NCBI GenBank assembly: GCA_022826505.1
Contig: JAJDUQ010000107.1
Span: forward strand, 1 to 53,138
Reading direction: 5' to 3'
Source: Gammaproteobacteria bacterium
Lineage (GTDB): Bacteria; Pseudomonadota; Gammaproteobacteria; HK1
Length of the DNA stretch: 53,138 bases
Of the stretch, positions 1 through 53,138 are shown piece after piece; positions within the stretch are counted from its first letter, which is position 1, and every line of letters begins with the position of its first letter. Both the position numbers and the translations under genes were made by a program. The notes under the pieces are model-generated. The model was not told the DNA's origin. It saw only the letters and a list, made by a program, of their open reading frames with translations, and made no database searches.

Positions 1-3000
1 GCCCGACGTCCGGCTGTCGTCCGCCTCGGCCACCGACACGCCGCCGCTCGCCGCGGACACCGTCACCCCGCGGGTGTCGTCGTCGTTGATGGTGCCGGTG
101 GCGTCGAGGGTGGCGTTGCCGCCGGAGAGCGTCGCATTGGAGGGCGAGGACAGCCGCACCTTCACCGTCTCGTTGTCCTCGTCGATGTCGTCGCCGGTGA
201 CGGTGATGTCGATGTGCGCTGTGGTGTCGCCCGCATCGAAGGTCAGCGTGCCGGAGGTCAGGGCTTCGTAGTCGGTGCCCTGGGTCGCCGTGCCGCCCGT
301 GGTCTCGGCATAGGCGACCGTCACCTCCTTGCCGCTCGCCGCGCCGAGGCTTACGGTGAAGCGCAGGGGGGGCGTGGCGCCCGATGCGCCTTCGGTCACG
401 CTGGGAGCGTCAATGGAGATCACCGGCAGACCGTCGTCGTCGATGATCGTGCCGGTGGCCGTTCCGTCCGCGATGGAAGTGCCGGTGCTCGGCGAGCTCA
501 GCTCCACGAGGAAGGTCTCGTCCTCCTCGTCGAGCGTGTCCTGGGTCGTCTGCACCGTGATTGTCTTGCGGGTTTCGCCCGCGGCGAAGCTCAGCGTCTG
601 CGCCGTGGTCTGTGCCGTATAGTCGGCGGCGGACGCCGGATAACTGCCGTCCGGGTCGTCGGCGGTGCTCCAGGCGACCGTGGCGGCGGCGCTCGCCGGG
701 CCAAGACGGGTCACGTTGAAGGCGATGGTCTGCCCTTCATTCGCCGATGCATTGGCAATGGTAAAGCGCACGGGCTGCTCGTCGTCGCTGACCGTCACCG
801 GCAGCGTGGCCACCGGTGCGTCTTTGTAATCGCGGCCAGCAGCGGTGTGATGGATCTCGGCGGTACGTTCGCCGTCCCCATTCCTGACGTCGTCATCAAC
901 CCCGCTGACCGTGACCAACTGCCGCGTGCTCCAGGTCGTTCGACCGAAGGTCAGCAAATTCAAATTGACCGTCGCCACTGAACTGTCCGTGCTCGACAGT
1001 GATACCGTGACGGGGTCGCTGGGTTGTGTTCCCAGCCAGACCTCATAGGTGGCCGTGCGCCCTTCGTCGACCCTCAGGGCGGTGGGAGAAAAGAAGACGC
1101 CGAGCGCGTCATCGTCCTGAAGCGTGATCGTCGCCACCTTCACCACCAGATCGCGGTTGGCCATGTCCGTGGTGGCCGTGCCCTGCACGACGATGGTCTC
1201 ATCGTCTTCCTTCACGAAATCGTCGGTGGGCGTCAGCGTGAGGGTGACGGTGTTCGACCCGAGCGTCTCTCCCCGGGGAATGGTTATCACCTGCGACGAT
1301 GGCGACCAGCTCGCGGTGTAATCCTCCCCCAGCGCGGCTGTACCGGCGAGATCCAGGGTCACAGTCGTCTCGTCGTTGGCCATCGCCACCTCGGCATCGA
1401 GCGTGGCGCTCACCGTGACCGTCTCGGCGCGGCCGCCCTCCGACAGGGAATCGACATCCACCGCCAAGGTTACCGCGGGCGTCGTCTCGTCGTCCGTGAT
1501 CGTCAAATCAGCCGGAAAGACCGAGTGCCCCAGCGCGGTTCCGCTGATACGGACGGTTTCATTGCCCTCGAGCAGCTTGTCGTCGGTCGGCGCGATCGTG
1601 ACCCTGGTTGTGCCGGAGCGGCCGTTCGCGGGAATCGTCACGGTGGCGCCGCCCGTGCGGGAATAGTCGCCGGGACCGGCCGTGCCGCCCCAGGAAAGGG
1701 TCACTTCCGTGTCTCTCGGAAGGACGCTGTCCGCCGGGTCACCCCATTCAGCCGTCACCGTCACCTCTCGTGCGCCGCCATTCTCGGCGACCTCCGCCGG
1801 AGACACTGACAAGGTGATGCCGGCGCTGTCGATGATCGAAAGTTCGGCGCCGCGAACAAAGGGCGTCATCATTGCGCCCTTGGTGCCCTCGATCCGCAGC
1901 TTCTCGATGCGATTCTCCTTGAAGGGATCGGCGATCGCCGTTATGGACACGCCGGTCGTTCTGCCCTCGGACCTGCCCCTCGGGATTGTGACGCTCAAGG
2001 TGCCGGTAACGCTGTAGTCGTTTGGACTCGTGGTGATGTCCACAACAGAAAGGGGTATCACCACATCCGTGGCTGCCGCCTTCCCTGTGAGATCCTGCGC
2101 TGTGATCGTCAGTTGCTGTTCGCCAGAACCTTCCTGAAGGGATTGGGGCGAGACGCCAATGTCGATCGCGTGAGTGCCTCCGAAGACGAGTGGAAAGCCG
2201 CTGTAGCTCTTGTCCTGGGCCGGCAGGGGCGATGCAACCCCGCCGCTGACCGTCGTGTCGCGGCGATCCGTCCAGCCGGTGAACTTGACGGCGCCGGCGC
2301 GGAGTTCGACCCTCCTATCGAAGTCGTAGTCCCCTTCCTGGACACGGTATCTGCAGAGAATTCTCGCGCCTTCGACTGTGCAAGGCGCCGACACGACTCC
2401 GCTGTCGAGAGCGATCTCGACATTTGGCGGACCCGAAATCGTGACCGGCCGTGGCGTCTCGAACACCATCTCGAACACAAAGAAGCCACGAGTAGCGATG
2501 CCACTCGTTGCGGAGATCACGCGAACGTCATATTCCGAAATCTGGAAATCGGAATCGGCAGCGGGCCAGGTAGCCACTGTAAACGGGTTCAGCGATGCGT
2601 TGGAGATCCCTTCATCCGGCGTCACGGAGAGATTCCAGCGCAACGTCTCGCCAGCGGCCCGTTCATCCACCGTGAATTGCACGTCCCTGTCAGCCGACCG
2701 GTTTCCGCCGGCGCGGTACGGAATCGAAGGAAATGTGACACTGTCCGGTCCAACGAGCTGAGGCTTTTCTGCCGTCATCGTGACGACGTAGCTTCTGATG
2801 GCTTGCGGGTTACTTACTCTGGCGTGACATGTTGCGTCCGTCGTTCCGGTGTAGGCAGGTAGTTCGTCACAGATGACGCGAAAGGTTGCGTGCCTTATCG
2901 GGTCGGTCAGCGTAAACAACCGAAAGCGCTTGCTGAGCGTCGTTCCCACTGCATTGAGCTCGGCAACCAATCTTGCTTCTTCCCGGCCCTCCTCGTCGTC

Positions 3001-3783
3001 CATGTCGTCGCGAGAGTCGAACGTCACGCGCATCGTGGCGGAACCGCTGCCTGCCGGAAGCGTCAGGGTCCAAGGGGGTTCGCTTGGGAGGTAGCGCCCG
3101 TCTTTAGCGAAGTCTCTCTCGTCGGGGGGTTCAATCTGGTTGTCGTCGGCCAAGGACACAGTGATCGTTTCGGACTCTTCAAGGCGACCTCCGCCGATGA
3201 GGCTGACGACGATATCGAACTGCTGCCGCGCCCCCTCCAGGATCAAGCTCCCTGGAGGCTCGACGGCCACGTTCAGTTGCGGAACGCTGTCGTTGTCGGC
3301 AATGGTGATGTCCACGCTGACTACTTCACGCCGAGGTCGCCCCCTGATGGTGCCTTCGACGCGAAGGGTTTCCGCCCCCTCGAAGAATGGGTCGTCCACC
3401 GCCGACAGGGTCACGTCGCCCGTACCCGACGTCTGACCGGCTGTGATCGTGATGGCCGGAAGAGATCCCACGACTGCGTAGTCGGTGGACTTGGCCGTGC
3501 CTCCGAGAGAGAGATCGATGATCAGGTCGGCCGAGCGCCTCGACGCGATGCTGGCCGTGACGGTCACAACGGCATTGCCGCCGCCTTCCGCGAGCTGCGT
3601 GTTGGCCGGGACGGACAGAGTCACCTTGAGGGGCGTCTGCGCCAAAGCGTCCGGCGCCCACAGCGCGGCGATGAAGGCGGTCAGGAGTCCCAGAAAACCG
3701 GCAAGCCACGAAATGCGGCTCCGGCGAGGGGTGCTCAGGCCGGCGCCTTGCCCGTTTGCTAGGAATCCAGCGCGCAGATTCAT
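1..3783 (-). CDS. Giant secreted Calx-beta repeat protein (C-terminus outside window)
   Basis: The minus strand is open from the ATG at 3783 to base 1, 1261 codons with no stop, and runs off the left edge. A TAG lies directly before this ATG, so no longer start exists. Residues about 28-49 form a signal peptide, hydrophobic and ending ALWAPDALAQ, so the product should be exported. The rest is a chain of roughly 100-residue beta repeats. They carry acidic turns typical of Calx-beta domains (ADND near residue 162, then QDDD, ITDDE, VSDD, IIDDD, INDDD) and phrases such as EDETFLVEL and GTDYEAL. Calx-beta proteins are usually Ca2+-binding surface or secreted adhesins. Part of the N-terminal third (about 2260-2900) departs from the repeat pattern and carries four cysteines. 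No strong ribosome site precedes the ATG. It is divergent from the MSHA-like locus, so it could be a substrate or partner of that machine (inference). Confidence 0.85.
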   Translation of the reverse strand, partial: MNLRAGFLANGQGAGLSTPRRSRISWLAGFLGLLTAFIAALWAPDALAQTPLKVTLSVPANTQLAEGGGNAVVTVTASIASRRSADLIIDLSLGGTAKSTDYAVVGSLPAITITAGQTSGTGDVTLSAVDDPFFEGAETLRVEGTIRGRPRREVVSVDITIADNDSVPQLNVAVEPPGSLILEGARQQFDIVVSLIGGGRLEESETITVSLADDNQIEPPDERDFAKDGRYLPSEPPWTLTLPAGSGSATMRVTFDSRDDMDDEEGREEARLVAELNAVGTTLSKRFRLFTLTDPIRHATFRVICDELPAYTGTTDATCHARVSNPQAIRSYVVTMTAEKPQLVGPDSVTFPSIPYRAGGNRSADRDVQFTVDERAAGETLRWNLSVTPDEGISNASLNPFTVATWPAADSDFQISEYDVRVISATSGIATRGFFVFEMVFETPRPVTISGPPNVEIALDSGVVSAPCTVEGARILCRYRVQEGDYDFDRRVELRAGAVKFTGWTDRRDTTVSGGVASPLPAQDKSYSGFPLVFGGTHAIDIGVSPQSLQEGSGEQQLTITAQDLTGKAAATDVVIPLSVVDITTSPNDYSVTGTLSVTIPRGRSEGRTTGVSITAIADPFKENRIEKLRIEGTKGAMMTPFVRGAELSIIDSAGITLSVSPAEVAENGGAREVTVTAEWGDPADSVLPRDTEVTLSWGGTAGPGDYSRTGGATVTIPANGRSGTTRVTIAPTDDKLLEGNETVRISGTALGHSVFPADLTITDDETTPAVTLAVDVDSLSEGGRAETVTVSATLDAEVAMANDETTVTLDLAGTAALGEDYTASWSPSSQVITIPRGETLGSNTVTLTLTPTDDFVKEDDETIVVQGTATTDMANRDLVVKVATITLQDDDALGVFFSPTALRVDEGRTATYEVWLGTQPSDPVTVSLSSTDSSVATVNLNLLTFGRTTWSTRQLVTVSGVDDDVRNGDGERTAEIHHTAAGRDYKDAPVATLPVTVSDDEQPVRFTIANASANEGQTIAFNVTRLGPASAAATVAWSTADDPDGSYPASAADYTAQTTAQTLSFAAGETRKTITVQTTQDTLDEEDETFLVELSSPSTGTSIADGTATGTIIDDDGLPVISIDAPSVTEGASGATPPLRFTVSLGAASGKEVTVAYAETTGGTATQGTDYEALTSGTLTFDAGDTTAHIDITVTGDDIDEDNETVKVRLSSPSNATLSGGNATLDATGTINDDDTRGVTVSAASGGVSVAEADDSRTSG

Positions 3784-3811
3784 CTACGAATCGCTACCGG
3801 AATCCAGCGCG
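3762..3811. repeat. 13-bp direct repeat flanking the start of the giant gene
   Basis: GGAATCCAGCGCG occurs at 3762-3774 and again at 3799-3811, 37 bp apart. The pair brackets the start codon of the Calx-beta gene. It looks like a short local duplication, possibly left by the rearrangement that joined the present start region to the gene. Confidence 0.6.
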
Positions 3812-4126
3812 TGAAAGTACGAGGGCGTGAGCCTTGGCATGACGGTCGCGCGCGCGCTCTTCGGATCTATGCCCGAATTTTCCGCGGCGCAGACTCCCGG
3901 CTTTCCGGCCGAGTCGCGCGCACTGTCCGGTGCCCTGCGTCTGTGCGGTGGCCGGGGCGGCGAAGACCGTCAGCAGCGGCAGGCACAGCAGGGCGGGCAG
4001 CAGGCCTCGCCGAAGCCGGAGAGACGAGGAAGTGAACCGTCGGAGCCGGGTGCGCCGGCCGGCGGGAGCGGATGTGTCAGGCGGGGATGAAGACTGGAGG
4101 GGCCGCCGCCATGCGGAGCCGATCAT
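3794..4126 (-). CDS. Short signal-peptide-bearing reading frame, probably a remnant
   Basis: This 110-codon frame ends 10 bases before the giant gene begins, on the same strand. Its middle is a convincing export signal: basic LRLRRG, then a leucine-rich core, then FAAPATAQ. What follows is arginine-rich and unlike a mature protein, and the first 30 residues are also low quality. No ribosome site precedes the ATG at 4126. The likeliest reading is the signal-peptide exon of a related secreted protein whose body has been lost or replaced. A real short secreted peptide cannot be excluded. No family is recognised. Confidence 0.25.
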   Translation of the reverse strand: MIGSAWRRPLQSSSPPDTSAPAGRRTRLRRFTSSSLRLRRGLLPALLCLPLLTVFAAPATAQTQGTGQCARLGRKAGSLRRGKFGHRSEERARDRHAKAHALVLSRAGFR

Positions 4127-4145
4127 GACCGGCGCACGCAGGTGA

Positions 4146-4260
4146 GGCGTCCCGGCGTCCCGGCGTCCCGGCGTCCCGGCGTCCCGGCGTCCCGGCGTCC
4201 CGGCGTCCCGGCGTCCCGGCGTCCCGGCGTCCCGGCGTCCCGGCGTCCCGGCGTCCCGGC
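4146..4260. repeat. 8-bp tandem satellite, 14.4 perfect units
   Basis: GGCGTCCC is repeated head to tail 14 times from 4146 to 4257, followed by a partial unit to 4260, with no mismatch. Because 8 is not a multiple of 3, every frame reads the same 24-base period: RRPGVPAS on the plus strand, GRRDAGTP on the minus strand. Open frames through it are therefore artefacts. Perfect identity suggests recent slippage and a copy number that varies between strains. Confidence 0.97.
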
Positions 4261-5419
4261 AATTGTATCGGAGCCGTCATCGGCCGGGATTGTCAAGACC
4301 CTGGCCGCAAATTGTTCGCCGCCTCGGTCGCGCACACCCAGAAGCGTCGCCAACGCCGCCCCCATCATCCGGGCCACCACTGCCCGCCCTTGCCCGCCAT
4401 GGTCATCGCAAGGCCCCGCTCATGTCGCCCCCCACATCGTCTCGCGCACGAGGCGCAAGTCTATCGAATGCGCCCTATCCGCGTACCGTATGACAAATCC
4501 GCCCAGGGAGGCAGGGAGGCATGACAGTGCGCGCTCGGCTCGCGTGCGACGACGAAGCCCGCACTGGCGCTCGCCCTGGTATGAACGCGGCCCGCCTGCT
4601 TCCCGGAACATGTGGAACGCAACCACTGTGCTGGGGTAACGCCGGTGGCTGCGCACAGGCGCCGATGCGCCATGTATGGAGCGCGCCGCCCGTGCCCGCG
4701 ATTATCCGAATTGCGGCTGTGACCTCATGCTTCCTGGACGACCGCCCAGAGACTGCACGACGGGTCGCAGATTCGGTTTCGGAGGTGCGCGACAGACAGG
4801 GCCGCTCAAACGCCGCCCGGGCCAAATGCACAATGCAAAACGGTTCTCATCGCCCGACAGCTTGAACGGCCAAGAAGCGGAACGGTGACGCCCGGCGGCG
4901 CGTTGGATTCACGACCGACGCACCTCGGGACCGACGACTCGTCAAGCGCCGCGTCGTGCCTCGCCGGTCCGCGCATCGTCGCGAGCCGGCGAACGCGGCA
5001 CGCGTCGAGCAGCGGCTTATGCCCGGTCCGCAATCCGCCTCTACCCCGAGATGCACTCGGCCCACGCCTGCATGACCGGGCGGCGCTTCTCGAGCAAATC
5101 GTCGCCTCCGCGGGCTTGACCCACGTCGCGGCCTCGAAGTCGAACCGTGCTCGTGGCCGACACCGACCGACCTCGAAGTCGATACGAGCGGGAGCCCGAA
5201 TCCGACATCGAAGTACCCGCGTGCCGCTATCGGGCAACGCCCGCACCGCCTCAGTATCGCTCCTCGACGAAACACGGAAACGTACGCGGACGGAGAGTGA
5301 CCATTGGCCGGAACGGCAGTGCGGCACCAGCGGCAACGGGATCCGGCGCCACGCGCGCCGGGCGCTCGGGCCCTGGTGTTCGAATCCGTTCCGCATCGGG
5401 AGTTCGGGGGTCGAACCGC
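4261..5419. other. About 1.15 kb without a recognisable gene
   Basis: Open frames exist on both strands but none gives a recognisable family, and most are mutual shadows. The best-placed start, ATG at 4521 behind two GGGAGG boxes, encodes an arginine- and cysteine-rich 114-residue frame with no family resemblance. The stretch should hold the promoter of the MSHA-like operon. I see no convincing -35/-10 pair. A segment near 5170-5235 resembles intergenic DNA near 15187-15250. Confidence 0.5.
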
Positions 5420-7069
5420 ATGGTCGAGCGAGTTCTTCTCCTCGCAGGCCTGATCGCGATCGTGAGTGCGTGCCATGCGCCGCTCCCGCGCGATCCGTCC
5501 CACGGGCACCTCGCTGACCGCAGCCGCACCGAGATTTCGGGAATCCCGGAGCCGATCCGGCGGGCACCGTTCGTGCCGCCGCCGTCACCGAGAGCACCGC
5601 AGGAGACCTACACCGTGGTGGTCAGCGACGTACCCGCGAAGGCGCTGCTCTTCGCGCTCGCACGCGATGCATCCATCGATGCGGACATCCATCCGTCGGT
5701 ACGGGGACTCGTCACTCTCAATGCCGTGGACGAGACCTTCGACTCGATTCTCGACCGCGTCCGCGGTCAGCTCCCTATCCGGTACCGCTATCGCAACGGC
5801 GTGCTCGTGGTCGAGCCCGACGAGCCGATGCTGCGGAGTTATCGAATCGATTACGTGAACGTGGTCCGCGACGTGCGTTCGAGCAGTTCCACCGCCACCC
5901 AGGTATCGGCCGGAGGCGAGGGTCAGGCGAGCCTCGGCAACAATTCGTCGACGGACATCGACAGCCTCTCCAGCAACCGGTTCTGGGAGACCGTCGCCGC
6001 GGCGGTGCGCGCAATCGTGCACGACGAGAGCGAGACGGCAGCCGGCGGCGAGGCAAAGGAGGACCACCCGAATCCGGAAGGGGTCGAGGCGCGGCGGGGG
6101 ACCGCAGCGGTGGTGATTCCGAATCCGGAGGCGGGAATCCTGCTCGTGCGTGCGACGGCCCGCCGGCACCGCGACGTCCGGGCCTATCTCGACGACGTGC
6201 TCGCCAGCGCCCGCCGCCAGGTGCTCATCGAGGCGACGATCGTCGAAGTCGAGCTGAGCGATCGCTACCAGGCCGGTGTCGACTGGAGTCGGCTCGCCCG
6301 CAACGGCGGCGTCGGGGTGGATCAGAGTCTGCTCGCCGGCCACCTGGCCGCGCCGCCGTTCTTCCTGCTGAGTTACGAGAACGCGTCGCTGGACGTGACG
6401 GTGCGGCTGCTCGCGGAGTTCGGAAAGGTTCAGGTGCTCTCGAGCCCGAAGCTCGTGGTCCTGAACAATCAGACCGCGGTGCTGAAGGCGATTCGCAACA
6501 TCGTCTATTTCGAGGTGAACGTGGAAACCGCGAGCGGCACGGATACCGCTCCCGGTACCGCCAGCATCGACACCGACGCGCGGACCGCTCCGGAAGGCAT
6601 CATGCTCGCGGTGACCCCGCACGTGAGCCATGCCGGCGAGGTCATCCTGAACGTGAGGCCGACCATCACCCGCGTCAACCGCTTCGTCAACGATCCCCAG
6701 CCCGATCTCGCGACCGCAGGAGTGACCAATCCGGTGCCCGAACTGCTCGTGCGCGAAATGGAGTCGGTGCTGCGGCTCGACTCCGGACAGATTGCGGTTC
6801 TCGGCGGGCTCATGCAGGAAAACCATGGGTTGGACACCAACCGTGTGCCGGTGCTGTCGGACGTGAACGGCATCGGCGCCGCGTTCGGGTTTCGCCGGAA
6901 TCACTTCGTCAAGACCGAGCTCGTGATCTTCATCCGACCGAGAGTCATCGAGCGTCCCGGCGTGACTGCGGATCTGTCCGACTTCCGGTCCTTTCTCCCG
7001 GTGGGCAACGAGGCCGAGTGGCGGAGCACGCGCTTCGGCCGGGGCCAGTCGGGCGAAGCGCGACCGTGA
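5420..7069 (+). CDS. mshL: MSHA-type outer-membrane secretin MshL
   Basis: This 549-residue protein forms the outer-membrane gate of an MSHA-type IV pilus or type II-like machine. A lipoprotein signal ends IAIVSAC, with the lipid-bearing cysteine at residue 18. An STN/N0-like segment follows at about 55-115, and the secretin core lies at about 270-510. Core marks include IVEVELSDRYQAGVDWS, VLSSPKLVVLNNQ, IAVLGGLMQEN and a final TELVIFIRPRVI. The frame is open upstream to 5147, but the ATG at 5420 is chosen because it places the lipobox correctly; the extra 91 codons are arginine-rich and non-conserved. It is the first gene of the plus-strand run. The stop is followed 2 bases later by the next ATG. 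Confidence 0.88.
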   Translation: MVERVLLLAGLIAIVSACHAPLPRDPSHGHLADRSRTEISGIPEPIRRAPFVPPPSPRAPQETYTVVVSDVPAKALLFALARDASIDADIHPSVRGLVTLNAVDETFDSILDRVRGQLPIRYRYRNGVLVVEPDEPMLRSYRIDYVNVVRDVRSSSSTATQVSAGGEGQASLGNNSSTDIDSLSSNRFWETVAAAVRAIVHDESETAAGGEAKEDHPNPEGVEARRGTAAVVIPNPEAGILLVRATARRHRDVRAYLDDVLASARRQVLIEATIVEVELSDRYQAGVDWSRLARNGGVGVDQSLLAGHLAAPPFFLLSYENASLDVTVRLLAEFGKVQVLSSPKLVVLNNQTAVLKAIRNIVYFEVNVETASGTDTAPGTASIDTDARTAPEGIMLAVTPHVSHAGEVILNVRPTITRVNRFVNDPQPDLATAGVTNPVPELLVREMESVLRLDSGQIAVLGGLMQENHGLDTNRVPVLSDVNGIGAAFGFRRNHFVKTELVIFIRPRVIERPGVTADLSDFRSFLPVGNEAEWRSTRFGRGQSGEARP

Positions 7070-7071
7070 AC

Positions 7072-8727
7072 ATGCGAATGGATGCGCTGAAGCTCGCCGC
7101 CGACCCGAGCCGTGGGTCGGTCACGCCGCAACGCGAGCGTCCCACCGACCACGACTTTTTCGGGGATCGACAGCTCGAACCGGACAGGGCCGCACGGCGT
7201 GACACCGACCCGACCACCCGTTCATCGGCGGTGCCCGACGCCGGCGATCCTTCCGGCCCGGGGGCATCGGAGGCGTGGCGGCTCGGACCGATCCGTGCGA
7301 CGAGGGACGACATGGACGAATTCGCTCCGGTGCCGGGCCAGCCCCGTTCCCGCGCGACTCCGGCGTTGGGCTCGCCCGATTCGCCCACGGTCCTCGACCT
7401 CGCAATCCCCGCCCGGCCGGTTCGGGTCGGGAACCAGGATGCGGACGTGGCCGACGGTCATGTTCGCCCATCGAGGCATGAACGGTCCGATGCCGGAGAA
7501 TCGGCGTCGACCATGATCGGCACCCGCGATCCACCGAACTTGCCGCGAGGACCGGGTGCCGCCCGCATCGCCGGAATCGCGCTGGCGCTGATCGCCGTCA
7601 TCGGGGTCGCGATCGGCGGCGGATACTTCGTCTGGAGGACTGAATTCGTTCCGCCCGCACTCGTAGGTCGCCTGTCCGCGAACGCCGTACCGATCGTGGA
7701 TCTGACACCGGTGTACGCGGCGGATGCGGCGACGAACGAGACCGAGGGACCGGCCGCGAGTGCAACGCTTCGGTTCGACACGCCGGCACGCCCCGAGACT
7801 TCGCAAGCGGCGACGACAATGCAGGATGTGGTGTCGACCATACGCTCCGATGCGCAAACGCGGCAGGAGGTGCACGGGAACGTCATCGCCCCGAGTCCGA
7901 CTTCGATGGATGCGCCCGGAGGGTGGCCCGCCTCGACCGCGTCTCCGGTCGAGGCGGGGATACCAACGCGAGCGGACGCGTTCGTCGACGTGGTCGATTT
8001 GCCGGCCCCTGATCCGGACCAGGGAGGCGCAGAGCACGTGCGCGGCGCCGAAGCCGGCATCGTGCTCACGAGTCGGATACGTCCGGATCACGTCGCCGCC
8101 TTGCTCGATCAGGCGTATCGGGCGTTCGTTTCCGGCGACGCAAGCTCGGCAACGAAAGCGTATCGCGACGTGCTGCGACAAGAACCCGCAAATCGTGATG
8201 CCCACCTCGGGCTCGCGGCGCTCGCGATGCGCGCCGGTCGCTGGAACGAGGTGGCCGGCCACTACGCGCAGGTCCTCGAATCGAACCCCGCCGATACCGT
8301 CGCAAGGGCCGCCCTCATCGGCATCGAAGAATCGGATCCGGTGCGCGGGGAGGATCGCCTGAAGGCGCTTCTGCGGAGAGAGCCGCACGCCGCTCACCTG
8401 CATTTCGAACTGGGAAATCTCTACGCCGCGCGGCAGCGATGGCCCGAAGCGCAGCGGTCATGGTCCGACGCGTATCGTTTTGACGGAGACAACCCGGACT
8501 ATGCCTACAACCTCGCGGTCAGCCTCGATCACCTCTCGCGCACGCAGAGCGCGCTCAGGCGTTATCGGGAGGCACTGTTGCTGTCGCGGAGCCGCGCCGC
8601 CGGCTTCGAGACCGCGGATGTGCTGCAGCGTATCCGCGACCTCGATCCGCACGCGCAGTCCGGCTCCACGTCCGACGGCTCGACCGCGGATACGGCCGTC
8701 GACGCTCCCGGTGCCCGCATTCGATGA
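7072..8727 (+). CDS. MshN-like membrane protein with TPR repeats
   Basis: A 551-residue bitopic inner-membrane protein. Residues 1-160 are proline-, arginine- and aspartate-rich and look disordered. One transmembrane helix lies at about 163-188 (GIALALIAVIGVAIGGGY). After a disordered linker come TPR-type helical repeats at about 340-530 (LLDQAYRAFVSGD, AHLGLAALAMRAGRW, HLHFELGNLYAARQRW). This architecture and its place between mshL and mshE match MshN, which links inner and outer parts of MSHA systems. GTG at 7066 overlaps the mshL stop and is an alternative start, as is ATG at 7078. The mshM AAA+ gene often present between mshL and mshN is missing. The stop overlaps the mshE start by four bases (ATGA), implying translational coupling. 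Confidence 0.65.
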   Translation: MRMDALKLAADPSRGSVTPQRERPTDHDFFGDRQLEPDRAARRDTDPTTRSSAVPDAGDPSGPGASEAWRLGPIRATRDDMDEFAPVPGQPRSRATPALGSPDSPTVLDLAIPARPVRVGNQDADVADGHVRPSRHERSDAGESASTMIGTRDPPNLPRGPGAARIAGIALALIAVIGVAIGGGYFVWRTEFVPPALVGRLSANAVPIVDLTPVYAADAATNETEGPAASATLRFDTPARPETSQAATTMQDVVSTIRSDAQTRQEVHGNVIAPSPTSMDAPGGWPASTASPVEAGIPTRADAFVDVVDLPAPDPDQGGAEHVRGAEAGIVLTSRIRPDHVAALLDQAYRAFVSGDASSATKAYRDVLRQEPANRDAHLGLAALAMRAGRWNEVAGHYAQVLESNPADTVARAALIGIEESDPVRGEDRLKALLRREPHAAHLHFELGNLYAARQRWPEAQRSWSDAYRFDGDNPDYAYNLAVSLDHLSRTQSALRRYREALLLSRSRAAGFETADVLQRIRDLDPHAQSGSTSDGSTADTAVDAPGARIR

Positions 8728-10574
8728 CCGGGCCTGCGTTCGCCGCCCCGGTCGGAAACCGGCGAGAGTCCCGAGCGACACCGGCCTCCGGCGACCCGTC
8801 GCGTGGTCGTCTCGCCGGCGCCCGCGACGATGCTCCGCAGACGCAGTCCCGGCCGGCCGCCCCAAGCGGCACTCGACCGTCCGGGCAACGAATCGAGGAA
8901 CTGCTGGTCGCCAAGGGCGTGGTCAGCGAGGACCAGATTCGAATCGCGCTCATCGAACAGCGGCGTCGCCACGAGCCCCTCGGGCGCATCCTGGTGCGAT
9001 TCGGATTCGCCACCGAAGGGGTGATTCGCGACGTGCTGGCCGGCGTGCTCGGATACGACAGCGTCGATCTGTCCAAGGTCCTGATCGACAGCGACGTGGT
9101 CGAGCGCGTGCCACGGGAGATCGCGGTGCGCTATCGCGTGCTCGCGCTCACCTGCGACGCACAGTCGCGGCGCCTGACCGTCGCGACGGTGGATCCGTAC
9201 AACGTCATCGCCCTGGATCAGGTGCGGGCGTTGTTCGACCCGGGGGTGGAAATCCGGCCGGTGCTCGCGGGCGAGGGGGAGATCGACAAGGCAATCGAAC
9301 AGTTCTACGGGCACGAGCTGTCGGTCGACGGCATCCTGCGTGAAATCGAGACAGGCGAGATCGACCCGCGAGTCCTGGAGGCCGGGAGCGACGAGTACAG
9401 CCAGCCGGTGGTGCGGCTCGTCAATGCCCTGCTCGCCGATGCCGTCAAGCGGGGAGCGTCGGATCTCCATTTCGAGCCTGCGCAGGAATTCCTCCGAATT
9501 CGCTATCGAATCGACGGGGTGTTGCGCCAGGTCCGCAGCCTCCATCGCGACCACTGGGCCGCGATAGCGGTTCGGCTGAAGGTGATGGCGTCGATGAACA
9601 TCGCGGAACGACGCCTGCCTCAGGACGGACGGATCTCGCTGTCGGTCATGGGGCGCGAGGTCGATTTCCGGGTCTCGTCGCTGCCGACCATCCACGGCGA
9701 GAACATCGTGCTGAGGGTGCTCGATCGACACAGCGGCATCGTGGCTCTCGACCGTCTCGGACTGCACGAGGACGCGCTCGCGGTGCTACGGCTGATGATG
9801 GCCCGCCCCGAGGGAATCCTCCTGGTGACCGGGCCGACCGGCAGCGGGAAGTCCACAACACTGTATTCGATGCTGAATCATCTCGACACGGAGTCCGTCA
9901 ACATCATGACGCTGGAGGATCCGGTCGAGTACCCGATGGGAAGGGTCCGCCAGACATCCGTCAACGAGGCGGTCCGTCTGACCTTCGCAAGCGGTGTGCG
10001 AAGCCTGCTGCGGCAGGATCCCGACATCATCCTGGTTGGCGAAATTCGCGATACGGAGACCGCGGACATGGCCTTCCGGGCTGCGATGACCGGTCATCAG
10101 GTCTATTCGACGCTGCATGCGAACTCCGCGGCCGGCGCGATCGCGCGGCTGATCGAGACCGGGGTGTCGACCGAAGTCATGGCCGGCAACATCATCGGGA
10201 TCGTCGGGCAACGGCTGGTTCGCAGGTTGTGCCGTCATTGCCGAGTGCCGTACGAGCCCGCGGGGCCGGAGTGCCGGATCCTCGGATTCGAGGCGAACCG
10301 GAAGGCCCCGACGGTGTTCCGCGCGGCCGGATGCGAACGGTGCGAGCAACGCGGCTATCGGGGTCGGCTCGCGTTGCTGGAACTGCTCAGGTTCGACGCC
10401 GAAATAGACGACATGGTCTCGCGACGAGCGACCACGCTGGAAATATCCAGGGCCGCGCACGCGAAGGGCTTTCGACCTCTCGCCCAGGATGGCATCCGCA
10501 GGGTGCTGGAGGGTCTGACGACCCTGGATGAAGTGTCCCGCGTGGTCGATCTCACCAATCGGGTCGGCGGGTGA
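8724..10574 (+). CDS. mshE: MSHA/type II assembly ATPase MshE
   Basis: A cytoplasmic hexameric motor of 616 residues that powers pilin polymerisation. After a disordered 50-residue leader come two MshEN-type segments: IEELLVAKGVVSEDQ near 56 and PLGRILVRFGFATEG near 85. In relatives this domain binds c-di-GMP. The ATPase core has Walker A GPTGSGKST near 370, an Asp box (TLEDPVEY), Walker B IILVGEIRD near 435 and a His box (HQVYSTLHAN). A zinc-binding tetracysteine follows: CRHC near 503 and CERC near 537. All catalytic elements are present. The first MshEN segment reads RIE where the family consensus has R-L-G, so ligand binding may be altered. It overlaps the gene before it by four bases and is followed by the GspF-type gene. 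Confidence 0.92.
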   Translation: MTGPAFAAPVGNRRESRATPASGDPSRGRLAGARDDAPQTQSRPAAPSGTRPSGQRIEELLVAKGVVSEDQIRIALIEQRRRHEPLGRILVRFGFATEGVIRDVLAGVLGYDSVDLSKVLIDSDVVERVPREIAVRYRVLALTCDAQSRRLTVATVDPYNVIALDQVRALFDPGVEIRPVLAGEGEIDKAIEQFYGHELSVDGILREIETGEIDPRVLEAGSDEYSQPVVRLVNALLADAVKRGASDLHFEPAQEFLRIRYRIDGVLRQVRSLHRDHWAAIAVRLKVMASMNIAERRLPQDGRISLSVMGREVDFRVSSLPTIHGENIVLRVLDRHSGIVALDRLGLHEDALAVLRLMMARPEGILLVTGPTGSGKSTTLYSMLNHLDTESVNIMTLEDPVEYPMGRVRQTSVNEAVRLTFASGVRSLLRQDPDIILVGEIRDTETADMAFRAAMTGHQVYSTLHANSAAGAIARLIETGVSTEVMAGNIIGIVGQRLVRRLCRHCRVPYEPAGPECRILGFEANRKAPTVFRAAGCERCEQRGYRGRLALLELLRFDAEIDDMVSRRATTLEISRAAHAKGFRPLAQDGIRRVLEGLTTLDEVSRVVDLTNRVGG

Positions 10575-10584
10575 GAGCGGTCCC

Positions 10585-11787
10585 GTGCCCGTGATGCGGT
10601 ACAAGGCGATGGACGAGCGGGGCCGCAAGCACACCGGTGAGATCGAGGCGGCGAATGCGACGGATCTGGAAACGCGCCTCGCGCGGCTCGGGCTCGACCT
10701 GATCACCTTCCGGGAGGGGAAATCGCGACGGACGCTCGGCACGGGAAGGGTGCGCCGCGGAGATCTCGTCGGTTTCTGCTTCCACATGGAGCAGCTCATG
10801 ACGGCGGGCGTGCCGGTGATCGAGGGCCTCGCGACGCTGCGCGACTCGGCCGGCAACCCCCGCCTGCGCGAAGTGCTCGCCGGCATGGTCGAATCGGTGG
10901 AAGGGGGCGAGACCCTCTCCGGAGCGATGCGTGAGCATCCGCGGGTGTTCGGGGACGTCTTCGTCAACCTGGTTCGGGCCGGCGAGTTGTCGGGTCGGGT
11001 CGGCGAGGTTCTCGGCAGCCTCAACGAGCACCTGAAGTGGCAGAACGAGCAGATGTCCCTCATGCGGCGCCTGCTCATGTACCCGGCCATCGCCGGTACG
11101 GTGGTCATGCTCGTCGTGTTCTTCCTGATGGCCTACCTCGTGCCGCAACTCGTGTCGTTCATCGAGGGCATGGGTCGAGAGCTGCCGGCCCATACCCGTG
11201 TGCTCATCCTCGTCTCGGATGCCTTCGTCGCGTACTGGTACCTGGTTCTCGCCGCACCATTCGTCATGTTCGCTCTCGTTCACGCCGTGTGCCGGGCGAG
11301 TCCCGTCGCGGCGTACGCTCTGGACGATTTCAAGCTGCGAACCTGGCTGATCGGTCCCGTCATGAAGAGGATCATCCTCGCCCGGTTCGCGGGCAGCTTC
11401 GCACTGCTCTACGCATCGGGAATTACGGTGCTGGAGTGCATCCGCATCTGCGAGGGCATCGCCGGGAACCGGGCGGTCGCGGAGGCCACCCGCCAGGCCG
11501 GCAGGAAGATTGCCGAGGGCGCGAGCATCAGTGCGGGGTTCGAGGCGACCGGATTGTTCTCTCCGCTCGTGCTGCGGATGCTCCGGCTCGGGGAGAGCAC
11601 CGGCGGGCTGGACACCGCGTTGCTGAACGTGAGCCGGTACTACAACCGCGGCGTCACGGAATCGATGGAGCAACTGCAGGCGATGCTCGGACCGACGATC
11701 ACCCTGGCCCTCGGCGCCGTCCTGTTCTGGGTGATCGTCTCGGTTCTCGGTCCCATCTACGACCTGATCACGGCAATCGGCGTCTGA
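10585..11787 (+). CDS. mshG: Inner-membrane platform protein MshG (GspF/PilC family)
   Basis: About 400 residues, the polytopic platform that couples the MshE motor to pilin extraction. The N-terminus reads MPVMRYKAMDERGR, the usual start of GspF proteins, when GTG at 10585 is used; a GAGAG box lies 7 bases upstream. ATG at 10594 is the alternative. Two T2SSF repeats are visible: the first around FCFHMEQLMTAGVPVIEGL, the second around FAGSFALLYASGITVLECI. Hydrophobic spans are near 11095-11160, 11215-11290 and 11700-11775. Its stop shares one base with the next start (TGATG). Confidence 0.9.
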   Translation: MPVMRYKAMDERGRKHTGEIEAANATDLETRLARLGLDLITFREGKSRRTLGTGRVRRGDLVGFCFHMEQLMTAGVPVIEGLATLRDSAGNPRLREVLAGMVESVEGGETLSGAMREHPRVFGDVFVNLVRAGELSGRVGEVLGSLNEHLKWQNEQMSLMRRLLMYPAIAGTVVMLVVFFLMAYLVPQLVSFIEGMGRELPAHTRVLILVSDAFVAYWYLVLAAPFVMFALVHAVCRASPVAAYALDDFKLRTWLIGPVMKRIILARFAGSFALLYASGITVLECIRICEGIAGNRAVAEATRQAGRKIAEGASISAGFEATGLFSPLVLRMLRLGESTGGLDTALLNVSRYYNRGVTESMEQLQAMLGPTITLALGAVLFWVIVSVLGPIYDLITAIGV

Positions 11788-13382
11788 TGGCGGTCGGGCG
11801 CGTCTTCGTCGTTTCGAACGCCGGGCTGACTGCCTACCATCGTCATGGTTCGGAGCTGAGCGATCCCTTCTCGTTCGATGCGGACGAGGAAGGACTGGTG
11901 CGATTCGAGCGTTATCTCGAGCGTCGTCCGCACGACGTTACCTGCGTCATCGCCGACGTGGTGGAGGAGGAGTTCCGCGAAGAGACGGTTCCGCACGCGT
12001 TCCCCTGGGATCGACGCGGGCAGATTCGTGCCAGGGCGGCCCGGGTGTTCCCGGGGGTGCGCTACCTGCACGCGGGGTGGCTGGGACGGGAACCGAGCGG
12101 CCGGCGGGACGACCGCGTGCGGCTCAGCGCGATCACTCGCACCGAAGTGCTCGCCCCCTGGCTCGCGCCGATCGCGCGGCATGCGGCTCCCCTGGCCGGC
12201 ATCTGCTCCCCGGCCCTGCTCACCGAGGCGATGCTGAAAGCCATCGAAGCCGAGGGCGATCACGTGCTGGTGGTCTCGCTTCAGTCCGGCGGGGGCCTCC
12301 GGCAGACATGTTTCCGGCACGGGAAGCTCCGATTTTCGCGCCTGGCGGCGGCTCCCGACCCCGCCGAGGGCGAGTTCGCGTCGAACCTCCTGGCCGAGAT
12401 CGGGCGAACGCGCCGTTACGTGGACACCATGCGCACCGGACCGCGCGACCATCGCCTCGATGTCCACGTGATGAGTCACGGAAGGCCGCTCGATGCATTG
12501 CGGCGCAAGCTTCGTGGCGACGCCGGGGACGAGCTCCGAGCCGCGCCGAGCCTCGCGGATCTGGCCGTGGTCGCCCGCAAGCTCGGAATGCGCCGATGGG
12601 GCGGCGAGCCGACCGCGGACCGACTGTTCGCTCATCTCCTTGCAATGCGCGCACCGGGAAACCACTACGCATCCCCGGAGGAGAGGAGGCGCTTTGCGAC
12701 GCTGCGTGTCCGCTCGCGGCTGAGGACGGCAGGCGCGGGACTGGTCCTCGGTGGGTGCCTTCTTGGCGCCGTCCGGCTCCTCGAGGGAGTCGTCGCCGCC
12801 GGCAACTCCCAGTCGCTTGCGCTGCAGACGATGATCTACGAGGCGCGGTACCGAGCGGCTCGAGCTTCCCTGCCGCCGGCCCCGGCGGAGCCGGCCGAGC
12901 TTGAACGCGTGGTATCCGCGGTGAACGTCCTGCAGAGCCGGCGCGCGGATCCGATCGATGTGCTTGCGCTGGTCAGTGACGTCCTGTCCGGCTTTCCGAA
13001 AGTGCGGGTCGAGGGTCTCGCGTGGCGGGTGAGCGACGATGCGCAGGCGCCGGTCGGCGGAGAGACCGATGCACGCGCCGGTGCAGAGTCCCCCGGAGAC
13101 GAGGCGTCGCCGGATCCGTCCCACCTGTTTCAGATCGTGCGCGTCAGTGCGCGCATCGAACCATTCGATGGCGACTACCGGGCCGCAATCGACACTGTCC
13201 GACGGTTCGCCGATGCGCTCGCTCTGTCCTCCCGCGTCGAGCAGGTCCGGATCCTGACCCTGCCGCTGGAGCTGAGCTCGGAGCATGTGCTCAGCGGAGA
13301 CGCGGACGTCCCGTCCGAAGGCGCGAGCTTCGAGGTCCGGGTGGTGCGGCGGGTCACCGTGCCCGGCACGGAGGCAGTCTGA
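11787..13382 (+). CDS. PilM/PilN-like (GspL-like) inner-membrane assembly protein
   Basis: A 531-residue protein in the slot where MSHA and type IV pilus loci carry MshI/PilM-PilN. The first 310 residues are cytoplasmic, starting VFVVSNAGLTAYHRHG, and contain VLVVSLQSGGGLRQTCFR, which looks like one strand-turn-strand of an actin-like fold. One membrane helix lies near residues 316-338 (AGLVLGGCLLGAVRLLEGV). The periplasmic part resembles PilN/GspL C-terminal ferredoxin-like domains (LFQIVRVSARIEPFDGDY). I cannot see all actin-fold motifs, so the PilM part is tentative. It starts inside the mshG stop codon and ends 4 bases before the next gene. Confidence 0.55.
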   Translation: MAVGRVFVVSNAGLTAYHRHGSELSDPFSFDADEEGLVRFERYLERRPHDVTCVIADVVEEEFREETVPHAFPWDRRGQIRARAARVFPGVRYLHAGWLGREPSGRRDDRVRLSAITRTEVLAPWLAPIARHAAPLAGICSPALLTEAMLKAIEAEGDHVLVVSLQSGGGLRQTCFRHGKLRFSRLAAAPDPAEGEFASNLLAEIGRTRRYVDTMRTGPRDHRLDVHVMSHGRPLDALRRKLRGDAGDELRAAPSLADLAVVARKLGMRRWGGEPTADRLFAHLLAMRAPGNHYASPEERRRFATLRVRSRLRTAGAGLVLGGCLLGAVRLLEGVVAAGNSQSLALQTMIYEARYRAARASLPPAPAEPAELERVVSAVNVLQSRRADPIDVLALVSDVLSGFPKVRVEGLAWRVSDDAQAPVGGETDARAGAESPGDEASPDPSHLFQIVRVSARIEPFDGDYRAAIDTVRRFADALALSSRVEQVRILTLPLELSSEHVLSGDADVPSEGASFEVRVVRRVTVPGTEAV

Positions 13383-13386
13383 GTCG

Positions 13387-13992
13387 ATGCGCGCAATCGA
13401 CTGGCGGGCACTGCGCGGCTCCATCGTTCTGTTCGCGTTCGCTCTGGCGATCGGCGTGGCCGCGGCCGGCAGCGCGGTACGGTTTCACGGTGCCGCGTCA
13501 CGCAGCCACGACGCGCAGAAGCAGAGACTGGAATCGATACGAGCCCGGCATCGGACCATCGACGAGCAGAGGTGGCTCGTCGAGTCCCGGCTTCCGGAGT
13601 TCCGGGCGCTGGAAGCGGCCGGAGTCATCGGCGAGGAGCAGCGACTGACATGGATCGAAACCCTGCAGGAGGTGGCCGCTCGCGTGGGGTTGCCTTCGCT
13701 GCGCTACCGAATCGAACCGCGGACCTCGTACGGGGCCGATCCCGATCTCGACAGCGATGCCTATCGCCCGTTCTCGTCGGTGGTACGGGTCGAGGCGGGA
13801 CTGCTGCACGAGGGCGACTTCGAGCGCCTGATGCGCGGCCTCGCAACACGAAGGGCGGGGCTGTATCGCATCGAGCGCTGCGATCTCCGCCGTGCGGGGC
13901 CGAGCTTCGTGATGCGCGCCGGCGCCGTCAACCTGGCTGCCGAGTGCGATCTGCGGTGGATCACGTTCGAACGCGCCGAGGAGCGGCCGTGA
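13387..13992 (+). CDS. PilO/MshJ-like bitopic assembly protein
   Basis: A 201-residue protein with one N-terminal membrane helix (residues about 11-28, SIVLFAFALAIGVAAAG). A heptad-rich segment follows (about 40-75), then a compact periplasmic domain containing LTWIETLQEVAARVGLPSL. The layout of helix, coiled coil and small alpha/beta domain, next to a PilN-like gene, matches PilO/MshJ/GspM. These pair with PilN in the alignment complex between inner membrane and secretin. Sequence identity to named members is not obvious to me. It starts 4 bases after the previous stop. Confidence 0.55.
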   Translation: MRAIDWRALRGSIVLFAFALAIGVAAAGSAVRFHGAASRSHDAQKQRLESIRARHRTIDEQRWLVESRLPEFRALEAAGVIGEEQRLTWIETLQEVAARVGLPSLRYRIEPRTSYGADPDLDSDAYRPFSSVVRVEAGLLHEGDFERLMRGLATRRAGLYRIERCDLRRAGPSFVMRAGAVNLAAECDLRWITFERAEERP

Positions 13993-14092
13993 GCCGGTCG
14001 GTTCCAACACCGTCCCGGGGGCGCGGAGCCGCTTCGCGATCTCCCGGATGGTCCGCCGATCGCGCGTTGTCCGATTGGACGGCGGGTGTCGC

Positions 14093-14851
14093 ATGTCCGG
14101 GGCCTCGACCGTGAGTCGACGCGAGCGCAGACGACCGGCACTGGCGGGCATGCTCGGGAGCGCTCTTCTGTGCACTCTTCCGGCGGTCGAGGCCCACGCG
14201 CAGACCCGTATCGGACGGCTGTTTTCCAGTCCGGAGCAGCGAGTCGAGCTCGATCGGCTCCGTCACGGATACGACGACGGACAGGACGCGAAGCCGGTGG
14301 TCGATCGGACCGGAGGCGAATTCCGGTTCGAGTCGACGCGCCGGTCTTCGGCTCTTGCCGTGACGTTCAACGGGGTCATCCTCCGCAGCGACGGCCACCG
14401 GGTGGCATGGGTCGATGGAGTGGAGACCGCCGAGGGAGCAACGACCCCGGCCGGGGTCCGCATCGACGCGGATCACACCCCCGGCGGGCGGCTGCGCATC
14501 CGGTTGTCGCATGCCCGATCCAGCGCGATCCTGGCGCCGGGCCAGTTCGTCGGCGACGGTGGGCGGGCGCGCGAGGCGTACGAGTCGCGTTCCGACCGCG
14601 CCACCGTCGGAAATTTCGGCAGGCACGAGGCTGATCCCCATGGCGGAGCAAGAGCAGAGGACGCCGTTGCATCGGCCGGGCTGCCGGAATGGGGCTCGGC
14701 CGAGGAAATGGCGACAGACCTGGTGCCGCAATCTTCGCCAAGGGCGCGAACCGGCACCTCCGTACTCGGTACGCGCGTGCTGGACGTACAGCCGGCCGGT
14801 GACGGAATGCGCATGGAGGGCGCTCCGGCAAAATCGGATTCGGGGGGTTGA
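14093..14851 (+). CDS. MshK-like secreted protein
   Basis: About 252 residues with a signal peptide: basic SRRERRRPALAG, a hydrophobic core, then EAHAQ. The mature start IGRLFSSPEQRVELDRLR resembles a conserved opening in small periplasmic proteins of MSHA-like loci. It is followed by FNGVILRSDGHRVAWVDG, like the MshK/PilP-type beta segment. The last 100 residues look disordered. Starts at ATG 14048, ATG 14093 and GTG 14111 are all in frame; 14093 or 14111 gives the best signal peptide. A 100-base gap separates it from the previous gene. Role inferred from position: periplasmic link to the secretin. Confidence 0.5.
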   Translation: MSGASTVSRRERRRPALAGMLGSALLCTLPAVEAHAQTRIGRLFSSPEQRVELDRLRHGYDDGQDAKPVVDRTGGEFRFESTRRSSALAVTFNGVILRSDGHRVAWVDGVETAEGATTPAGVRIDADHTPGGRLRIRLSHARSSAILAPGQFVGDGGRAREAYESRSDRATVGNFGRHEADPHGGARAEDAVASAGLPEWGSAEEMATDLVPQSSPRARTGTSVLGTRVLDVQPAGDGMRMEGAPAKSDSGG

Positions 14852-14915
14852 CGAGCCGGAAGGTTACGGCTCCTCGGAATGCGTGTAAGGTGCATCACAC
14901 CATCAGGGAGTTCAC

Positions 14916-15119
14916 GTGGACAGCAGCACAATTGCTATCATCGTCTCCGTCGTCGCAGTGGGTGCGACGCTCGGCATCGGGCTTGCGACGCTCATCGTTC
15001 CGTCCTTGCGCGATCTTCGCCGCGACGTGGCCGATCTGCGAGAACGCATGGCGCGTATCGAGGGACTGTTCGAGGGGTTCACACGCCAGGGAAATTCCGG
15101 CCGTGAGGTGACCCCGTGA
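14916..15119 (+). CDS. Small membrane-anchored coiled-coil protein
   Basis: A 67-residue protein beginning at GTG 14916 with a clear AGGGAG ribosome site just upstream. Residues 5-27 form one membrane helix (IAIIVSVVAVGATLGIGLAT). Residues 30-52 form a charged amphipathic helix (LRDLRRDVADLRERMARIEG) likely to make a coiled coil. Small proteins of this layout are widespread in Proteobacteria, without known function. Its place between the alignment-complex and pilin genes suggests an accessory role, but that is only context. Confidence 0.7.
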   Translation: MDSSTIAIIVSVVAVGATLGIGLATLIVPSLRDLRRDVADLRERMARIEGLFEGFTRQGNSGREVTP

Positions 15120-15334
15120 CCCCGTCCGATTGGCGGATTGTCCAGCTCATGAGCGCCGGTGGGCCGCCGGACGAATCCGAGTTCGACACCGGTACGCGCC
15201 CGAGTCCGACATCGAGCGGGACCTGAGCCGATTCCGAACGGCGCGCGTCCCGGCGCAGCATCTCCTTCCCGAAGCAGAAAGCCGCCGGCTTGTCCCGGCC
15301 GCGGCTCGCGCGCTCGAAACGCCTCGCGTCGACC

Positions 15335-17356
15335 ATGGAACGTTCCCACCCGGCGAGATGTCTTCATCAATCGGCTCCGCTCCGGTGCGAGGGTCGCCGC
15401 CGGCAGCGCGGGGCGGTTCTGCTGGCGGCGCTGACCGCGACGGTCCTGGCCGGCACGGGCCTTCTGCTCGCCGGTCTGGACGGCAACGCGGCAGTGCGGG
15501 CGAGGGAGTCCGCCGTTACCACGCGGGCGCTCGCGCAGGCCAGACGGGCGCTCATCGGCTGGTCGGTCGGGTCCGGCCTCGTCGGCAGTGGGGAGGAACA
15601 CGTGCCCGGGGTCCTGCCCTTTCCGGACCGCAATTCCGACCCGAACGGCTACGACGGCGAGGCCGACTGCGTGACGAGCGGGCTGTCGGACCGACATCTG
15701 ATCGGCCGGCTCGCATGGGCCGGCGAGCGCTCTCCGTGTCCGAATCGGGACCTTGGCGTCGAGATTCGCGACGGGTCCGGCGAGGCGCTGTGGTACGCGG
15801 TGTCGCGCAATCTCGTCAACCACCGCGGGGGAAGCGCCTCCGACCCGCCGATCAATCCCGGCCTGCTGGACGGAACCCCCGCGTACCCCTGGCTCAGGGT
15901 GATCGACGCGAGCGGCAGGGTCCTGACCGGAACCGACGGCGAGCCACTCGAGATCGCCGCCGTCATCATCGCACCGGGGGCGGCGCTGCCAGGCCAGGTC
16001 CGGACCGGTCCGGGTCCCGGTCCCTCCCACTATCTGGACGCGGTCACCGTGAACGGAACGACCTGGGACAACGCCGATTCCGACGGCTGCCGCGACTCCG
16101 TCACCGGAGCGCACGCGCATGCGGACTGCCCCGGCGGCGCCGGCGAGGAGTTCATCCTGTATCCGGACTCTCGCGATACCGGTACCGATTCGGATTCGTT
16201 CAACGACCGTATCGCCTACATCACGACCGAAGAGCTCCTTCGCGCGGTCGAGACGCGAGCCCTCGGCGCGATGGCCGTCGTTCTGGAGGGGTATCGGGCC
16301 CGACACGGCGCGTATCCGTGGCTGGCGCCGTACGCCGGGGATCCAGGTGCGGACCCGCTGAGCACGATCGTGTTTCACTCGAAGGTGGACGGTGCCGGAG
16401 GCACCCGGCACGGGATGCTGCCTGTTCACGCCCTGCCCGGACAGCTCTTCGACACGGGATATACCCTGCGCTGGACGATCGATTCGGGTGCCGCAATCGC
16501 CACCACCGACCCGTCGTCGGCCGGGACGACGCCGGCGCCGTCCGACGCCGAGCTGTACGCGCTCGCATCCGCGGTGCCCCAGACCACGACCGGGCCCGTC
16601 GCATGCGCGTGGAACGGCGACGACGGCGTTCGCTGCGCGGGCGAGTCGTATCGATACGCTCCGGGAACCACCTTCACCTGGAGCGGTACGGTCCTTCAGG
16701 AGCGGGAGGTGCAGGTCGAGCACGACGAGGCGCTCTGGACCTTCCCCGACGGATTGGGCGCCACCGGGGCGCACCCGAGCGCGACGTCGCCGCGCACCCG
16801 CACCGTGACCGAGACCGCGAACCTGCCGGCGTCGTTCGCCGCGACGGTCAGAGGACGCAACTACGAATTCGCCTGCGTCGACTCCGCCTGTTCCGCCACC
16901 ACCGCCGTCGCAATGTCCGTGGAACGCACCCTGACCGTGGACACCGGCACCATCGCGACGTTCACCTTCACCGATCTGGAGTATGACCTCAGTGTCGCCC
17001 GGGACGGCATCCCAAGGTGGTTCGTCGACAACGACTGGTACCGGTACGTTCGTGCCTCCGTCTCCGGCGAGGAGACGGCGGCGGCCGGCTCCCCGGGCCG
17101 GTGCATTGGATCGGGCTCGGGTTGCCTGACCGTCGACGCGTCGGGCATTGCGCGCAACGACGTGGCCGCGTTTCTCGTCGGAGCCGGGCCGGCGCTCCCG
17201 GGCCAGACCCGCGACGGGTGCGGGACCGCCTGTCCGGCGGCGTACTTCGAGCCGCCGGCCAACGCCGCCGGGGGCGATACGGCCACACGGGCGATGCTCG
17301 CCGCGGACTTCAACGATCAGGTTCGGGTGGTCGGACCGCCGGGGACGATTCCGTGA
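15335..17356 (+). CDS. Very large pilin-like minor subunit (about 673 residues)
   Basis: After a basic leader the protein has RQRGAVLLAALTATVLAGTG, a pilin-type N-terminal helix. It follows a glycine but lacks the usual phenylalanine and Glu5, a feature of tip subunits such as GspK and PilX. The next part (VPGVLPFPDRNSDPNGYDG, DGSGEALWYAVSRN) resembles pilin-like proteins found beside type II-like loci. A second pilin-like stretch near residue 315-345 contains YRARHGAYPWLAPY. The C-terminal half is beta-rich with paired cysteines (CVDSACS, CGTACPAA). Length is several times that of a normal pilin, so it may be a tip adhesin or tip-complex subunit. Start is uncertain (15290 also in frame). It overlaps the next gene by four bases (GTGA). 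Confidence 0.6.
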   Translation: MERSHPARCLHQSAPLRCEGRRRQRGAVLLAALTATVLAGTGLLLAGLDGNAAVRARESAVTTRALAQARRALIGWSVGSGLVGSGEEHVPGVLPFPDRNSDPNGYDGEADCVTSGLSDRHLIGRLAWAGERSPCPNRDLGVEIRDGSGEALWYAVSRNLVNHRGGSASDPPINPGLLDGTPAYPWLRVIDASGRVLTGTDGEPLEIAAVIIAPGAALPGQVRTGPGPGPSHYLDAVTVNGTTWDNADSDGCRDSVTGAHAHADCPGGAGEEFILYPDSRDTGTDSDSFNDRIAYITTEELLRAVETRALGAMAVVLEGYRARHGAYPWLAPYAGDPGADPLSTIVFHSKVDGAGGTRHGMLPVHALPGQLFDTGYTLRWTIDSGAAIATTDPSSAGTTPAPSDAELYALASAVPQTTTGPVACAWNGDDGVRCAGESYRYAPGTTFTWSGTVLQEREVQVEHDEALWTFPDGLGATGAHPSATSPRTRTVTETANLPASFAATVRGRNYEFACVDSACSATTAVAMSVERTLTVDTGTIATFTFTDLEYDLSVARDGIPRWFVDNDWYRYVRASVSGEETAAAGSPGRCIGSGSGCLTVDASGIARNDVAAFLVGAGPALPGQTRDGCGTACPAAYFEPPANAAGGDTATRAMLAADFNDQVRVVGPPGTIP

Positions 17357-18204
17357 GTGCCGGCCGCGCTTCGCGTATCAGGGGAGTCGGGCAGTGGCGC
17401 GAGCCGACCGGTCGACGCCGGCGGCAGGACGGTTTCACGCTCGTCGAGCTCGCGATCGTCATCGCCATCGTGGGATTCCTGCTGGGCGCGTTTCTCGCGC
17501 CCCTGCGCACGCAGATCGATGCGGCCCGGATTCGCGAGACGGAGCGAGCGCTCGGAGAGATCCGGGAGGCGCTGATCGGCCATGCGGTCGTTCACGGGTC
17601 GCTGCCGTGTCCCGATGTCGCAGCGGACGGCGTCGACGGCGCGGCTCCCGCCGCGTGCTCCGGATCGGCCCTGGACGGAATCCTGCCGTTCCAGGCGCTT
17701 GGAACACCGCGCGCCGATGCCTGGGGGCGGCTGTTCAGGTACCGCGTCAGCGGGGAGTTCTCGCATCGTGCGCTGACCGGACAGCCTCCGGGACCGGCTC
17801 GGCTCGATCTCACCGACTCCGGCGACATCACGGTGCTGACCCGGGGTGACAATCCGGACACCGGTGGAACCACCGAGATCAAGCACCAGAGCGCGGAGGC
17901 GGCCCTCACCCGCACGACGCCCGCGGTGGTGTTCTCCACCGGACCCAACGGGCTCGGTGGCATCGACGCGGTGACCGGGCTGCCGCTCGCCCTGCCGGCC
18001 GGCGCAGCAGCGGACGAAAACGAGAACGTCGATGCGGATTCGACGTTCGTCAGTCGAATCCATTCGCGTGGAGCTGCGACCTGCGACGACGCTGACGAGA
18101 CGTCCGTGCCACTGCGGCCGTCGTGCGAGTTCGACGACATCGTGGTGTGGATCCCGACCCCGGTGCTGATGGCGCGGCTGGTCGAGGCGAGGGTGCTGCC
18201 GTGA
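17353..18204 (+). CDS. Class III prepilin, minor pilin or pseudopilin
   Basis: A 283-residue prepilin. The leader ends RRRRQDG and is followed by FTLVELAIVIAIVGFLLGAF, so prepilin peptidase should cut after the glycine, leaving Phe1 and Glu5. GTG at 17353 overlaps the previous stop and is the natural start. The body contains GSLPCPDVAADG and GILPFQALGTPRADAWGRLF, a pattern also seen in the large pilin-like protein upstream, so both probably join one minor-pilin complex. Paired cysteines are present in the C-terminal half. Confidence 0.8.
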   Translation: MSAGRASRIRGVGQWREPTGRRRRQDGFTLVELAIVIAIVGFLLGAFLAPLRTQIDAARIRETERALGEIREALIGHAVVHGSLPCPDVAADGVDGAAPAACSGSALDGILPFQALGTPRADAWGRLFRYRVSGEFSHRALTGQPPGPARLDLTDSGDITVLTRGDNPDTGGTTEIKHQSAEAALTRTTPAVVFSTGPNGLGGIDAVTGLPLALPAGAAADENENVDADSTFVSRIHSRGAATCDDADETSVPLRPSCEFDDIVVWIPTPVLMARLVEARVLP

Positions 18205-18262
18205 GCACGGTCCCGTCCCGTTTTCCGGCGGCAAGGTGCGCCGGCGTGACGAGACCGGTGCG

Positions 18263-19030
18263 ATGACCGCCGTGCTCACGATCGCCCGGTTCACCGTCCT
18301 GGATGCGGTCCGGGGTCGACTCGGATGGCTGGTGGCCGGATTCGCCATCGTGGGGTGCGCGCTTGCGGTGTTTGCGGGCGAGGTCGCAATCACGGAGACG
18401 CAGAGCTTTCGCAGTGGACTGCTCGGCGCCTGGCTTCGGTCGTGCGCGGTCTTCACCGTCGGTGCGTGCGTCGTGTCGAGTGCGGTACGCGAGTCCCACC
18501 ACAAGGACCTCGATCTGCTGTTGTCGATGCCCTCGCCGCGCTCCACGTACCTCGCCGGAAAGCTCGCCGGATTCGCTGGAGTCTCGATGCTGACCGCCGT
18601 TGTTTGCGGGCTGGCGGTGACGTGGTTCGCGCCGCTGCCGCAGGCTGCGCTCTGGGCGACGTCACTGAGCCTGGAACTTTTCATCGTCACCGCGATGAGC
18701 CTGCTGTGCGCGTTCACCTTCTCCCAGGTCACCTGGGCGCTCGGCACGGTCATCGGGTTCTACGTGCTCTCGCGCTCGATGGCGGCGCTTCGGATCATGG
18801 CCCGCGAGCCGCTGGTCGATTCGGCATCGACAGGCCAGCAGTTCGTCGGGGCTTTCGCCGACGCTCTGGCGTTCGTGCTGCCCGACCTCGATCGGTTCAC
18901 CGAGTCGGAGTGGCTCATCCACGGTGCCGGAACGATCTCCGATCTCGGCTTCGTGACGGTGCAATCCGTCATCTACGTCACCCTGCTCTTCGCCGCGGCG
19001 TCATTCGACCTCCACAGGAAGGCGCTCTGA
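18263..19030 (+). CDS. ABC-2 type transporter permease
   Basis: A 255-residue integral membrane protein with six hydrophobic spans, for example WLVAGFAIVGCALAVFAGEV, MLTAVVCGLAVTWFAPL and a last span TVQSVIYVTLLFAAASF. The first cytoplasmic helix (TIARFTVLDAVRGR) and the loop with ESHHKDLDLLLSMPSPRS are typical of ABC-2/NosY-type permeases. The matching ATPase is most likely the gene at 21396, separated from it by a helical-repeat protein, a prepilin and a small protein. ATG at 18263 is preferred; GTG at 18236 is also in frame. Probable role: the membrane half of an exporter encoded inside the pilus locus. Confidence 0.75.
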   Translation: MTAVLTIARFTVLDAVRGRLGWLVAGFAIVGCALAVFAGEVAITETQSFRSGLLGAWLRSCAVFTVGACVVSSAVRESHHKDLDLLLSMPSPRSTYLAGKLAGFAGVSMLTAVVCGLAVTWFAPLPQAALWATSLSLELFIVTAMSLLCAFTFSQVTWALGTVIGFYVLSRSMAALRIMAREPLVDSASTGQQFVGAFADALAFVLPDLDRFTESEWLIHGAGTISDLGFVTVQSVIYVTLLFAAASFDLHRKAL

Positions 19031-19044
19031 GCGCAACCGCGACC

Positions 19045-19917
19045 GTGAACGGGCGAACGGGCAGATCCCTCGAGCGGCGCGTCGCCGATGTGCCGCTCGC
19101 GGTGCGATGGATGCTGGCGGCGGCGCTGGCGCTGCAGCTCGGATGGCACGCGTGGCGTCCGGATGCCCGGGCGGAGCTGCAGTCTCTGGGCCCCGTACCC
19201 GCGGATTCCATGTTGCAGGTCGCGGCGCTCGGCGAACCGGGGGTGCTGGCGAAGCTGCTCATGCTGCGACTCCTGACCCACGACAGCCAACCGGGCGTGC
19301 GCGTCTCGTTCATGGACCTCGACTACGAGCTCGTCGCGGGCTGGCTCGATGCAATCATCGATCTCGATCCGCGGGCGGACTCTCCCTTGCTCGCGGCAGC
19401 GAGGCTGTACGGTTCGGTATCGGACCCCGTGCGGCAGCGCAGGATGTTCGAACTCGTCTTCCGGCGGTTCCTCGAGGATCCGGACCGGAGGTGGCCGTGG
19501 CTGGCGCACGCGGCGGTGATCGCGAAGCATCGCCTTGGCGACCCCGTCCTCGCTCTGCGATACGCCCGCGCGGTGAGCGAGCACGCGACGGGCCCGGGCG
19601 TGCCGGCGTGGGCCCGGGACATGAGTGCGCTGATTGCAGCCGACATCGGCGAGCTGGACCTTGCCCGTGTCCTCATCGGCGGCCTGCTCCATGACGGCAG
19701 GGTCCGGGATCCGCACGAAGTTCGTCTGCTCGCGGCGCGGCTCGAGGAGATCGAGGCACGGGCCGGCGTGTCCGGGCCCGGCGGCGAGGAGCGCGGAGGA
19801 TGGCGGCACCCCGGGGCGATGCGAGTCGGCGATGCGAAAACGCCTCGGAGGCGACGCGACGCCGATCGGGCACCGGTCGATCGTGTCCGGCACCCTTCCT
19901 CGCGCTCCCGCGGCTGA
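19045..19917 (+). CDS. Membrane-anchored helical-repeat protein
   Basis: About 290 residues. GTG at 19045 gives a short cytoplasmic leader, then one membrane helix (VRWMLAAALALQLGWHAW, residues about 19-36). The rest is alanine- and leucine-rich helical hairpins (LLAAARLYGSVSDPVRQRR, WLAHAAVIAKHRLGDPVLAL, ALIAADIGELDLARVLIGG) that look like TPR or SEL1-type repeats. The last 45 residues are disordered. A CTG at 19027 overlapping the permease stop is an alternative start. Proteins of this type often act as scaffolds; the close link to the permease suggests it belongs with the exporter. Family not recognised. Confidence 0.6.
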   Translation: MNGRTGRSLERRVADVPLAVRWMLAAALALQLGWHAWRPDARAELQSLGPVPADSMLQVAALGEPGVLAKLLMLRLLTHDSQPGVRVSFMDLDYELVAGWLDAIIDLDPRADSPLLAAARLYGSVSDPVRQRRMFELVFRRFLEDPDRRWPWLAHAAVIAKHRLGDPVLALRYARAVSEHATGPGVPAWARDMSALIAADIGELDLARVLIGGLLHDGRVRDPHEVRLLAARLEEIEARAGVSGPGGEERGGWRHPGAMRVGDAKTPRRRRDADRAPVDRVRHPSSRSRG

Positions 19918-20069
19918 CGACCGGGGGCCCGCGGGCCGACATGCGGCGGCCCTCGGTTCCAATTCCGCGCACGGGCCACGGAGATACGATCCCTCACGGT
20001 TCGCGGCACGGCTCGTCGCGAGAGCGCTCGTTGGTCACCGCACGCCACGCATTTCCGGAGACTTCGTCC

Positions 20070-20786
20070 ATGCCACGCAGACAACACGGCTTCACCCTCG
20101 TCGAAATCGCAATCGTGCTGGTGATCGTCGGCCTGTTGCTGGGAGGAATCCTCAAGGGCCGCGAGCTCATCGACGGTGCCCGGGTGCGCAACCTCGCGGG
20201 CATGAACGCCGGGATCCAGGCCGCCTACTACGGATTCGTGGACCGCTACCGGCAGGTCCCCGGCGACATGACCGCGGCCGCTGCCGCCTCGGCCCTCGGC
20301 GACGCCACCATCACCGCCGGAGGCAACTCGAACGGACGCATCGACGCCGGCAACTGGCGAGAGGCGTCCGCGGTGTGGGTGCACCTGACCCGGGCCGGTC
20401 TGCTCCAGGGGAGCTATGACGGCGGAGCCACGAGCGCGACGAGGTATCGCGTCGCCACCATGGCGCCGCAGAACGCCTTCAACGGTTACATGCTGCTCGG
20501 CCAGACCCGCGACTACTCGACCACGACCGGCGCCCCCACCGCGGCGCAGGCGGTCCGGCTCGGTCTCGTCTTCGGGAACAACATTCCGGTCAGGATCGCC
20601 CGCGAGCTCGATCTCAAGATCGACGATCAGCGCCCCCTCACCGGGGCGTTGCGCTTCACCGGCACCACCACGTTCTCGCACCGGGGGGTGAGCGAGGCGA
20701 CGACCGCGTGCATGACCAGCGCGACCACGAACGAGTACGACATCGCCGGCGACGCCCAGAATTGCAACCTCGTGTACCTCTACTGA
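20070..20786 (+). CDS. Class III prepilin, candidate major (pseudo)pilin
   Basis: A 238-residue prepilin with a very short leader, MPRRQHG, then FTLVEIAIVLVIVGLLLGGI. Cleavage after Gly7 would expose Phe1 and keep Glu5. A GGAG ribosome site lies 9 bases before the ATG. The body has NLAGMNAGIQAAYYGFVDRY and VPGDM, seen in pilins of T2SS-like loci, and ends CMTSATTNEYDIAGDAQNC, a C-terminal disulfide loop as in type IV pilins. Its own strong ribosome site and the GC hairpin just downstream fit a separately controlled, abundant subunit (inference). Confidence 0.82.
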   Translation: MPRRQHGFTLVEIAIVLVIVGLLLGGILKGRELIDGARVRNLAGMNAGIQAAYYGFVDRYRQVPGDMTAAAAASALGDATITAGGNSNGRIDAGNWREASAVWVHLTRAGLLQGSYDGGATSATRYRVATMAPQNAFNGYMLLGQTRDYSTTTGAPTAAQAVRLGLVFGNNIPVRIARELDLKIDDQRPLTGALRFTGTTTFSHRGVSEATTACMTSATTNEYDIAGDAQNCNLVYLY

Positions 20787-20798
20787 GTCCGCCGGCCG

Positions 20799-20818
20799 GC
20801 CCGCATTGCACGGCGGGC
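20799..20818 (+). terminator. GC hairpin just after the prepilin
   Basis: GCCCGC and GCGGGC form a 6-bp stem around an 8-base loop, 12 bases after the stop. No T-run follows, so at most it is a weak or Rho-assisted terminator, or an mRNA-stabilising hairpin. Confidence 0.25.
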
Positions 20819-21016
20819 GGCGCGGGCCGCCACGTCATCGGGCACGAATACTCGTGCGGGAAAGGGTGGACGACCGATGCGCGGCGGCCCAGGGATCGAG
20901 GGCAGGATGCTCTCGACTCCGGTGAGTGCTCGGGACCGTCAGCGAGAGATCCGACAAGTCGAGCGTGGACCCGGAAGGGGAGGAGCGGAGCGGTGCCGCC
21001 ACGGGCGGAAATGGCC

Positions 21017-21022
21017 TAGAAT
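21017..21022 (+). promoter_or_regulatory. Possible -10 element (TAGAAT)
   Basis: TAGAAT lies about 20 bases before the ATG of the small coiled-coil gene. No clear -35 is visible. The same ten-base string CTAGAATCGC appears at 36903-36912 ahead of the tRNA-Thr gene, which makes a -10 role a little more plausible. Confidence 0.25.
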
Positions 21023-21042
21023 CGCGACGAAGAGACAGCCCG

Positions 21043-21339
21043 ATGACCACCAGCACCTTCGATACGCTCGACGCGATGCGCCGACTCGGAAACGCAGGCA
21101 TGGAGAGGGCTCAGGCCGAAGCGACCGTGGAGACGATCCGCGATGCGCAGGCGGAGCTCGCGACCAAGGCCGATCTCGGCCTGTTGCGTTCCGAGCTGGC
21201 TGCAGTGGAGTCCAGGCTGCTTTCCGCTCTGGCCGAGCTGCGCGCGGACCTCTACCGGGCATTGTGGATTCAGGGCGCGGGGATCGTCGCCATCAACGCC
21301 GCGTTCATCGCAGTCGCAGCCGCTCTCGGACTCATCTGA
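21043..21339 (+). CDS. Small CCDC90/DUF1640-like coiled-coil membrane protein
   Basis: A 98-residue protein: FDTLDAMRRLGNAGMERAQA, then a long charged helix with ELATKADLGLLRSELAAVE, then one C-terminal membrane helix (GAGIVAINAAFIAVAAALGL). This is the layout of bacterial CCDC90/DUF1640 proteins, relatives of the mitochondrial MCUR1 family, which are tail-anchored coiled-coil trimers of unknown bacterial role. It sits between the candidate major pilin and the ABC ATPase. Whether it serves the pilus or the exporter is unknown. Confidence 0.75.
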   Translation: MTTSTFDTLDAMRRLGNAGMERAQAEATVETIRDAQAELATKADLGLLRSELAAVESRLLSALAELRADLYRALWIQGAGIVAINAAFIAVAAALGLI

Positions 21340-21395
21340 CCCGCCCGCCGCACGTGAGGTGCGCATCGCCCGAGCCGGTTCGCCCGGCGCCCCGC

Positions 21396-22106
21396 GTGAA
21401 CGCCATCGAGTTCTCCGCCGTGTCCAAACGGCTCGGATCCCGCGCCGTGCTGGCGGACCTCTCGCTGGTCGTGCACGCGGGCGAAATCTTCGGGCTCGTC
21501 GGGACCAATGGCGCGGGCAAGACCACCTGTATCAAGTGTCTTCTCGATCTCTGCCACCTCGACGCGGGTCGGATTCGCATCTTCGGCCGGCCTGCGGCGG
21601 CGCCGGAGTCGCGCCGCCCGCTCGCCTACCTGCCGGAACGTTTCGTGCCCCCTCGCCACCTCCTCGGGCGGGAGTTCCTGCGCTTCATGTCGAGGATGCA
21701 CCAGGTCGAGCCGCGGCCCGGCCGGGTGCGCGAAGTGCTCGCCGCCCTCGATCTCGCGCCGTCCGTTCTCGACGAACCGGTCCGAGAGTACTCGAAGGGC
21801 ATGGCGCAGAAGCTCGGCCTCTCGGCCTGCCTGCTTGCCGGCAAGCCCCTGCTCGTGCTCGACGAGCCGATGAGCGGCCTCGATCCGAAGGCCCGGGTGC
21901 TCGCGAGGCGCTACCTCCGGTGCTTGCGCGACGGTGGCGCGACAGTGTTCCTCAGCACCCACCTGCTCGCGGACGCGGGCGGCCTGTGCGACCGGATGGG
22001 CGTGCTCCACGACGGTGCGATGCGGTTCGTCGGCTCCCCGGCCGGCCTGCGCGAGCGCTTTCCCGCCGCCACGCTCGAGGAATCCTGGATCGCCTGCATC
22101 TCGTGA
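21396..22106 (+). CDS. ABC-2 type transporter ATP-binding protein
   Basis: A 236-residue cytoplasmic ATPase with all motifs: Walker A GTNGAGKTT (about 32-40), Q-loop region AYLPERF, signature YSKGMAQKLGL, Walker B LLVLDEPMSGLDP and switch STHLL. The LPE Q-loop and KGM signature are typical of exporters with ABC-2 permeases. Start is GTG at 21396 (frame VNAIEFSAVSKRLG). The permease at 18263 is the obvious partner. Substrate unknown; in this setting a pilus component, lipid or glycan is plausible. Confidence 0.88.
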   Translation: MNAIEFSAVSKRLGSRAVLADLSLVVHAGEIFGLVGTNGAGKTTCIKCLLDLCHLDAGRIRIFGRPAAAPESRRPLAYLPERFVPPRHLLGREFLRFMSRMHQVEPRPGRVREVLAALDLAPSVLDEPVREYSKGMAQKLGLSACLLAGKPLLVLDEPMSGLDPKARVLARRYLRCLRDGGATVFLSTHLLADAGGLCDRMGVLHDGAMRFVGSPAGLRERFPAATLEESWIACIS

Positions 22107-22160
22107 CGCACCGCTCTCGCGTCCACATCGGTGCCTCGTCGCGGAGAACGAACGCCGGAC

Positions 22161-22180
22161 CCCGCTCGCCCCGGAGCGGG
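22161..22180 (+). terminator. GC hairpin after the ABC ATPase gene
   Basis: CCCGCTC and GAGCGGG make a perfect 7-bp stem with a 6-base loop, 55 bases after the stop. No T-run follows. It lies between the end of the MSHA-like locus and a candidate promoter for the next unit, so it may mark the transcript end. Confidence 0.3.
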
Positions 22181-22308
22181 CTGCGACGGTTCCCGGAATG
22201 CGGCTCGATGTCGATCCTGCTCACTGCACGCGGCGCCACCCGGTCCCGTGGAGCTCCAACCACAGCCGAACGGACTGCGCAAGGACGACACGGCGCGAAA
22301 GCTCGGCG

Positions 22309-22338
22309 TTGTTCGCCCGCTCCCCTGTGGGCTATAAG
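22309..22338 (+). promoter_or_regulatory. Candidate sigma-70 promoter of the degenerate ABC gene
   Basis: TTGTTC (22309-22314) and TATAAG (22333-22338) are 18 bases apart, and the ATG is 35 bases downstream with a GGGAAG ribosome site. This is the best promoter-like pair in the 268-base gap. Confidence 0.45.
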
Positions 22339-22373
22339 GCGCGGAATCGCACGTCGCCCACCGGGAAGCGGAC

Positions 22374-25028
22374 ATGGAACCCACCATCTTCAAGTTCGTG
22401 CTCAGGTACAGCCTGCGCGAGCAGGTTCTCCTGCTCGTGCTGACCATCGCCTCGTTTCCGTTCTTCTACCTCCTGCTCTACCTGCCGAAGGTCATCGTCA
22501 ACGAGGCGATCGACGCCGACGCGTCCGCGTTTCCGGTGGAGGTCGCCGGCGTCGAGCTCGGGCAGATCGAGTACCTGCTGGCGCTGTGCGGGATGTTCCT
22601 CGGGCTCGTCCTCGTCAACGGAGGCTTCAAGTACTTCCTGAACGTTTACCGCGGGGTGGTCGGCGAACGCATGCTCCGGCGCCTGCGATACGACCTCTTC
22701 GTGCGCATGCTGCGCTTTCCGCTTCCCCGGTTCCGCCGCACCTCGCAGGGCGAGCTGGTCGCCACCATCGTCGCCGAGACCGATCCGCTCGGCGGCTACA
22801 TCGGCGATTCCATCGCGCTGCCCGTGTTCCAGGGCGGCATGCTCATCACCCTGCTGATCTTCATGTTCATCGAGGACCCGATTCTCGGCCTCGCCGCCAT
22901 CGCGCTGTATCCGGTGCAGATGTGGCTCATTCCGAAGCTGCAGAAGAAGCTGAACGCCAGGAAGAAGGAGCGGATCCGGCTCGCCCGCGCTCTGTCCGAA
23001 CGGATCGGAGAGGTGGTGACCGGGATTCGCGAGATCCACACCCACGACACCTCGCGGCTCGAGCGTGCGGACTACACCGAGCGGGTCGGCGAGATCTACC
23101 GCGTCAGAGTGCTGATCTACCGCCTGAAGTTCTTCATCAAGTTCGCCAACAACTTCATCGCCCAGATCACGCCGTTCTTCTTCTACTCGATCGGCGGCTA
23201 CCTGGTCATCCAGGGCGACCTCACGTTCGGCTCGCTGGTGGCGGTCATCGCCGCCTACGAAAAGCTCGCCGATCCGTGGAAGGAGCTGCTCAACTTCTAT
23301 CAGGTCAAGGAGGACGCGAAGGGCAAGTACGAGCTGCTCCTCGAATCGTTCCAGGTATCGGGCATGCTCGACCAGGAGCAGCTCGACGCCGAGCCGGACA
23401 CGCGAGTCCCGCTCACCGGCGCCCTCGTCGCCACCAATCTCGATCTCAAGGAGGAGGACGAGAGCGAGACGACGTTCCCCGGCGGACTCTCGCTCAACGC
23501 CGAGCTGCCGGCGACGCTCGCGATCGTGGGGGGACCGGGCAGCGGCTGCGACCGCCTCGCCCACATCGTCGCCGGCCTCAAGCGCCCGAGCACGGGGACG
23601 CTGGTGGCCGGCACGACGGACCTGCTTGCCGCCCCCGAGGCGGTGACGGGGCGCCAGGTCGCCTACGTCGGACCCGAGACCAGCCTGTTCTCCGGCACCT
23701 TGCGGGACAACCTGCTCTACAGCCTCAAGCACCGCCCGACGAAGGACGCCGACTACGACGAGTCCGGTCGTGCGCGGTGGGACCGGCTCCGCACCGAATC
23801 CGGCCGGGCCGGAAACTCGGTCCTCGATATCCGGGCGAACTGGATCGACTACGCGGGCGCGGGAGTCGAGGACCTGGAGTCGATGAACGCGCGCGCCATC
23901 GAGGTGCTCTCGATCGTGGACATGGACGACGACATCTACCAGCTCGGGCTGCAGTCGGACATCGACCCGAGTGACGCACCGGAGCTCGCGAGCGGTGTCC
24001 TGGAGGCGCGCAAGATGCTCCGGATCCGGCTTGCGGACCTCAACGTCGCGCACCTCATCGACCCCTTCGACCGCGACGCCTACAACGTCAACATGACGGT
24101 GGCGGAGAACCTGCTCTTCGGCACCCCGAAGGATCGGACGTTCGACCCGGAAGACCTCGCCGGGAACGCCCATGTGCGCAAGGTCCTGGTCGACCTCGGA
24201 CTGATGGACGACTTCGTGGACATCGGACGTCAGGTCGCCGCGGTCATGGTCGACCTGTTCGCCGACGTCGCTCCCGGCAGCGAGCTGTTCGAGCAGTTCA
24301 GCTTCATCTCCGCCGAGGACCTGCCGGAATTCCGCAGCATGCTCGCACGCACCGAGTCCGACAGCGTGGGTGACCTCGGCGACGACGACCGGACGATGTT
24401 CCTGTCGCTCACGTTCAAGCTGGTGCCCGCGCGCCATCGACTCGGATTCATCGACGAGCCGATGCAGAGACGCGTGGTCCTGGCCCGGCGCCGGTTCTCC
24501 GAGGGGTTCGGAGCCGACGAGACAGCCATCGAATTCTTCGACGCCGAGCGCTACAACTCCTCGGTCTCGATCCTGGACAACATCCTGTTCGGGCGGCTTG
24601 CCTACGGACGCCAGCGCAGCGCCGCGCGCATCGGAGAGGTGATCGCGGAAGTGGTGGACACGCTCGGACTGCGCCGCCTCGTCATGGAGTGCGGACTCGA
24701 CTATTCCGTCGGGATCGCCGGCTCGCGGCTCACCGCGGTGCAGCGCCAGAAGCTCGCGATCGCCCGAGCGGTGCTGAAACGCCCGGACGTGCTCGTCATC
24801 GACCGCGCGACCGCGGCCCTCGACGCAGCATCGCAGACCCGAATACTTGATAACCTGTTGAAAGAGTTTGGATCTCGCGGCTTGATCTGGGTAGTCCACC
24901 GTGCCAGCCTTGCCGAGAATTTCGGCGAAATCATCGTGCTGGAGGGCGGCAAGGTGGTGGAACAGGGTACGTTCGCGAAATTGAATCGACCCGGTACCGT
25001 GTTTCACGAGATGGCGCTGGCCGGCTGA
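22374..25028 (+). CDS. ABC-exporter-like protein with degenerate, expanded nucleotide-binding domain
   Basis: 884 residues. Residues 1-330 form a type I exporter membrane domain with about six helices (for example LLLVLTIASFPFFYLLLYL and ITPFFFYSIGGYLVI). The NBD is abnormal. The Walker A site at 386-393 reads GGPGSGCD, with cysteine for lysine and aspartate for serine/threonine. The signature is LTAVQ (786-790) and Walker B is VLVIDRAT (806-813), with arginine for the catalytic glutamate. The switch histidine H842 remains. About 390 residues separate Walker A from the signature. The segment that follows the Q-loop in exporters appears three times: SGTLRDNLLYS (440), MTVAENLLFG (574) and VSILDNILFG (731). 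Classical ATP hydrolysis by one chain looks unlikely, so it may be a regulated or ATP-sensing transporter. The cyclic-nucleotide-binding gene follows closely. Confidence 0.8.
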   Translation: MEPTIFKFVLRYSLREQVLLLVLTIASFPFFYLLLYLPKVIVNEAIDADASAFPVEVAGVELGQIEYLLALCGMFLGLVLVNGGFKYFLNVYRGVVGERMLRRLRYDLFVRMLRFPLPRFRRTSQGELVATIVAETDPLGGYIGDSIALPVFQGGMLITLLIFMFIEDPILGLAAIALYPVQMWLIPKLQKKLNARKKERIRLARALSERIGEVVTGIREIHTHDTSRLERADYTERVGEIYRVRVLIYRLKFFIKFANNFIAQITPFFFYSIGGYLVIQGDLTFGSLVAVIAAYEKLADPWKELLNFYQVKEDAKGKYELLLESFQVSGMLDQEQLDAEPDTRVPLTGALVATNLDLKEEDESETTFPGGLSLNAELPATLAIVGGPGSGCDRLAHIVAGLKRPSTGTLVAGTTDLLAAPEAVTGRQVAYVGPETSLFSGTLRDNLLYSLKHRPTKDADYDESGRARWDRLRTESGRAGNSVLDIRANWIDYAGAGVEDLESMNARAIEVLSIVDMDDDIYQLGLQSDIDPSDAPELASGVLEARKMLRIRLADLNVAHLIDPFDRDAYNVNMTVAENLLFGTPKDRTFDPEDLAGNAHVRKVLVDLGLMDDFVDIGRQVAAVMVDLFADVAPGSELFEQFSFISAEDLPEFRSMLARTESDSVGDLGDDDRTMFLSLTFKLVPARHRLGFIDEPMQRRVVLARRRFSEGFGADETAIEFFDAERYNSSVSILDNILFGRLAYGRQRSAARIGEVIAEVVDTLGLRRLVMECGLDYSVGIAGSRLTAVQRQKLAIARAVLKRPDVLVIDRATAALDAASQTRILDNLLKEFGSRGLIWVVHRASLAENFGEIIVLEGGKVVEQGTFAKLNRPGTVFHEMALAG

Positions 25029-25117
25029 CGCGGTTCGGTACGGTCGCACGGCCTCGTTCGCCCATGCAATCATGGGCTCGGGGCAATGACACGACGGCAG
25101 AAGTTCGAAACTCTGGA

Positions 25118-25597
25118 ATGGCGATGGACCTCACGACCGAAGCCGAGATGCTTCGCAAGGTGCCGATGTTCGCGAAGCTGGAGCTCTCGAAGCTCAAGCT
25201 TCTCGCGTTCACGAGCGAGCTCTGCACCTATGACGACGGGGAGGTGCTGTTCGAGGCGGGCGACGCGCCCGACAGCGCCTACGTGATCATGAAGGGTGCG
25301 GTCGACATCCTTGCCGACACCGAGACGGGATCGGTGGTGGAGGTGGTGCTCGGCAGCAACGAGCTGTTCGGAGAGCTCGGCGTGCTGACCAGCTCGCCGC
25401 GCTCCGCGACGGTCCGAGCCCAGGACGGACTCGTCGCGCTGCGCATTTCCGACGAGATGTTTCTCAAGCTGCTGGCGGAGAATCCGGAGGTCGCGCTGGA
25501 CGTCATGCGCCAGTTGAGCGAGAAGCTCGTGCGATCGCACGAACAGTTCGTGGAGCTGCAGAAACGGTTGCAGCAGCTCGAGCAACCGCGGACCTGA
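25118..25597 (+). CDS. Stand-alone cyclic-nucleotide-binding domain protein
   Basis: A 159-residue cytoplasmic protein with one CNB (Crp-type) domain at about 10-120 and a C-terminal heptad helix at about 125-156. The phosphate-binding cassette is intact: FGELGVL (84-90, Glu86) and PRSATV (94-99, Arg95), the residues that hold ribose and phosphate of cAMP or cGMP. There is no DNA-binding HTH, so it is not a transcription factor of the CRP type; it more likely acts on a partner protein. It follows the degenerate ABC gene, and a nucleotide cyclase lies 1.1 kb away. ATG at 25124 is an alternative start. Confidence 0.85.
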   Translation: MAMDLTTEAEMLRKVPMFAKLELSKLKLLAFTSELCTYDDGEVLFEAGDAPDSAYVIMKGAVDILADTETGSVVEVVLGSNELFGELGVLTSSPRSATVRAQDGLVALRISDEMFLKLLAENPEVALDVMRQLSEKLVRSHEQFVELQKRLQQLEQPRT

Positions 25598-25636
25598 ATC
25601 GGGTGATGCGGCGGAACGGCCGCCCGGAGCCGAATC

Positions 25637-26266
25637 GTGCTGGACCGACAACGTTTCGAATCCCTCTGGACCCGCTGCATCGGCGACGGCGCCAGTGCGG
25701 TGTTCGACGAGCTCGACGGGATGTACCGCGAACCGCACCGCCGGTATCACGCCGCCCCGCACATCGAGCACTGCCTGCGCCAGTTCGATCTCGCCGCCGA
25801 TCGGATGGACGAGCCCGACGTGGTCGAGATGGCGTTGTGGTTCCACGATGCGATCTACGAAATTCCGGCGAAGGACAACGAATTGCGCAGCGCGGAGCTG
25901 TTCGCGGCACTCGCCGACGGGCGGGGCTCGAAGCGGTTCCGTACCAAGGTGCACGATCTCGTCATGGCGACGACCCACCTCGACCCGCCACCGCAAACCC
26001 TCGACGAATCGTTCATGGTGGACATCGATCTGTCGAGCTTCGGCCGGCCTTGGGAAGAGTTCCTCCTCGACAGCCGCGCGGTACGAGCGGAGCTTCCGCA
26101 CCTGTCGGATGCCGAGTTCCGTCCCCGGCAGAAGAAGTTCCTGGAATCGCTCGCGGCCCGGCCCCGTTTCTGCTTCACGGAGTTCTTCCGCGAACGGCAC
26201 GAGGATCGTGCCCGGAAGAACATGGAGCGGATGATTGCGATGCTGGAGTCGGAGGGCGGGCCGTAG
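25637..26266 (+). CDS. HD-superfamily metal-dependent hydrolase (COG4339-like)
   Basis: 209 residues, GTG start at 25637 with GGAG upstream. Metal ligands of an HD domain are visible: RRYHAAPHIEHCL (His38, His42), LWFHDAIYE (His70-Asp71) and VDIDLSSFG. HDLVMATTHLD holds further histidines. The RxYH, WFHD, DIDLS pattern is that of predicted HD phosphohydrolases of COG4339, whose substrates are unknown. Because it sits between a cyclic-nucleotide-binding gene and a cyclase, hydrolysis of a nucleotide or phosphoester is an attractive guess, but the sequence does not show a cyclic-nucleotide phosphodiesterase signature. Confidence 0.75.
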   Translation: MLDRQRFESLWTRCIGDGASAVFDELDGMYREPHRRYHAAPHIEHCLRQFDLAADRMDEPDVVEMALWFHDAIYEIPAKDNELRSAELFAALADGRGSKRFRTKVHDLVMATTHLDPPPQTLDESFMVDIDLSSFGRPWEEFLLDSRAVRAELPHLSDAEFRPRQKKFLESLAARPRFCFTEFFRERHEDRARKNMERMIAMLESEGGP

Positions 26267-26381
26267 CGCATCGCCCCGCCCGCACCCCGGTCCGGCCGCG
26301 CAGGGCGAAGGCGTTGCGCGACATTCGACCCGCGCAAGGGATTCCGGGCCGGCCACGTCGGCCTGCACGCTGCAATCCGGT

Positions 26382-27731
26382 CTACGCGCCTCGCGGTTCC
26401 TCCGGTGCGGGCGAGGGGTCGACGTCGATCCGGTAGATGGTCACCGGCCGGTTGCGTCCCCGCACCGTCACCGTCCCCAGTGTCTGGAATGCGAATCGAT
26501 CGGGACCGGCGAGCTCGCGGGTGCGTTCGGAGACGATGATCCGCGTTCCATGTTCCTTGTTGAGCGCCTCGAGCCGGGCCGCGAGGTTCACGTCGTCGCC
26601 ATGCACCGTGTAGCCCAGTCGATCCTGGGCGCCGACCAGTCCGCCGACCACCACTCCGGTATTGATTCCGACTCGCGAGGTGAGCCGTAGTCCGGCTCCG
26701 AAGGTGCGTGCACCGAGGATATGCTGGATCTCGATGGCGGCGCGCACCGCGCCCGCAGCGTGGTCGTCGAGCGCCCTGGGAAGATTGAAGGTCGCGAGGA
26801 TGGCGTCTCCCTGATACTGGTTGATGACGCCGCCGTGGCGAATGATGGGCTCGGTGACCGCCGCGAAGTACTCGTTCAGGGTGGAGATCAGCTCCACCGG
26901 CGTCATTCCCTCGCTCAGGGTCGTGAACCCCTGGAGGTCGTTGAAGAAGATCGTCGTCTCCCGCACCTCGCCCGCACCCGCTTCCACCCGCGTCTCCGAC
27001 GTCTTGACCTGCGCCGCCACCTCGCTCGGCACGAAGCGCGAGAGCTCGGCCGCGGCGGTGCTCTCCACCACCGAGCGAACGAGCAGATCGCGTGCCCGGG
27101 TGATCGCGATGGCAAGGATCCCGGTCACGATCAGCACCGAGATGACCTTGTCGAACTCCGCTCCGAGCAGGATGCTGTTCGAGGTCATGTACTCCACGTA
27201 GTCGCGCGTGATCATCGGGTCGTCGAACGACATGCGGGCGGCGTAAAGCACCATCAGCAGCCATCCCCCCGCCGCCACTGCGCCCGCGATCAGCACGTAG
27301 CGCGCCTCGAAGCGCAGTGCGCGCAACGCGATGAAGATGAAGACGTAGAGCAGGGTGGGGACCTTGAGATAGAACGACGCGGGCTGACCGTACTTCACGT
27401 GGATGCTCCAGATCAGGGCGAGCAGCAGGAGCATGTCGACGACCACGGAGACGTAGAGCAGCCAGTCCGGCAATGCGCGCCGGTGGGCGAGGACGACGCG
27501 CGCCAGGGTGAAGAGCAGATACGCGCCGAGCACCCAGGGTTCCGGCGCGAACACCGGGTCCGCGGTGTAGGGCTTGGGGGAAAGCGCGTAGAGGATCGAG
27601 AACGTGACCACGATCGAGAGCTGGATCCATCCGACCGCAATCTCGCTCGATTCCTGCTGTTTGCGAATCGCCTCCCGCACGCGTCCCGGCAGGTGCGGGG
27701 TCTCTCCGATCGTCGGCAATCGCAGGCGCAT
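26382..27731 (-). CDS. Membrane class III nucleotide cyclase
   Basis: A 449-residue enzyme making a cyclic nucleotide from NTP. Six membrane helices occupy about 32-210, followed by a short linker and a class III catalytic domain at about 255-435. Metal-binding aspartates are D265 (FFNDLQGFT) and D309 (YQGDAIL); transition-state residues are N382 and R386 (DDVNLAARLE). The base-selecting lysine of adenylate cyclases (as in NKYIGD) is glutamine here (NQYQGD, Q305), so adenine specificity is not assured. The start is taken at ATG 27731; the frame is open upstream, but the extra part is not cyclase-like. It is convergent to the HD gene and divergent from the glycosyltransferases, which suggests a shared control region at 27732-28077. 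Confidence 0.88.
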   Translation of the reverse strand: MRLRLPTIGETPHLPGRVREAIRKQQESSEIAVGWIQLSIVVTFSILYALSPKPYTADPVFAPEPWVLGAYLLFTLARVVLAHRRALPDWLLYVSVVVDMLLLLALIWSIHVKYGQPASFYLKVPTLLYVFIFIALRALRFEARYVLIAGAVAAGGWLLMVLYAARMSFDDPMITRDYVEYMTSNSILLGAEFDKVISVLIVTGILAIAITRARDLLVRSVVESTAAAELSRFVPSEVAAQVKTSETRVEAGAGEVRETTIFFNDLQGFTTLSEGMTPVELISTLNEYFAAVTEPIIRHGGVINQYQGDAILATFNLPRALDDHAAGAVRAAIEIQHILGARTFGAGLRLTSRVGINTGVVVGGLVGAQDRLGYTVHGDDVNLAARLEALNKEHGTRIIVSERTRELAGPDRFAFQTLGTVTVRGRNRPVTIYRIDVDPSPAPEEPRGA

Positions 27732-28077
27732 GCTCGATCCCGGGTCTCGTCGTGTCTCGGTGGCGACGGACGCTTCCGGTGGCGACGGAGTGAAGCGAGC
27801 GTCCGTGAAGCATGACTCCGTGACGTTCTGTCGTCTCCACCGCGTTGACACGCGCGAAAAGCCTATCCTACCGGGTGTCGATCCGGCCACTCGTGATCGC
27901 CTCGGCGTCGCCGCGGAACGTTCGATCGATTTGGCCGTCTCGACAATCGAAGCGATCCTCACCACAGGACGAGGCACGGATGCTCGCACCACCGCGGAGG
28001 GACCTCCCGATTGCGGGTTCGTCCAGGTTTCGGCTAGGCTCGCGCGCGATGCGGAACCGAGCGGGGCAGGTGTAATC
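27732..28077. promoter_or_regulatory. Divergent control region between cyclase and glycosyltransferase genes
   Basis: 346 bases without a gene I can support. On the plus strand an exact TTGACA sits at 27845-27850, but the best following -10 matches (TATCCT 13 bases on, TACCGG 19 bases on) are poorly spaced. The frame of the downstream gene stays open through the region, but the residues encoded there are not family-like. Confidence 0.3.
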
Positions 28078-29304
28078 GTGTCACCGAGATATGCCCGAGT
28101 GCTGGTCTACAGCCACGACTCCTTCGGGCTCGGACACCTGCGCCGGTGCCGGACCATCGCCCATGCGCTCGTGGCACGCCGCAAGGCGCTGTCCGTGCTC
28201 ATCCTGTCGGGCTCGCCGATCATCGGCAGCTTCGATTTCCGCACCCGTGTCGACTTCGTTCGGGTTCCCGGCGTCATCAAGCTGCGCAACGGCGAATACT
28301 CGTCACTCAGCCTGCACATGGACATCGGGGAGGTGCTGCGGATGCGCGCCTCCATCATCCGACACACCGCCGAGGTGTTCGCGCCGGACATCTTCATCGT
28401 CGACAAGGAACCCCTCGGCCTGCGCGGAGAGATCCTGGGCACTCTGGAAGCGCTCAAGGCCCGCGGTTCCCGCCTCGTACTGGGCCTGCGCGACGTGATG
28501 GACGATCCGGCGCTGCTCGCGGAGGAATGGGAACGCAAGAACGCCATGTCGGCGCTCGAAACGCTGTACGACGACATTCTCGTCTATGGCCTCCCGCAGA
28601 TGTGCGAACCGCTGGCGGGTCTCGGGCTCTCGACCGCGATGCGGCGGAAGATGACCTATACCGGCTATCTCGAAAGCGCGCCGTCCGACGACGCGCCCCG
28701 GATCCCCGCCGCAACCGTCCTGCCGGAGCCGTTCATCCTCGTGACCCCCGGTGGAGGAGGGGACGGCGAAGACCTTATCGACTGGGTCATCGGCGCCTAC
28801 GAGTCCGATCCGGGGCTGCCCCATCCCGCCCTGATCGTCTTCGGACCCTTCATGCGTCCCCGGCGGCGGGAGCAGTTCCGCATGCGGATTGCGAGGCTCG
28901 ATCGAGTCGAGGCGATCACCTTCGATGCGCGGTTCGAAAATCTCATGGCCCGCGCCGCCGGCGTCGTCGCGATGGGGGGGTACAACACCTTCTGCGAAAT
29001 CCTCACCTTCGACAAACCGGCCGTTATCGTCCCGAGACGCCTCCCGCGCCTGGAACAGACCATCCGGGCGTCACGCGCCGAGCAGCTCGGGCTGGTCCGG
29101 ATGCTGAGCGACGAGCACGGCCGCGGCCGGCGCGCCATGGCGGCGGCACTGCGCGGAATCGTCTCCCAGCCACGCCCGTCCGACGTCGTGGTGCCCGGCC
29201 TTCTCGAAGGTCTCGACAACATTCATCGCCTCGTGGAGCGCTGGCTCGACCCACGCGGCGAGCGTCCCGGCGCGGCGCGCGCCGCCGGCGGCGCCACGCG
29301 CTGA
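28078..29304 (+). CDS. GT28/MurG-like glycosyltransferase
   Basis: A 408-residue GT-B fold enzyme. The N-terminal domain starts VLVYSHDSFGLGHLRRC, the glycine-rich loop typical of MurG-like enzymes. The C-terminal domain has FILVTPGGGGDGEDL and GVVAMGGYNTFCEIL, the nucleotide-sugar site, followed by KPAVIVPR. GTG at 28078 is chosen as start with GCAGG upstream. It is a paralogue of the gene at 32948 (shared GLGH/GIGH, YTGY and GYNT motifs). Acceptor and donor are unknown. It opens a run of four glycosyltransferases. Confidence 0.75.
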   Translation: MSPRYARVLVYSHDSFGLGHLRRCRTIAHALVARRKALSVLILSGSPIIGSFDFRTRVDFVRVPGVIKLRNGEYSSLSLHMDIGEVLRMRASIIRHTAEVFAPDIFIVDKEPLGLRGEILGTLEALKARGSRLVLGLRDVMDDPALLAEEWERKNAMSALETLYDDILVYGLPQMCEPLAGLGLSTAMRRKMTYTGYLESAPSDDAPRIPAATVLPEPFILVTPGGGGDGEDLIDWVIGAYESDPGLPHPALIVFGPFMRPRRREQFRMRIARLDRVEAITFDARFENLMARAAGVVAMGGYNTFCEILTFDKPAVIVPRRLPRLEQTIRASRAEQLGLVRMLSDEHGRGRRAMAAALRGIVSQPRPSDVVVPGLLEGLDNIHRLVERWLDPRGERPGAARAAGGATR

Positions 29305-29313
29305 ATCTCCTCC

Positions 29314-30591
29314 ATGCGCCGCCCTGTCGCGGTCGTGGTGAAGGGCTGGCCGCGCCTGTCGGAGACCTTCATCGCGCAGGAGATCCTGGCCCTGGAACGC
29401 CGAGGGGTCGACATCCTGATCGTGTCGTTGCGTCGCCCGACGGATCGGTTCACCCATCCGATCCATGCGGAAATACGTTCTCCGGTGCACTATCTGCCCG
29501 AGTATCTGCACGACGCTCCGGGCCGCGTGCTGCGAGCCTGGATGGAGGCGCGGCGGCTTCCCGGATACTCCCGAGCCCGCCGGATGTGGTTGGCCGATCT
29601 GGCCCGTGACCGCACCCGGAATCGGGTGCGCCGTTTCGGCCAGGCGCTGGTGCTTGCGGCGGAGCTCGGCCGGGTCGGTTCGATTCACGCCCACTTTCTG
29701 CACACGCCGGCGTCTGTCGCCCGCTACGCGAGCGCGATGCTGGGCATCGGATGGAGCTTCTCCGCCCACGCCAAGGACGTGTGGACGACACCGGACTGGG
29801 AGAAGCGCGAGAAGCTCGCCGATGCCCGCTTCGGCGTCACCTGCACGCAGGCCAACCTCGAACACCTCGCGGCGCTCGCGCCGTCACCCGATGTCGTCGC
29901 GCTCGTGTACCACGGCCTGGACCGGGGACGATTTCCGCAACGGGGGATGGAGCGGACTCCACGCGACGGCTCGGACCCGGCGGATCCGGTTCGGATCCTG
30001 TCGGTGGGGCGCCTGGTGGAGAAGAAGGGATTCGACGATCTGCTCGCGGCGCTCGCGTCGGTTTCTCCGTCGCTTGCATGGACGCTGGACGTGGTGGGCG
30101 GCGGTGCGCTCGACGCGCGACTGCGGCGGCAGGCGGCGGCGCTCGGCATCGGCGACCGGGTGCGCTGGCACGGGAGCCTGCCGCATGACCGGGTGGTCGA
30201 GCGCTTCGCCGCCGCGGATCTCTTCGCGCTGGCCTCCAGGGTTTGCGCCGACGGCGATCGCGACGGACTGCCGAACGTACTGATGGAAGCACAGCTTCTC
30301 GGTGCTGCATGCGTCGCGACCCGGATGTCGGGGACCCCGGAGCTGATCGAACATGAGAGCAACGGACTGCTCGTGCCGCCGCGCGACATCGCCGCCCTTG
30401 CCGCGGCCCTCGAACGCGCGATCGTCGACCCGGGGCTGCGCTCGCGCCTGGCCGACGCGGGCAGGCGGGTCGTCACGACGAGGTTTTCGTTCGAGGACGG
30501 CGTAGCCAGGATTGCGGCGAGATTGACGGATTCATCCAACCCGGTCGCGAATCCGGGTCCTGTCCGCGGAATCTGCGAACCGGCATCCTGA
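29314..30591 (+). CDS. GT4-family glycosyltransferase
   Basis: 425 residues, starting 9 bases after the previous gene. N-terminal motif VVVKGWPRLSETFIAQEI and SIHAHFLHTPASVARY are seen in GT4 enzymes for exopolysaccharide or colanic-acid-like glycans. The C-terminal donor site has ILSVGRLVEKKGFDDLL and the E-x7-E element in PNVLMEAQLLGAACVATRM. RVCADGDRDGLPN matches the loop before it. The last 35 residues are disordered. Predicted cytosolic or membrane-associated retaining transferase. Confidence 0.85.
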   Translation: MRRPVAVVVKGWPRLSETFIAQEILALERRGVDILIVSLRRPTDRFTHPIHAEIRSPVHYLPEYLHDAPGRVLRAWMEARRLPGYSRARRMWLADLARDRTRNRVRRFGQALVLAAELGRVGSIHAHFLHTPASVARYASAMLGIGWSFSAHAKDVWTTPDWEKREKLADARFGVTCTQANLEHLAALAPSPDVVALVYHGLDRGRFPQRGMERTPRDGSDPADPVRILSVGRLVEKKGFDDLLAALASVSPSLAWTLDVVGGGALDARLRRQAAALGIGDRVRWHGSLPHDRVVERFAAADLFALASRVCADGDRDGLPNVLMEAQLLGAACVATRMSGTPELIEHESNGLLVPPRDIAALAAALERAIVDPGLRSRLADAGRRVVTTRFSFEDGVARIAARLTDSSNPVANPGPVRGICEPAS

Positions 30592-30662
30592 AATCCAGGT
30601 TCTCCCGGCGGTGCGGTGCCGAATCGACCGCTGTGGATGACCCAGACCTGGAGGAGACGATC

Positions 30663-30797
30663 GTGACGAAGTATCAAAGGGCACTGCAGATCTGGACGTT
30701 GCTTGCATGTGCGGCAAGAGAACGAAAGACGTATACATGCGGAGATGTGGCAAGAATGCTTGGATGGAAGGGCGCGGGAGTGAAGGCGGTGCCGTGA
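30663..30797 (+). pseudogene. Truncated 44-codon gene with strong ribosome site
   Basis: GGAGGAG at 30650-30656, then 6 bases, then GTG. The product starts MTKYQRALQIWTLLACAARE, continues RKTYTCGDVARMLGWKGAG and stops. This looks like the N-terminal quarter of a family of about 120-140-residue small proteins that I recall beginning in the same way; the rest is gone. The DNA is visibly richer in A+T than its neighbours, suggesting foreign origin. The stop overlaps the GTG of the next glycosyltransferase (GTGA), so it may now serve as a translated leader for that gene. I cannot name the family. Confidence 0.55.
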
Positions 30798-31942
30798 GGA
30801 TTGCGTTCTACGCGCCGCTCAAGACGCCGGACCACCCTGTCGCGTCCGGAGACCGTCTCATCGCCGGGTTGCTCGTGCGTGCGCTCGAACAGGCGGGCCA
30901 CGACGTGGTGACCGCGTCGCGACTGAGGTCGTTCGACGGCGCGGGCGATCGCCGCCGCCAGCTCCGGCTCGCGCGGGCCGCGAGGGCGGAAGCGCTGCGG
31001 CTGCGCGAACGGTGGCACGGCTCGTCGCGGGCCCCGCGGTGCTGGTTCACCTACCACCTCTATCACAAGGCGCCCGACTGGATTGGTCCCCGCGTAAGCG
31101 CCGGGCTGGGAATCCCCTACGTCGTCGCGGAGGCGTCGCATGCGTCGAAGCAGGCGCACGGCGCATGGCGGCACGGCCATCGCGCGGTGGCGGTCGCACT
31201 CTCGCGTGCGGCTCGACTGATAGCACTCAACCCGGACGATGTGCCGGGGCTCCAACCGCGTCTCGGCACGCGTGCGCCGATTGTCCGGCTGACTCCCTTC
31301 CTGGACACTCACGCCTTCGCGCCGCCCGGTCGACGTTCGCGCCGCCGTGCCCGCCTGGCGCGCCTGCTGCGCATGAGTCCCTCGGTTCCGCTCCTCGCCT
31401 GCGTGGCGATGATGCGTCCCGGGCGCAAGGCGGCGTCCTTCAGGCTCCTGGCCGGTGCGCTCGAACGCGTGACGCACGTGCCGTGGCACCTGCTGGTGGT
31501 GGGCGGTGGTGTCGCCCGCGACGAGGTGGAAGCCGCATTCGCGAAGCTCCGGGCGGCCGGCCGGGTCACCTTCGTCGGTCCGCGGTTTCCCCCGGCCCTG
31601 CACGGCATAGTCGGGGCCTGCGACCTCTTCGTGTGGCCGGCGCTCGGAGAGCCGCTCGGCATGGCGATGCTCGAAGCCCAGGCGTTGGGCGTCCCGGTGA
31701 TTGCAGGCAAGACGCGCGGTGTGGGTTCCATGGTCGTGCACGGCACCGGGGGGTGGCTCGTGCCCGAGGGCGACGCCACGGCATTTGCCGACGCGGTGGT
31801 GCGGGCACTGGCCGATCGGGATGCCCTGGCCGCGGCGGGAACGGCGGGCCGGGCGCGCGTGCGGGCCGAACACGGTCTTGCGGCGGCCGCGCGCAATCTC
31901 GACCGGTTGCTCGGTGAGGTAGTGGCAGAGTGCGGGCGGTGA
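30794..31942 (+). CDS. GT4-like glycosyltransferase
   Basis: A 382-residue GT-B enzyme. It begins IAFYAPLKTPDHPVASGDRL, then has a basic N-terminal half with FTYHLYHKAPDWIG. The C-terminal half has ACVAMMRPGRKAASF, LLVVGGGVARDEV, FVGPRFP and the donor E-x7-E element in EPLGMAMLEAQALGVPVIAG. The GTG at 30794 has GAAGG upstream and overlaps the truncated gene's stop. The C-terminal tail EHGLAAAARNLDR recurs, mutated, just downstream. Confidence 0.8.
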   Translation: MRIAFYAPLKTPDHPVASGDRLIAGLLVRALEQAGHDVVTASRLRSFDGAGDRRRQLRLARAARAEALRLRERWHGSSRAPRCWFTYHLYHKAPDWIGPRVSAGLGIPYVVAEASHASKQAHGAWRHGHRAVAVALSRAARLIALNPDDVPGLQPRLGTRAPIVRLTPFLDTHAFAPPGRRSRRRARLARLLRMSPSVPLLACVAMMRPGRKAASFRLLAGALERVTHVPWHLLVVGGGVARDEVEAAFAKLRAAGRVTFVGPRFPPALHGIVGACDLFVWPALGEPLGMAMLEAQALGVPVIAGKTRGVGSMVVHGTGGWLVPEGDATAFADAVVRALADRDALAAAGTAGRARVRAEHGLAAAARNLDRLLGEVVAECGR

Positions 31943-31956
31943 AGGGCATGGCGATC

Positions 31957-32036
31957 AAGTCGAGCACGGTCTTGCGACGGCGGCGCGCAATCTCGACCAA
32001 TGAATCGACGATGCGTTGGCGGAGGGTGGGCGATGA
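31957..32036 (+). pseudogene. Copied glycosyltransferase tail with in-frame stop
   Basis: Bases 31962-31998 match 31868-31904 at 34 of 37 positions (offset 94). Read in the matching frame this gives VEHGLATAARNLDQ, a TGA, then IDDALAEGGR and a second TGA. The intact tail reads AEHGLAAAARNLDR...VVAECGR. So this is the end of a second, related glycosyltransferase gene whose body was deleted, or a partial tandem duplication that has decayed. Confidence 0.8.
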
Positions 32037-32156
32037 GCATCACGACGGGGAACCCGCGGCGGCGATTTTGCTGGTGGAGGTGCTCGTCGGTCTGCAATTC
32101 CCGTCCGGGGCTGCGCCGAGCGAATTCGACGCCGGAGGCGGTCGTCAGGCGTCGGG

Positions 32157-32762
32157 GTGCAGGCCGTGATTGAAGTGGCGATGGTCCGTCACGGCGTGAC
32201 CGCGTGGAACGAGGCGGGGCGCATCCAGGGCCGGACCGACGTTGCGCTCAGCGAGCGGGGACGCCGGGCATTGACCGGTCGGAGGCTTCCCGCGCGGTTC
32301 GCGACGTATCGCGTGTATTCGAGCCCGCTGGTTCGGGCGGTCGAGACCGCGGCCCTCCTGGGACTCGCAACGCCGGTGCTCGACCGGCGCCTGATGGAGA
32401 TGAACTGGGGCGAGTGGGAAGGACAGACGCGGGCCTCGGTCGCGGCAGCCGATGCGAGCGGGGTTGCCCACAACGAGGCGAGGGGGCCGGACTTCCGTCC
32501 ACCAGGCGGAGAGAGTCCGCGCGAGCTGCAGGCGCGGATCGTCGATTGGGCGCGGAGCGTCGCCGGCCGGCGCGTGAACGTGGTCGCGATCACCCACAAG
32601 GGAGCCATCAAGGCGACACTCGGTCTCGCCTGCGGCTGGAATCTCACCGGCAAGTCCCCGGTGCGTCTCGACTGGTCGTGCGTGCAGCACTTTCGCTTCG
32701 ATCCGCAGTCCGACGAATTCGCGCTCGTCGAGGCGAATATCCGGCTGGAGCGCGGAGAATAG
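32157..32762 (+). CDS. Histidine phosphatase (phosphoglycerate-mutase-like)
   Basis: About 201 residues. The catalytic motif VRHGVTAWNEAGRIQG carries the phosphate-accepting histidine. SSPLVRAVETA, MNWGEWEG and AITHKG supply the second arginine, the acid glutamate and the second histidine. The family dephosphorylates sugar phosphates, mutase intermediates or alpha-ribazole phosphate; nothing here resembles a cobalamin setting. Set among glycosyltransferases, a sugar-phosphate substrate is likely (inference). GTG at 32157 or GTG at 32166 may start it. Confidence 0.8.
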   Translation: MQAVIEVAMVRHGVTAWNEAGRIQGRTDVALSERGRRALTGRRLPARFATYRVYSSPLVRAVETAALLGLATPVLDRRLMEMNWGEWEGQTRASVAAADASGVAHNEARGPDFRPPGGESPRELQARIVDWARSVAGRRVNVVAITHKGAIKATLGLACGWNLTGKSPVRLDWSCVQHFRFDPQSDEFALVEANIRLERGE

Positions 32763-32947
32763 TCTCCCGTGGTCGCTACCGGCCCGCGCGGCACGCGAAC
32801 TCGACTCTCGGCCATATCGAGTGCGACGCACAGCCGCCGACGGGTGCGGCGGCTCCTGTCCGTCACGTGATGATGCCGGTCGGGAATCTGCCGAGGCGCA
32901 GCCATCGACGTCGCACAGCAGACTTCAGTCATGCCGGATAGCTGCCG

Positions 32948-34117
32948 ATGACCGCTATCGGGACTTCGCCGCGGGTCATGGTCTGGGTCCAGCACCTGTT
33001 GGGGATCGGCCATCGGCGCCGCGCCGCCGCCATCGCGCGTGCCCTCGCCGAGCGCGGAGCGGACGTCGCCTTCGTGACCGGTGGCGTGGGGGCGCCTGAG
33101 GTCGATCCCCATCGCGTGCGCGTCGTCGCACTCCCCGCCGCCCGCGCGCAGGACGCGAGCTTCCGGGTACTCGTGGACGGAGACGGTCGCAGGGTCGGAG
33201 ATTCCTGGCGCGCCGCCCGGCGGGACATGCTGCTCTCGGCGTTCGAGGAGCATGCACCGCACGTCCTCGTCACCGAGTCGTATCCGTTCGGCCGGCGGAT
33301 GATGCGGTTCGAGCTCGAACCGCTCGTCGAGCGGGCCCGCGCCGCGGGATGCCGGCTCGTGAGCTCGATTCGCGATGTGCTTCAGCCGCCGTCGAAGCCG
33401 TCGCGCGCGCAGGCTGCCGCCGATCGCGTGCGGGCGTGCTACGACGCGGTGCTGGTGCATGGCGATCCCGCATTCGTGCGGCTCGAAGCGAGCTTTCCGG
33501 AGACGGAACGAATTCGCGAGCGCATCCGCTACACCGGATACGTCGCGGCAGGGCAGGGACCGGCTGCGCCCCCCGGGGTGGGCGAGGGAGAAGTCGTGGT
33601 CTCCGCCGGCGGCGGCGTGGTGGCCCATCGACTCGTGGACACGGCGTTGGCTAGCTCACGACTCGATGAGACCCTGCGATGGCGAATCCTCGTAGGACCG
33701 AATGCCGGCGCCGACTTTCTGGACGGCTGGCGCCGCGCAGCGCCCGGGAATGCGGTCGTGGAGCCGAACCGCGCCGATTTCCGATCGATCCTCTCGCGGG
33801 CACGGGTTTCGGTCTCCCAGGCGGGCTACAACACCGTCACCGATCTTCTGGCCACCGGAGTGCCCGCGGTGCTCGTTCCGTTCGCCGCCCAGGGCGAGCG
33901 CGAGCAGTCGATCCGGGCACACGTTCTCGCCGAGGCCGGGGCGGCACGGGTGGTGGACGAGGACCGGCTGAGTCCCGAGACCCTGCTGGATTCGGTTCGA
34001 CGATCGGCCGCAACGGCCGATTCGCCCCGTCGCACGGTACGGCTCGACGGTGCGAGGGAAAGCGCCGAGGGGTTGCTCGAAATCGCCCGTGGCGTCATCG
34101 ACTCGTCCGGGCGGTGA
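32948..34117 (+). CDS. GT28/MurG-like glycosyltransferase
   Basis: 389 residues, ATG at 32948, 185 bases after the phosphatase. N-terminal VMVWVQHLLGIGHRRR and C-terminal VSVSQAGYNTVTDLL, PAVLVPFA and EREQSIRA define a GT-B enzyme of the MurG/GT28 type. It is clearly related to the protein at 28078 but shorter and with a different middle. Soluble or peripheral; donor unknown. Confidence 0.75.
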   Translation: MTAIGTSPRVMVWVQHLLGIGHRRRAAAIARALAERGADVAFVTGGVGAPEVDPHRVRVVALPAARAQDASFRVLVDGDGRRVGDSWRAARRDMLLSAFEEHAPHVLVTESYPFGRRMMRFELEPLVERARAAGCRLVSSIRDVLQPPSKPSRAQAAADRVRACYDAVLVHGDPAFVRLEASFPETERIRERIRYTGYVAAGQGPAAPPGVGEGEVVVSAGGGVVAHRLVDTALASSRLDETLRWRILVGPNAGADFLDGWRRAAPGNAVVEPNRADFRSILSRARVSVSQAGYNTVTDLLATGVPAVLVPFAAQGEREQSIRAHVLAEAGAARVVDEDRLSPETLLDSVRRSAATADSPRRTVRLDGARESAEGLLEIARGVIDSSGR

Positions 34118-34492
34118 ATGCGCCGAGACGAGTGATTTCTGTTCGTCGTGTTCCTGTTTCGGCCTTGGTGGCGGTGGAGTAATACCGACTTGGCCGTGCG
34201 GCGTCCAGAAACCCCTGCCACACTTCATTCCGTGTTTGATCGCTGACACTCATGGAGTGGGTTCCTGCGTCATGAGCCATCCGATATCACGCGCATCTGT
34301 ATGGGGCTGGGCGATTGTACTGGACGCGAATTCGATCGGATCCGGCATGATGACTTCGAAGCATCTGCCTCGGATTCGGCTCCATGTTGAACGCGTCTAA
34401 AGGTGCCACCCGACTGTCGGCATTTACTCACAATCTTGACCCATTACCGTCATGATCGGCGAATTCGCCGAGCCGCCGGAAAGAACCGACGA
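34118..34492. other. A+T-richer gap of 375 bases
   Basis: Base composition drops visibly against the flanking genes. I see no recognisable gene, tRNA or insertion sequence. A 42-codon frame from ATG 34272 has no ribosome site or known relative. It may be decayed foreign DNA, and it probably also holds the promoter of the deacetylase gene. Confidence 0.45.
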
Positions 34493-35248
34493 ATGAACTG
34501 GTCCCATCTCGACAACGAGCTCGACGCGTGGCACGCCGAAGGTCGGCGCGCCTCGCTGTGGTGGCGGGACGACGACGCCACGGCACCGTCGCCGGCCCTC
34601 GACCGCCTCGCGGCCCTGGCCCACGCGCACGACGTCACGGTTGGGCTCGCGGTCATTCCCGCCCTCGTACAGCCCGGTTTCGCCACGTGGCTCGCGTCCG
34701 TGCCGGTCGAGGTGCTGCAACATGGATGGGCCCACCGCAGCCACGCCGGCGCCGGCGAGAAGAAGACGGAATTCGGGAACGAGCGGGATGCGGAGGCAGT
34801 GACGCGCGAATTGGGACAGGGATTCGGCACGCTCGGGAAGCTCGTCGGACACCGCTTCCAGCCGGTGCTGGTCCCGCCGTGGAATCGGCTGGATCCGGGC
34901 CTGATCCCGGAGCTTGCGCACGCGGGCTACCGCGGCCTCTCGATGTACGGTCCTCGTTCGTCGGGGGAGCCGGCGCCGGGACTCAAGCAGACGAACTGCC
35001 ACGTGGACGTCGTGGACTGGCGGGGCGGGCGGGGATTCGTGGGGCACGATCGGGCAATCGCGGCGGTGGTCGCACATCTTGCGGCTCGCCGGGTGCAGTT
35101 GGTGGACCCGGTCGAGCCGACCGGAATACTCACTCATCATGCCGTGCACGAGGAGGCGACCTGGACGTTCATCGCCCGGTTCCTGGAACGGACGCGACAT
35201 CATCGGGCGATACGATGGCTTGCGCCGGGCGAGGCGATACTCGCATGA
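34493..35248 (+). CDS. Polysaccharide-deacetylase-like protein
   Basis: 251 residues, ATG at 34493 with GGAAAG upstream. The NodB-type fold is suggested by LWWRDDDATAPSPALDRL (metal aspartates after the first strand), LQHGWAHRSHAG (metal histidines) and VLVPPWNRLDPGLIPEL. These elements follow the order of NodB/CE4 domains. It probably removes acetyl groups from a glycan, although no signal peptide is seen, which suggests cytoplasmic action on a glycolipid or precursor. Stop overlaps the next start by four bases (ATGA). Confidence 0.72.
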   Translation: MNWSHLDNELDAWHAEGRRASLWWRDDDATAPSPALDRLAALAHAHDVTVGLAVIPALVQPGFATWLASVPVEVLQHGWAHRSHAGAGEKKTEFGNERDAEAVTRELGQGFGTLGKLVGHRFQPVLVPPWNRLDPGLIPELAHAGYRGLSMYGPRSSGEPAPGLKQTNCHVDVVDWRGGRGFVGHDRAIAAVVAHLAARRVQLVDPVEPTGILTHHAVHEEATWTFIARFLERTRHHRAIRWLAPGEAILA

Positions 35249-35640
35249 CCGGAATTCGCTCGGGTCCGTCGGTGACGACTGGGACAGCCGACGAACGTCG
35301 TGCCCCATCCCTCCACCCGCTCCCCGGTGGCGGCCACGTCGCCTACCGCTTCGGGCCGGGGCACGCTCCGACCGTGGTGTTCCTGTGCGGCTACGCATCG
35401 GAGATGACAGGGACCAAGGCGCGGTTCCTGCACCGCGTGTGCGCCGAGGCCGGGCACGCCTGTCTGCGATTCGACTATCGCGGGCGCGGTGCGTCGTCCG
35501 GGCGCTTCGAGGACGGCACCATCGGTTCCTGGACGGACGATGCGTGCGCGGTGATCGAGGCGGCCACCCGAGGCCCGCTGGTCCTCGTGGGATCGAGCAT
35601 GGGTGGGTGGATCATGCTGCATGGCGTCCTCGGTGGGTGA
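35245..35640 (+). pseudogene. Alpha/beta hydrolase cut off after the nucleophile elbow
   Basis: 131 codons. The fold begins normally: VVFLCGYASEMTGTKARFL (oxyanion region), LRFDYRGRGASSG and the nucleophile elbow LVGSSMGGWIMLH. It then reads GVLGG and stops. A full enzyme is around 250-280 residues and needs an Asp and a His from the missing half. Only 99 bases separate it from birA, so the second half is deleted rather than shifted. It overlaps the deacetylase gene by four bases. Product almost certainly inactive. Confidence 0.75.
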
Positions 35641-35739
35641 GGTGCCTGAGCACGCGGCCGGCCGGAGGCGCGATTCGGCAGGGACCCGCACCGCCCTGGA
35701 CGGTGCCGTCGAATCGCCTTCCCCCGTACCCCTCGACCC

Positions 35740-36729
35740 GTGAACGACGTCGCCGCGCCCGATTCGGCTGCCCTCGTCGTTCGAGCTCTGGCCGACGGCC
35801 GACCTCGTGAACGTATCGGGCTCGCGCGTGAATGCGGGCTCGATGCGGCGGAACTGGACGCGGTGCTGGACCGGCTCTCGCGGCTCGGAGTGGCGCTCAC
35901 CATCGAGCCGCATGTGGTGGGCCTGCCGTGGCCCGTCGATCTGCTCGATGCCGAAGCAATCGTCCACGCCGAGCCCCGTTTTCGGCCCGACTCGGTTCAC
36001 GTCCGCTTCGCGGTCGACTCGACCAATACGGTGCTGGCCGAGCGTCTGCGCGCCGGCGCCGCTGCACCCGAGTTCTGTACCGCCGAGATCCAGACTGCCG
36101 GCCGCGGGCGGCAGGGCCGGCGCTGGATCTCGGGCCTGGGGCGGAGTCTCGTGCTGTCGGTCTCCTGGCGCTTTCCCGCGGGATCCTCCGATGCGCTGAG
36201 CGGCCTGTCGCTCGCGGTCGGCGTCGCTCTCGCCGAAGCGCTTGCCGCCGGAGGATACGAGGCCGTGATGCTCAAGTGGCCGAACGATCTCGTCATCCAC
36301 GGCCGCAAGCTCGCCGGCATTCTGGTCGAAGCGAGCCACTCCGGGTCGAACTCGATCGCTTGCGTGATCGGAGTGGGATTCAACCTCGACCTCGCACCGG
36401 CGGACTCCGGCCGTATCGACCAGCCGTGGACAGATTTCGCGACCGTGTTCGGTCGGGTCCCGGCGCGCAGCGAACTGGCTGCGCAGGCGGCCGGCGCGAT
36501 CCTCGATGCGTGCGAGCGGTATCGGGACGGCGGTCTCGCACCGTTCCTCGATCGGTGGCACGAGCGCGACGCGTTGCGGGGACGACCGGTACGCTCCCTG
36601 TCGGGAGGGGCGCCAATCGAGGGGATCGCCCGCGGCATCGACAGTGACGGCGCGCTGCTCGTCGAAGGACCCACGGGTATCGCAAGGTGCCGGTCGGGAG
36701 AGGTCCGGGTGCGGGTACATGAACCCTGA
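35740..36729 (+). CDS. birA: Biotin-protein ligase / biotin operon repressor BirA
   Basis: 329 residues, GTG start at 35740. An N-terminal winged-helix region (about 10-60) is followed by the ligase domain: VDSTNTVLAERL, the biotinyl-AMP loop GRGRQGRRW, LKWPNDLVIHGRKLAGIL and GVGFNLDL. A C-terminal SH3-like domain (about 280-325) follows. It joins biotin to AccB and, with the HTH present, may repress biotin synthesis genes. The pantothenate kinase gene (coaX) that often follows is absent. Confidence 0.93.
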   Translation: MNDVAAPDSAALVVRALADGRPRERIGLARECGLDAAELDAVLDRLSRLGVALTIEPHVVGLPWPVDLLDAEAIVHAEPRFRPDSVHVRFAVDSTNTVLAERLRAGAAAPEFCTAEIQTAGRGRQGRRWISGLGRSLVLSVSWRFPAGSSDALSGLSLAVGVALAEALAAGGYEAVMLKWPNDLVIHGRKLAGILVEASHSGSNSIACVIGVGFNLDLAPADSGRIDQPWTDFATVFGRVPARSELAAQAAGAILDACERYRDGGLAPFLDRWHERDALRGRPVRSLSGGAPIEGIARGIDSDGALLVEGPTGIARCRSGEVRVRVHEP

Positions 36730-37038
36730 GCCCAGAGGAGGTGCCGTTGCCGGAGGTCGTACGACGCGCTCCCCGCCGCAACCGCAAACGGTGGACGCTC
36801 GTGACGTCGCGGGACGTGAGCCGAGGGGCACGGAGCAGCAGGAAACGGGCGACAGGTTTCGGCGATCCGCGGCCGCGGTCGTGAATCGGAGCACGTTGCG
36901 GGCTAGAATCGCTCCCCTTGCGGCCCCACGACCGCGGCATCTCCGGTGCAGCCGGTTTCCGAGCCGCTTGTGCGGGTGCCGTCGTCTCCAGTCTCTGTCG
37001 GTTCATGGTTCCGAGACTGGCGCGACGACTCCGACTTC
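36730..37038. other. Leader region before tRNA-Thr
   Basis: 309 bases without a supported protein gene. TAGAAT at 36904-36909, within CTAGAATCGC, is a candidate -10 for the tRNA, but no good -35 is seen and the tRNA is 130 bases away. A short frame from TTG 36747 (45 codons) follows a perfect AGAGGAG box; its arginine-rich product has no recognisable family. Confidence 0.4.
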
Positions 37039-37114
37039 GCCGGCTTAGCTCAGTTGGTAGAGCAGTTGCCTTGTAAGCATCAGGTCGTCAGTTCGAGTCT
37101 GACAGCCGGCACCA
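37039..37114 (+). tRNA. thrU: tRNA-Thr(UGU), CCA encoded
   Basis: A complete 76-base cloverleaf. The acceptor stem GCCGGCT pairs with AGCCGGC, then ACCA. The D stem is GCTC/GAGC, the anticodon loop is CTTGTAA with anticodon TGT, and the T stem is GTCAG/CTGAC with loop TTCGAGT. The anticodon stem GTTGC/GCATC has one U-U mismatch (28-42). Position after birA matches thrU in Enterobacteria. Confidence 0.96.
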
Positions 37115-37359
37115 ATCCTTCCAGGCGCATGGCACCCTCATTCCCGTGGCGCTCGGCGCCGGCGTGGGCCTTCGCCCGTGCCGGCGCGGTGCATGTCTGT
37201 TCGGGGTGAGCGGAGCGTTTCGATGACGGCGTTGGAGGCTGCGGAGAGAGGCGGTGGAGCGCGCAGTCGTGAAACGCTGCGATGTCCGGCGCCTCCCGGC
37301 ATGCCGCCGGTACACGGCCCGGCATGGTCAATTTGCGGGATGGGACGGCCCCGGGGCGC

Positions 37360-38217
37360 TCATGACCAAGCATGGTCGATCACGATGCCCGCGAATACCA
37401 GCGCTCCCACCCAGTTGTTGTTGAGAAACGCCTTGAAGCAGGCGGCCGGCTCGCGATCGCGGATCAGGTGCTGCTGGTAGAGAAACAGCAGTGCGCTCAG
37501 CGCGGTCGCGGCATGGTGGAAGATCCCCAGTCCGGCTTGCCGGCCGGCAAGGAAGAGGACCGCAAGCACCGCGACCTGGCTGACACCGACGAACAATCTG
37601 TCTGCATCGCCGAACAGGATGGCGCTCGACTTGACGCCGACCCGGAGGTCGTCTTCGCGATCGACCATCGCGTACATGGTGTCGTAGGCGACCGCCCAGG
37701 CGACAACCCCGGTCAGCAGCAGCCACGCGAGTGGCGGCACTTCACCGGTGAGCGCGGCGAACGCCATCGGGATGCCCCATCCGAATGCGACGCCGAGGTG
37801 GACTTGCGGCAGATACGTCCATCGCTTCATGAACGGATAGCTCGCGGCCAGCGCCACAGCGGCGAACGAGTAAAGTACCGCGAGCCGATTCAGGGTCAGC
37901 ACCAGAGCGAATCCGGCGAGACATAGACCGGCGAACACGCAAAGCGCTTCGCCCGGCCCGACCTTGCCGCTCGCGATGGGCCGATTCATCGTGCGCCGCA
38001 CGTGGGGGTCGACCCTGCGGTCCGCGAAGTCGTTGATGACGCATCCGGCCGACCGCATCACGAACACTCCGGCCACGAACACGAGCACCACGAATGCGTC
38101 GGGCTTGCCCTCTCCCGCGATCCACAGTGCCCACAAGGTCGGCCACAACAGCAGCAGGGTGCCGATTGGCTGGTGCATGCGCGCAAGCAGCGCATACTGG
38201 ACGATGCGTTCCTTCAT
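37360..38217 (-). CDS. ubiA: 4-hydroxybenzoate polyprenyltransferase UbiA
   Basis: 285 residues with eight or nine membrane helices. Both Mg-diphosphate motifs are present: INDFADRRVDPHV (residues 61-73) and YAMVDREDDLRVG (about 183-195). RPIASGKV and YPFMKRWTYLPQ are family signatures. It attaches the polyprenyl tail to 4-hydroxybenzoate in ubiquinone synthesis in the inner membrane. It lies 3 bases after recG and is probably the last gene of that transcript. No chorismate lyase gene is nearby. Confidence 0.93.
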   Translation of the reverse strand: MKERIVQYALLARMHQPIGTLLLLWPTLWALWIAGEGKPDAFVVLVFVAGVFVMRSAGCVINDFADRRVDPHVRRTMNRPIASGKVGPGEALCVFAGLCLAGFALVLTLNRLAVLYSFAAVALAASYPFMKRWTYLPQVHLGVAFGWGIPMAFAALTGEVPPLAWLLLTGVVAWAVAYDTMYAMVDREDDLRVGVKSSAILFGDADRLFVGVSQVAVLAVLFLAGRQAGLGIFHHAATALSALLFLYQQHLIRDREPAACFKAFLNNNWVGALVFAGIVIDHAWS

Positions 38218-38220
38218 GGC

Positions 38221-40353
38221 TCAGACCCGACCATAGTCCGCATCCGGACCGACCCAGCGACGGACGATGGGCGCGATGCGCGACTCGTGGTGCTGGAGCA
38301 GCTCGGTGGCGGCCCGCTCGACACCGGGAAGCAATGGCAGATCGCGTGCGAGATCGGCGATTCGGAGCTGTGCGAGCCCGGTCTGACGCGTGCCGAGGAG
38401 CTCCCCGGGTCCTCGAATTTCCAGGTCCCGTTGCGCGATCTCGAATCCGTCGCTGGTCTCCCGCAGCACCTCGAGGCGTGCACGTGCGGTCTCCGTGAGC
38501 GGGCCGTCGTACATCATCACGCAGGCGCTGCGTCGTGCGCCGCGACCGACGCGGCCACGAAGCTGGTGAAGCTGGGCGAGTCCGAGGCGCTCGGCGTTCT
38601 CGATGATCATGAGCGATGCGTTGGGGACGTCGACGCCGACCTCGATCACCGTGGTAGCGACCAGAACGTCGACGTGCGCCTGCTTGAACGCCTCCATCGC
38701 CGCATCCTTGTCCGCGGGCGGCATTCGGCCGTGCACGAGCCTGACGCGGAGTTCGGGCAACGCCTCCGCCAGCTCGCAGGCGGTGTTCTCCGCCGCGCGG
38801 CAGGCAAGCGCCTCGGACTCCTCGATGGCGGTGCACACCCAGTATGCCTGCTCGCCGCGTACGCACGCGCGTCGGATGCGAGCCACGATTTCGGGCCGCC
38901 GCTGCGACGGCGCCACCGCGGTGTCGACCGGGGTGCGCCCCGGCGGCAGCTCGTCGACGATCGAGGTGTCCAGATCGGCATACGCGGTCATGGCGAGGGT
39001 GCGCGGAATCGGCGTGGCGGTCATGATGAGCTGATGTGGCTGCAACTCGTCGCGTTCGCCCTTGCCGCGCAGCGCGAGCCGCTGTTCGACTCCGAACCGG
39101 TGCTGTTCGTCGACGATGACGAGTCCGAGGTTCGCGAAGGCCACTTCCATTTGGAACAATGCATGCGTTCCCACTGCGACCGCGGCCTCCGCATTGGCGA
39201 TCTCCGCCAAGGTCCGTGCGCGCTCACGGCTCGAGAGTCGGCCGGAGAGCCGCACCACCCTGATGCCGAGCGGCTCGAGCCAGCCTCGGAAGCTCGCACA
39301 ATGCTGCTCCGCGAGGAGCTCGGTGGGCGCCATAAACGCGACCTGGCGCTGATTTGCGACCGCCACCACGGCGGCGAGCGCCGCGACCACTGTCTTGCCG
39401 GCACCCACGTCACCCTGCACGAGGCGGTGCATCGGGCGGGTTCGGGCGAGATCGGTGCGCACCTCGCGCACCACCCGGCACTGGGCCGCAGTCAGCTCGA
39501 ACGGCAGTGACTCGATGAACCGTTGCACCAGCAATTCACCCCGGTCGAGTGTCGCCGCAATTCGGCGGTCGAGCCGGCGCCGCAGCACTCGCAGCGCGAG
39601 GTGTTGTGCGAGCAGCTCCTCGAAGGCGAGTCGCCGCCGGGCCGGATGCTCGTGGTGCAGCGGTGCCTCGGCGCTCGTGCCGGCCGGCGGCCGGTGGATC
39701 GTGCACAGGGCATGGCGGAGGCCGACGAGGCGGTGGCGGGTCGCCACCCCTTCCGGCAGCAGATCGGCGATGTCGGGATTGCATTCCAGCCGGTCGAGGG
39801 CCTGTGCGACGAGGCGGCGCAGCAGCGATTGCCCAAGGCCCGTCGCGGTCGGATACACCGGGGTCAGTCGGTCGGCGGTCGGCGCCTCGGCGTCGTCGGC
39901 GAGAAGCCGGTACTCCGGGTGCACCATCTCGATGCCGCTGGATGTTGAACGCGCGTCTCCGTAGCACGCGATGCGTCGGCCCGGCCGGAGCTGACGGCGC
40001 TGATTCTCGTTGAAGTGGAACAGCCGCATCGACATCGTCCCGGTGCCGTCGCCGATCGCGACGACGAGCGAGCGCCGGCGTCCGAAACGTACGCCGGCGC
40101 TCTCGATTCGGCCACACGTGAACGCGCAATGGCCGGCACTCAGGTCGCCGACGGCGCGGATGCGGGTGCGGTCTTCGTACCGCAACGGAAGGTGGAACAG
40201 CACGTCGAGGACCGTTTCGATCCCGATCGTGGAAAGCTTGCCGGCAATTCCCGGGCCGACGCCGCGAAGCTCGGTGACCGGCGTCGATTCGAGAGGCGGC
40301 ACGACGGTCGGTGCGATGGAGCCGGAACGGCGTGAGGTCGTGGGGGCTTGCAT
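38221..40353 (-). CDS. recG: ATP-dependent DNA helicase RecG
   Basis: 710 residues, about the usual length. The N-terminal wedge/OB region (about 60-170) starts with ELRGVGPGIAGKLSTIGI. Helicase motifs follow: QGDVGAGKT (Walker A, near 318), MAPTELLAEQH, IVDEQHRFGVEQR (near 412), MTATPIPRTL, then TTVIEVGVDVPNA and QLRGRVGRG in the second lobe, and the C-terminal RecG wedge contact region. It remodels stalled forks and branched DNA. The spoT-ridA-recG order replaces the spoT-trmH-recG order of E. coli. Confidence 0.95.
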   Translation of the reverse strand: MQAPTTSRRSGSIAPTVVPPLESTPVTELRGVGPGIAGKLSTIGIETVLDVLFHLPLRYEDRTRIRAVGDLSAGHCAFTCGRIESAGVRFGRRRSLVVAIGDGTGTMSMRLFHFNENQRRQLRPGRRIACYGDARSTSSGIEMVHPEYRLLADDAEAPTADRLTPVYPTATGLGQSLLRRLVAQALDRLECNPDIADLLPEGVATRHRLVGLRHALCTIHRPPAGTSAEAPLHHEHPARRRLAFEELLAQHLALRVLRRRLDRRIAATLDRGELLVQRFIESLPFELTAAQCRVVREVRTDLARTRPMHRLVQGDVGAGKTVVAALAAVVAVANQRQVAFMAPTELLAEQHCASFRGWLEPLGIRVVRLSGRLSSRERARTLAEIANAEAAVAVGTHALFQMEVAFANLGLVIVDEQHRFGVEQRLALRGKGERDELQPHQLIMTATPIPRTLAMTAYADLDTSIVDELPPGRTPVDTAVAPSQRRPEIVARIRRACVRGEQAYWVCTAIEESEALACRAAENTACELAEALPELRVRLVHGRMPPADKDAAMEAFKQAHVDVLVATTVIEVGVDVPNASLMIIENAERLGLAQLHQLRGRVGRGARRSACVMMYDGPLTETARARLEVLRETSDGFEIAQRDLEIRGPGELLGTRQTGLAQLRIADLARDLPLLPGVERAATELLQHHESRIAPIVRRWVGPDADYGRV

Positions 40354-40424
40354 CCGTCACCGGCTCCTCGCCCCGGATGGGCCGCGCCGGGCCTCGGATG
40401 CCCGGTGAACCGCCATCGGCCGAC

Positions 40425-40808
40425 TCATGCACTCACGACGAGGACGCCCTCCATCTCCACCCTTGCTCCGAGTGGCAGCGAGGCGACACCGATCGCGGCT
40501 CGCGCCGGATAGGGCTCTTCGAAGTACTCGGCCATTACCTCGTTGACGAGGGCGAAGTCCGCGAGGTCAATCAGGTAGACGTTGAGCTTCACGAGGTCGC
40601 CGAATTCGCTGCCGGCGGCGTTGGCGACGGCGCGCAGATTGCGAAAGACCTGGTGGATCTGCTCGCGGGTGCCGGAGACGAGTTGCATCGACTCCGGGTC
40701 GAGCGGGATCTGTCCGGAGAGGTAGACGGTGTCGCCGGCGCGAATCGCCTGCGAGTAGGTGCCGAGCGCGTTCGGTGCGGACGGCGTGGCAATCGCCTTC
40801 CTGGTCAT
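40425..40808 (-). CDS. ridA: RidA (YjgF/YER057c/UK114) enamine/imine deaminase
   Basis: 127 residues from ATG 40808, with GAGGAG 8-9 bases upstream; the frame is open nine codons further. The family signature [20 protein letters not shown] holds the catalytic arginine, and [10 protein letters not shown] and [10 protein letters not shown] are typical. It hydrolyses reactive 2-aminoacrylate-type intermediates from PLP enzymes. In many gammaproteobacteria ridA sits between spoT and recG or nearby, as here. Confidence 0.93.
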
Positions 40809-40923
40809 GTGTGGTTTCTCCTCGTCGAATTGCACCGTGCGAGTCCGGCCTTCGCCGCATTCGATGCGAACTTGTTGTCGGTCGTCGGTCAGCTCGCGTT
40901 CCGGCGATGGGAGTTCGGGACGT

Positions 40924-43047
40924 TCAGTGCCCGGTGCGCACGATGCGCGACACGTCGTCGATGGACCGAATCCGCCGCATGATGCGGGCGAGGTGCGTGC
41001 GATCGTGCACCCCGATCACGAAGTTCATCGCGGCGTCGAGGCCGTCCCGGTTCTCGATGTTCACGTTCTCGATGTTCGCGCCCATGTCCGCGATCGCCGC
41101 CGCCACTGTCGCGAGGACTCCCTTGCGATTGGCCATGTCGACGCGGATTTCGGCCGGGAATTCTCCTGCGACCTCGGTCTCCCACGCCACGTCGACCCAC
41201 CGCTCCGGCCGGTCGGAGAACTCCGTGAGGTTCTTGCAGTCGGTGGTGTGGATGACGATACCGCGGCCGGTGCTCACGAATCCCATGACCGAATCGCCGG
41301 GGATCGGATGGCAGCACTTGCCGAAGTCGACAATCATCCCCTCGGAGCCGCGGATGTAGAGAGGTGAACCGGTGCTCGGCGCCGGATCGTCGTCGGTCGA
41401 GGGCTCCTCGCCGCTCCGCGCGAGTCGCTTGGCGATCATCGGCGCGAGCCGCCGGCCGATCCCGATTTCCTCGTACAGCGCAGCGATTGACGCGAGCTTC
41501 AGCTCATCGAGGAGTGCATCGACGACCTGAGGGGGTACGTCGTCGAGCCCGATCGATTCGACCGCGAGAGCGCGGCCGAGCAGCATCTCCCCGAGTTCCA
41601 CCGCCTCCTCCGTACGCAGTTGCTTCAGATAGTTGCGGATGGCGGTGCGCGCCTTTCCGGAAACGACGAAATCGAGCCATGCCGCGTTCGGCCGGCCCCA
41701 CGGCATGGTGACGACCTCGACCGTCTGGCCGCTGGCGAGTGGTGCGCGAAGCGGTGCGTAGCGTCCGTCCACCTTGGCGGCAACGCACTGGTTGCCGATA
41801 TCGGTATGCACCGCGTAGGCGAAGTCGACCGCGGTCGCCCCTCGGGGCAGCGTACGGATGTCGCCGGCCGGGGTGAACACGTAGGTCTCCTTGGGGAAGA
41901 GGTCCACCTTGACGCTTTCGAGGAACTCGACGGAGTCGCCCGCGTGCGTCTGCATCTCCAGAAGGTCCCGCACCCATTCGCGCACTCGAAGCTGGGCGGT
42001 GTTGGCACCAGGCTGGCCAGTCTTGTACATCCAGTGCGCCGCGACCCCCGACTCCGCGACCTGATCCATCTCCTCGGTGCGGATCTGGACTTCGATGGGG
42101 GCTCCGAACGGGCCGAACAACGTCGTGTGCAGCGACTGGTATCCGTTCGCTTTCGGGATCGCGATGTAGTCCTTGAACCGCTCGGGCACCGGCTTGTAGA
42201 GGCTGTGCACGATCCCGAGCACCCGATAGCAATCGTCGGGCCGTTCGACGACGATGCGGAACCCGAACACGTCCACCACTTCCTTGAACGAGAGATGCCT
42301 GCTGCGCATCTTTCGATACAGGCTGTAGAGGTGTTTGGCGCGTCCTTCGACGCGGGCCCTGACTCCCTCCTGACGGAGCCGTCGCTTGGTCGCCGTCTCG
42401 ATCTTGCGCACCACCCGCTTGCGGTGCCCGCGTGCCTTCTTGACCTGGGATTCGAGCACGCGGTGGCGTCGTGGATAGAGGGTGCGGAAGCCGAGATCTT
42501 CGAGCTCGATCACGATGTTGCGAAGCCCGAGTCGATTGGCGATGGGGGCGTAGATTTCGAGCGTCTCGCGGGAGATGCGTCGCTGCTTGGCGAGCGGCAG
42601 CGCATCGAGGGTGCGCATGTTGTGCAGCCGGTCGGCCAGCTTGATGAGTATGACCCGCAGATCGCGGGCCATCGCCATGAGCATCTTGCGGAAGTTCTCG
42701 GCCTGTGCCTCCGCGCGGCTCTCGAAGGTGAGGTGGGTCAGCTTGCTGACTCCGTCGACGAGGTCCGCCACCGTATCGCCGAAATCGGTCGCTAACTGGG
42801 GCTTGGCGGTCGACGTGTCCTCCATGACGTCGTGCAGAATTGCGGCCACGATGGTCTCGTGGTCGAGACGCATCTCGGCAAGTATCCGGGCGACCTGAAT
42901 GGGGTGCTGGATGTAGGGCTCGCCCGACGCGCGGCGTTGCTCGCCGTGGGCGTTGGCACCGAACACGAACGCGCGATGGATCGCATCGACCTCCGCCGGT
43001 TCGAGGTAGGTACCGGCAAGGCGTCGGAGGTCGCTGATGCGGAACAC
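40924..43047 (-). CDS. spoT: Bifunctional (p)ppGpp synthetase/hydrolase SpoT
   Basis: 707 residues. The HD hydrolase site is intact (LHDVMEDT, His72-Asp73, Asp77), so it can degrade (p)ppGpp. The synthetase domain has FGFRIVV and [11 protein letters not shown] near 305. TGS ([20 protein letters not shown]), helical and ACT ([18 protein letters not shown]) domains follow. The intact HD marks SpoT/Rel rather than RelA. It lies downstream of rpoZ in the classic gmk-rpoZ-spoT order. Confidence 0.95.
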
Positions 43048-43194
43048 GCGCGCACCTTCAACTCTTTCGCGTCCGTATCACCGGCCGGGTGCGGTGCGCG
43101 CCTGGTCCGTGGAGGAGAGCGGCGACGATCCACGGGTCTCGGTGTCGTGTCGTCGTGTGGTGCGAGAAGCCGGGGACGTGCCGGGACGGCTGCT

Positions 43195-43536
43195 TCATCG
43201 CTGTCCCTGATAGCGACGCTGACGTCCAGGGAAATTCTCCTCCTGCGTCTCGGGCAGGATGTTTCTCGACATGACACTTGTTGGGCCGCCGAGGGGAAAG
43301 ACCTCCTCCGCCTCTTCTTCTGCGAGAACGGAACTTGGCGTCTCGTCCAGGATGGTCTTGTCCACCTTGCCGTCGGCGATCTCGCGCAGGGCGATGACCG
43401 TGGGCTTGTCTCTTTGGGGCTGGATGAGCAGCGGCGATCCGTGGGCGATCTGTCGCGCTCGCTTGGTTGCGACAAGCACCAGTTCGAATCGATTGGGAAT
43501 CTTCTCGATGCAGTCTTCGACCGTAATCCTGGCCAT
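43195..43536 (-). CDS. rpoZ: RNA polymerase omega subunit RpoZ
   Basis: 113 residues from ATG 43536, with GGAG 9 bases upstream; the longer frame to 43689 is not conserved. [20 protein letters not shown] and [10 protein letters not shown] are the omega signature contacting the beta-prime C-terminus. It is longer than E. coli omega (91 residues); the extra tail is acidic, then basic, and looks disordered. Omega supports polymerase assembly and ppGpp site 1, which fits its link with spoT. Confidence 0.93.
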
Positions 43537-43714
43537 CTCTTGCTCCGGGGCACATGGAAATCGAACAACCGACTGTCGGTCTCCCGCTTCGCCGACCCCC
43601 TGCGTCCGACCTCGGGTGCCCGACCCATCTGGGGCGCGGTACGAAAGGAGGCAAAGGGTGCGCGAGCGCTGCCGCACTGGGTGATGCACGGTTGCGCGTA
43701 ACTGCCTAGTTTAC

Positions 43715-44371
43715 TCAATTTGACTGCTCGGGAGCCAGAAGCGCGGCGACCAGCGCGGCGGGGTCGCCCGGGGAGACGGCGTCGCCGCCCTGTGCGATTT
43801 CCCGCAGTGCGTCGAGGGCGCGATCGAAATCGTGGTTGACGACGACCTGATCGAATTCGTCGTAGTGCACCAGCTCCGACCGGGCCGCGCGCATTCGGCG
43901 ATCGATGATCGCGGCCGCGTCCTGCCCTCGTCCGATCAGTCGCGAACGCAGCGCGTCGAGTGAGGGTGGCAGGATGAACACCGATACCGTGTCGGAGAAT
44001 TTCTCGCGTACCTGGCGTGCGCCCTGCCAGTCGATGTCGAGCACGACGTCGTGCCCTCGCGAAAGTACCGTGCGTACCGCGTCCCACGACGTCCCGTAGT
44101 ACCGACCGAAGACCCGGGCATGCTCGAGGAACCCTCCCGCCTGGACCATCGCCTCGAACTCGCGCTCGCTGACGAAGTGGTAGTCGGCCCCGTCGACTTC
44201 GCCCGGACGTGCGGGGCGGGTGGTGTGCGACACGCTGAGCCTGACCGATGGCTCGACCTTGACGAGTGCCCGGGCCAGGCTGGACTTTCCGGCCCCCGAC
44301 GGCGCGCTCAGCACAATCACCCGCGGGTGCGGCTGCCGCTCGCTCGGGGCGTGCGGATCCGTCTCCCGCAT
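43715..44371 (-). CDS. gmk: Guanylate kinase
   Basis: 218 residues. P-loop SAPSGAGKSSL (residues 22-32); GMP-binding SHTTRPARPGEVDGADYHF; LEHARVFGRYYG; VVLDIDWQGARQV. It phosphorylates GMP to GDP with ATP. ATG at 44371 shares one base with the yicC stop (TGATG); GTG at 44374 is the alternative start. The 178-base gap to rpoZ may hold a promoter, but I see no clear one. Confidence 0.95.
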   Translation of the reverse strand: MRETDPHAPSERQPHPRVIVLSAPSGAGKSSLARALVKVEPSVRLSVSHTTRPARPGEVDGADYHFVSEREFEAMVQAGGFLEHARVFGRYYGTSWDAVRTVLSRGHDVVLDIDWQGARQVREKFSDTVSVFILPPSLDALRSRLIGRGQDAAAIIDRRMRAARSELVHYDEFDQVVVNHDFDRALDALREIAQGGDAVSPGDPAALVAALLAPEQSN

Positions 44372-45237
44372 CACTCGGTGTTCTGAACCTGTTCGCGCAT
44401 CTGCTCGATGAGCACCTTGAGGTCGATCGATGCGCGAGAGGTGGCGACGGCGGCGGACTTGGACCCGAGCGTGTTCGCCTCCCGGTTGAGCTCCTGCATG
44501 AGAAAGTCGAGGCGCCGGCCGACCGGCTCCGACCTCTCGAGCGTGGCGCGAATCTCGTCGGCGTGCGCTACCAGCCGATCCAGCTCCTCATCCACGTCCA
44601 TGCGCTGCGCGATGAGCGCAAGCTCCTGTTCGATGCGACCGTCGTCGACGGCCGCATCGAACTCCCTGATTCGGCTGCGCATGCGCTCCCCGTAGGTCTG
44701 GACGATGGCAGGAAGAAGCTCGCGAACGCGGTCCACCTCCACCCCGAGGTCATCCAGCCGTTCCCGGATCATGGCCGCGATGCGCGTGCCTTCCCGCTCG
44801 CGCATCGCGACGAGATCCGACAGTGCACGGTCGAGTTCGTCGAGCAGGATTCGCTCGATCAGCTCGGGGTCCGGTGCCTGCGCCTGCACGACGCCGGGCC
44901 AGCGCAGGATGTCCACGGGGCTGACCGGGGCCGGGTCGGAGAGCAACTCCGCGACCGCCCGCGCCGCGTTCGCGACCCGCCCCGCGAGGTCCTGGTCGAG
45001 CAAGAGTCCGCCCGCTTCGCCGGGGGCCGGCAACACGCGCAGCGTACAGTCGACCTTGCCGCGCTTGAGGCGCGCACCGACGCGCTCGCGAACCTTCGGT
45101 TCGAGCCGGCGGAGATCCTCGGGCAGGCGCACGCCCACGTCGAGATAGCGATGGTTGACGGAGCGCACCTCCCACTGGACACCGCTCTGCTCGTGTTGCA
45201 ATTCGGTTCGGGCGAATGCGGTCATGCTGCGCAACAT
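44371..45237 (-). CDS. yicC: YicC-family endoribonuclease
   Basis: 288 residues. N-terminus LRSMTAFAR and [20 protein letters not shown], and C-terminus [21 protein letters not shown], with the conserved ending [12 protein letters not shown], identify YicC. In E. coli YicC is a metal-dependent endoribonuclease linked to small-RNA turnover and stationary-phase survival. ATG at 45237 has GGAGA 6 bases upstream. First gene of the leftward operon. Confidence 0.93.
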
Positions 45238-45542
45238 GGTGGTCTCCGGTGATCAGCGTCGCGGTGTGGGCCGAACCACCGGACTCGGCAGTCTGCAGGC
45301 CCCCGGCCGTACCGGTTCGATTCGGATGCAAGGGGCGAGGCAACGTGCCGTTCGAGGCGCCCCGTGCGCGGGCGCCGATGTTAATCGCAATCCTCGACCC
45401 ATGCGATTCGAGGCGCGAACCGAGTTGTGAAAGATGTCGCAGGCTCTCCCGCCTGATTCATGAAGTACCCGGCCGATACGCCCGTGTCTTCGCTATACTT
45501 CGCGCCGCGTGCCGCACCCCTCCAACTCCCCGAGTCCCGCCA
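45238..45542. promoter_or_regulatory. Divergent promoter region of yicC and rph
   Basis: 305 bases between two divergently read genes. For rph, TATACT at 45494-45499 is a good -10, 43 bases before the ATG, but no -35 match is seen 16-18 bases upstream. I found no clear leftward promoter for yicC beyond its GGAGA ribosome site. Confidence 0.4.
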
Positions 45543-46262
45543 ATGCGTCCGAGTGGCCGAGCCGCCGACGAGCTGCGCAACGTGAACATCACGCGCGGCT
45601 ACACCCGACATGCCGAGGGCTCCGTGCTCGTGGAGTTCGGCGCGACGCGGGTGCTCTGCAACGCGACCGTCGAGGATCGGGTGCCGCCGTGGATGAAGGG
45701 CCGGGGCGCGGGCTGGGTGACCGCGGAGTACGGGATGCTCCCGCGCGCCACCGGCCAGCGTTCCCCCCGCGAGGCGGCGCGCGGGCGGCAGGGCGGCCGT
45801 ACTCTGGAGATTCAGCGCCTGATCGGGCGTTCGCTGCGCGCCGTCGTCGACATGGAGGCGCTCGGGGAGCGCACCGTCATCGTCGACTGCGACGTCATCC
45901 AGGCCGACGGCGGGACGCGCACCGCCGCGATCACCGGCGGGTACGTCGCCCTCGTCGAGGCCGTGTCTCACCTCCCCGCGCGGAGACGCCCTCGCCGCGA
46001 TCCGATCCATGGCGCGGTCGCGGCGGTATCGGTCGGCATCCACGCGGGCGAGACGGTGCTGGATCTCGACTATGCCGAGGACTCCGAGGCCGAGACCGAC
46101 ATGAACGTGGTGATGAACGACGCGGGCGGATTCATCGAGATCCAGGGCACGGCGGAAGGCCATGCGTTCCGCCGCGGCGAGCTCGACGCGATGCTGGATC
46201 TGGCGGGGTACGGCATCGCCTCGCTGATCGAGCTGCAACGCACGGCCCTGGGGCGACCGTGA
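45543..46262 (+). CDS. rph: Ribonuclease PH
   Basis: 239 residues. It begins with [20 protein letters not shown]. Phosphate- and RNA-binding marks are [20 protein letters not shown] and [16 protein letters not shown]; the acidic site is [21 protein letters not shown], with [18 protein letters not shown] later. It trims tRNA 3' ends by phosphorolysis. Full length, so it should be active, unlike the frameshifted rph of E. coli K-12. Confidence 0.95.
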
Positions 46263-46467
46263 GTCTCGCATACGGTCGACGCGCTCCCGACGGTGCGCCT
46301 GCGCACGCCCCCGCTCCCTCGCAATTCTCTTGTCCTCGGGACCGAATGCAGTGCGCGCAATTCGGTCCGGTGCGCCGCGTGCCGCTCGTGGCGCCGCTGC
46401 GGTGCGAGGACGCGGACCCGCGTGCGGCGGGATCGCCCCCGAAGGCCGACACGGAAACGATTCGGTC

Positions 46468-47055
46468 ATGAAGGTCGTGCTCGCCAGCTCGAATTCCGGC
46501 AAGCTCGAGGAACTGCGTGCGTTGCTGGAACCCGCCGGGCTGGACGTCGTGTCCCAGGATGCGTACGGGGTCGAGCAACCGGAAGAGACCGGCCTCACGT
46601 TCGTGGAGAACGCGCTGATCAAGGCGCGCGCCGCGTGCGCGGCGACCGGGCTGCCGGCACTCGCCGACGACTCCGGAGTGGTCGTCGACGCGCTGGGCGG
46701 CGCACCAGGGGTTCGCTCCGCACGTTATGGCGGCGCCGGCGCCAGCGATGCGGACAACGTCGCCAGGCTGCTCGAGGCGCTCGCAGGCGTCGATGCGCCA
46801 CGACGCGGCGCGGCGTTCGTCTGCGCCATCGTCTACCTCGGCCGTGCCGACGATCCGTGCCCGATCGTGTGCGAGGGCATCTGGAGAGGTCGGATCCTGG
46901 ACGGCCCGAGAGGCGACGGTGGCTTCGGCTACGATCCCGTGTTCTTCGTCGAAACGCTCCGCCGCACCGCGGCCGAGCTGACGCGCGCGGAGAAGAACGC
47001 GGTCAGTCACCGCGGTCAGGCGCTCGCGCGGTTGCTGGAGCGGCTCGCGGGCTGA
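46468..47055 (+). CDS. rdgB: Non-canonical purine NTP pyrophosphatase RdgB
   Basis: 195 residues. Signature VVLASSNSGKLEELRALL, then ETGLTFVENALIKARAA, LPALADDSGVVVDAL and GGFGYDPVFF. It removes dITP, dXTP and ITP from the pool. It is 205 bases after rph; that gap holds nothing I recognise. A hairpin terminator follows. Confidence 0.95.
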   Translation: MKVVLASSNSGKLEELRALLEPAGLDVVSQDAYGVEQPEETGLTFVENALIKARAACAATGLPALADDSGVVVDALGGAPGVRSARYGGAGASDADNVARLLEALAGVDAPRRGAAFVCAIVYLGRADDPCPIVCEGIWRGRILDGPRGDGGFGYDPVFFVETLRRTAAELTRAEKNAVSHRGQALARLLERLAG

Positions 47056-47064
47056 AGCCGGCGA

Positions 47065-47100
47065 ACAGGGCGTGCGCAGAGGCGCCGGACGCACGCCTGT
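47065..47100. terminator. Bidirectional hairpin between convergent rdgB and ligase genes
   Basis: ACAGGGCGTGCG (47065-47076) pairs with CGCACGCCTGT (47090-47100): 11 pairs with one bulged G. It fills almost the whole 47-base gap between the two stop codons, as expected of a shared terminator. No long T-run on either strand. Confidence 0.5.
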
Positions 47101-47102
47101 CC

Positions 47103-47960
47103 CTACCGCTCGTCGCGAATTCTCAGGAAGCTGGCAAAGCGAGGCAGGCCGTTGCGGGTCTTCCCGAAGTACTTGTAGGTCACCGTCGCGCCCATCGGCG
47201 GCGGTTCCCGGCGCTCTTCGTCGGAGAACCCGGTGCCGAGGCGAAAGCGCCGTCCGTCGGGCGTCTCCACCAGCAACGCGCCGAGCATGCCCGCGAGCCG
47301 GCCCTTGCCCGGAAGATGTCCCACCACCACCGCCTCGGCGTCGTCGTGGGACTTCACCTTGAGCAGATCGTCGGTGCGTCCGGCGGTGTAGCGCGAGCTG
47401 TCCCGGTGCAGCATCAGTCCCTCGCCGCCGCCGTCGACCACCCGGGTCAGCGTCTCCATCAGGGCGTCGTGATCGGCGACCCTGAACTGCTCGACCAGGG
47501 CGATGCGGGGGGACTCGATCGTCTCGAACATCACCCGCAGGCGTTGCAGGCGTTCGTCGAACGGAGCCGGACTCGCCGGCAGGTCGAACACCATGAATCG
47601 AATCGCGCGCCACTCTGCGTCGTCCGGGGTCTTGCGCCGCACCGCGCCCGAGAGCCGCTCGAAGGTGCCGCGCCCCATCCACAGCTCTCCGTCGAGCGGC
47701 ACGCGAGGGAAGCCCTCGGTGAACCAGGCCGGTGGGCTGAACCGATTGCCGCTGCGCGACGCAAGCGTTTCTCCGTCCCAATATGCACGTACTCCGTCGA
47801 GCTTTTCGCTGACCCAGTACTGGTCGAGGTCGATGCCTTCGCGATAGGTGTTGGCAAGCGTCAGCGCCGGCGCCGGCTCGTCGCCGGCAGCAGCAAGCTG
47901 CGAAGCGAGCGCAACCAGCGCGATGAAGACAAGGCGGTGCAGGCAACGGACGCGGTCCAT
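47103..47960 (-). CDS. Exported minimal ATP-dependent DNA ligase (LigE type)
   Basis: 285 residues. A signal peptide (LVFIALVALASQLAAAG) precedes the nucleotidyltransferase domain. The catalytic lysine is Lys53 in SEKLDGVRAYW. Further motifs are PLDGELWMG, GEGLMLH and LLKVKSHDDAEAVV. An OB domain with GATVTYKYFGKTRNGLPRF follows. LigE ligases are small periplasmic enzymes thought to repair incoming or extracellular DNA, for example during natural transformation or in biofilms. Its neighbours give no direct link to a competence operon. Confidence 0.88.
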   Translation of the reverse strand: MDRVRCLHRLVFIALVALASQLAAAGDEPAPALTLANTYREGIDLDQYWVSEKLDGVRAYWDGETLASRSGNRFSPPAWFTEGFPRVPLDGELWMGRGTFERLSGAVRRKTPDDAEWRAIRFMVFDLPASPAPFDERLQRLRVMFETIESPRIALVEQFRVADHDALMETLTRVVDGGGEGLMLHRDSSRYTAGRTDDLLKVKSHDDAEAVVVGHLPGKGRLAGMLGALLVETPDGRRFRLGTGFSDEERREPPPMGATVTYKYFGKTRNGLPRFASFLRIRDER

Positions 47961-48333
47961 GACGAGTCCTCCCGGACCGGCTCGGCGATGGCGCCGGTCG
48001 TTTCATGCGAGGAATCGTCGACGACTCGACCGGCTTCGACCATGGACAAAGCGCTCGTTCGGCGTAGGCGAACGACGATCGGAGTGATCGTCCCGATTGG
48101 ATCAGCGCGAGCCAGCAGCCGGCCGAAGGTTCGAACGCAGTCGGGAAGGCGCAACGCCCGGGAGATAGACACTCCCGTGGTCGCGACGCAGACTCCGATC
48201 GGATCATGGTCCGGCATTGCGAGAACCGTTGCGTGCATGATTCGCGGCCAACTGTCCGCGACCGTACAGGCCGGCCACTTCTCGCCGGAGGGATGCGTCG
48301 CTGAACGACTCCACCACCACGCACGGCCGCACC
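47961..48333. other. 373-base gap, no supported gene
   Basis: A 125-codon minus-strand frame (47861-48238) covers much of it but resembles no family. The stretch should hold the ligase promoter and may include eroded upstream parts of the AAA/DUF4143 remnant that follows; I could not recognise a P-loop here. Confidence 0.4.
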
Positions 48334-48720
48334 ATGCACATCGGACCTCTCGGCTCCGTCGTCCACGCCATCCGTGCGGACGCCGGGACCGTCGCAGCTA
48401 TCGTCGATTCGTGGCGCGACGACTTCCCGAAGTACGCCGCACGCCGGGACCTGACCCGCATGCTGCGCGTATTCCACTTCACGGCCCGCCATCCCGGGCG
48501 CAAGGTCAAGTACAGCAACGTCTCGCCCGACGATCAGAGCGCCACCCTTCGCCATCCGTTTCCATGCGGACCCGCCGGCGCCGCAGGCGCCGCAGGCGGT
48601 CGATACCGAGATCCGCCGGAGCGACGGCACCGCACGAGTACGGTACCGGCTGCTCTCCCTGCCGCTCACCTGGTGGAACGGCTCCCCCGCATTGTCGAAC
48701 GGTTGTCCGTATCGGTCTGA
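48334..48720 (+). pseudogene. Decayed AAA ATPase of the DUF4143 family
   Basis: The frame from 48334 reads IVDSWRDDFPKYAARRDLT, RMLRVFHFTARHPGRKVKYS and NVSPDDQSATLR. This is the segment of AAA_14/DUF4143 proteins after the ATPase core. It then breaks off into low-complexity sequence. Near 48630-48720 the family's C-terminal end reappears: VRYRLLSLPL in one frame, then LVERLPRIVERLSVSV in the frame one base over, consistent with a single missing base. The N-terminal P-loop half and most of the middle are gone. These proteins are often anti-toxin- or mobile-linked ATPases of unclear role. Confidence 0.75.
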
Positions 48721-48768
48721 CGCTGCCCTCGCTGCGCGCGTCGACCGTATCGGCTTCCGAGGAGCGCC

Positions 48769-49794
48769 CTACAGGTGAATCTCGATGATGTCCCCGTCAC
48801 CCACCGGGTGGTCACGTCCGACCTGCTGGCCGCTGAACTGGCCGCTGCGGCCCCACAGCTTCGCGAACTTGAACGAGCGCGCGAAGTCCTTGTGGATGAG
48901 ACGGGCCACGTCGTGAACGGTGTCGCCGGTTCGCACCGTGAACGGGGTGCCCATGTCCGGCGGGCGGCCAGGGGTCTTGGTGTAGACGTGGGCGATTGCG
49001 AGCCCCTCGAACAGGAACGGACCGATCGAGTCGAGTCCCGCCCCGGTCTCGACCGAGGTCGCGGTGGTCGGCAGGGCGGGGCCCCCCAACTCCTTGAACA
49101 CCGCAATCTCCTCTGCGGGATCGCCAAGGAGGTCCGATTTGGCGGCGACCATCAGGGTCGGCAGCCGTATCGCGAACGGATCGTGGTCGTCGGCCTCGGG
49201 ATCGGGCGGTACGAGCGTCGCATCCCAGTCCGCGAGCAGCGAGACCCGCTTCTCCGCGAGCACGGCCTGCAACTCGGCGGTGCGCTCGAGGCACGCGGGG
49301 TCCGAGAGGTCGACCACCAGAATCGCCGCCCCGGCGGGCTGGAGCGCATTCACGATCCAGGGCACCGGATGATCGCGGGTGATTGGAGGCAGGTCCACGA
49401 GCTGAAAGTGGATGTCCTGGCAGGGAAGCATCGCGGGCTGTGGGTACTGGGTGGTGAACGGGTAGGGGCCGGTCTCCGCGTGGGCACCCGTGAGCGCCGC
49501 GATGAGGGTGGACTTCCCGGTGTTGGGCGGTCCCAGCACCGAGACCTGCGCCGCTCCCTCGGGCCGGATGACCAGTGCCGGCCCGCTGCGCGCCCCGCCT
49601 TTCTTCGGCCCCGCGAGCTCCTCGGCAAGCTGCTTGATGCGGGCCTTGATGTCGCCCTGGAGATGCTCGGTGCCCTTGTGCTTCGGAATCGCGCGCAGCA
49701 TTTCGCGCAGGCATTCGAGCCGTTCCCCGGGCTCGCGCGCGGCCCGAAAGGCGGCTTCGGCGGTCTTGTATTCCGGCGAGAGATTGGCCGGCAC
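48769..49794 (-). CDS. TGS-domain GTPase of the Obg/DRG group
   Basis: 341 residues, GTG start at 49794. A helical N-terminus (about 10-60, KGTEHLQGDIKARIKQL) resembles that of DRG-like GTPases. The G domain has G1 GPPNTGKST (88-96), G3 region VDLPP, and AKSD in place of the usual NKxD. A TGS domain (about 265-341, VYTKTPGRPPDMGTPFTVRTGD) ends the protein with HPVGDGDIIEIHL. Such GTPases bind ribosomes or RNA; this subgroup is uncharacterised in bacteria. It is convergent with the decayed ATPase and downstream of the molybdoenzyme gene. Confidence 0.85.
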   Translation of the reverse strand: MPANLSPEYKTAEAAFRAAREPGERLECLREMLRAIPKHKGTEHLQGDIKARIKQLAEELAGPKKGGARSGPALVIRPEGAAQVSVLGPPNTGKSTLIAALTGAHAETGPYPFTTQYPQPAMLPCQDIHFQLVDLPPITRDHPVPWIVNALQPAGAAILVVDLSDPACLERTAELQAVLAEKRVSLLADWDATLVPPDPEADDHDPFAIRLPTLMVAAKSDLLGDPAEEIAVFKELGGPALPTTATSVETGAGLDSIGPFLFEGLAIAHVYTKTPGRPPDMGTPFTVRTGDTVHDVARLIHKDFARSFKFAKLWGRSGQFSGQQVGRDHPVGDGDIIEIHL

Positions 49795-49838
49795 CGTCTC
49801 GCCGTCCTATCGCCGGTCGCGTCTTGCCCGATGCATGA

Positions 49839-52175
49839 CTACGGTTCACCTCGCGCGTCCCGGCACACGGCCCAGATGCGCTCGGGCGTGGCCGGCATGT
49901 CGACATGCTTGATTCCAAGCGGGGAGAGCGCGTCGACGACCGCGTTCATCACCGCCGGACAGGCCGCGGTGCAGCCGGACTCCCCAACTCCCTTCACTCC
50001 GAGCGCGTTGGTGCGCGCGGGCACGCAGTTGGTCCGGAACTCGATGTCCGGAAAGTCGTCGGCCCGGGGAATGGCGTAGTCCATGAAGCTGCCGGAGACG
50101 AGCTGGCCGGTGTCGGCATCGTAGACGGTATGCTCCAGAAGTGCCTGACCCAGGCCTTGGGCGATGCCGCCATGGACCTGACCCTCCAGGAGCATCGGGT
50201 TGATGACGACCCCGTGGTCGTTGACCGCGGTGTAGCGCACGAGATCGAGCGCTCCGGTTTGCGGATCGATTTCGACTTCGCAGACATGGCATCCGCAAGG
50301 GTAGTTGTAGTGCCTGGCCCGATAGTGGCTCGTGGCCTGCAGGCCGATTTCGTTCGAGCCCGGGAAGTACTCGGGCTTGAACGATGCCGCGACGACCTCT
50401 CGCAGCGAGACGTTCCGGTCGGTGCCGACGATGGTGAACGTGCCGGCGTCGAAGGCGACGTCCTCGGCGCTCGCCTCCATCAGCTCCGCCGCAACCCGCC
50501 GCCCGCGCTCGACGATCGCCTCGGCGGCCAGCGTGATCCCCATGCTCGCGACGGTCGCGGTACGCGAGCCGCCCGAACCGCTGCCGGGACCCACTACGTC
50601 GCTGTCGCCCTGCAGCACGTGCACGGAGTCGAACGAAACCCCGAGCCGGTCGGAGGCGACCTGCGCGAACGTCGTCTCGTGGCCGTGTCCGCCGGCCTGG
50701 CCCGTGAGGGTCACCGTGAGCTCGCCTGAAGGCTGAAACACCAGCGTGACACGGTTGTCCATGTAGCCGTCCGGCTCCTGGAACAGCGCGAATCCGAAGC
50801 CGCGGAGAATGCCGCGGGACCGCGCCTCCTTGCGCCGCGCCTCGAACCCTGTGCGATCGGCCAATGCGAGCGCATCGTCCATGTTGGCCGCGAACTCGCC
50901 GCTGTCGAATTCGATGCCGGTGCCGGTCGAGTACGGCATCGCCTCCGGCGGCACCACGTTCAGGCGGCGCAGTTGCGCCGGGTCGCGGCCGGTCTCGCGT
51001 GCCGCCGCATCGACGAGGCGCTCGATCACGTGGTTGTACTCGGGCTTGCCCGCGCCGCGGAAGGCGTGGATCGGCACCGTGTTGGTGAAGACCACCGAGG
51101 CGCGTGCGTGCCACGTCGGGATGCGGTAGACGCCGGTGACGCACCGGGTGCCGCCCACGGTGGGAATGGTGGGCGCCTCCACCGTCGAATACGCGCCCAT
51201 GTTCGACACCGTGCGGGTGCGCACCGCGAGGAACCGTCCCGCGGCGTCGAGCGCGAGCGCCGCTTCGGTCACGTGGTCGCGTCCCTGGCCGTCGCTCGTG
51301 AAAGCCTCGGAGCGATCGGCGATCCACTTTACCGGCCGGCCGAGCCTGCGGGCCGCCCACGCAATCAGCACTTGCTCGGGGTAGGGGGGAATCTTGATGC
51401 CGAACGCGCCGCCGACGTCGTCGGTGATTATCCGAATTCGGGACTCGGGAACACCGAGCGACCGGGCGAGTGGCTCGAGCAGATGACTGACGCCCTGGGA
51501 TGGCGTCCAGATCGTGTATCGGCCGTTGCGGGGGTCATGTTCGGCAAGTACGCCCCGGGTCTCCATCGGAGCGATGACCAGGCGGTTGTTGACGATGTCG
51601 AGTCGGGTGACGTGGGCGGCGGCATCGAATGCGGCGGCGGCGCCGTCCGGGTCGCCGCCTTCCCAGTCGAGTGCGACGTTGTCGGGGGCGGACGGCCACA
51701 GGCGCGGCGCGTCGGGCGCCAGTGCGGCCGGACCGTCGACCACCACGTCGAGTTCCTCGTAGTCGATGGCGAGCCTCTCGGCCGCGTCCGCCGCAGCCCG
51801 GCGGCTTTGCGCGACGACCATCGCCACCGGGTCGCCCACGTGCATCGCACGGTCATGGGCGAGCAGGGGGCGCGGGACGTTGACGGCATGCTCGCCGGTG
51901 CGCCCGACCACGCGGTTCGGTTCGTCCAGGGGTCCGATGCCGTCCGCCTCCAGCTCGCGTCGCGTGAGGACCGCGACGACTCCCGGTGCTCGCGCCGCTT
52001 CCACCGTGTCGATGGAGACGATCCGCGCATGTGCGTGAGGGGAGCGCGCGATCCATGCATGCGCCTGGTGAGCCCGGTCGATGTCGTCGATGAATCGGCC
52101 GCGCCCGGTGAGCAGGGCGGCGTCTTCGCGCCGCGGCACGCGCGCGCCGATGGAGATGATGGATGGGCCGGTCAC
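49839..52175 (-). CDS. Molybdopterin-binding subunit of a xanthine-dehydrogenase/CoxL-type hydroxylase
   Basis: About 778 residues from GTG 52175; the frame is open to 52265, but the extra 30 residues are not conserved. The N-terminal a/b hammerhead begins RVPRREDAALLTGRGRFIDD. Mo-cofactor segments include DDVGGAFGIKI, IHAFRGAGKPEYNH, GQAGGHGHETTF and the catalytic glutamate in KGVGESGCTAACPAVMNAV. The active-site loop AFRGAG differs from the AYxCSFR of true CO dehydrogenases, so the substrate is probably an aldehyde, purine or other heterocycle. The FeS and FAD subunits (coxS, coxM) that normally accompany it are not in the window. Confidence 0.85.
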   Translation of the reverse strand: MTGPSIISIGARVPRREDAALLTGRGRFIDDIDRAHQAHAWIARSPHAHARIVSIDTVEAARAPGVVAVLTRRELEADGIGPLDEPNRVVGRTGEHAVNVPRPLLAHDRAMHVGDPVAMVVAQSRRAAADAAERLAIDYEELDVVVDGPAALAPDAPRLWPSAPDNVALDWEGGDPDGAAAAFDAAAHVTRLDIVNNRLVIAPMETRGVLAEHDPRNGRYTIWTPSQGVSHLLEPLARSLGVPESRIRIITDDVGGAFGIKIPPYPEQVLIAWAARRLGRPVKWIADRSEAFTSDGQGRDHVTEAALALDAAGRFLAVRTRTVSNMGAYSTVEAPTIPTVGGTRCVTGVYRIPTWHARASVVFTNTVPIHAFRGAGKPEYNHVIERLVDAAARETGRDPAQLRRLNVVPPEAMPYSTGTGIEFDSGEFAANMDDALALADRTGFEARRKEARSRGILRGFGFALFQEPDGYMDNRVTLVFQPSGELTVTLTGQAGGHGHETTFAQVASDRLGVSFDSVHVLQGDSDVVGPGSGSGGSRTATVASMGITLAAEAIVERGRRVAAELMEASAEDVAFDAGTFTIVGTDRNVSLREVVAASFKPEYFPGSNEIGLQATSHYRARHYNYPCGCHVCEVEIDPQTGALDLVRYTAVNDHGVVINPMLLEGQVHGGIAQGLGQALLEHTVYDADTGQLVSGSFMDYAIPRADDFPDIEFRTNCVPARTNALGVKGVGESGCTAACPAVMNAVVDALSPLGIKHVDMPATPERIWAVCRDARGEP

Positions 52176-52261
52176 GTCTCTGGTTCCGTCTCGAATCTGC
52201 CGGGGACCATTGAGCCGGGAAGCGCGGCGCGAGGCAAGCCCCTGCGTTGCCGGTGGAGTCT

Positions 52262-52927
52262 TCACGCGATCGCCGCCGCGAACGGCGTGGGTCGGGAGGC
52301 GTCGCGCGCTCCCTGCATCCAGCCGGTCGACCCGTGCAAATCATCTCGACGCGCACCCCGGCCGCGTTCATTGCCTCGACGATGATGCGGGTGGTGGTGT
52401 GCTTGCCGAGCGCGCAGTCGGCGCCAAGCACCGCGAGGCGCGGCGCCCGCACGCTGTAGAGGTCGCCCTCCCATGAAGTGCAGCTCATGCTTGGGCTTCG
52501 ACTTGCGCAGGTCGATCAGCTCCACCCCGCGCACCCTCGCGGCGGATGCGATTTCCGCATCGTCGCTCGTCGCGTCATGCAGGCCGCTGACGATTCCGAG
52601 CCCCTTGCGTACCGCTTCGAGGATGAGGGTGTGCAGTTCCGGGAGCAGCCGGCCGCTGTGGGTCGCGATCTCGATGATGCACCACTTCGGCGGGGAGTCA
52701 CCGATCGCGATCGCCTCGTCGAGGTCCGCGACGATGGGAATGCCGGCCATCGAGCGCCTCGCCGGCATCGCGGCCAGCAAGCTCGGGGTCGACGACCGCG
52801 GTCACCCGGAAGCGGTCGGAGCCTCGGACAGCCCATGGGCGGTCTTCCCGTTCGGGGTCATGAACATGTGGCTGGCAAGCACGACCGCCGATTCCTTGGC
52901 GGGAACCGTGGCGCTCGCGTCGTTCAT
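52262..52927 (-). pseudogene. DUF1611/DgcN-family gene, frameshifted and truncated
   Basis: Starting at ATG 52927 the family sequence can be followed only by changing frame: AVVLASHMFMTPNGKTAHGL, then VRGSDRFRVTAVVDPELAGR, then AGIPIVADLDEAIAIGD through LRKSKPKHELHF. It continues in another frame with EGDLYSVRAPRLAVLGADCA and LGKHTTTRIIVEAMNAAGV, then back to STGWMQG, and ends. At least four indels are needed. About the last 120 residues of the family, which is around 340 residues, are missing. Some members of this family take part in D-glutamate metabolism as N-acetyltransferases. The gene is dead unless the indels are sequencing errors. Confidence 0.85.
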
Positions 52928-53138
52928 TCTTTACGGCGACGAGGGTACCGGAGCGTACCCGATGCCCCAGACGCGGAGAAGATCGCGGCACCCGTCGTCA
53001 GGGTGATTTCACGCTGGATTTTAGCCCGGATAGCGAGAGTAGCCGGAGGACGGGTCTGACTGGCAGAAGGAGGTGCCCGGGAGTTGCGCTCAACACCCGG
53101 GGTGAGGAGGAGTGTCAGCGACTGGAGAGTGGGAGGGT
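52928..53138. other. Right edge, with a strong inverted repeat
   Basis: No gene recognised in the last 211 bases. CCCGGG-A-GTTG, loop CGCT, CAAC-A-CCCGGG at 53076-53101 is a nearly perfect hairpin of ten pairs with one A-A mismatch. No T-run follows on either strand. Confidence 0.4.

Follow-up and report, generated by a model that had tools for sequence, protein, structure and literature searches.

Introduction

CFTR is a membrane protein of ABC descent that is controlled by cAMP and in which one ATPase site has degenerated; it has kept one working ATPase site, and its control runs via a kinase. Cyclic-nucleotide-binding (CNB) proteins of the bacteriocin-type transport-associated family TIGR03896 are tied to an ABC exporter in a peptide system, for which we know of no glycan operon. 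The MsbA2 operon of Sinorhizobium meliloti is described as comprising the glycosyltransferases SMb21189 and SMb21190 and the exporter SMb21191, for an unknown polysaccharide (PMC3687685, PMC12239276). SMb20813 is named as the S. meliloti msbA homolog (PMC10945364), and smb20804 and smb20805 are linked to the capsule (PMC5539429). Here we describe a gene cluster that joins an ABC-exporter-like protein to a CNB protein and a set of glycan genes. No description of this module was found in a search of openly licensed papers, which included passages of PMC3687685, PMC12239276, PMC5539429, PMC5596199, PMC10659215, PMC10945364 and PMC3688454.

Results

The window, a stretch of 53,138 nucleotides of gammaproteobacterial DNA, carries the following genes:

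22374..25028, plus strand: ABC-exporter-like protein, 884 residues, with a conserved transmembrane domain (TMD) and a degenerate, split nucleotide-binding domain (NBD)
25064..25597, plus strand: CNB protein, 177 residues, PF00027, helix-turn-helix not found
25637..26266, plus strand: HD-motif protein, possible hydrolase, H...HD...D pattern, no profile match
26382..27992, minus strand: membrane class III nucleotide cyclase, PF00211, true start probably near 27731
28069..29304, plus strand: GTa, glycosyltransferase with a GT28-type C-terminal domain, start inferred from orthologs
29314..30591, plus strand: GTb, GT4 glycosyltransferase
30707..31942, plus strand: GTc, GT4 glycosyltransferase
32157..32762, plus strand: histidine phosphatase, PF00300, E 2.4e-40
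32948..34117, plus strand: GTd, glycosyltransferase with a GT28-type C-terminal domain
34403..35248, plus strand: deacetylase-like protein, sub-threshold DUF2334 match, E 0.027

The GTa reading frame is open from 27604 to 29304, and the cyclase gene is convergent with the ABC-CNB-HD genes and divergent from the glycosyltransferase genes. Profile matches confirmed the cyclase, the CNB protein, the exporter-like protein, the four glycosyltransferases and the histidine phosphatase named in the initial annotation. Two of its labels are weak: the HD protein is recognised by its motif pattern and the deacetylase-like protein by its sub-threshold match, and orthologs of the latter gene on plasmid records are annotated as polysaccharide deacetylase. 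A Pfam profile search found no second export protein inside the cluster. The assertion that the exporter-like protein is the only membrane transporter stands for 22374-35640; just upstream, an ABC-2-type permease and an ATPase occupy 18236-22106. A short alpha/beta-hydrolase ORF, which ends at 35640, was left out of the gene set.

In a Pfam search the ABC protein matched ABC_membrane (PF00664, E 1e-24) and, partially, ABC_tran (E 4.7e-11), and its best NCBIfam match was TIGR02203, at 199 bits against a cut-off of 602. It is like the MsbA/ABCB-type half exporters (TIGR02203; PF00664 and PF00005) in TMD fold family and TMD-NBD order, but unlike them in its lost motifs, split and enlarged NBD, CNB partner and inverted conservation. 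The cluster shares with the MsbA2 operon an exporter-like protein neighbouring glycosyltransferases, whereas the available parts of the MsbA2 papers mention no cyclic-nucleotide partner (PMC3687685, PMC12239276). Identity of the ABC gene with msbA2 was rejected by locus, 841.7-844.4 kb versus ~938 kb for the first gene of the MsbA2 operon on pSymB of S. meliloti 1021; SMb20813 may be the S. meliloti member of the present ABC family. The combination of a CNB protein with an ABC exporter recalls TIGR03896, but the CNB protein scores far below that family's cut-off (33.1 versus 161.05 bits). Compared with CFTR, motif loss extends here across the whole chain, and the predicted nucleotide receptor is the partner itself.

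We then compared the locus with its relatives. A scan of genome contigs with the window's ABC protein as sole query gave four loci. The ABC family set comprised 47 loci, and 21 of the genomes that carry them also supplied 40 control regions. A CNB gene was part of the cluster in 47/47 ABC loci and in 0/40 control regions (locus counts and controls are compared by statistics without kinship correction). It lay directly downstream of the ABC gene in 36 loci and ~9-10 kb away in two; in eight the two were fused into a single polypeptide, and one locus held a split ABC-CNB fusion. The pairing of these genes, which the initial annotation had singled out for a neighbourhood check, was thus borne out. 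Each of the six glycan-operon families was also found in 0/40 control regions. Because of these counts the grouping is not due to chance, and chance proximity was rejected.

The ATPase of the ABC family was assessed in 48 proteins by the Walker A Lys, the signature GGQ, the Walker B Asp, the catalytic Glu and the H-loop His. The full set was kept in 0/48; GGQ was present in one protein and the H-loop His in 13. Walker A Lys and catalytic Glu were kept together in ten, so some members may still hydrolyse ATP. The window protein retains only the Walker B Asp and the H-loop His and lacks both the Walker A Lys and the catalytic Glu. Judged by these motifs, the ATPase is degenerate across the whole family, and the "broken NBD" first noticed in the window protein was an understatement. 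Across 30 genomes, conservation in the ABC family was 0.54 for the TMD and 0.35 for the NBD, an inversion of the pattern in ordinary exporters from the same genomes (TMD 0.30, NBD 0.58). This comparison led us to reject an alignment artefact as the source of the ATPase loss. It replaced an earlier motif control on four exporters of the window's own genome, in which all three patterns were seen in L002 and L003 only (frame read). Furthermore, the NBD contains three copies of its Q-loop/helical subdomain and is interrupted by ~310 residues that house the extra copies. A structure predicted from five sequences reached a mean pLDDT of only 42.5 and is given no weight here.

The CNB protein matched PF00027 (E 3.7e-19), and its phosphate-binding cassette, FGELGVLTSSPRSATV, appears intact, as initially noted. 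No further Pfam family was found in its 177 residues at E 0.001, hence no C-terminal helix-turn-helix was found, and a CRP/FNR-type transcription factor was rejected on this ground. Several CNB domains of fused ABC-CNB members have altered cassettes. The cyclase (PF00211, E 1.3e-25; five hydrophobic segments) has in its catalytic domain what we take to be the two metal-binding Asp of class III adenylate cyclases, and the position presumably held by the purine-recognising Lys is Gln in the window and in seven close orthologs. Cyclases lay near 23/47 ABC loci versus 5/40 control regions, with none nearby in 24/47; ABC, CNB and cyclase genes were consecutive in L096, L097 and L100, and the input domains of the cyclases varied between loci.

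The H...HD...D pattern of the HD protein is conserved. The protein had no Pfam, NCBIfam or PDB-sequence match, and a fold search with a poor query model (pLDDT 51), likewise given no weight here, gave no match at E 0.001. Its family occurs in 9/47 ABC loci, all gammaproteobacterial. Outside Gammaproteobacteria, an unrelated MBL-fold protein adjoins the CNB gene, and this hydrolase-like gene was present in 12/47 ABC loci versus 0/40 control regions. The "complete second-messenger circuit" of the initial annotation has partial support: a nearby cyclase and a hydrolase-like gene beside CNB fit it. In such a circuit the CNB protein would bind a cyclic nucleotide, the cyclase, in spite of its Gln, would make it, and the HD protein may be a phosphodiesterase.

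Of the six glycan families, three or more lay near the ABC core in 29/47 loci, and fewer than three in 18/47. The genomes with GTa were the genomes with a full-length ABC protein, 26/26 in the phylum sample and 5/5 in the class sample, a phyletic match that spans 13 families besides the window's own. Conservation of the glycosyltransferases without the ABC protein, which had been proposed as a sign of chance proximity, was not seen: neither of these two even samples contained a strong GTa ortholog in a genome lacking the ABC protein. GTa and ABC were co-present even far apart on one contig (G373 and G452); G378 had the ABC protein and no GTa. The window's six-gene order was retained in 7/14 separately fetched glycosyltransferase loci. 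The gene set is common to distantly related bacteria. Upstream in S. meliloti there are Wzx-like and OPX genes, which may give the glycan a different way out of the cell in that species.

Discussion

We infer that the locus encodes a gate or scaffold in the membrane that serves the glycan of the six-gene operon and is controlled by cyclic nucleotide. Our preferred reading, held with moderate confidence, is a conserved functional module in which a membrane gate or flippase for this glycan is under cyclic-nucleotide control. Its core would be the ABC-exporter-derived membrane protein with the CNB subunit seated on it; its second half, the operon of GTa, GTb, GTc, histidine phosphatase, GTd and deacetylase-like protein, would carry out the cytoplasmic synthesis of a glycan or glycolipid. 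The TMD dimer would most likely serve as conduit or flippase for the product or a precursor, and the ATPase domains, with hydrolysis largely lost, may be retained for docking and regulation. The complex would be switched when CNB binds cyclic nucleotide, the messenger being made by a cyclase with varying inputs and possibly removed by the HD or MBL-fold hydrolase. A bolder and more tentative proposal is that the protein represents a membrane gate of a new class. In this view an ABC exporter without an ATP motor is switched directly by a CNB receptor docked on or fused to its decayed, triplicated ATPase domain, and so controls whether a dedicated glycan is flipped or released.

The module reading is supported by the invariable CNB partner and the eight fusions, the co-presence of GTa and ABC including the unlinked cases, the retained six-gene order, the cyclase and MBL counts with the three consecutive loci, the differing input domains, the family-wide motif loss with inverted conservation, and a cluster with no other export protein. 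It is weakened by the 18 loci poor in glycan families, the 24 without a nearby cyclase, the ten proteins keeping Lys and Glu, G378, the cyclase Gln, the altered cassettes in several fused members, and the S. meliloti Wzx-like and OPX genes.

A less likely alternative is that ABC-CNB moves nothing and acts much as a co-polymerase does, as a cyclic-nucleotide-responsive scaffold by which the glycosyltransferases are recruited or switched. The linkage and co-occurrence data fit it too, as does ATPase decay, and TMD relatives without any NBD were found on roseobacter plasmids. However, TMD conservation above that of ordinary exporters hints that the TMD forms a specific path or pocket and is more than an anchor, and the product of four cytosolic-type glycosyltransferases needs an exit route. 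Still less probable is a glycan exporter of the ordinary ATP-driven kind whose motifs are unusual and which CNB tunes; in it, hydrolysis persists or is supplied by a partner NBD. The ten proteins with Lys and Glu and the overall MsbA-type half-exporter architecture favour this, but the rarity of GGQ and His, the lack of any complete motif set, the loss of Lys and Glu in the window protein and an NBD less conserved than the TMD argue against it. That core and operon are two independent systems merely occurring in the same lineages is very improbable. In its favour, several genomes carry the two at a distance from each other, and none of the 14 separately fetched glycosyltransferase loci matched the CNB or cyclase profiles; against it, the phyletic match is exact in both samples, and three or more of the six glycan families lie near the core in 29 loci while each is absent from the controls.

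The association of a cyclic-nucleotide sensor and sugar enzymes with an exporter whose ATP motor has decayed suggests an unrecognised control of the bacterial surface. If the gate reading is true, cyclic nucleotides would act on surface glycans directly at the membrane, beyond gene expression, and an ABC exporter would have been converted into a signal-gated device. Rhizobial cyclases are large in number, and some of them might find in the gene set an effector that is bound to the membrane. In Rhizobium and Sinorhizobium the set is carried on plasmids and chromids, and usable genetics there make gene removal and tests with purified proteins feasible.

Gene content of the window cluster

The window is one entire contig (C130) of MAG G000, and the uncultured Gammaproteobacteria that are its closest named relatives share 85-87% identity in the ABC-exporter-like protein (the ABC protein). 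The genes listed in the initial annotation proved to be real. Two of its labels are weak: the HD-motif protein gave no profile match, and the match of the deacetylase-like protein was sub-threshold. The cluster and its flanks comprise:

18236-22106, ABC-2-type permease and ATPase, immediately upstream of the cluster
22374-25028 (+), ABC protein, 884 residues, with a transmembrane domain (TMD) and an ATPase domain (NBD)
25064-25597 (+), cyclic-nucleotide-binding (CNB) protein
25637-26266 (+), HD-motif protein
26382-27992 (-), cyclase
28069-35248 (+), six-gene glycan operon in the order glycosyltransferases GTa, GTb and GTc, histidine phosphatase, glycosyltransferase GTd, deacetylase-like protein
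35260-35640, alpha/beta-hydrolase ORF

The ABC, CNB and HD-motif genes all lie on the plus strand with intergenic gaps of 35 and 39 bases, and the cyclase gene points toward them and away from the six-gene run. The ABC protein had been described as the only membrane transporter; this holds within the cluster, where it is the sole transporter-like protein, but not within the window, because of the ABC-2-type permease and ATPase. The alpha/beta-hydrolase ORF is seemingly truncated (~126 domain residues, then a stop) and lies directly upstream of a BirA-like gene at 35740.

The ABC and CNB genes form a core pair

Counting the window's own genome each time, relatives of the ABC protein (the ABC family) occurred in 6/369 genomes of the class (E 1e-80), 12/143 relatives and 28/398 genomes of the phylum (E 1e-60); one of these 28, G489, contributed a 3.2 kb contig on which just residues 13-317 were matched. 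Matches were also present in 267 of 72,556 plasmid records, chiefly from Rhizobium and Sinorhizobium. We analysed 50 ABC neighbourhoods, or 47 loci after removal of the duplicates L063, L064 and L065; G489 and G415, whose contig was too short, were not among them.

The proposed tie between the ABC and CNB proteins was borne out across the 47 loci. At 36, the ABC match was followed by a co-oriented CNB gene no more than 290 bases away, and at eight (L089, L091-L095, L098, L099) the CNB domain formed the C-terminus of the ABC polypeptide; a Pfam scan of the fused protein of L095 detected all three domains. The ABC frame of L062 is broken, and the ORF with the second ABC half carries the CNB domain. 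L059 and L060, from two genomes of one genus, have the CNB gene elsewhere in the cluster, at a distance of 9-10 kb and next to the HD and cyclase genes. Fused proteins fell into two separate groups in a quick tree, whose strong branches do not force two origins of the fusion. Many members keep the CNB cassette, and it is altered in several fused members.

The glycan operon co-occurs with the ABC protein

Conservation of the glycosyltransferases independently of the ABC protein would have pointed to chance proximity, and GTa was examined in this respect. Orthologs scoring at least 397 bits were found in 26 phylum-sample genomes besides the window's own, and these were identical to the 26 with a full-length ABC protein, in samples of nearly equal size (398 genomes for ABC, 396 for GTa). 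Weaker matches (177-233 bits) in four genomes lacking the ABC protein (G323, G609, G384, G695) were taken for probable paralogs. Agreement was 5/5 among the 369 class genomes, at a GTa cut-off (1e-70) that would conceal such weaker matches. The 31 genomes with both genes represent 13 families in addition to that of the window. P values from Fisher's test, uncorrected for kinship, were 3e-41 (phylum) and 2e-11 (class). Ten of 14 further genomes (13 of the window's family and G295) were GTa-positive; G378 had the ABC protein and lacked GTa, and G369, G375 and G376 had neither. G373 and G452 carry the two genes far apart on one contig, and some other genomes have them on separate contigs.

Among 14 separately fetched glycosyltransferase loci, seven kept the full window order, three kept it without GTd, and four kept it partially, some of them truncated where the contig stops; none of the 14 was matched by the CNB or cyclase profile. 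Each of the six glycan families was found in 14 to 29 of the 47 ABC loci and, with score thresholds unchanged, in 0/40 control regions (20 kb stretches taken from 21 of the genomes at coordinates fixed beforehand), where the best weak scores were 39-55 bits.

The ATPase has decayed and the order of constraint is inverted

ATPase motifs were aligned in 48 proteins (the 47 loci and the window), with L062 represented by its first ORF only and its C-terminal motifs scored as absent. The Walker A Lys was present in 11/48, the signature GGQ in 1/48, the Walker B Asp in 18/48, and the catalytic Glu and H-loop His in 13/48 each. Ten proteins had both the Walker A Lys and the catalytic Glu, and none of the 48 kept every tested feature. 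These losses indicate that the ATPase of the family has decayed. The best ordinary MsbA-like exporter of each of 30 genomes carrying the family had an intact signature and Walker B-Glu in 30/30 cases; Walker A served to select these ORFs and hence was no test there.

With one protein per genome from the same 30 genomes, mean pairwise column identity in ordinary exporters was 0.30 for the TMD and 0.58 for the NBD, whereas in the ABC family it was 0.54 for the TMD and 0.35 for each NBD half. The order of constraint is thus inverted. Leaving out L062, residues 1-335 hold 52 of the 69 positions with at least 95% conservation. A stretch of ~310 residues lies between the two NBD halves and includes the usual helical subdomain. 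Profile-profile comparison, again without L062, matched the middle and C-terminal helical parts with a probability of 98%, the first and C-terminal parts with 92.5%, and the first and middle parts with 90%; the family therefore has three copies of the Q-loop/helical subdomain.

Relatives of the TMD without an NBD occur on roseobacter plasmids amid copper-handling genes. Those of Phaeobacter inhibens pP92_a (L134:11773-13077, 434 residues) and Tritonibacter mobilis (L135:11218-13026, 602 residues) gave no NBD match and neighbour copper oxidase, copper-binding and cytochrome genes; each is, judging from its sequence, an ABC exporter TMD employed without an ATPase.

These data establish a functional link of a dedicated glycan operon to an ABC pseudo-ATPase and a receptor of the cyclic-nucleotide type (novelty was assessed against openly licensed papers only). 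The main rival to the export role first proposed is that the ABC and CNB proteins act as a scaffold. We favour the ABC protein as a putative gated conduit or flippase, because its TMD is far more constrained than that of ordinary exporters and because the window's cluster has no other export protein.

Cyclases and hydrolases accompany the pair

Cyclase profiles matched at 23/47 ABC loci and 5/40 controls (p 4e-4), a count tilted somewhat toward the ABC loci by a profile built from cluster cyclases; plain tblastn gave 18/47 and 3/40. In L096, L097 and L100, the ABC, CNB and cyclase genes follow in succession on one strand. The input parts of the cyclases vary: that of the window has hydrophobic segments, those of L096 and L097 have 2Fe-2S domains, and that of L009 has DUF427. 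In the window class III cyclase and seven close orthologs (L006, L008, L057, L066-L069), Gln replaces the purine-recognising Lys, which more distant neighbour cyclases (e.g. L077, L087) retain. The Gln-type enzymes may have an unusual product specificity.

The HD gene, found at 9/47 loci, adjoins the CNB gene in Gammaproteobacteria. A gene for an MBL-fold hydrolase adjoins the CNB gene at nine loci and lies just upstream of the ABC gene at three more (12/47 in total, against 0/40 controls). Having two unrelated putative metal hydrolases next to one receptor matches the expectation for an enzyme that removes the messenger.

Rhizobial versions include an importer

R. beringeri and R. etli CFN 42 p42e share the order cyclase, four-gene Opp-type importer, GTa, GTb, GTd, ABC, CNB. 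In S. meliloti R14 the ~22 kb cluster on pSymB has the order GTc, deacetylase, MBL, DUF3095, nucleotide-sugar dehydrogenase, cyclase, importer, GTa, GTb, GTd, methyltransferase, ABC, CNB, and CNB carries a Crp/Fnr regulator annotation there; genes of Wzx-like, OPX and sugar-transferase type lie farther upstream. The importer binding protein was found at 11/47 ABC loci, 0/40 controls and 8/14 of the separate glycosyltransferase loci, and the importer may serve in reuptake of the glycan or a fragment of it. Opp-type importers with a large binding protein were seen in L055, L056, L059, L060, L080, L082, L085, L086, L096, L097 and L100.

Identity of the S. meliloti ABC gene with msbA2 was rejected, as the msbA2 operon of strain 1021 starts ~94 kb from it on pSymB. 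In that strain the ABC gene is recorded as two overlapping ORFs (L137:14962-17713, ~841.7-844.4 kb of pSymB) and exceeds its strain 2011 counterpart by one base, reflecting either a genuine break or an error in sequencing. DUF3095 proteins occur in rhizobial cluster versions (L192:13727-14929, L078:3832-5094), and in S. meliloti their gene adjoins that of the MBL hydrolase.
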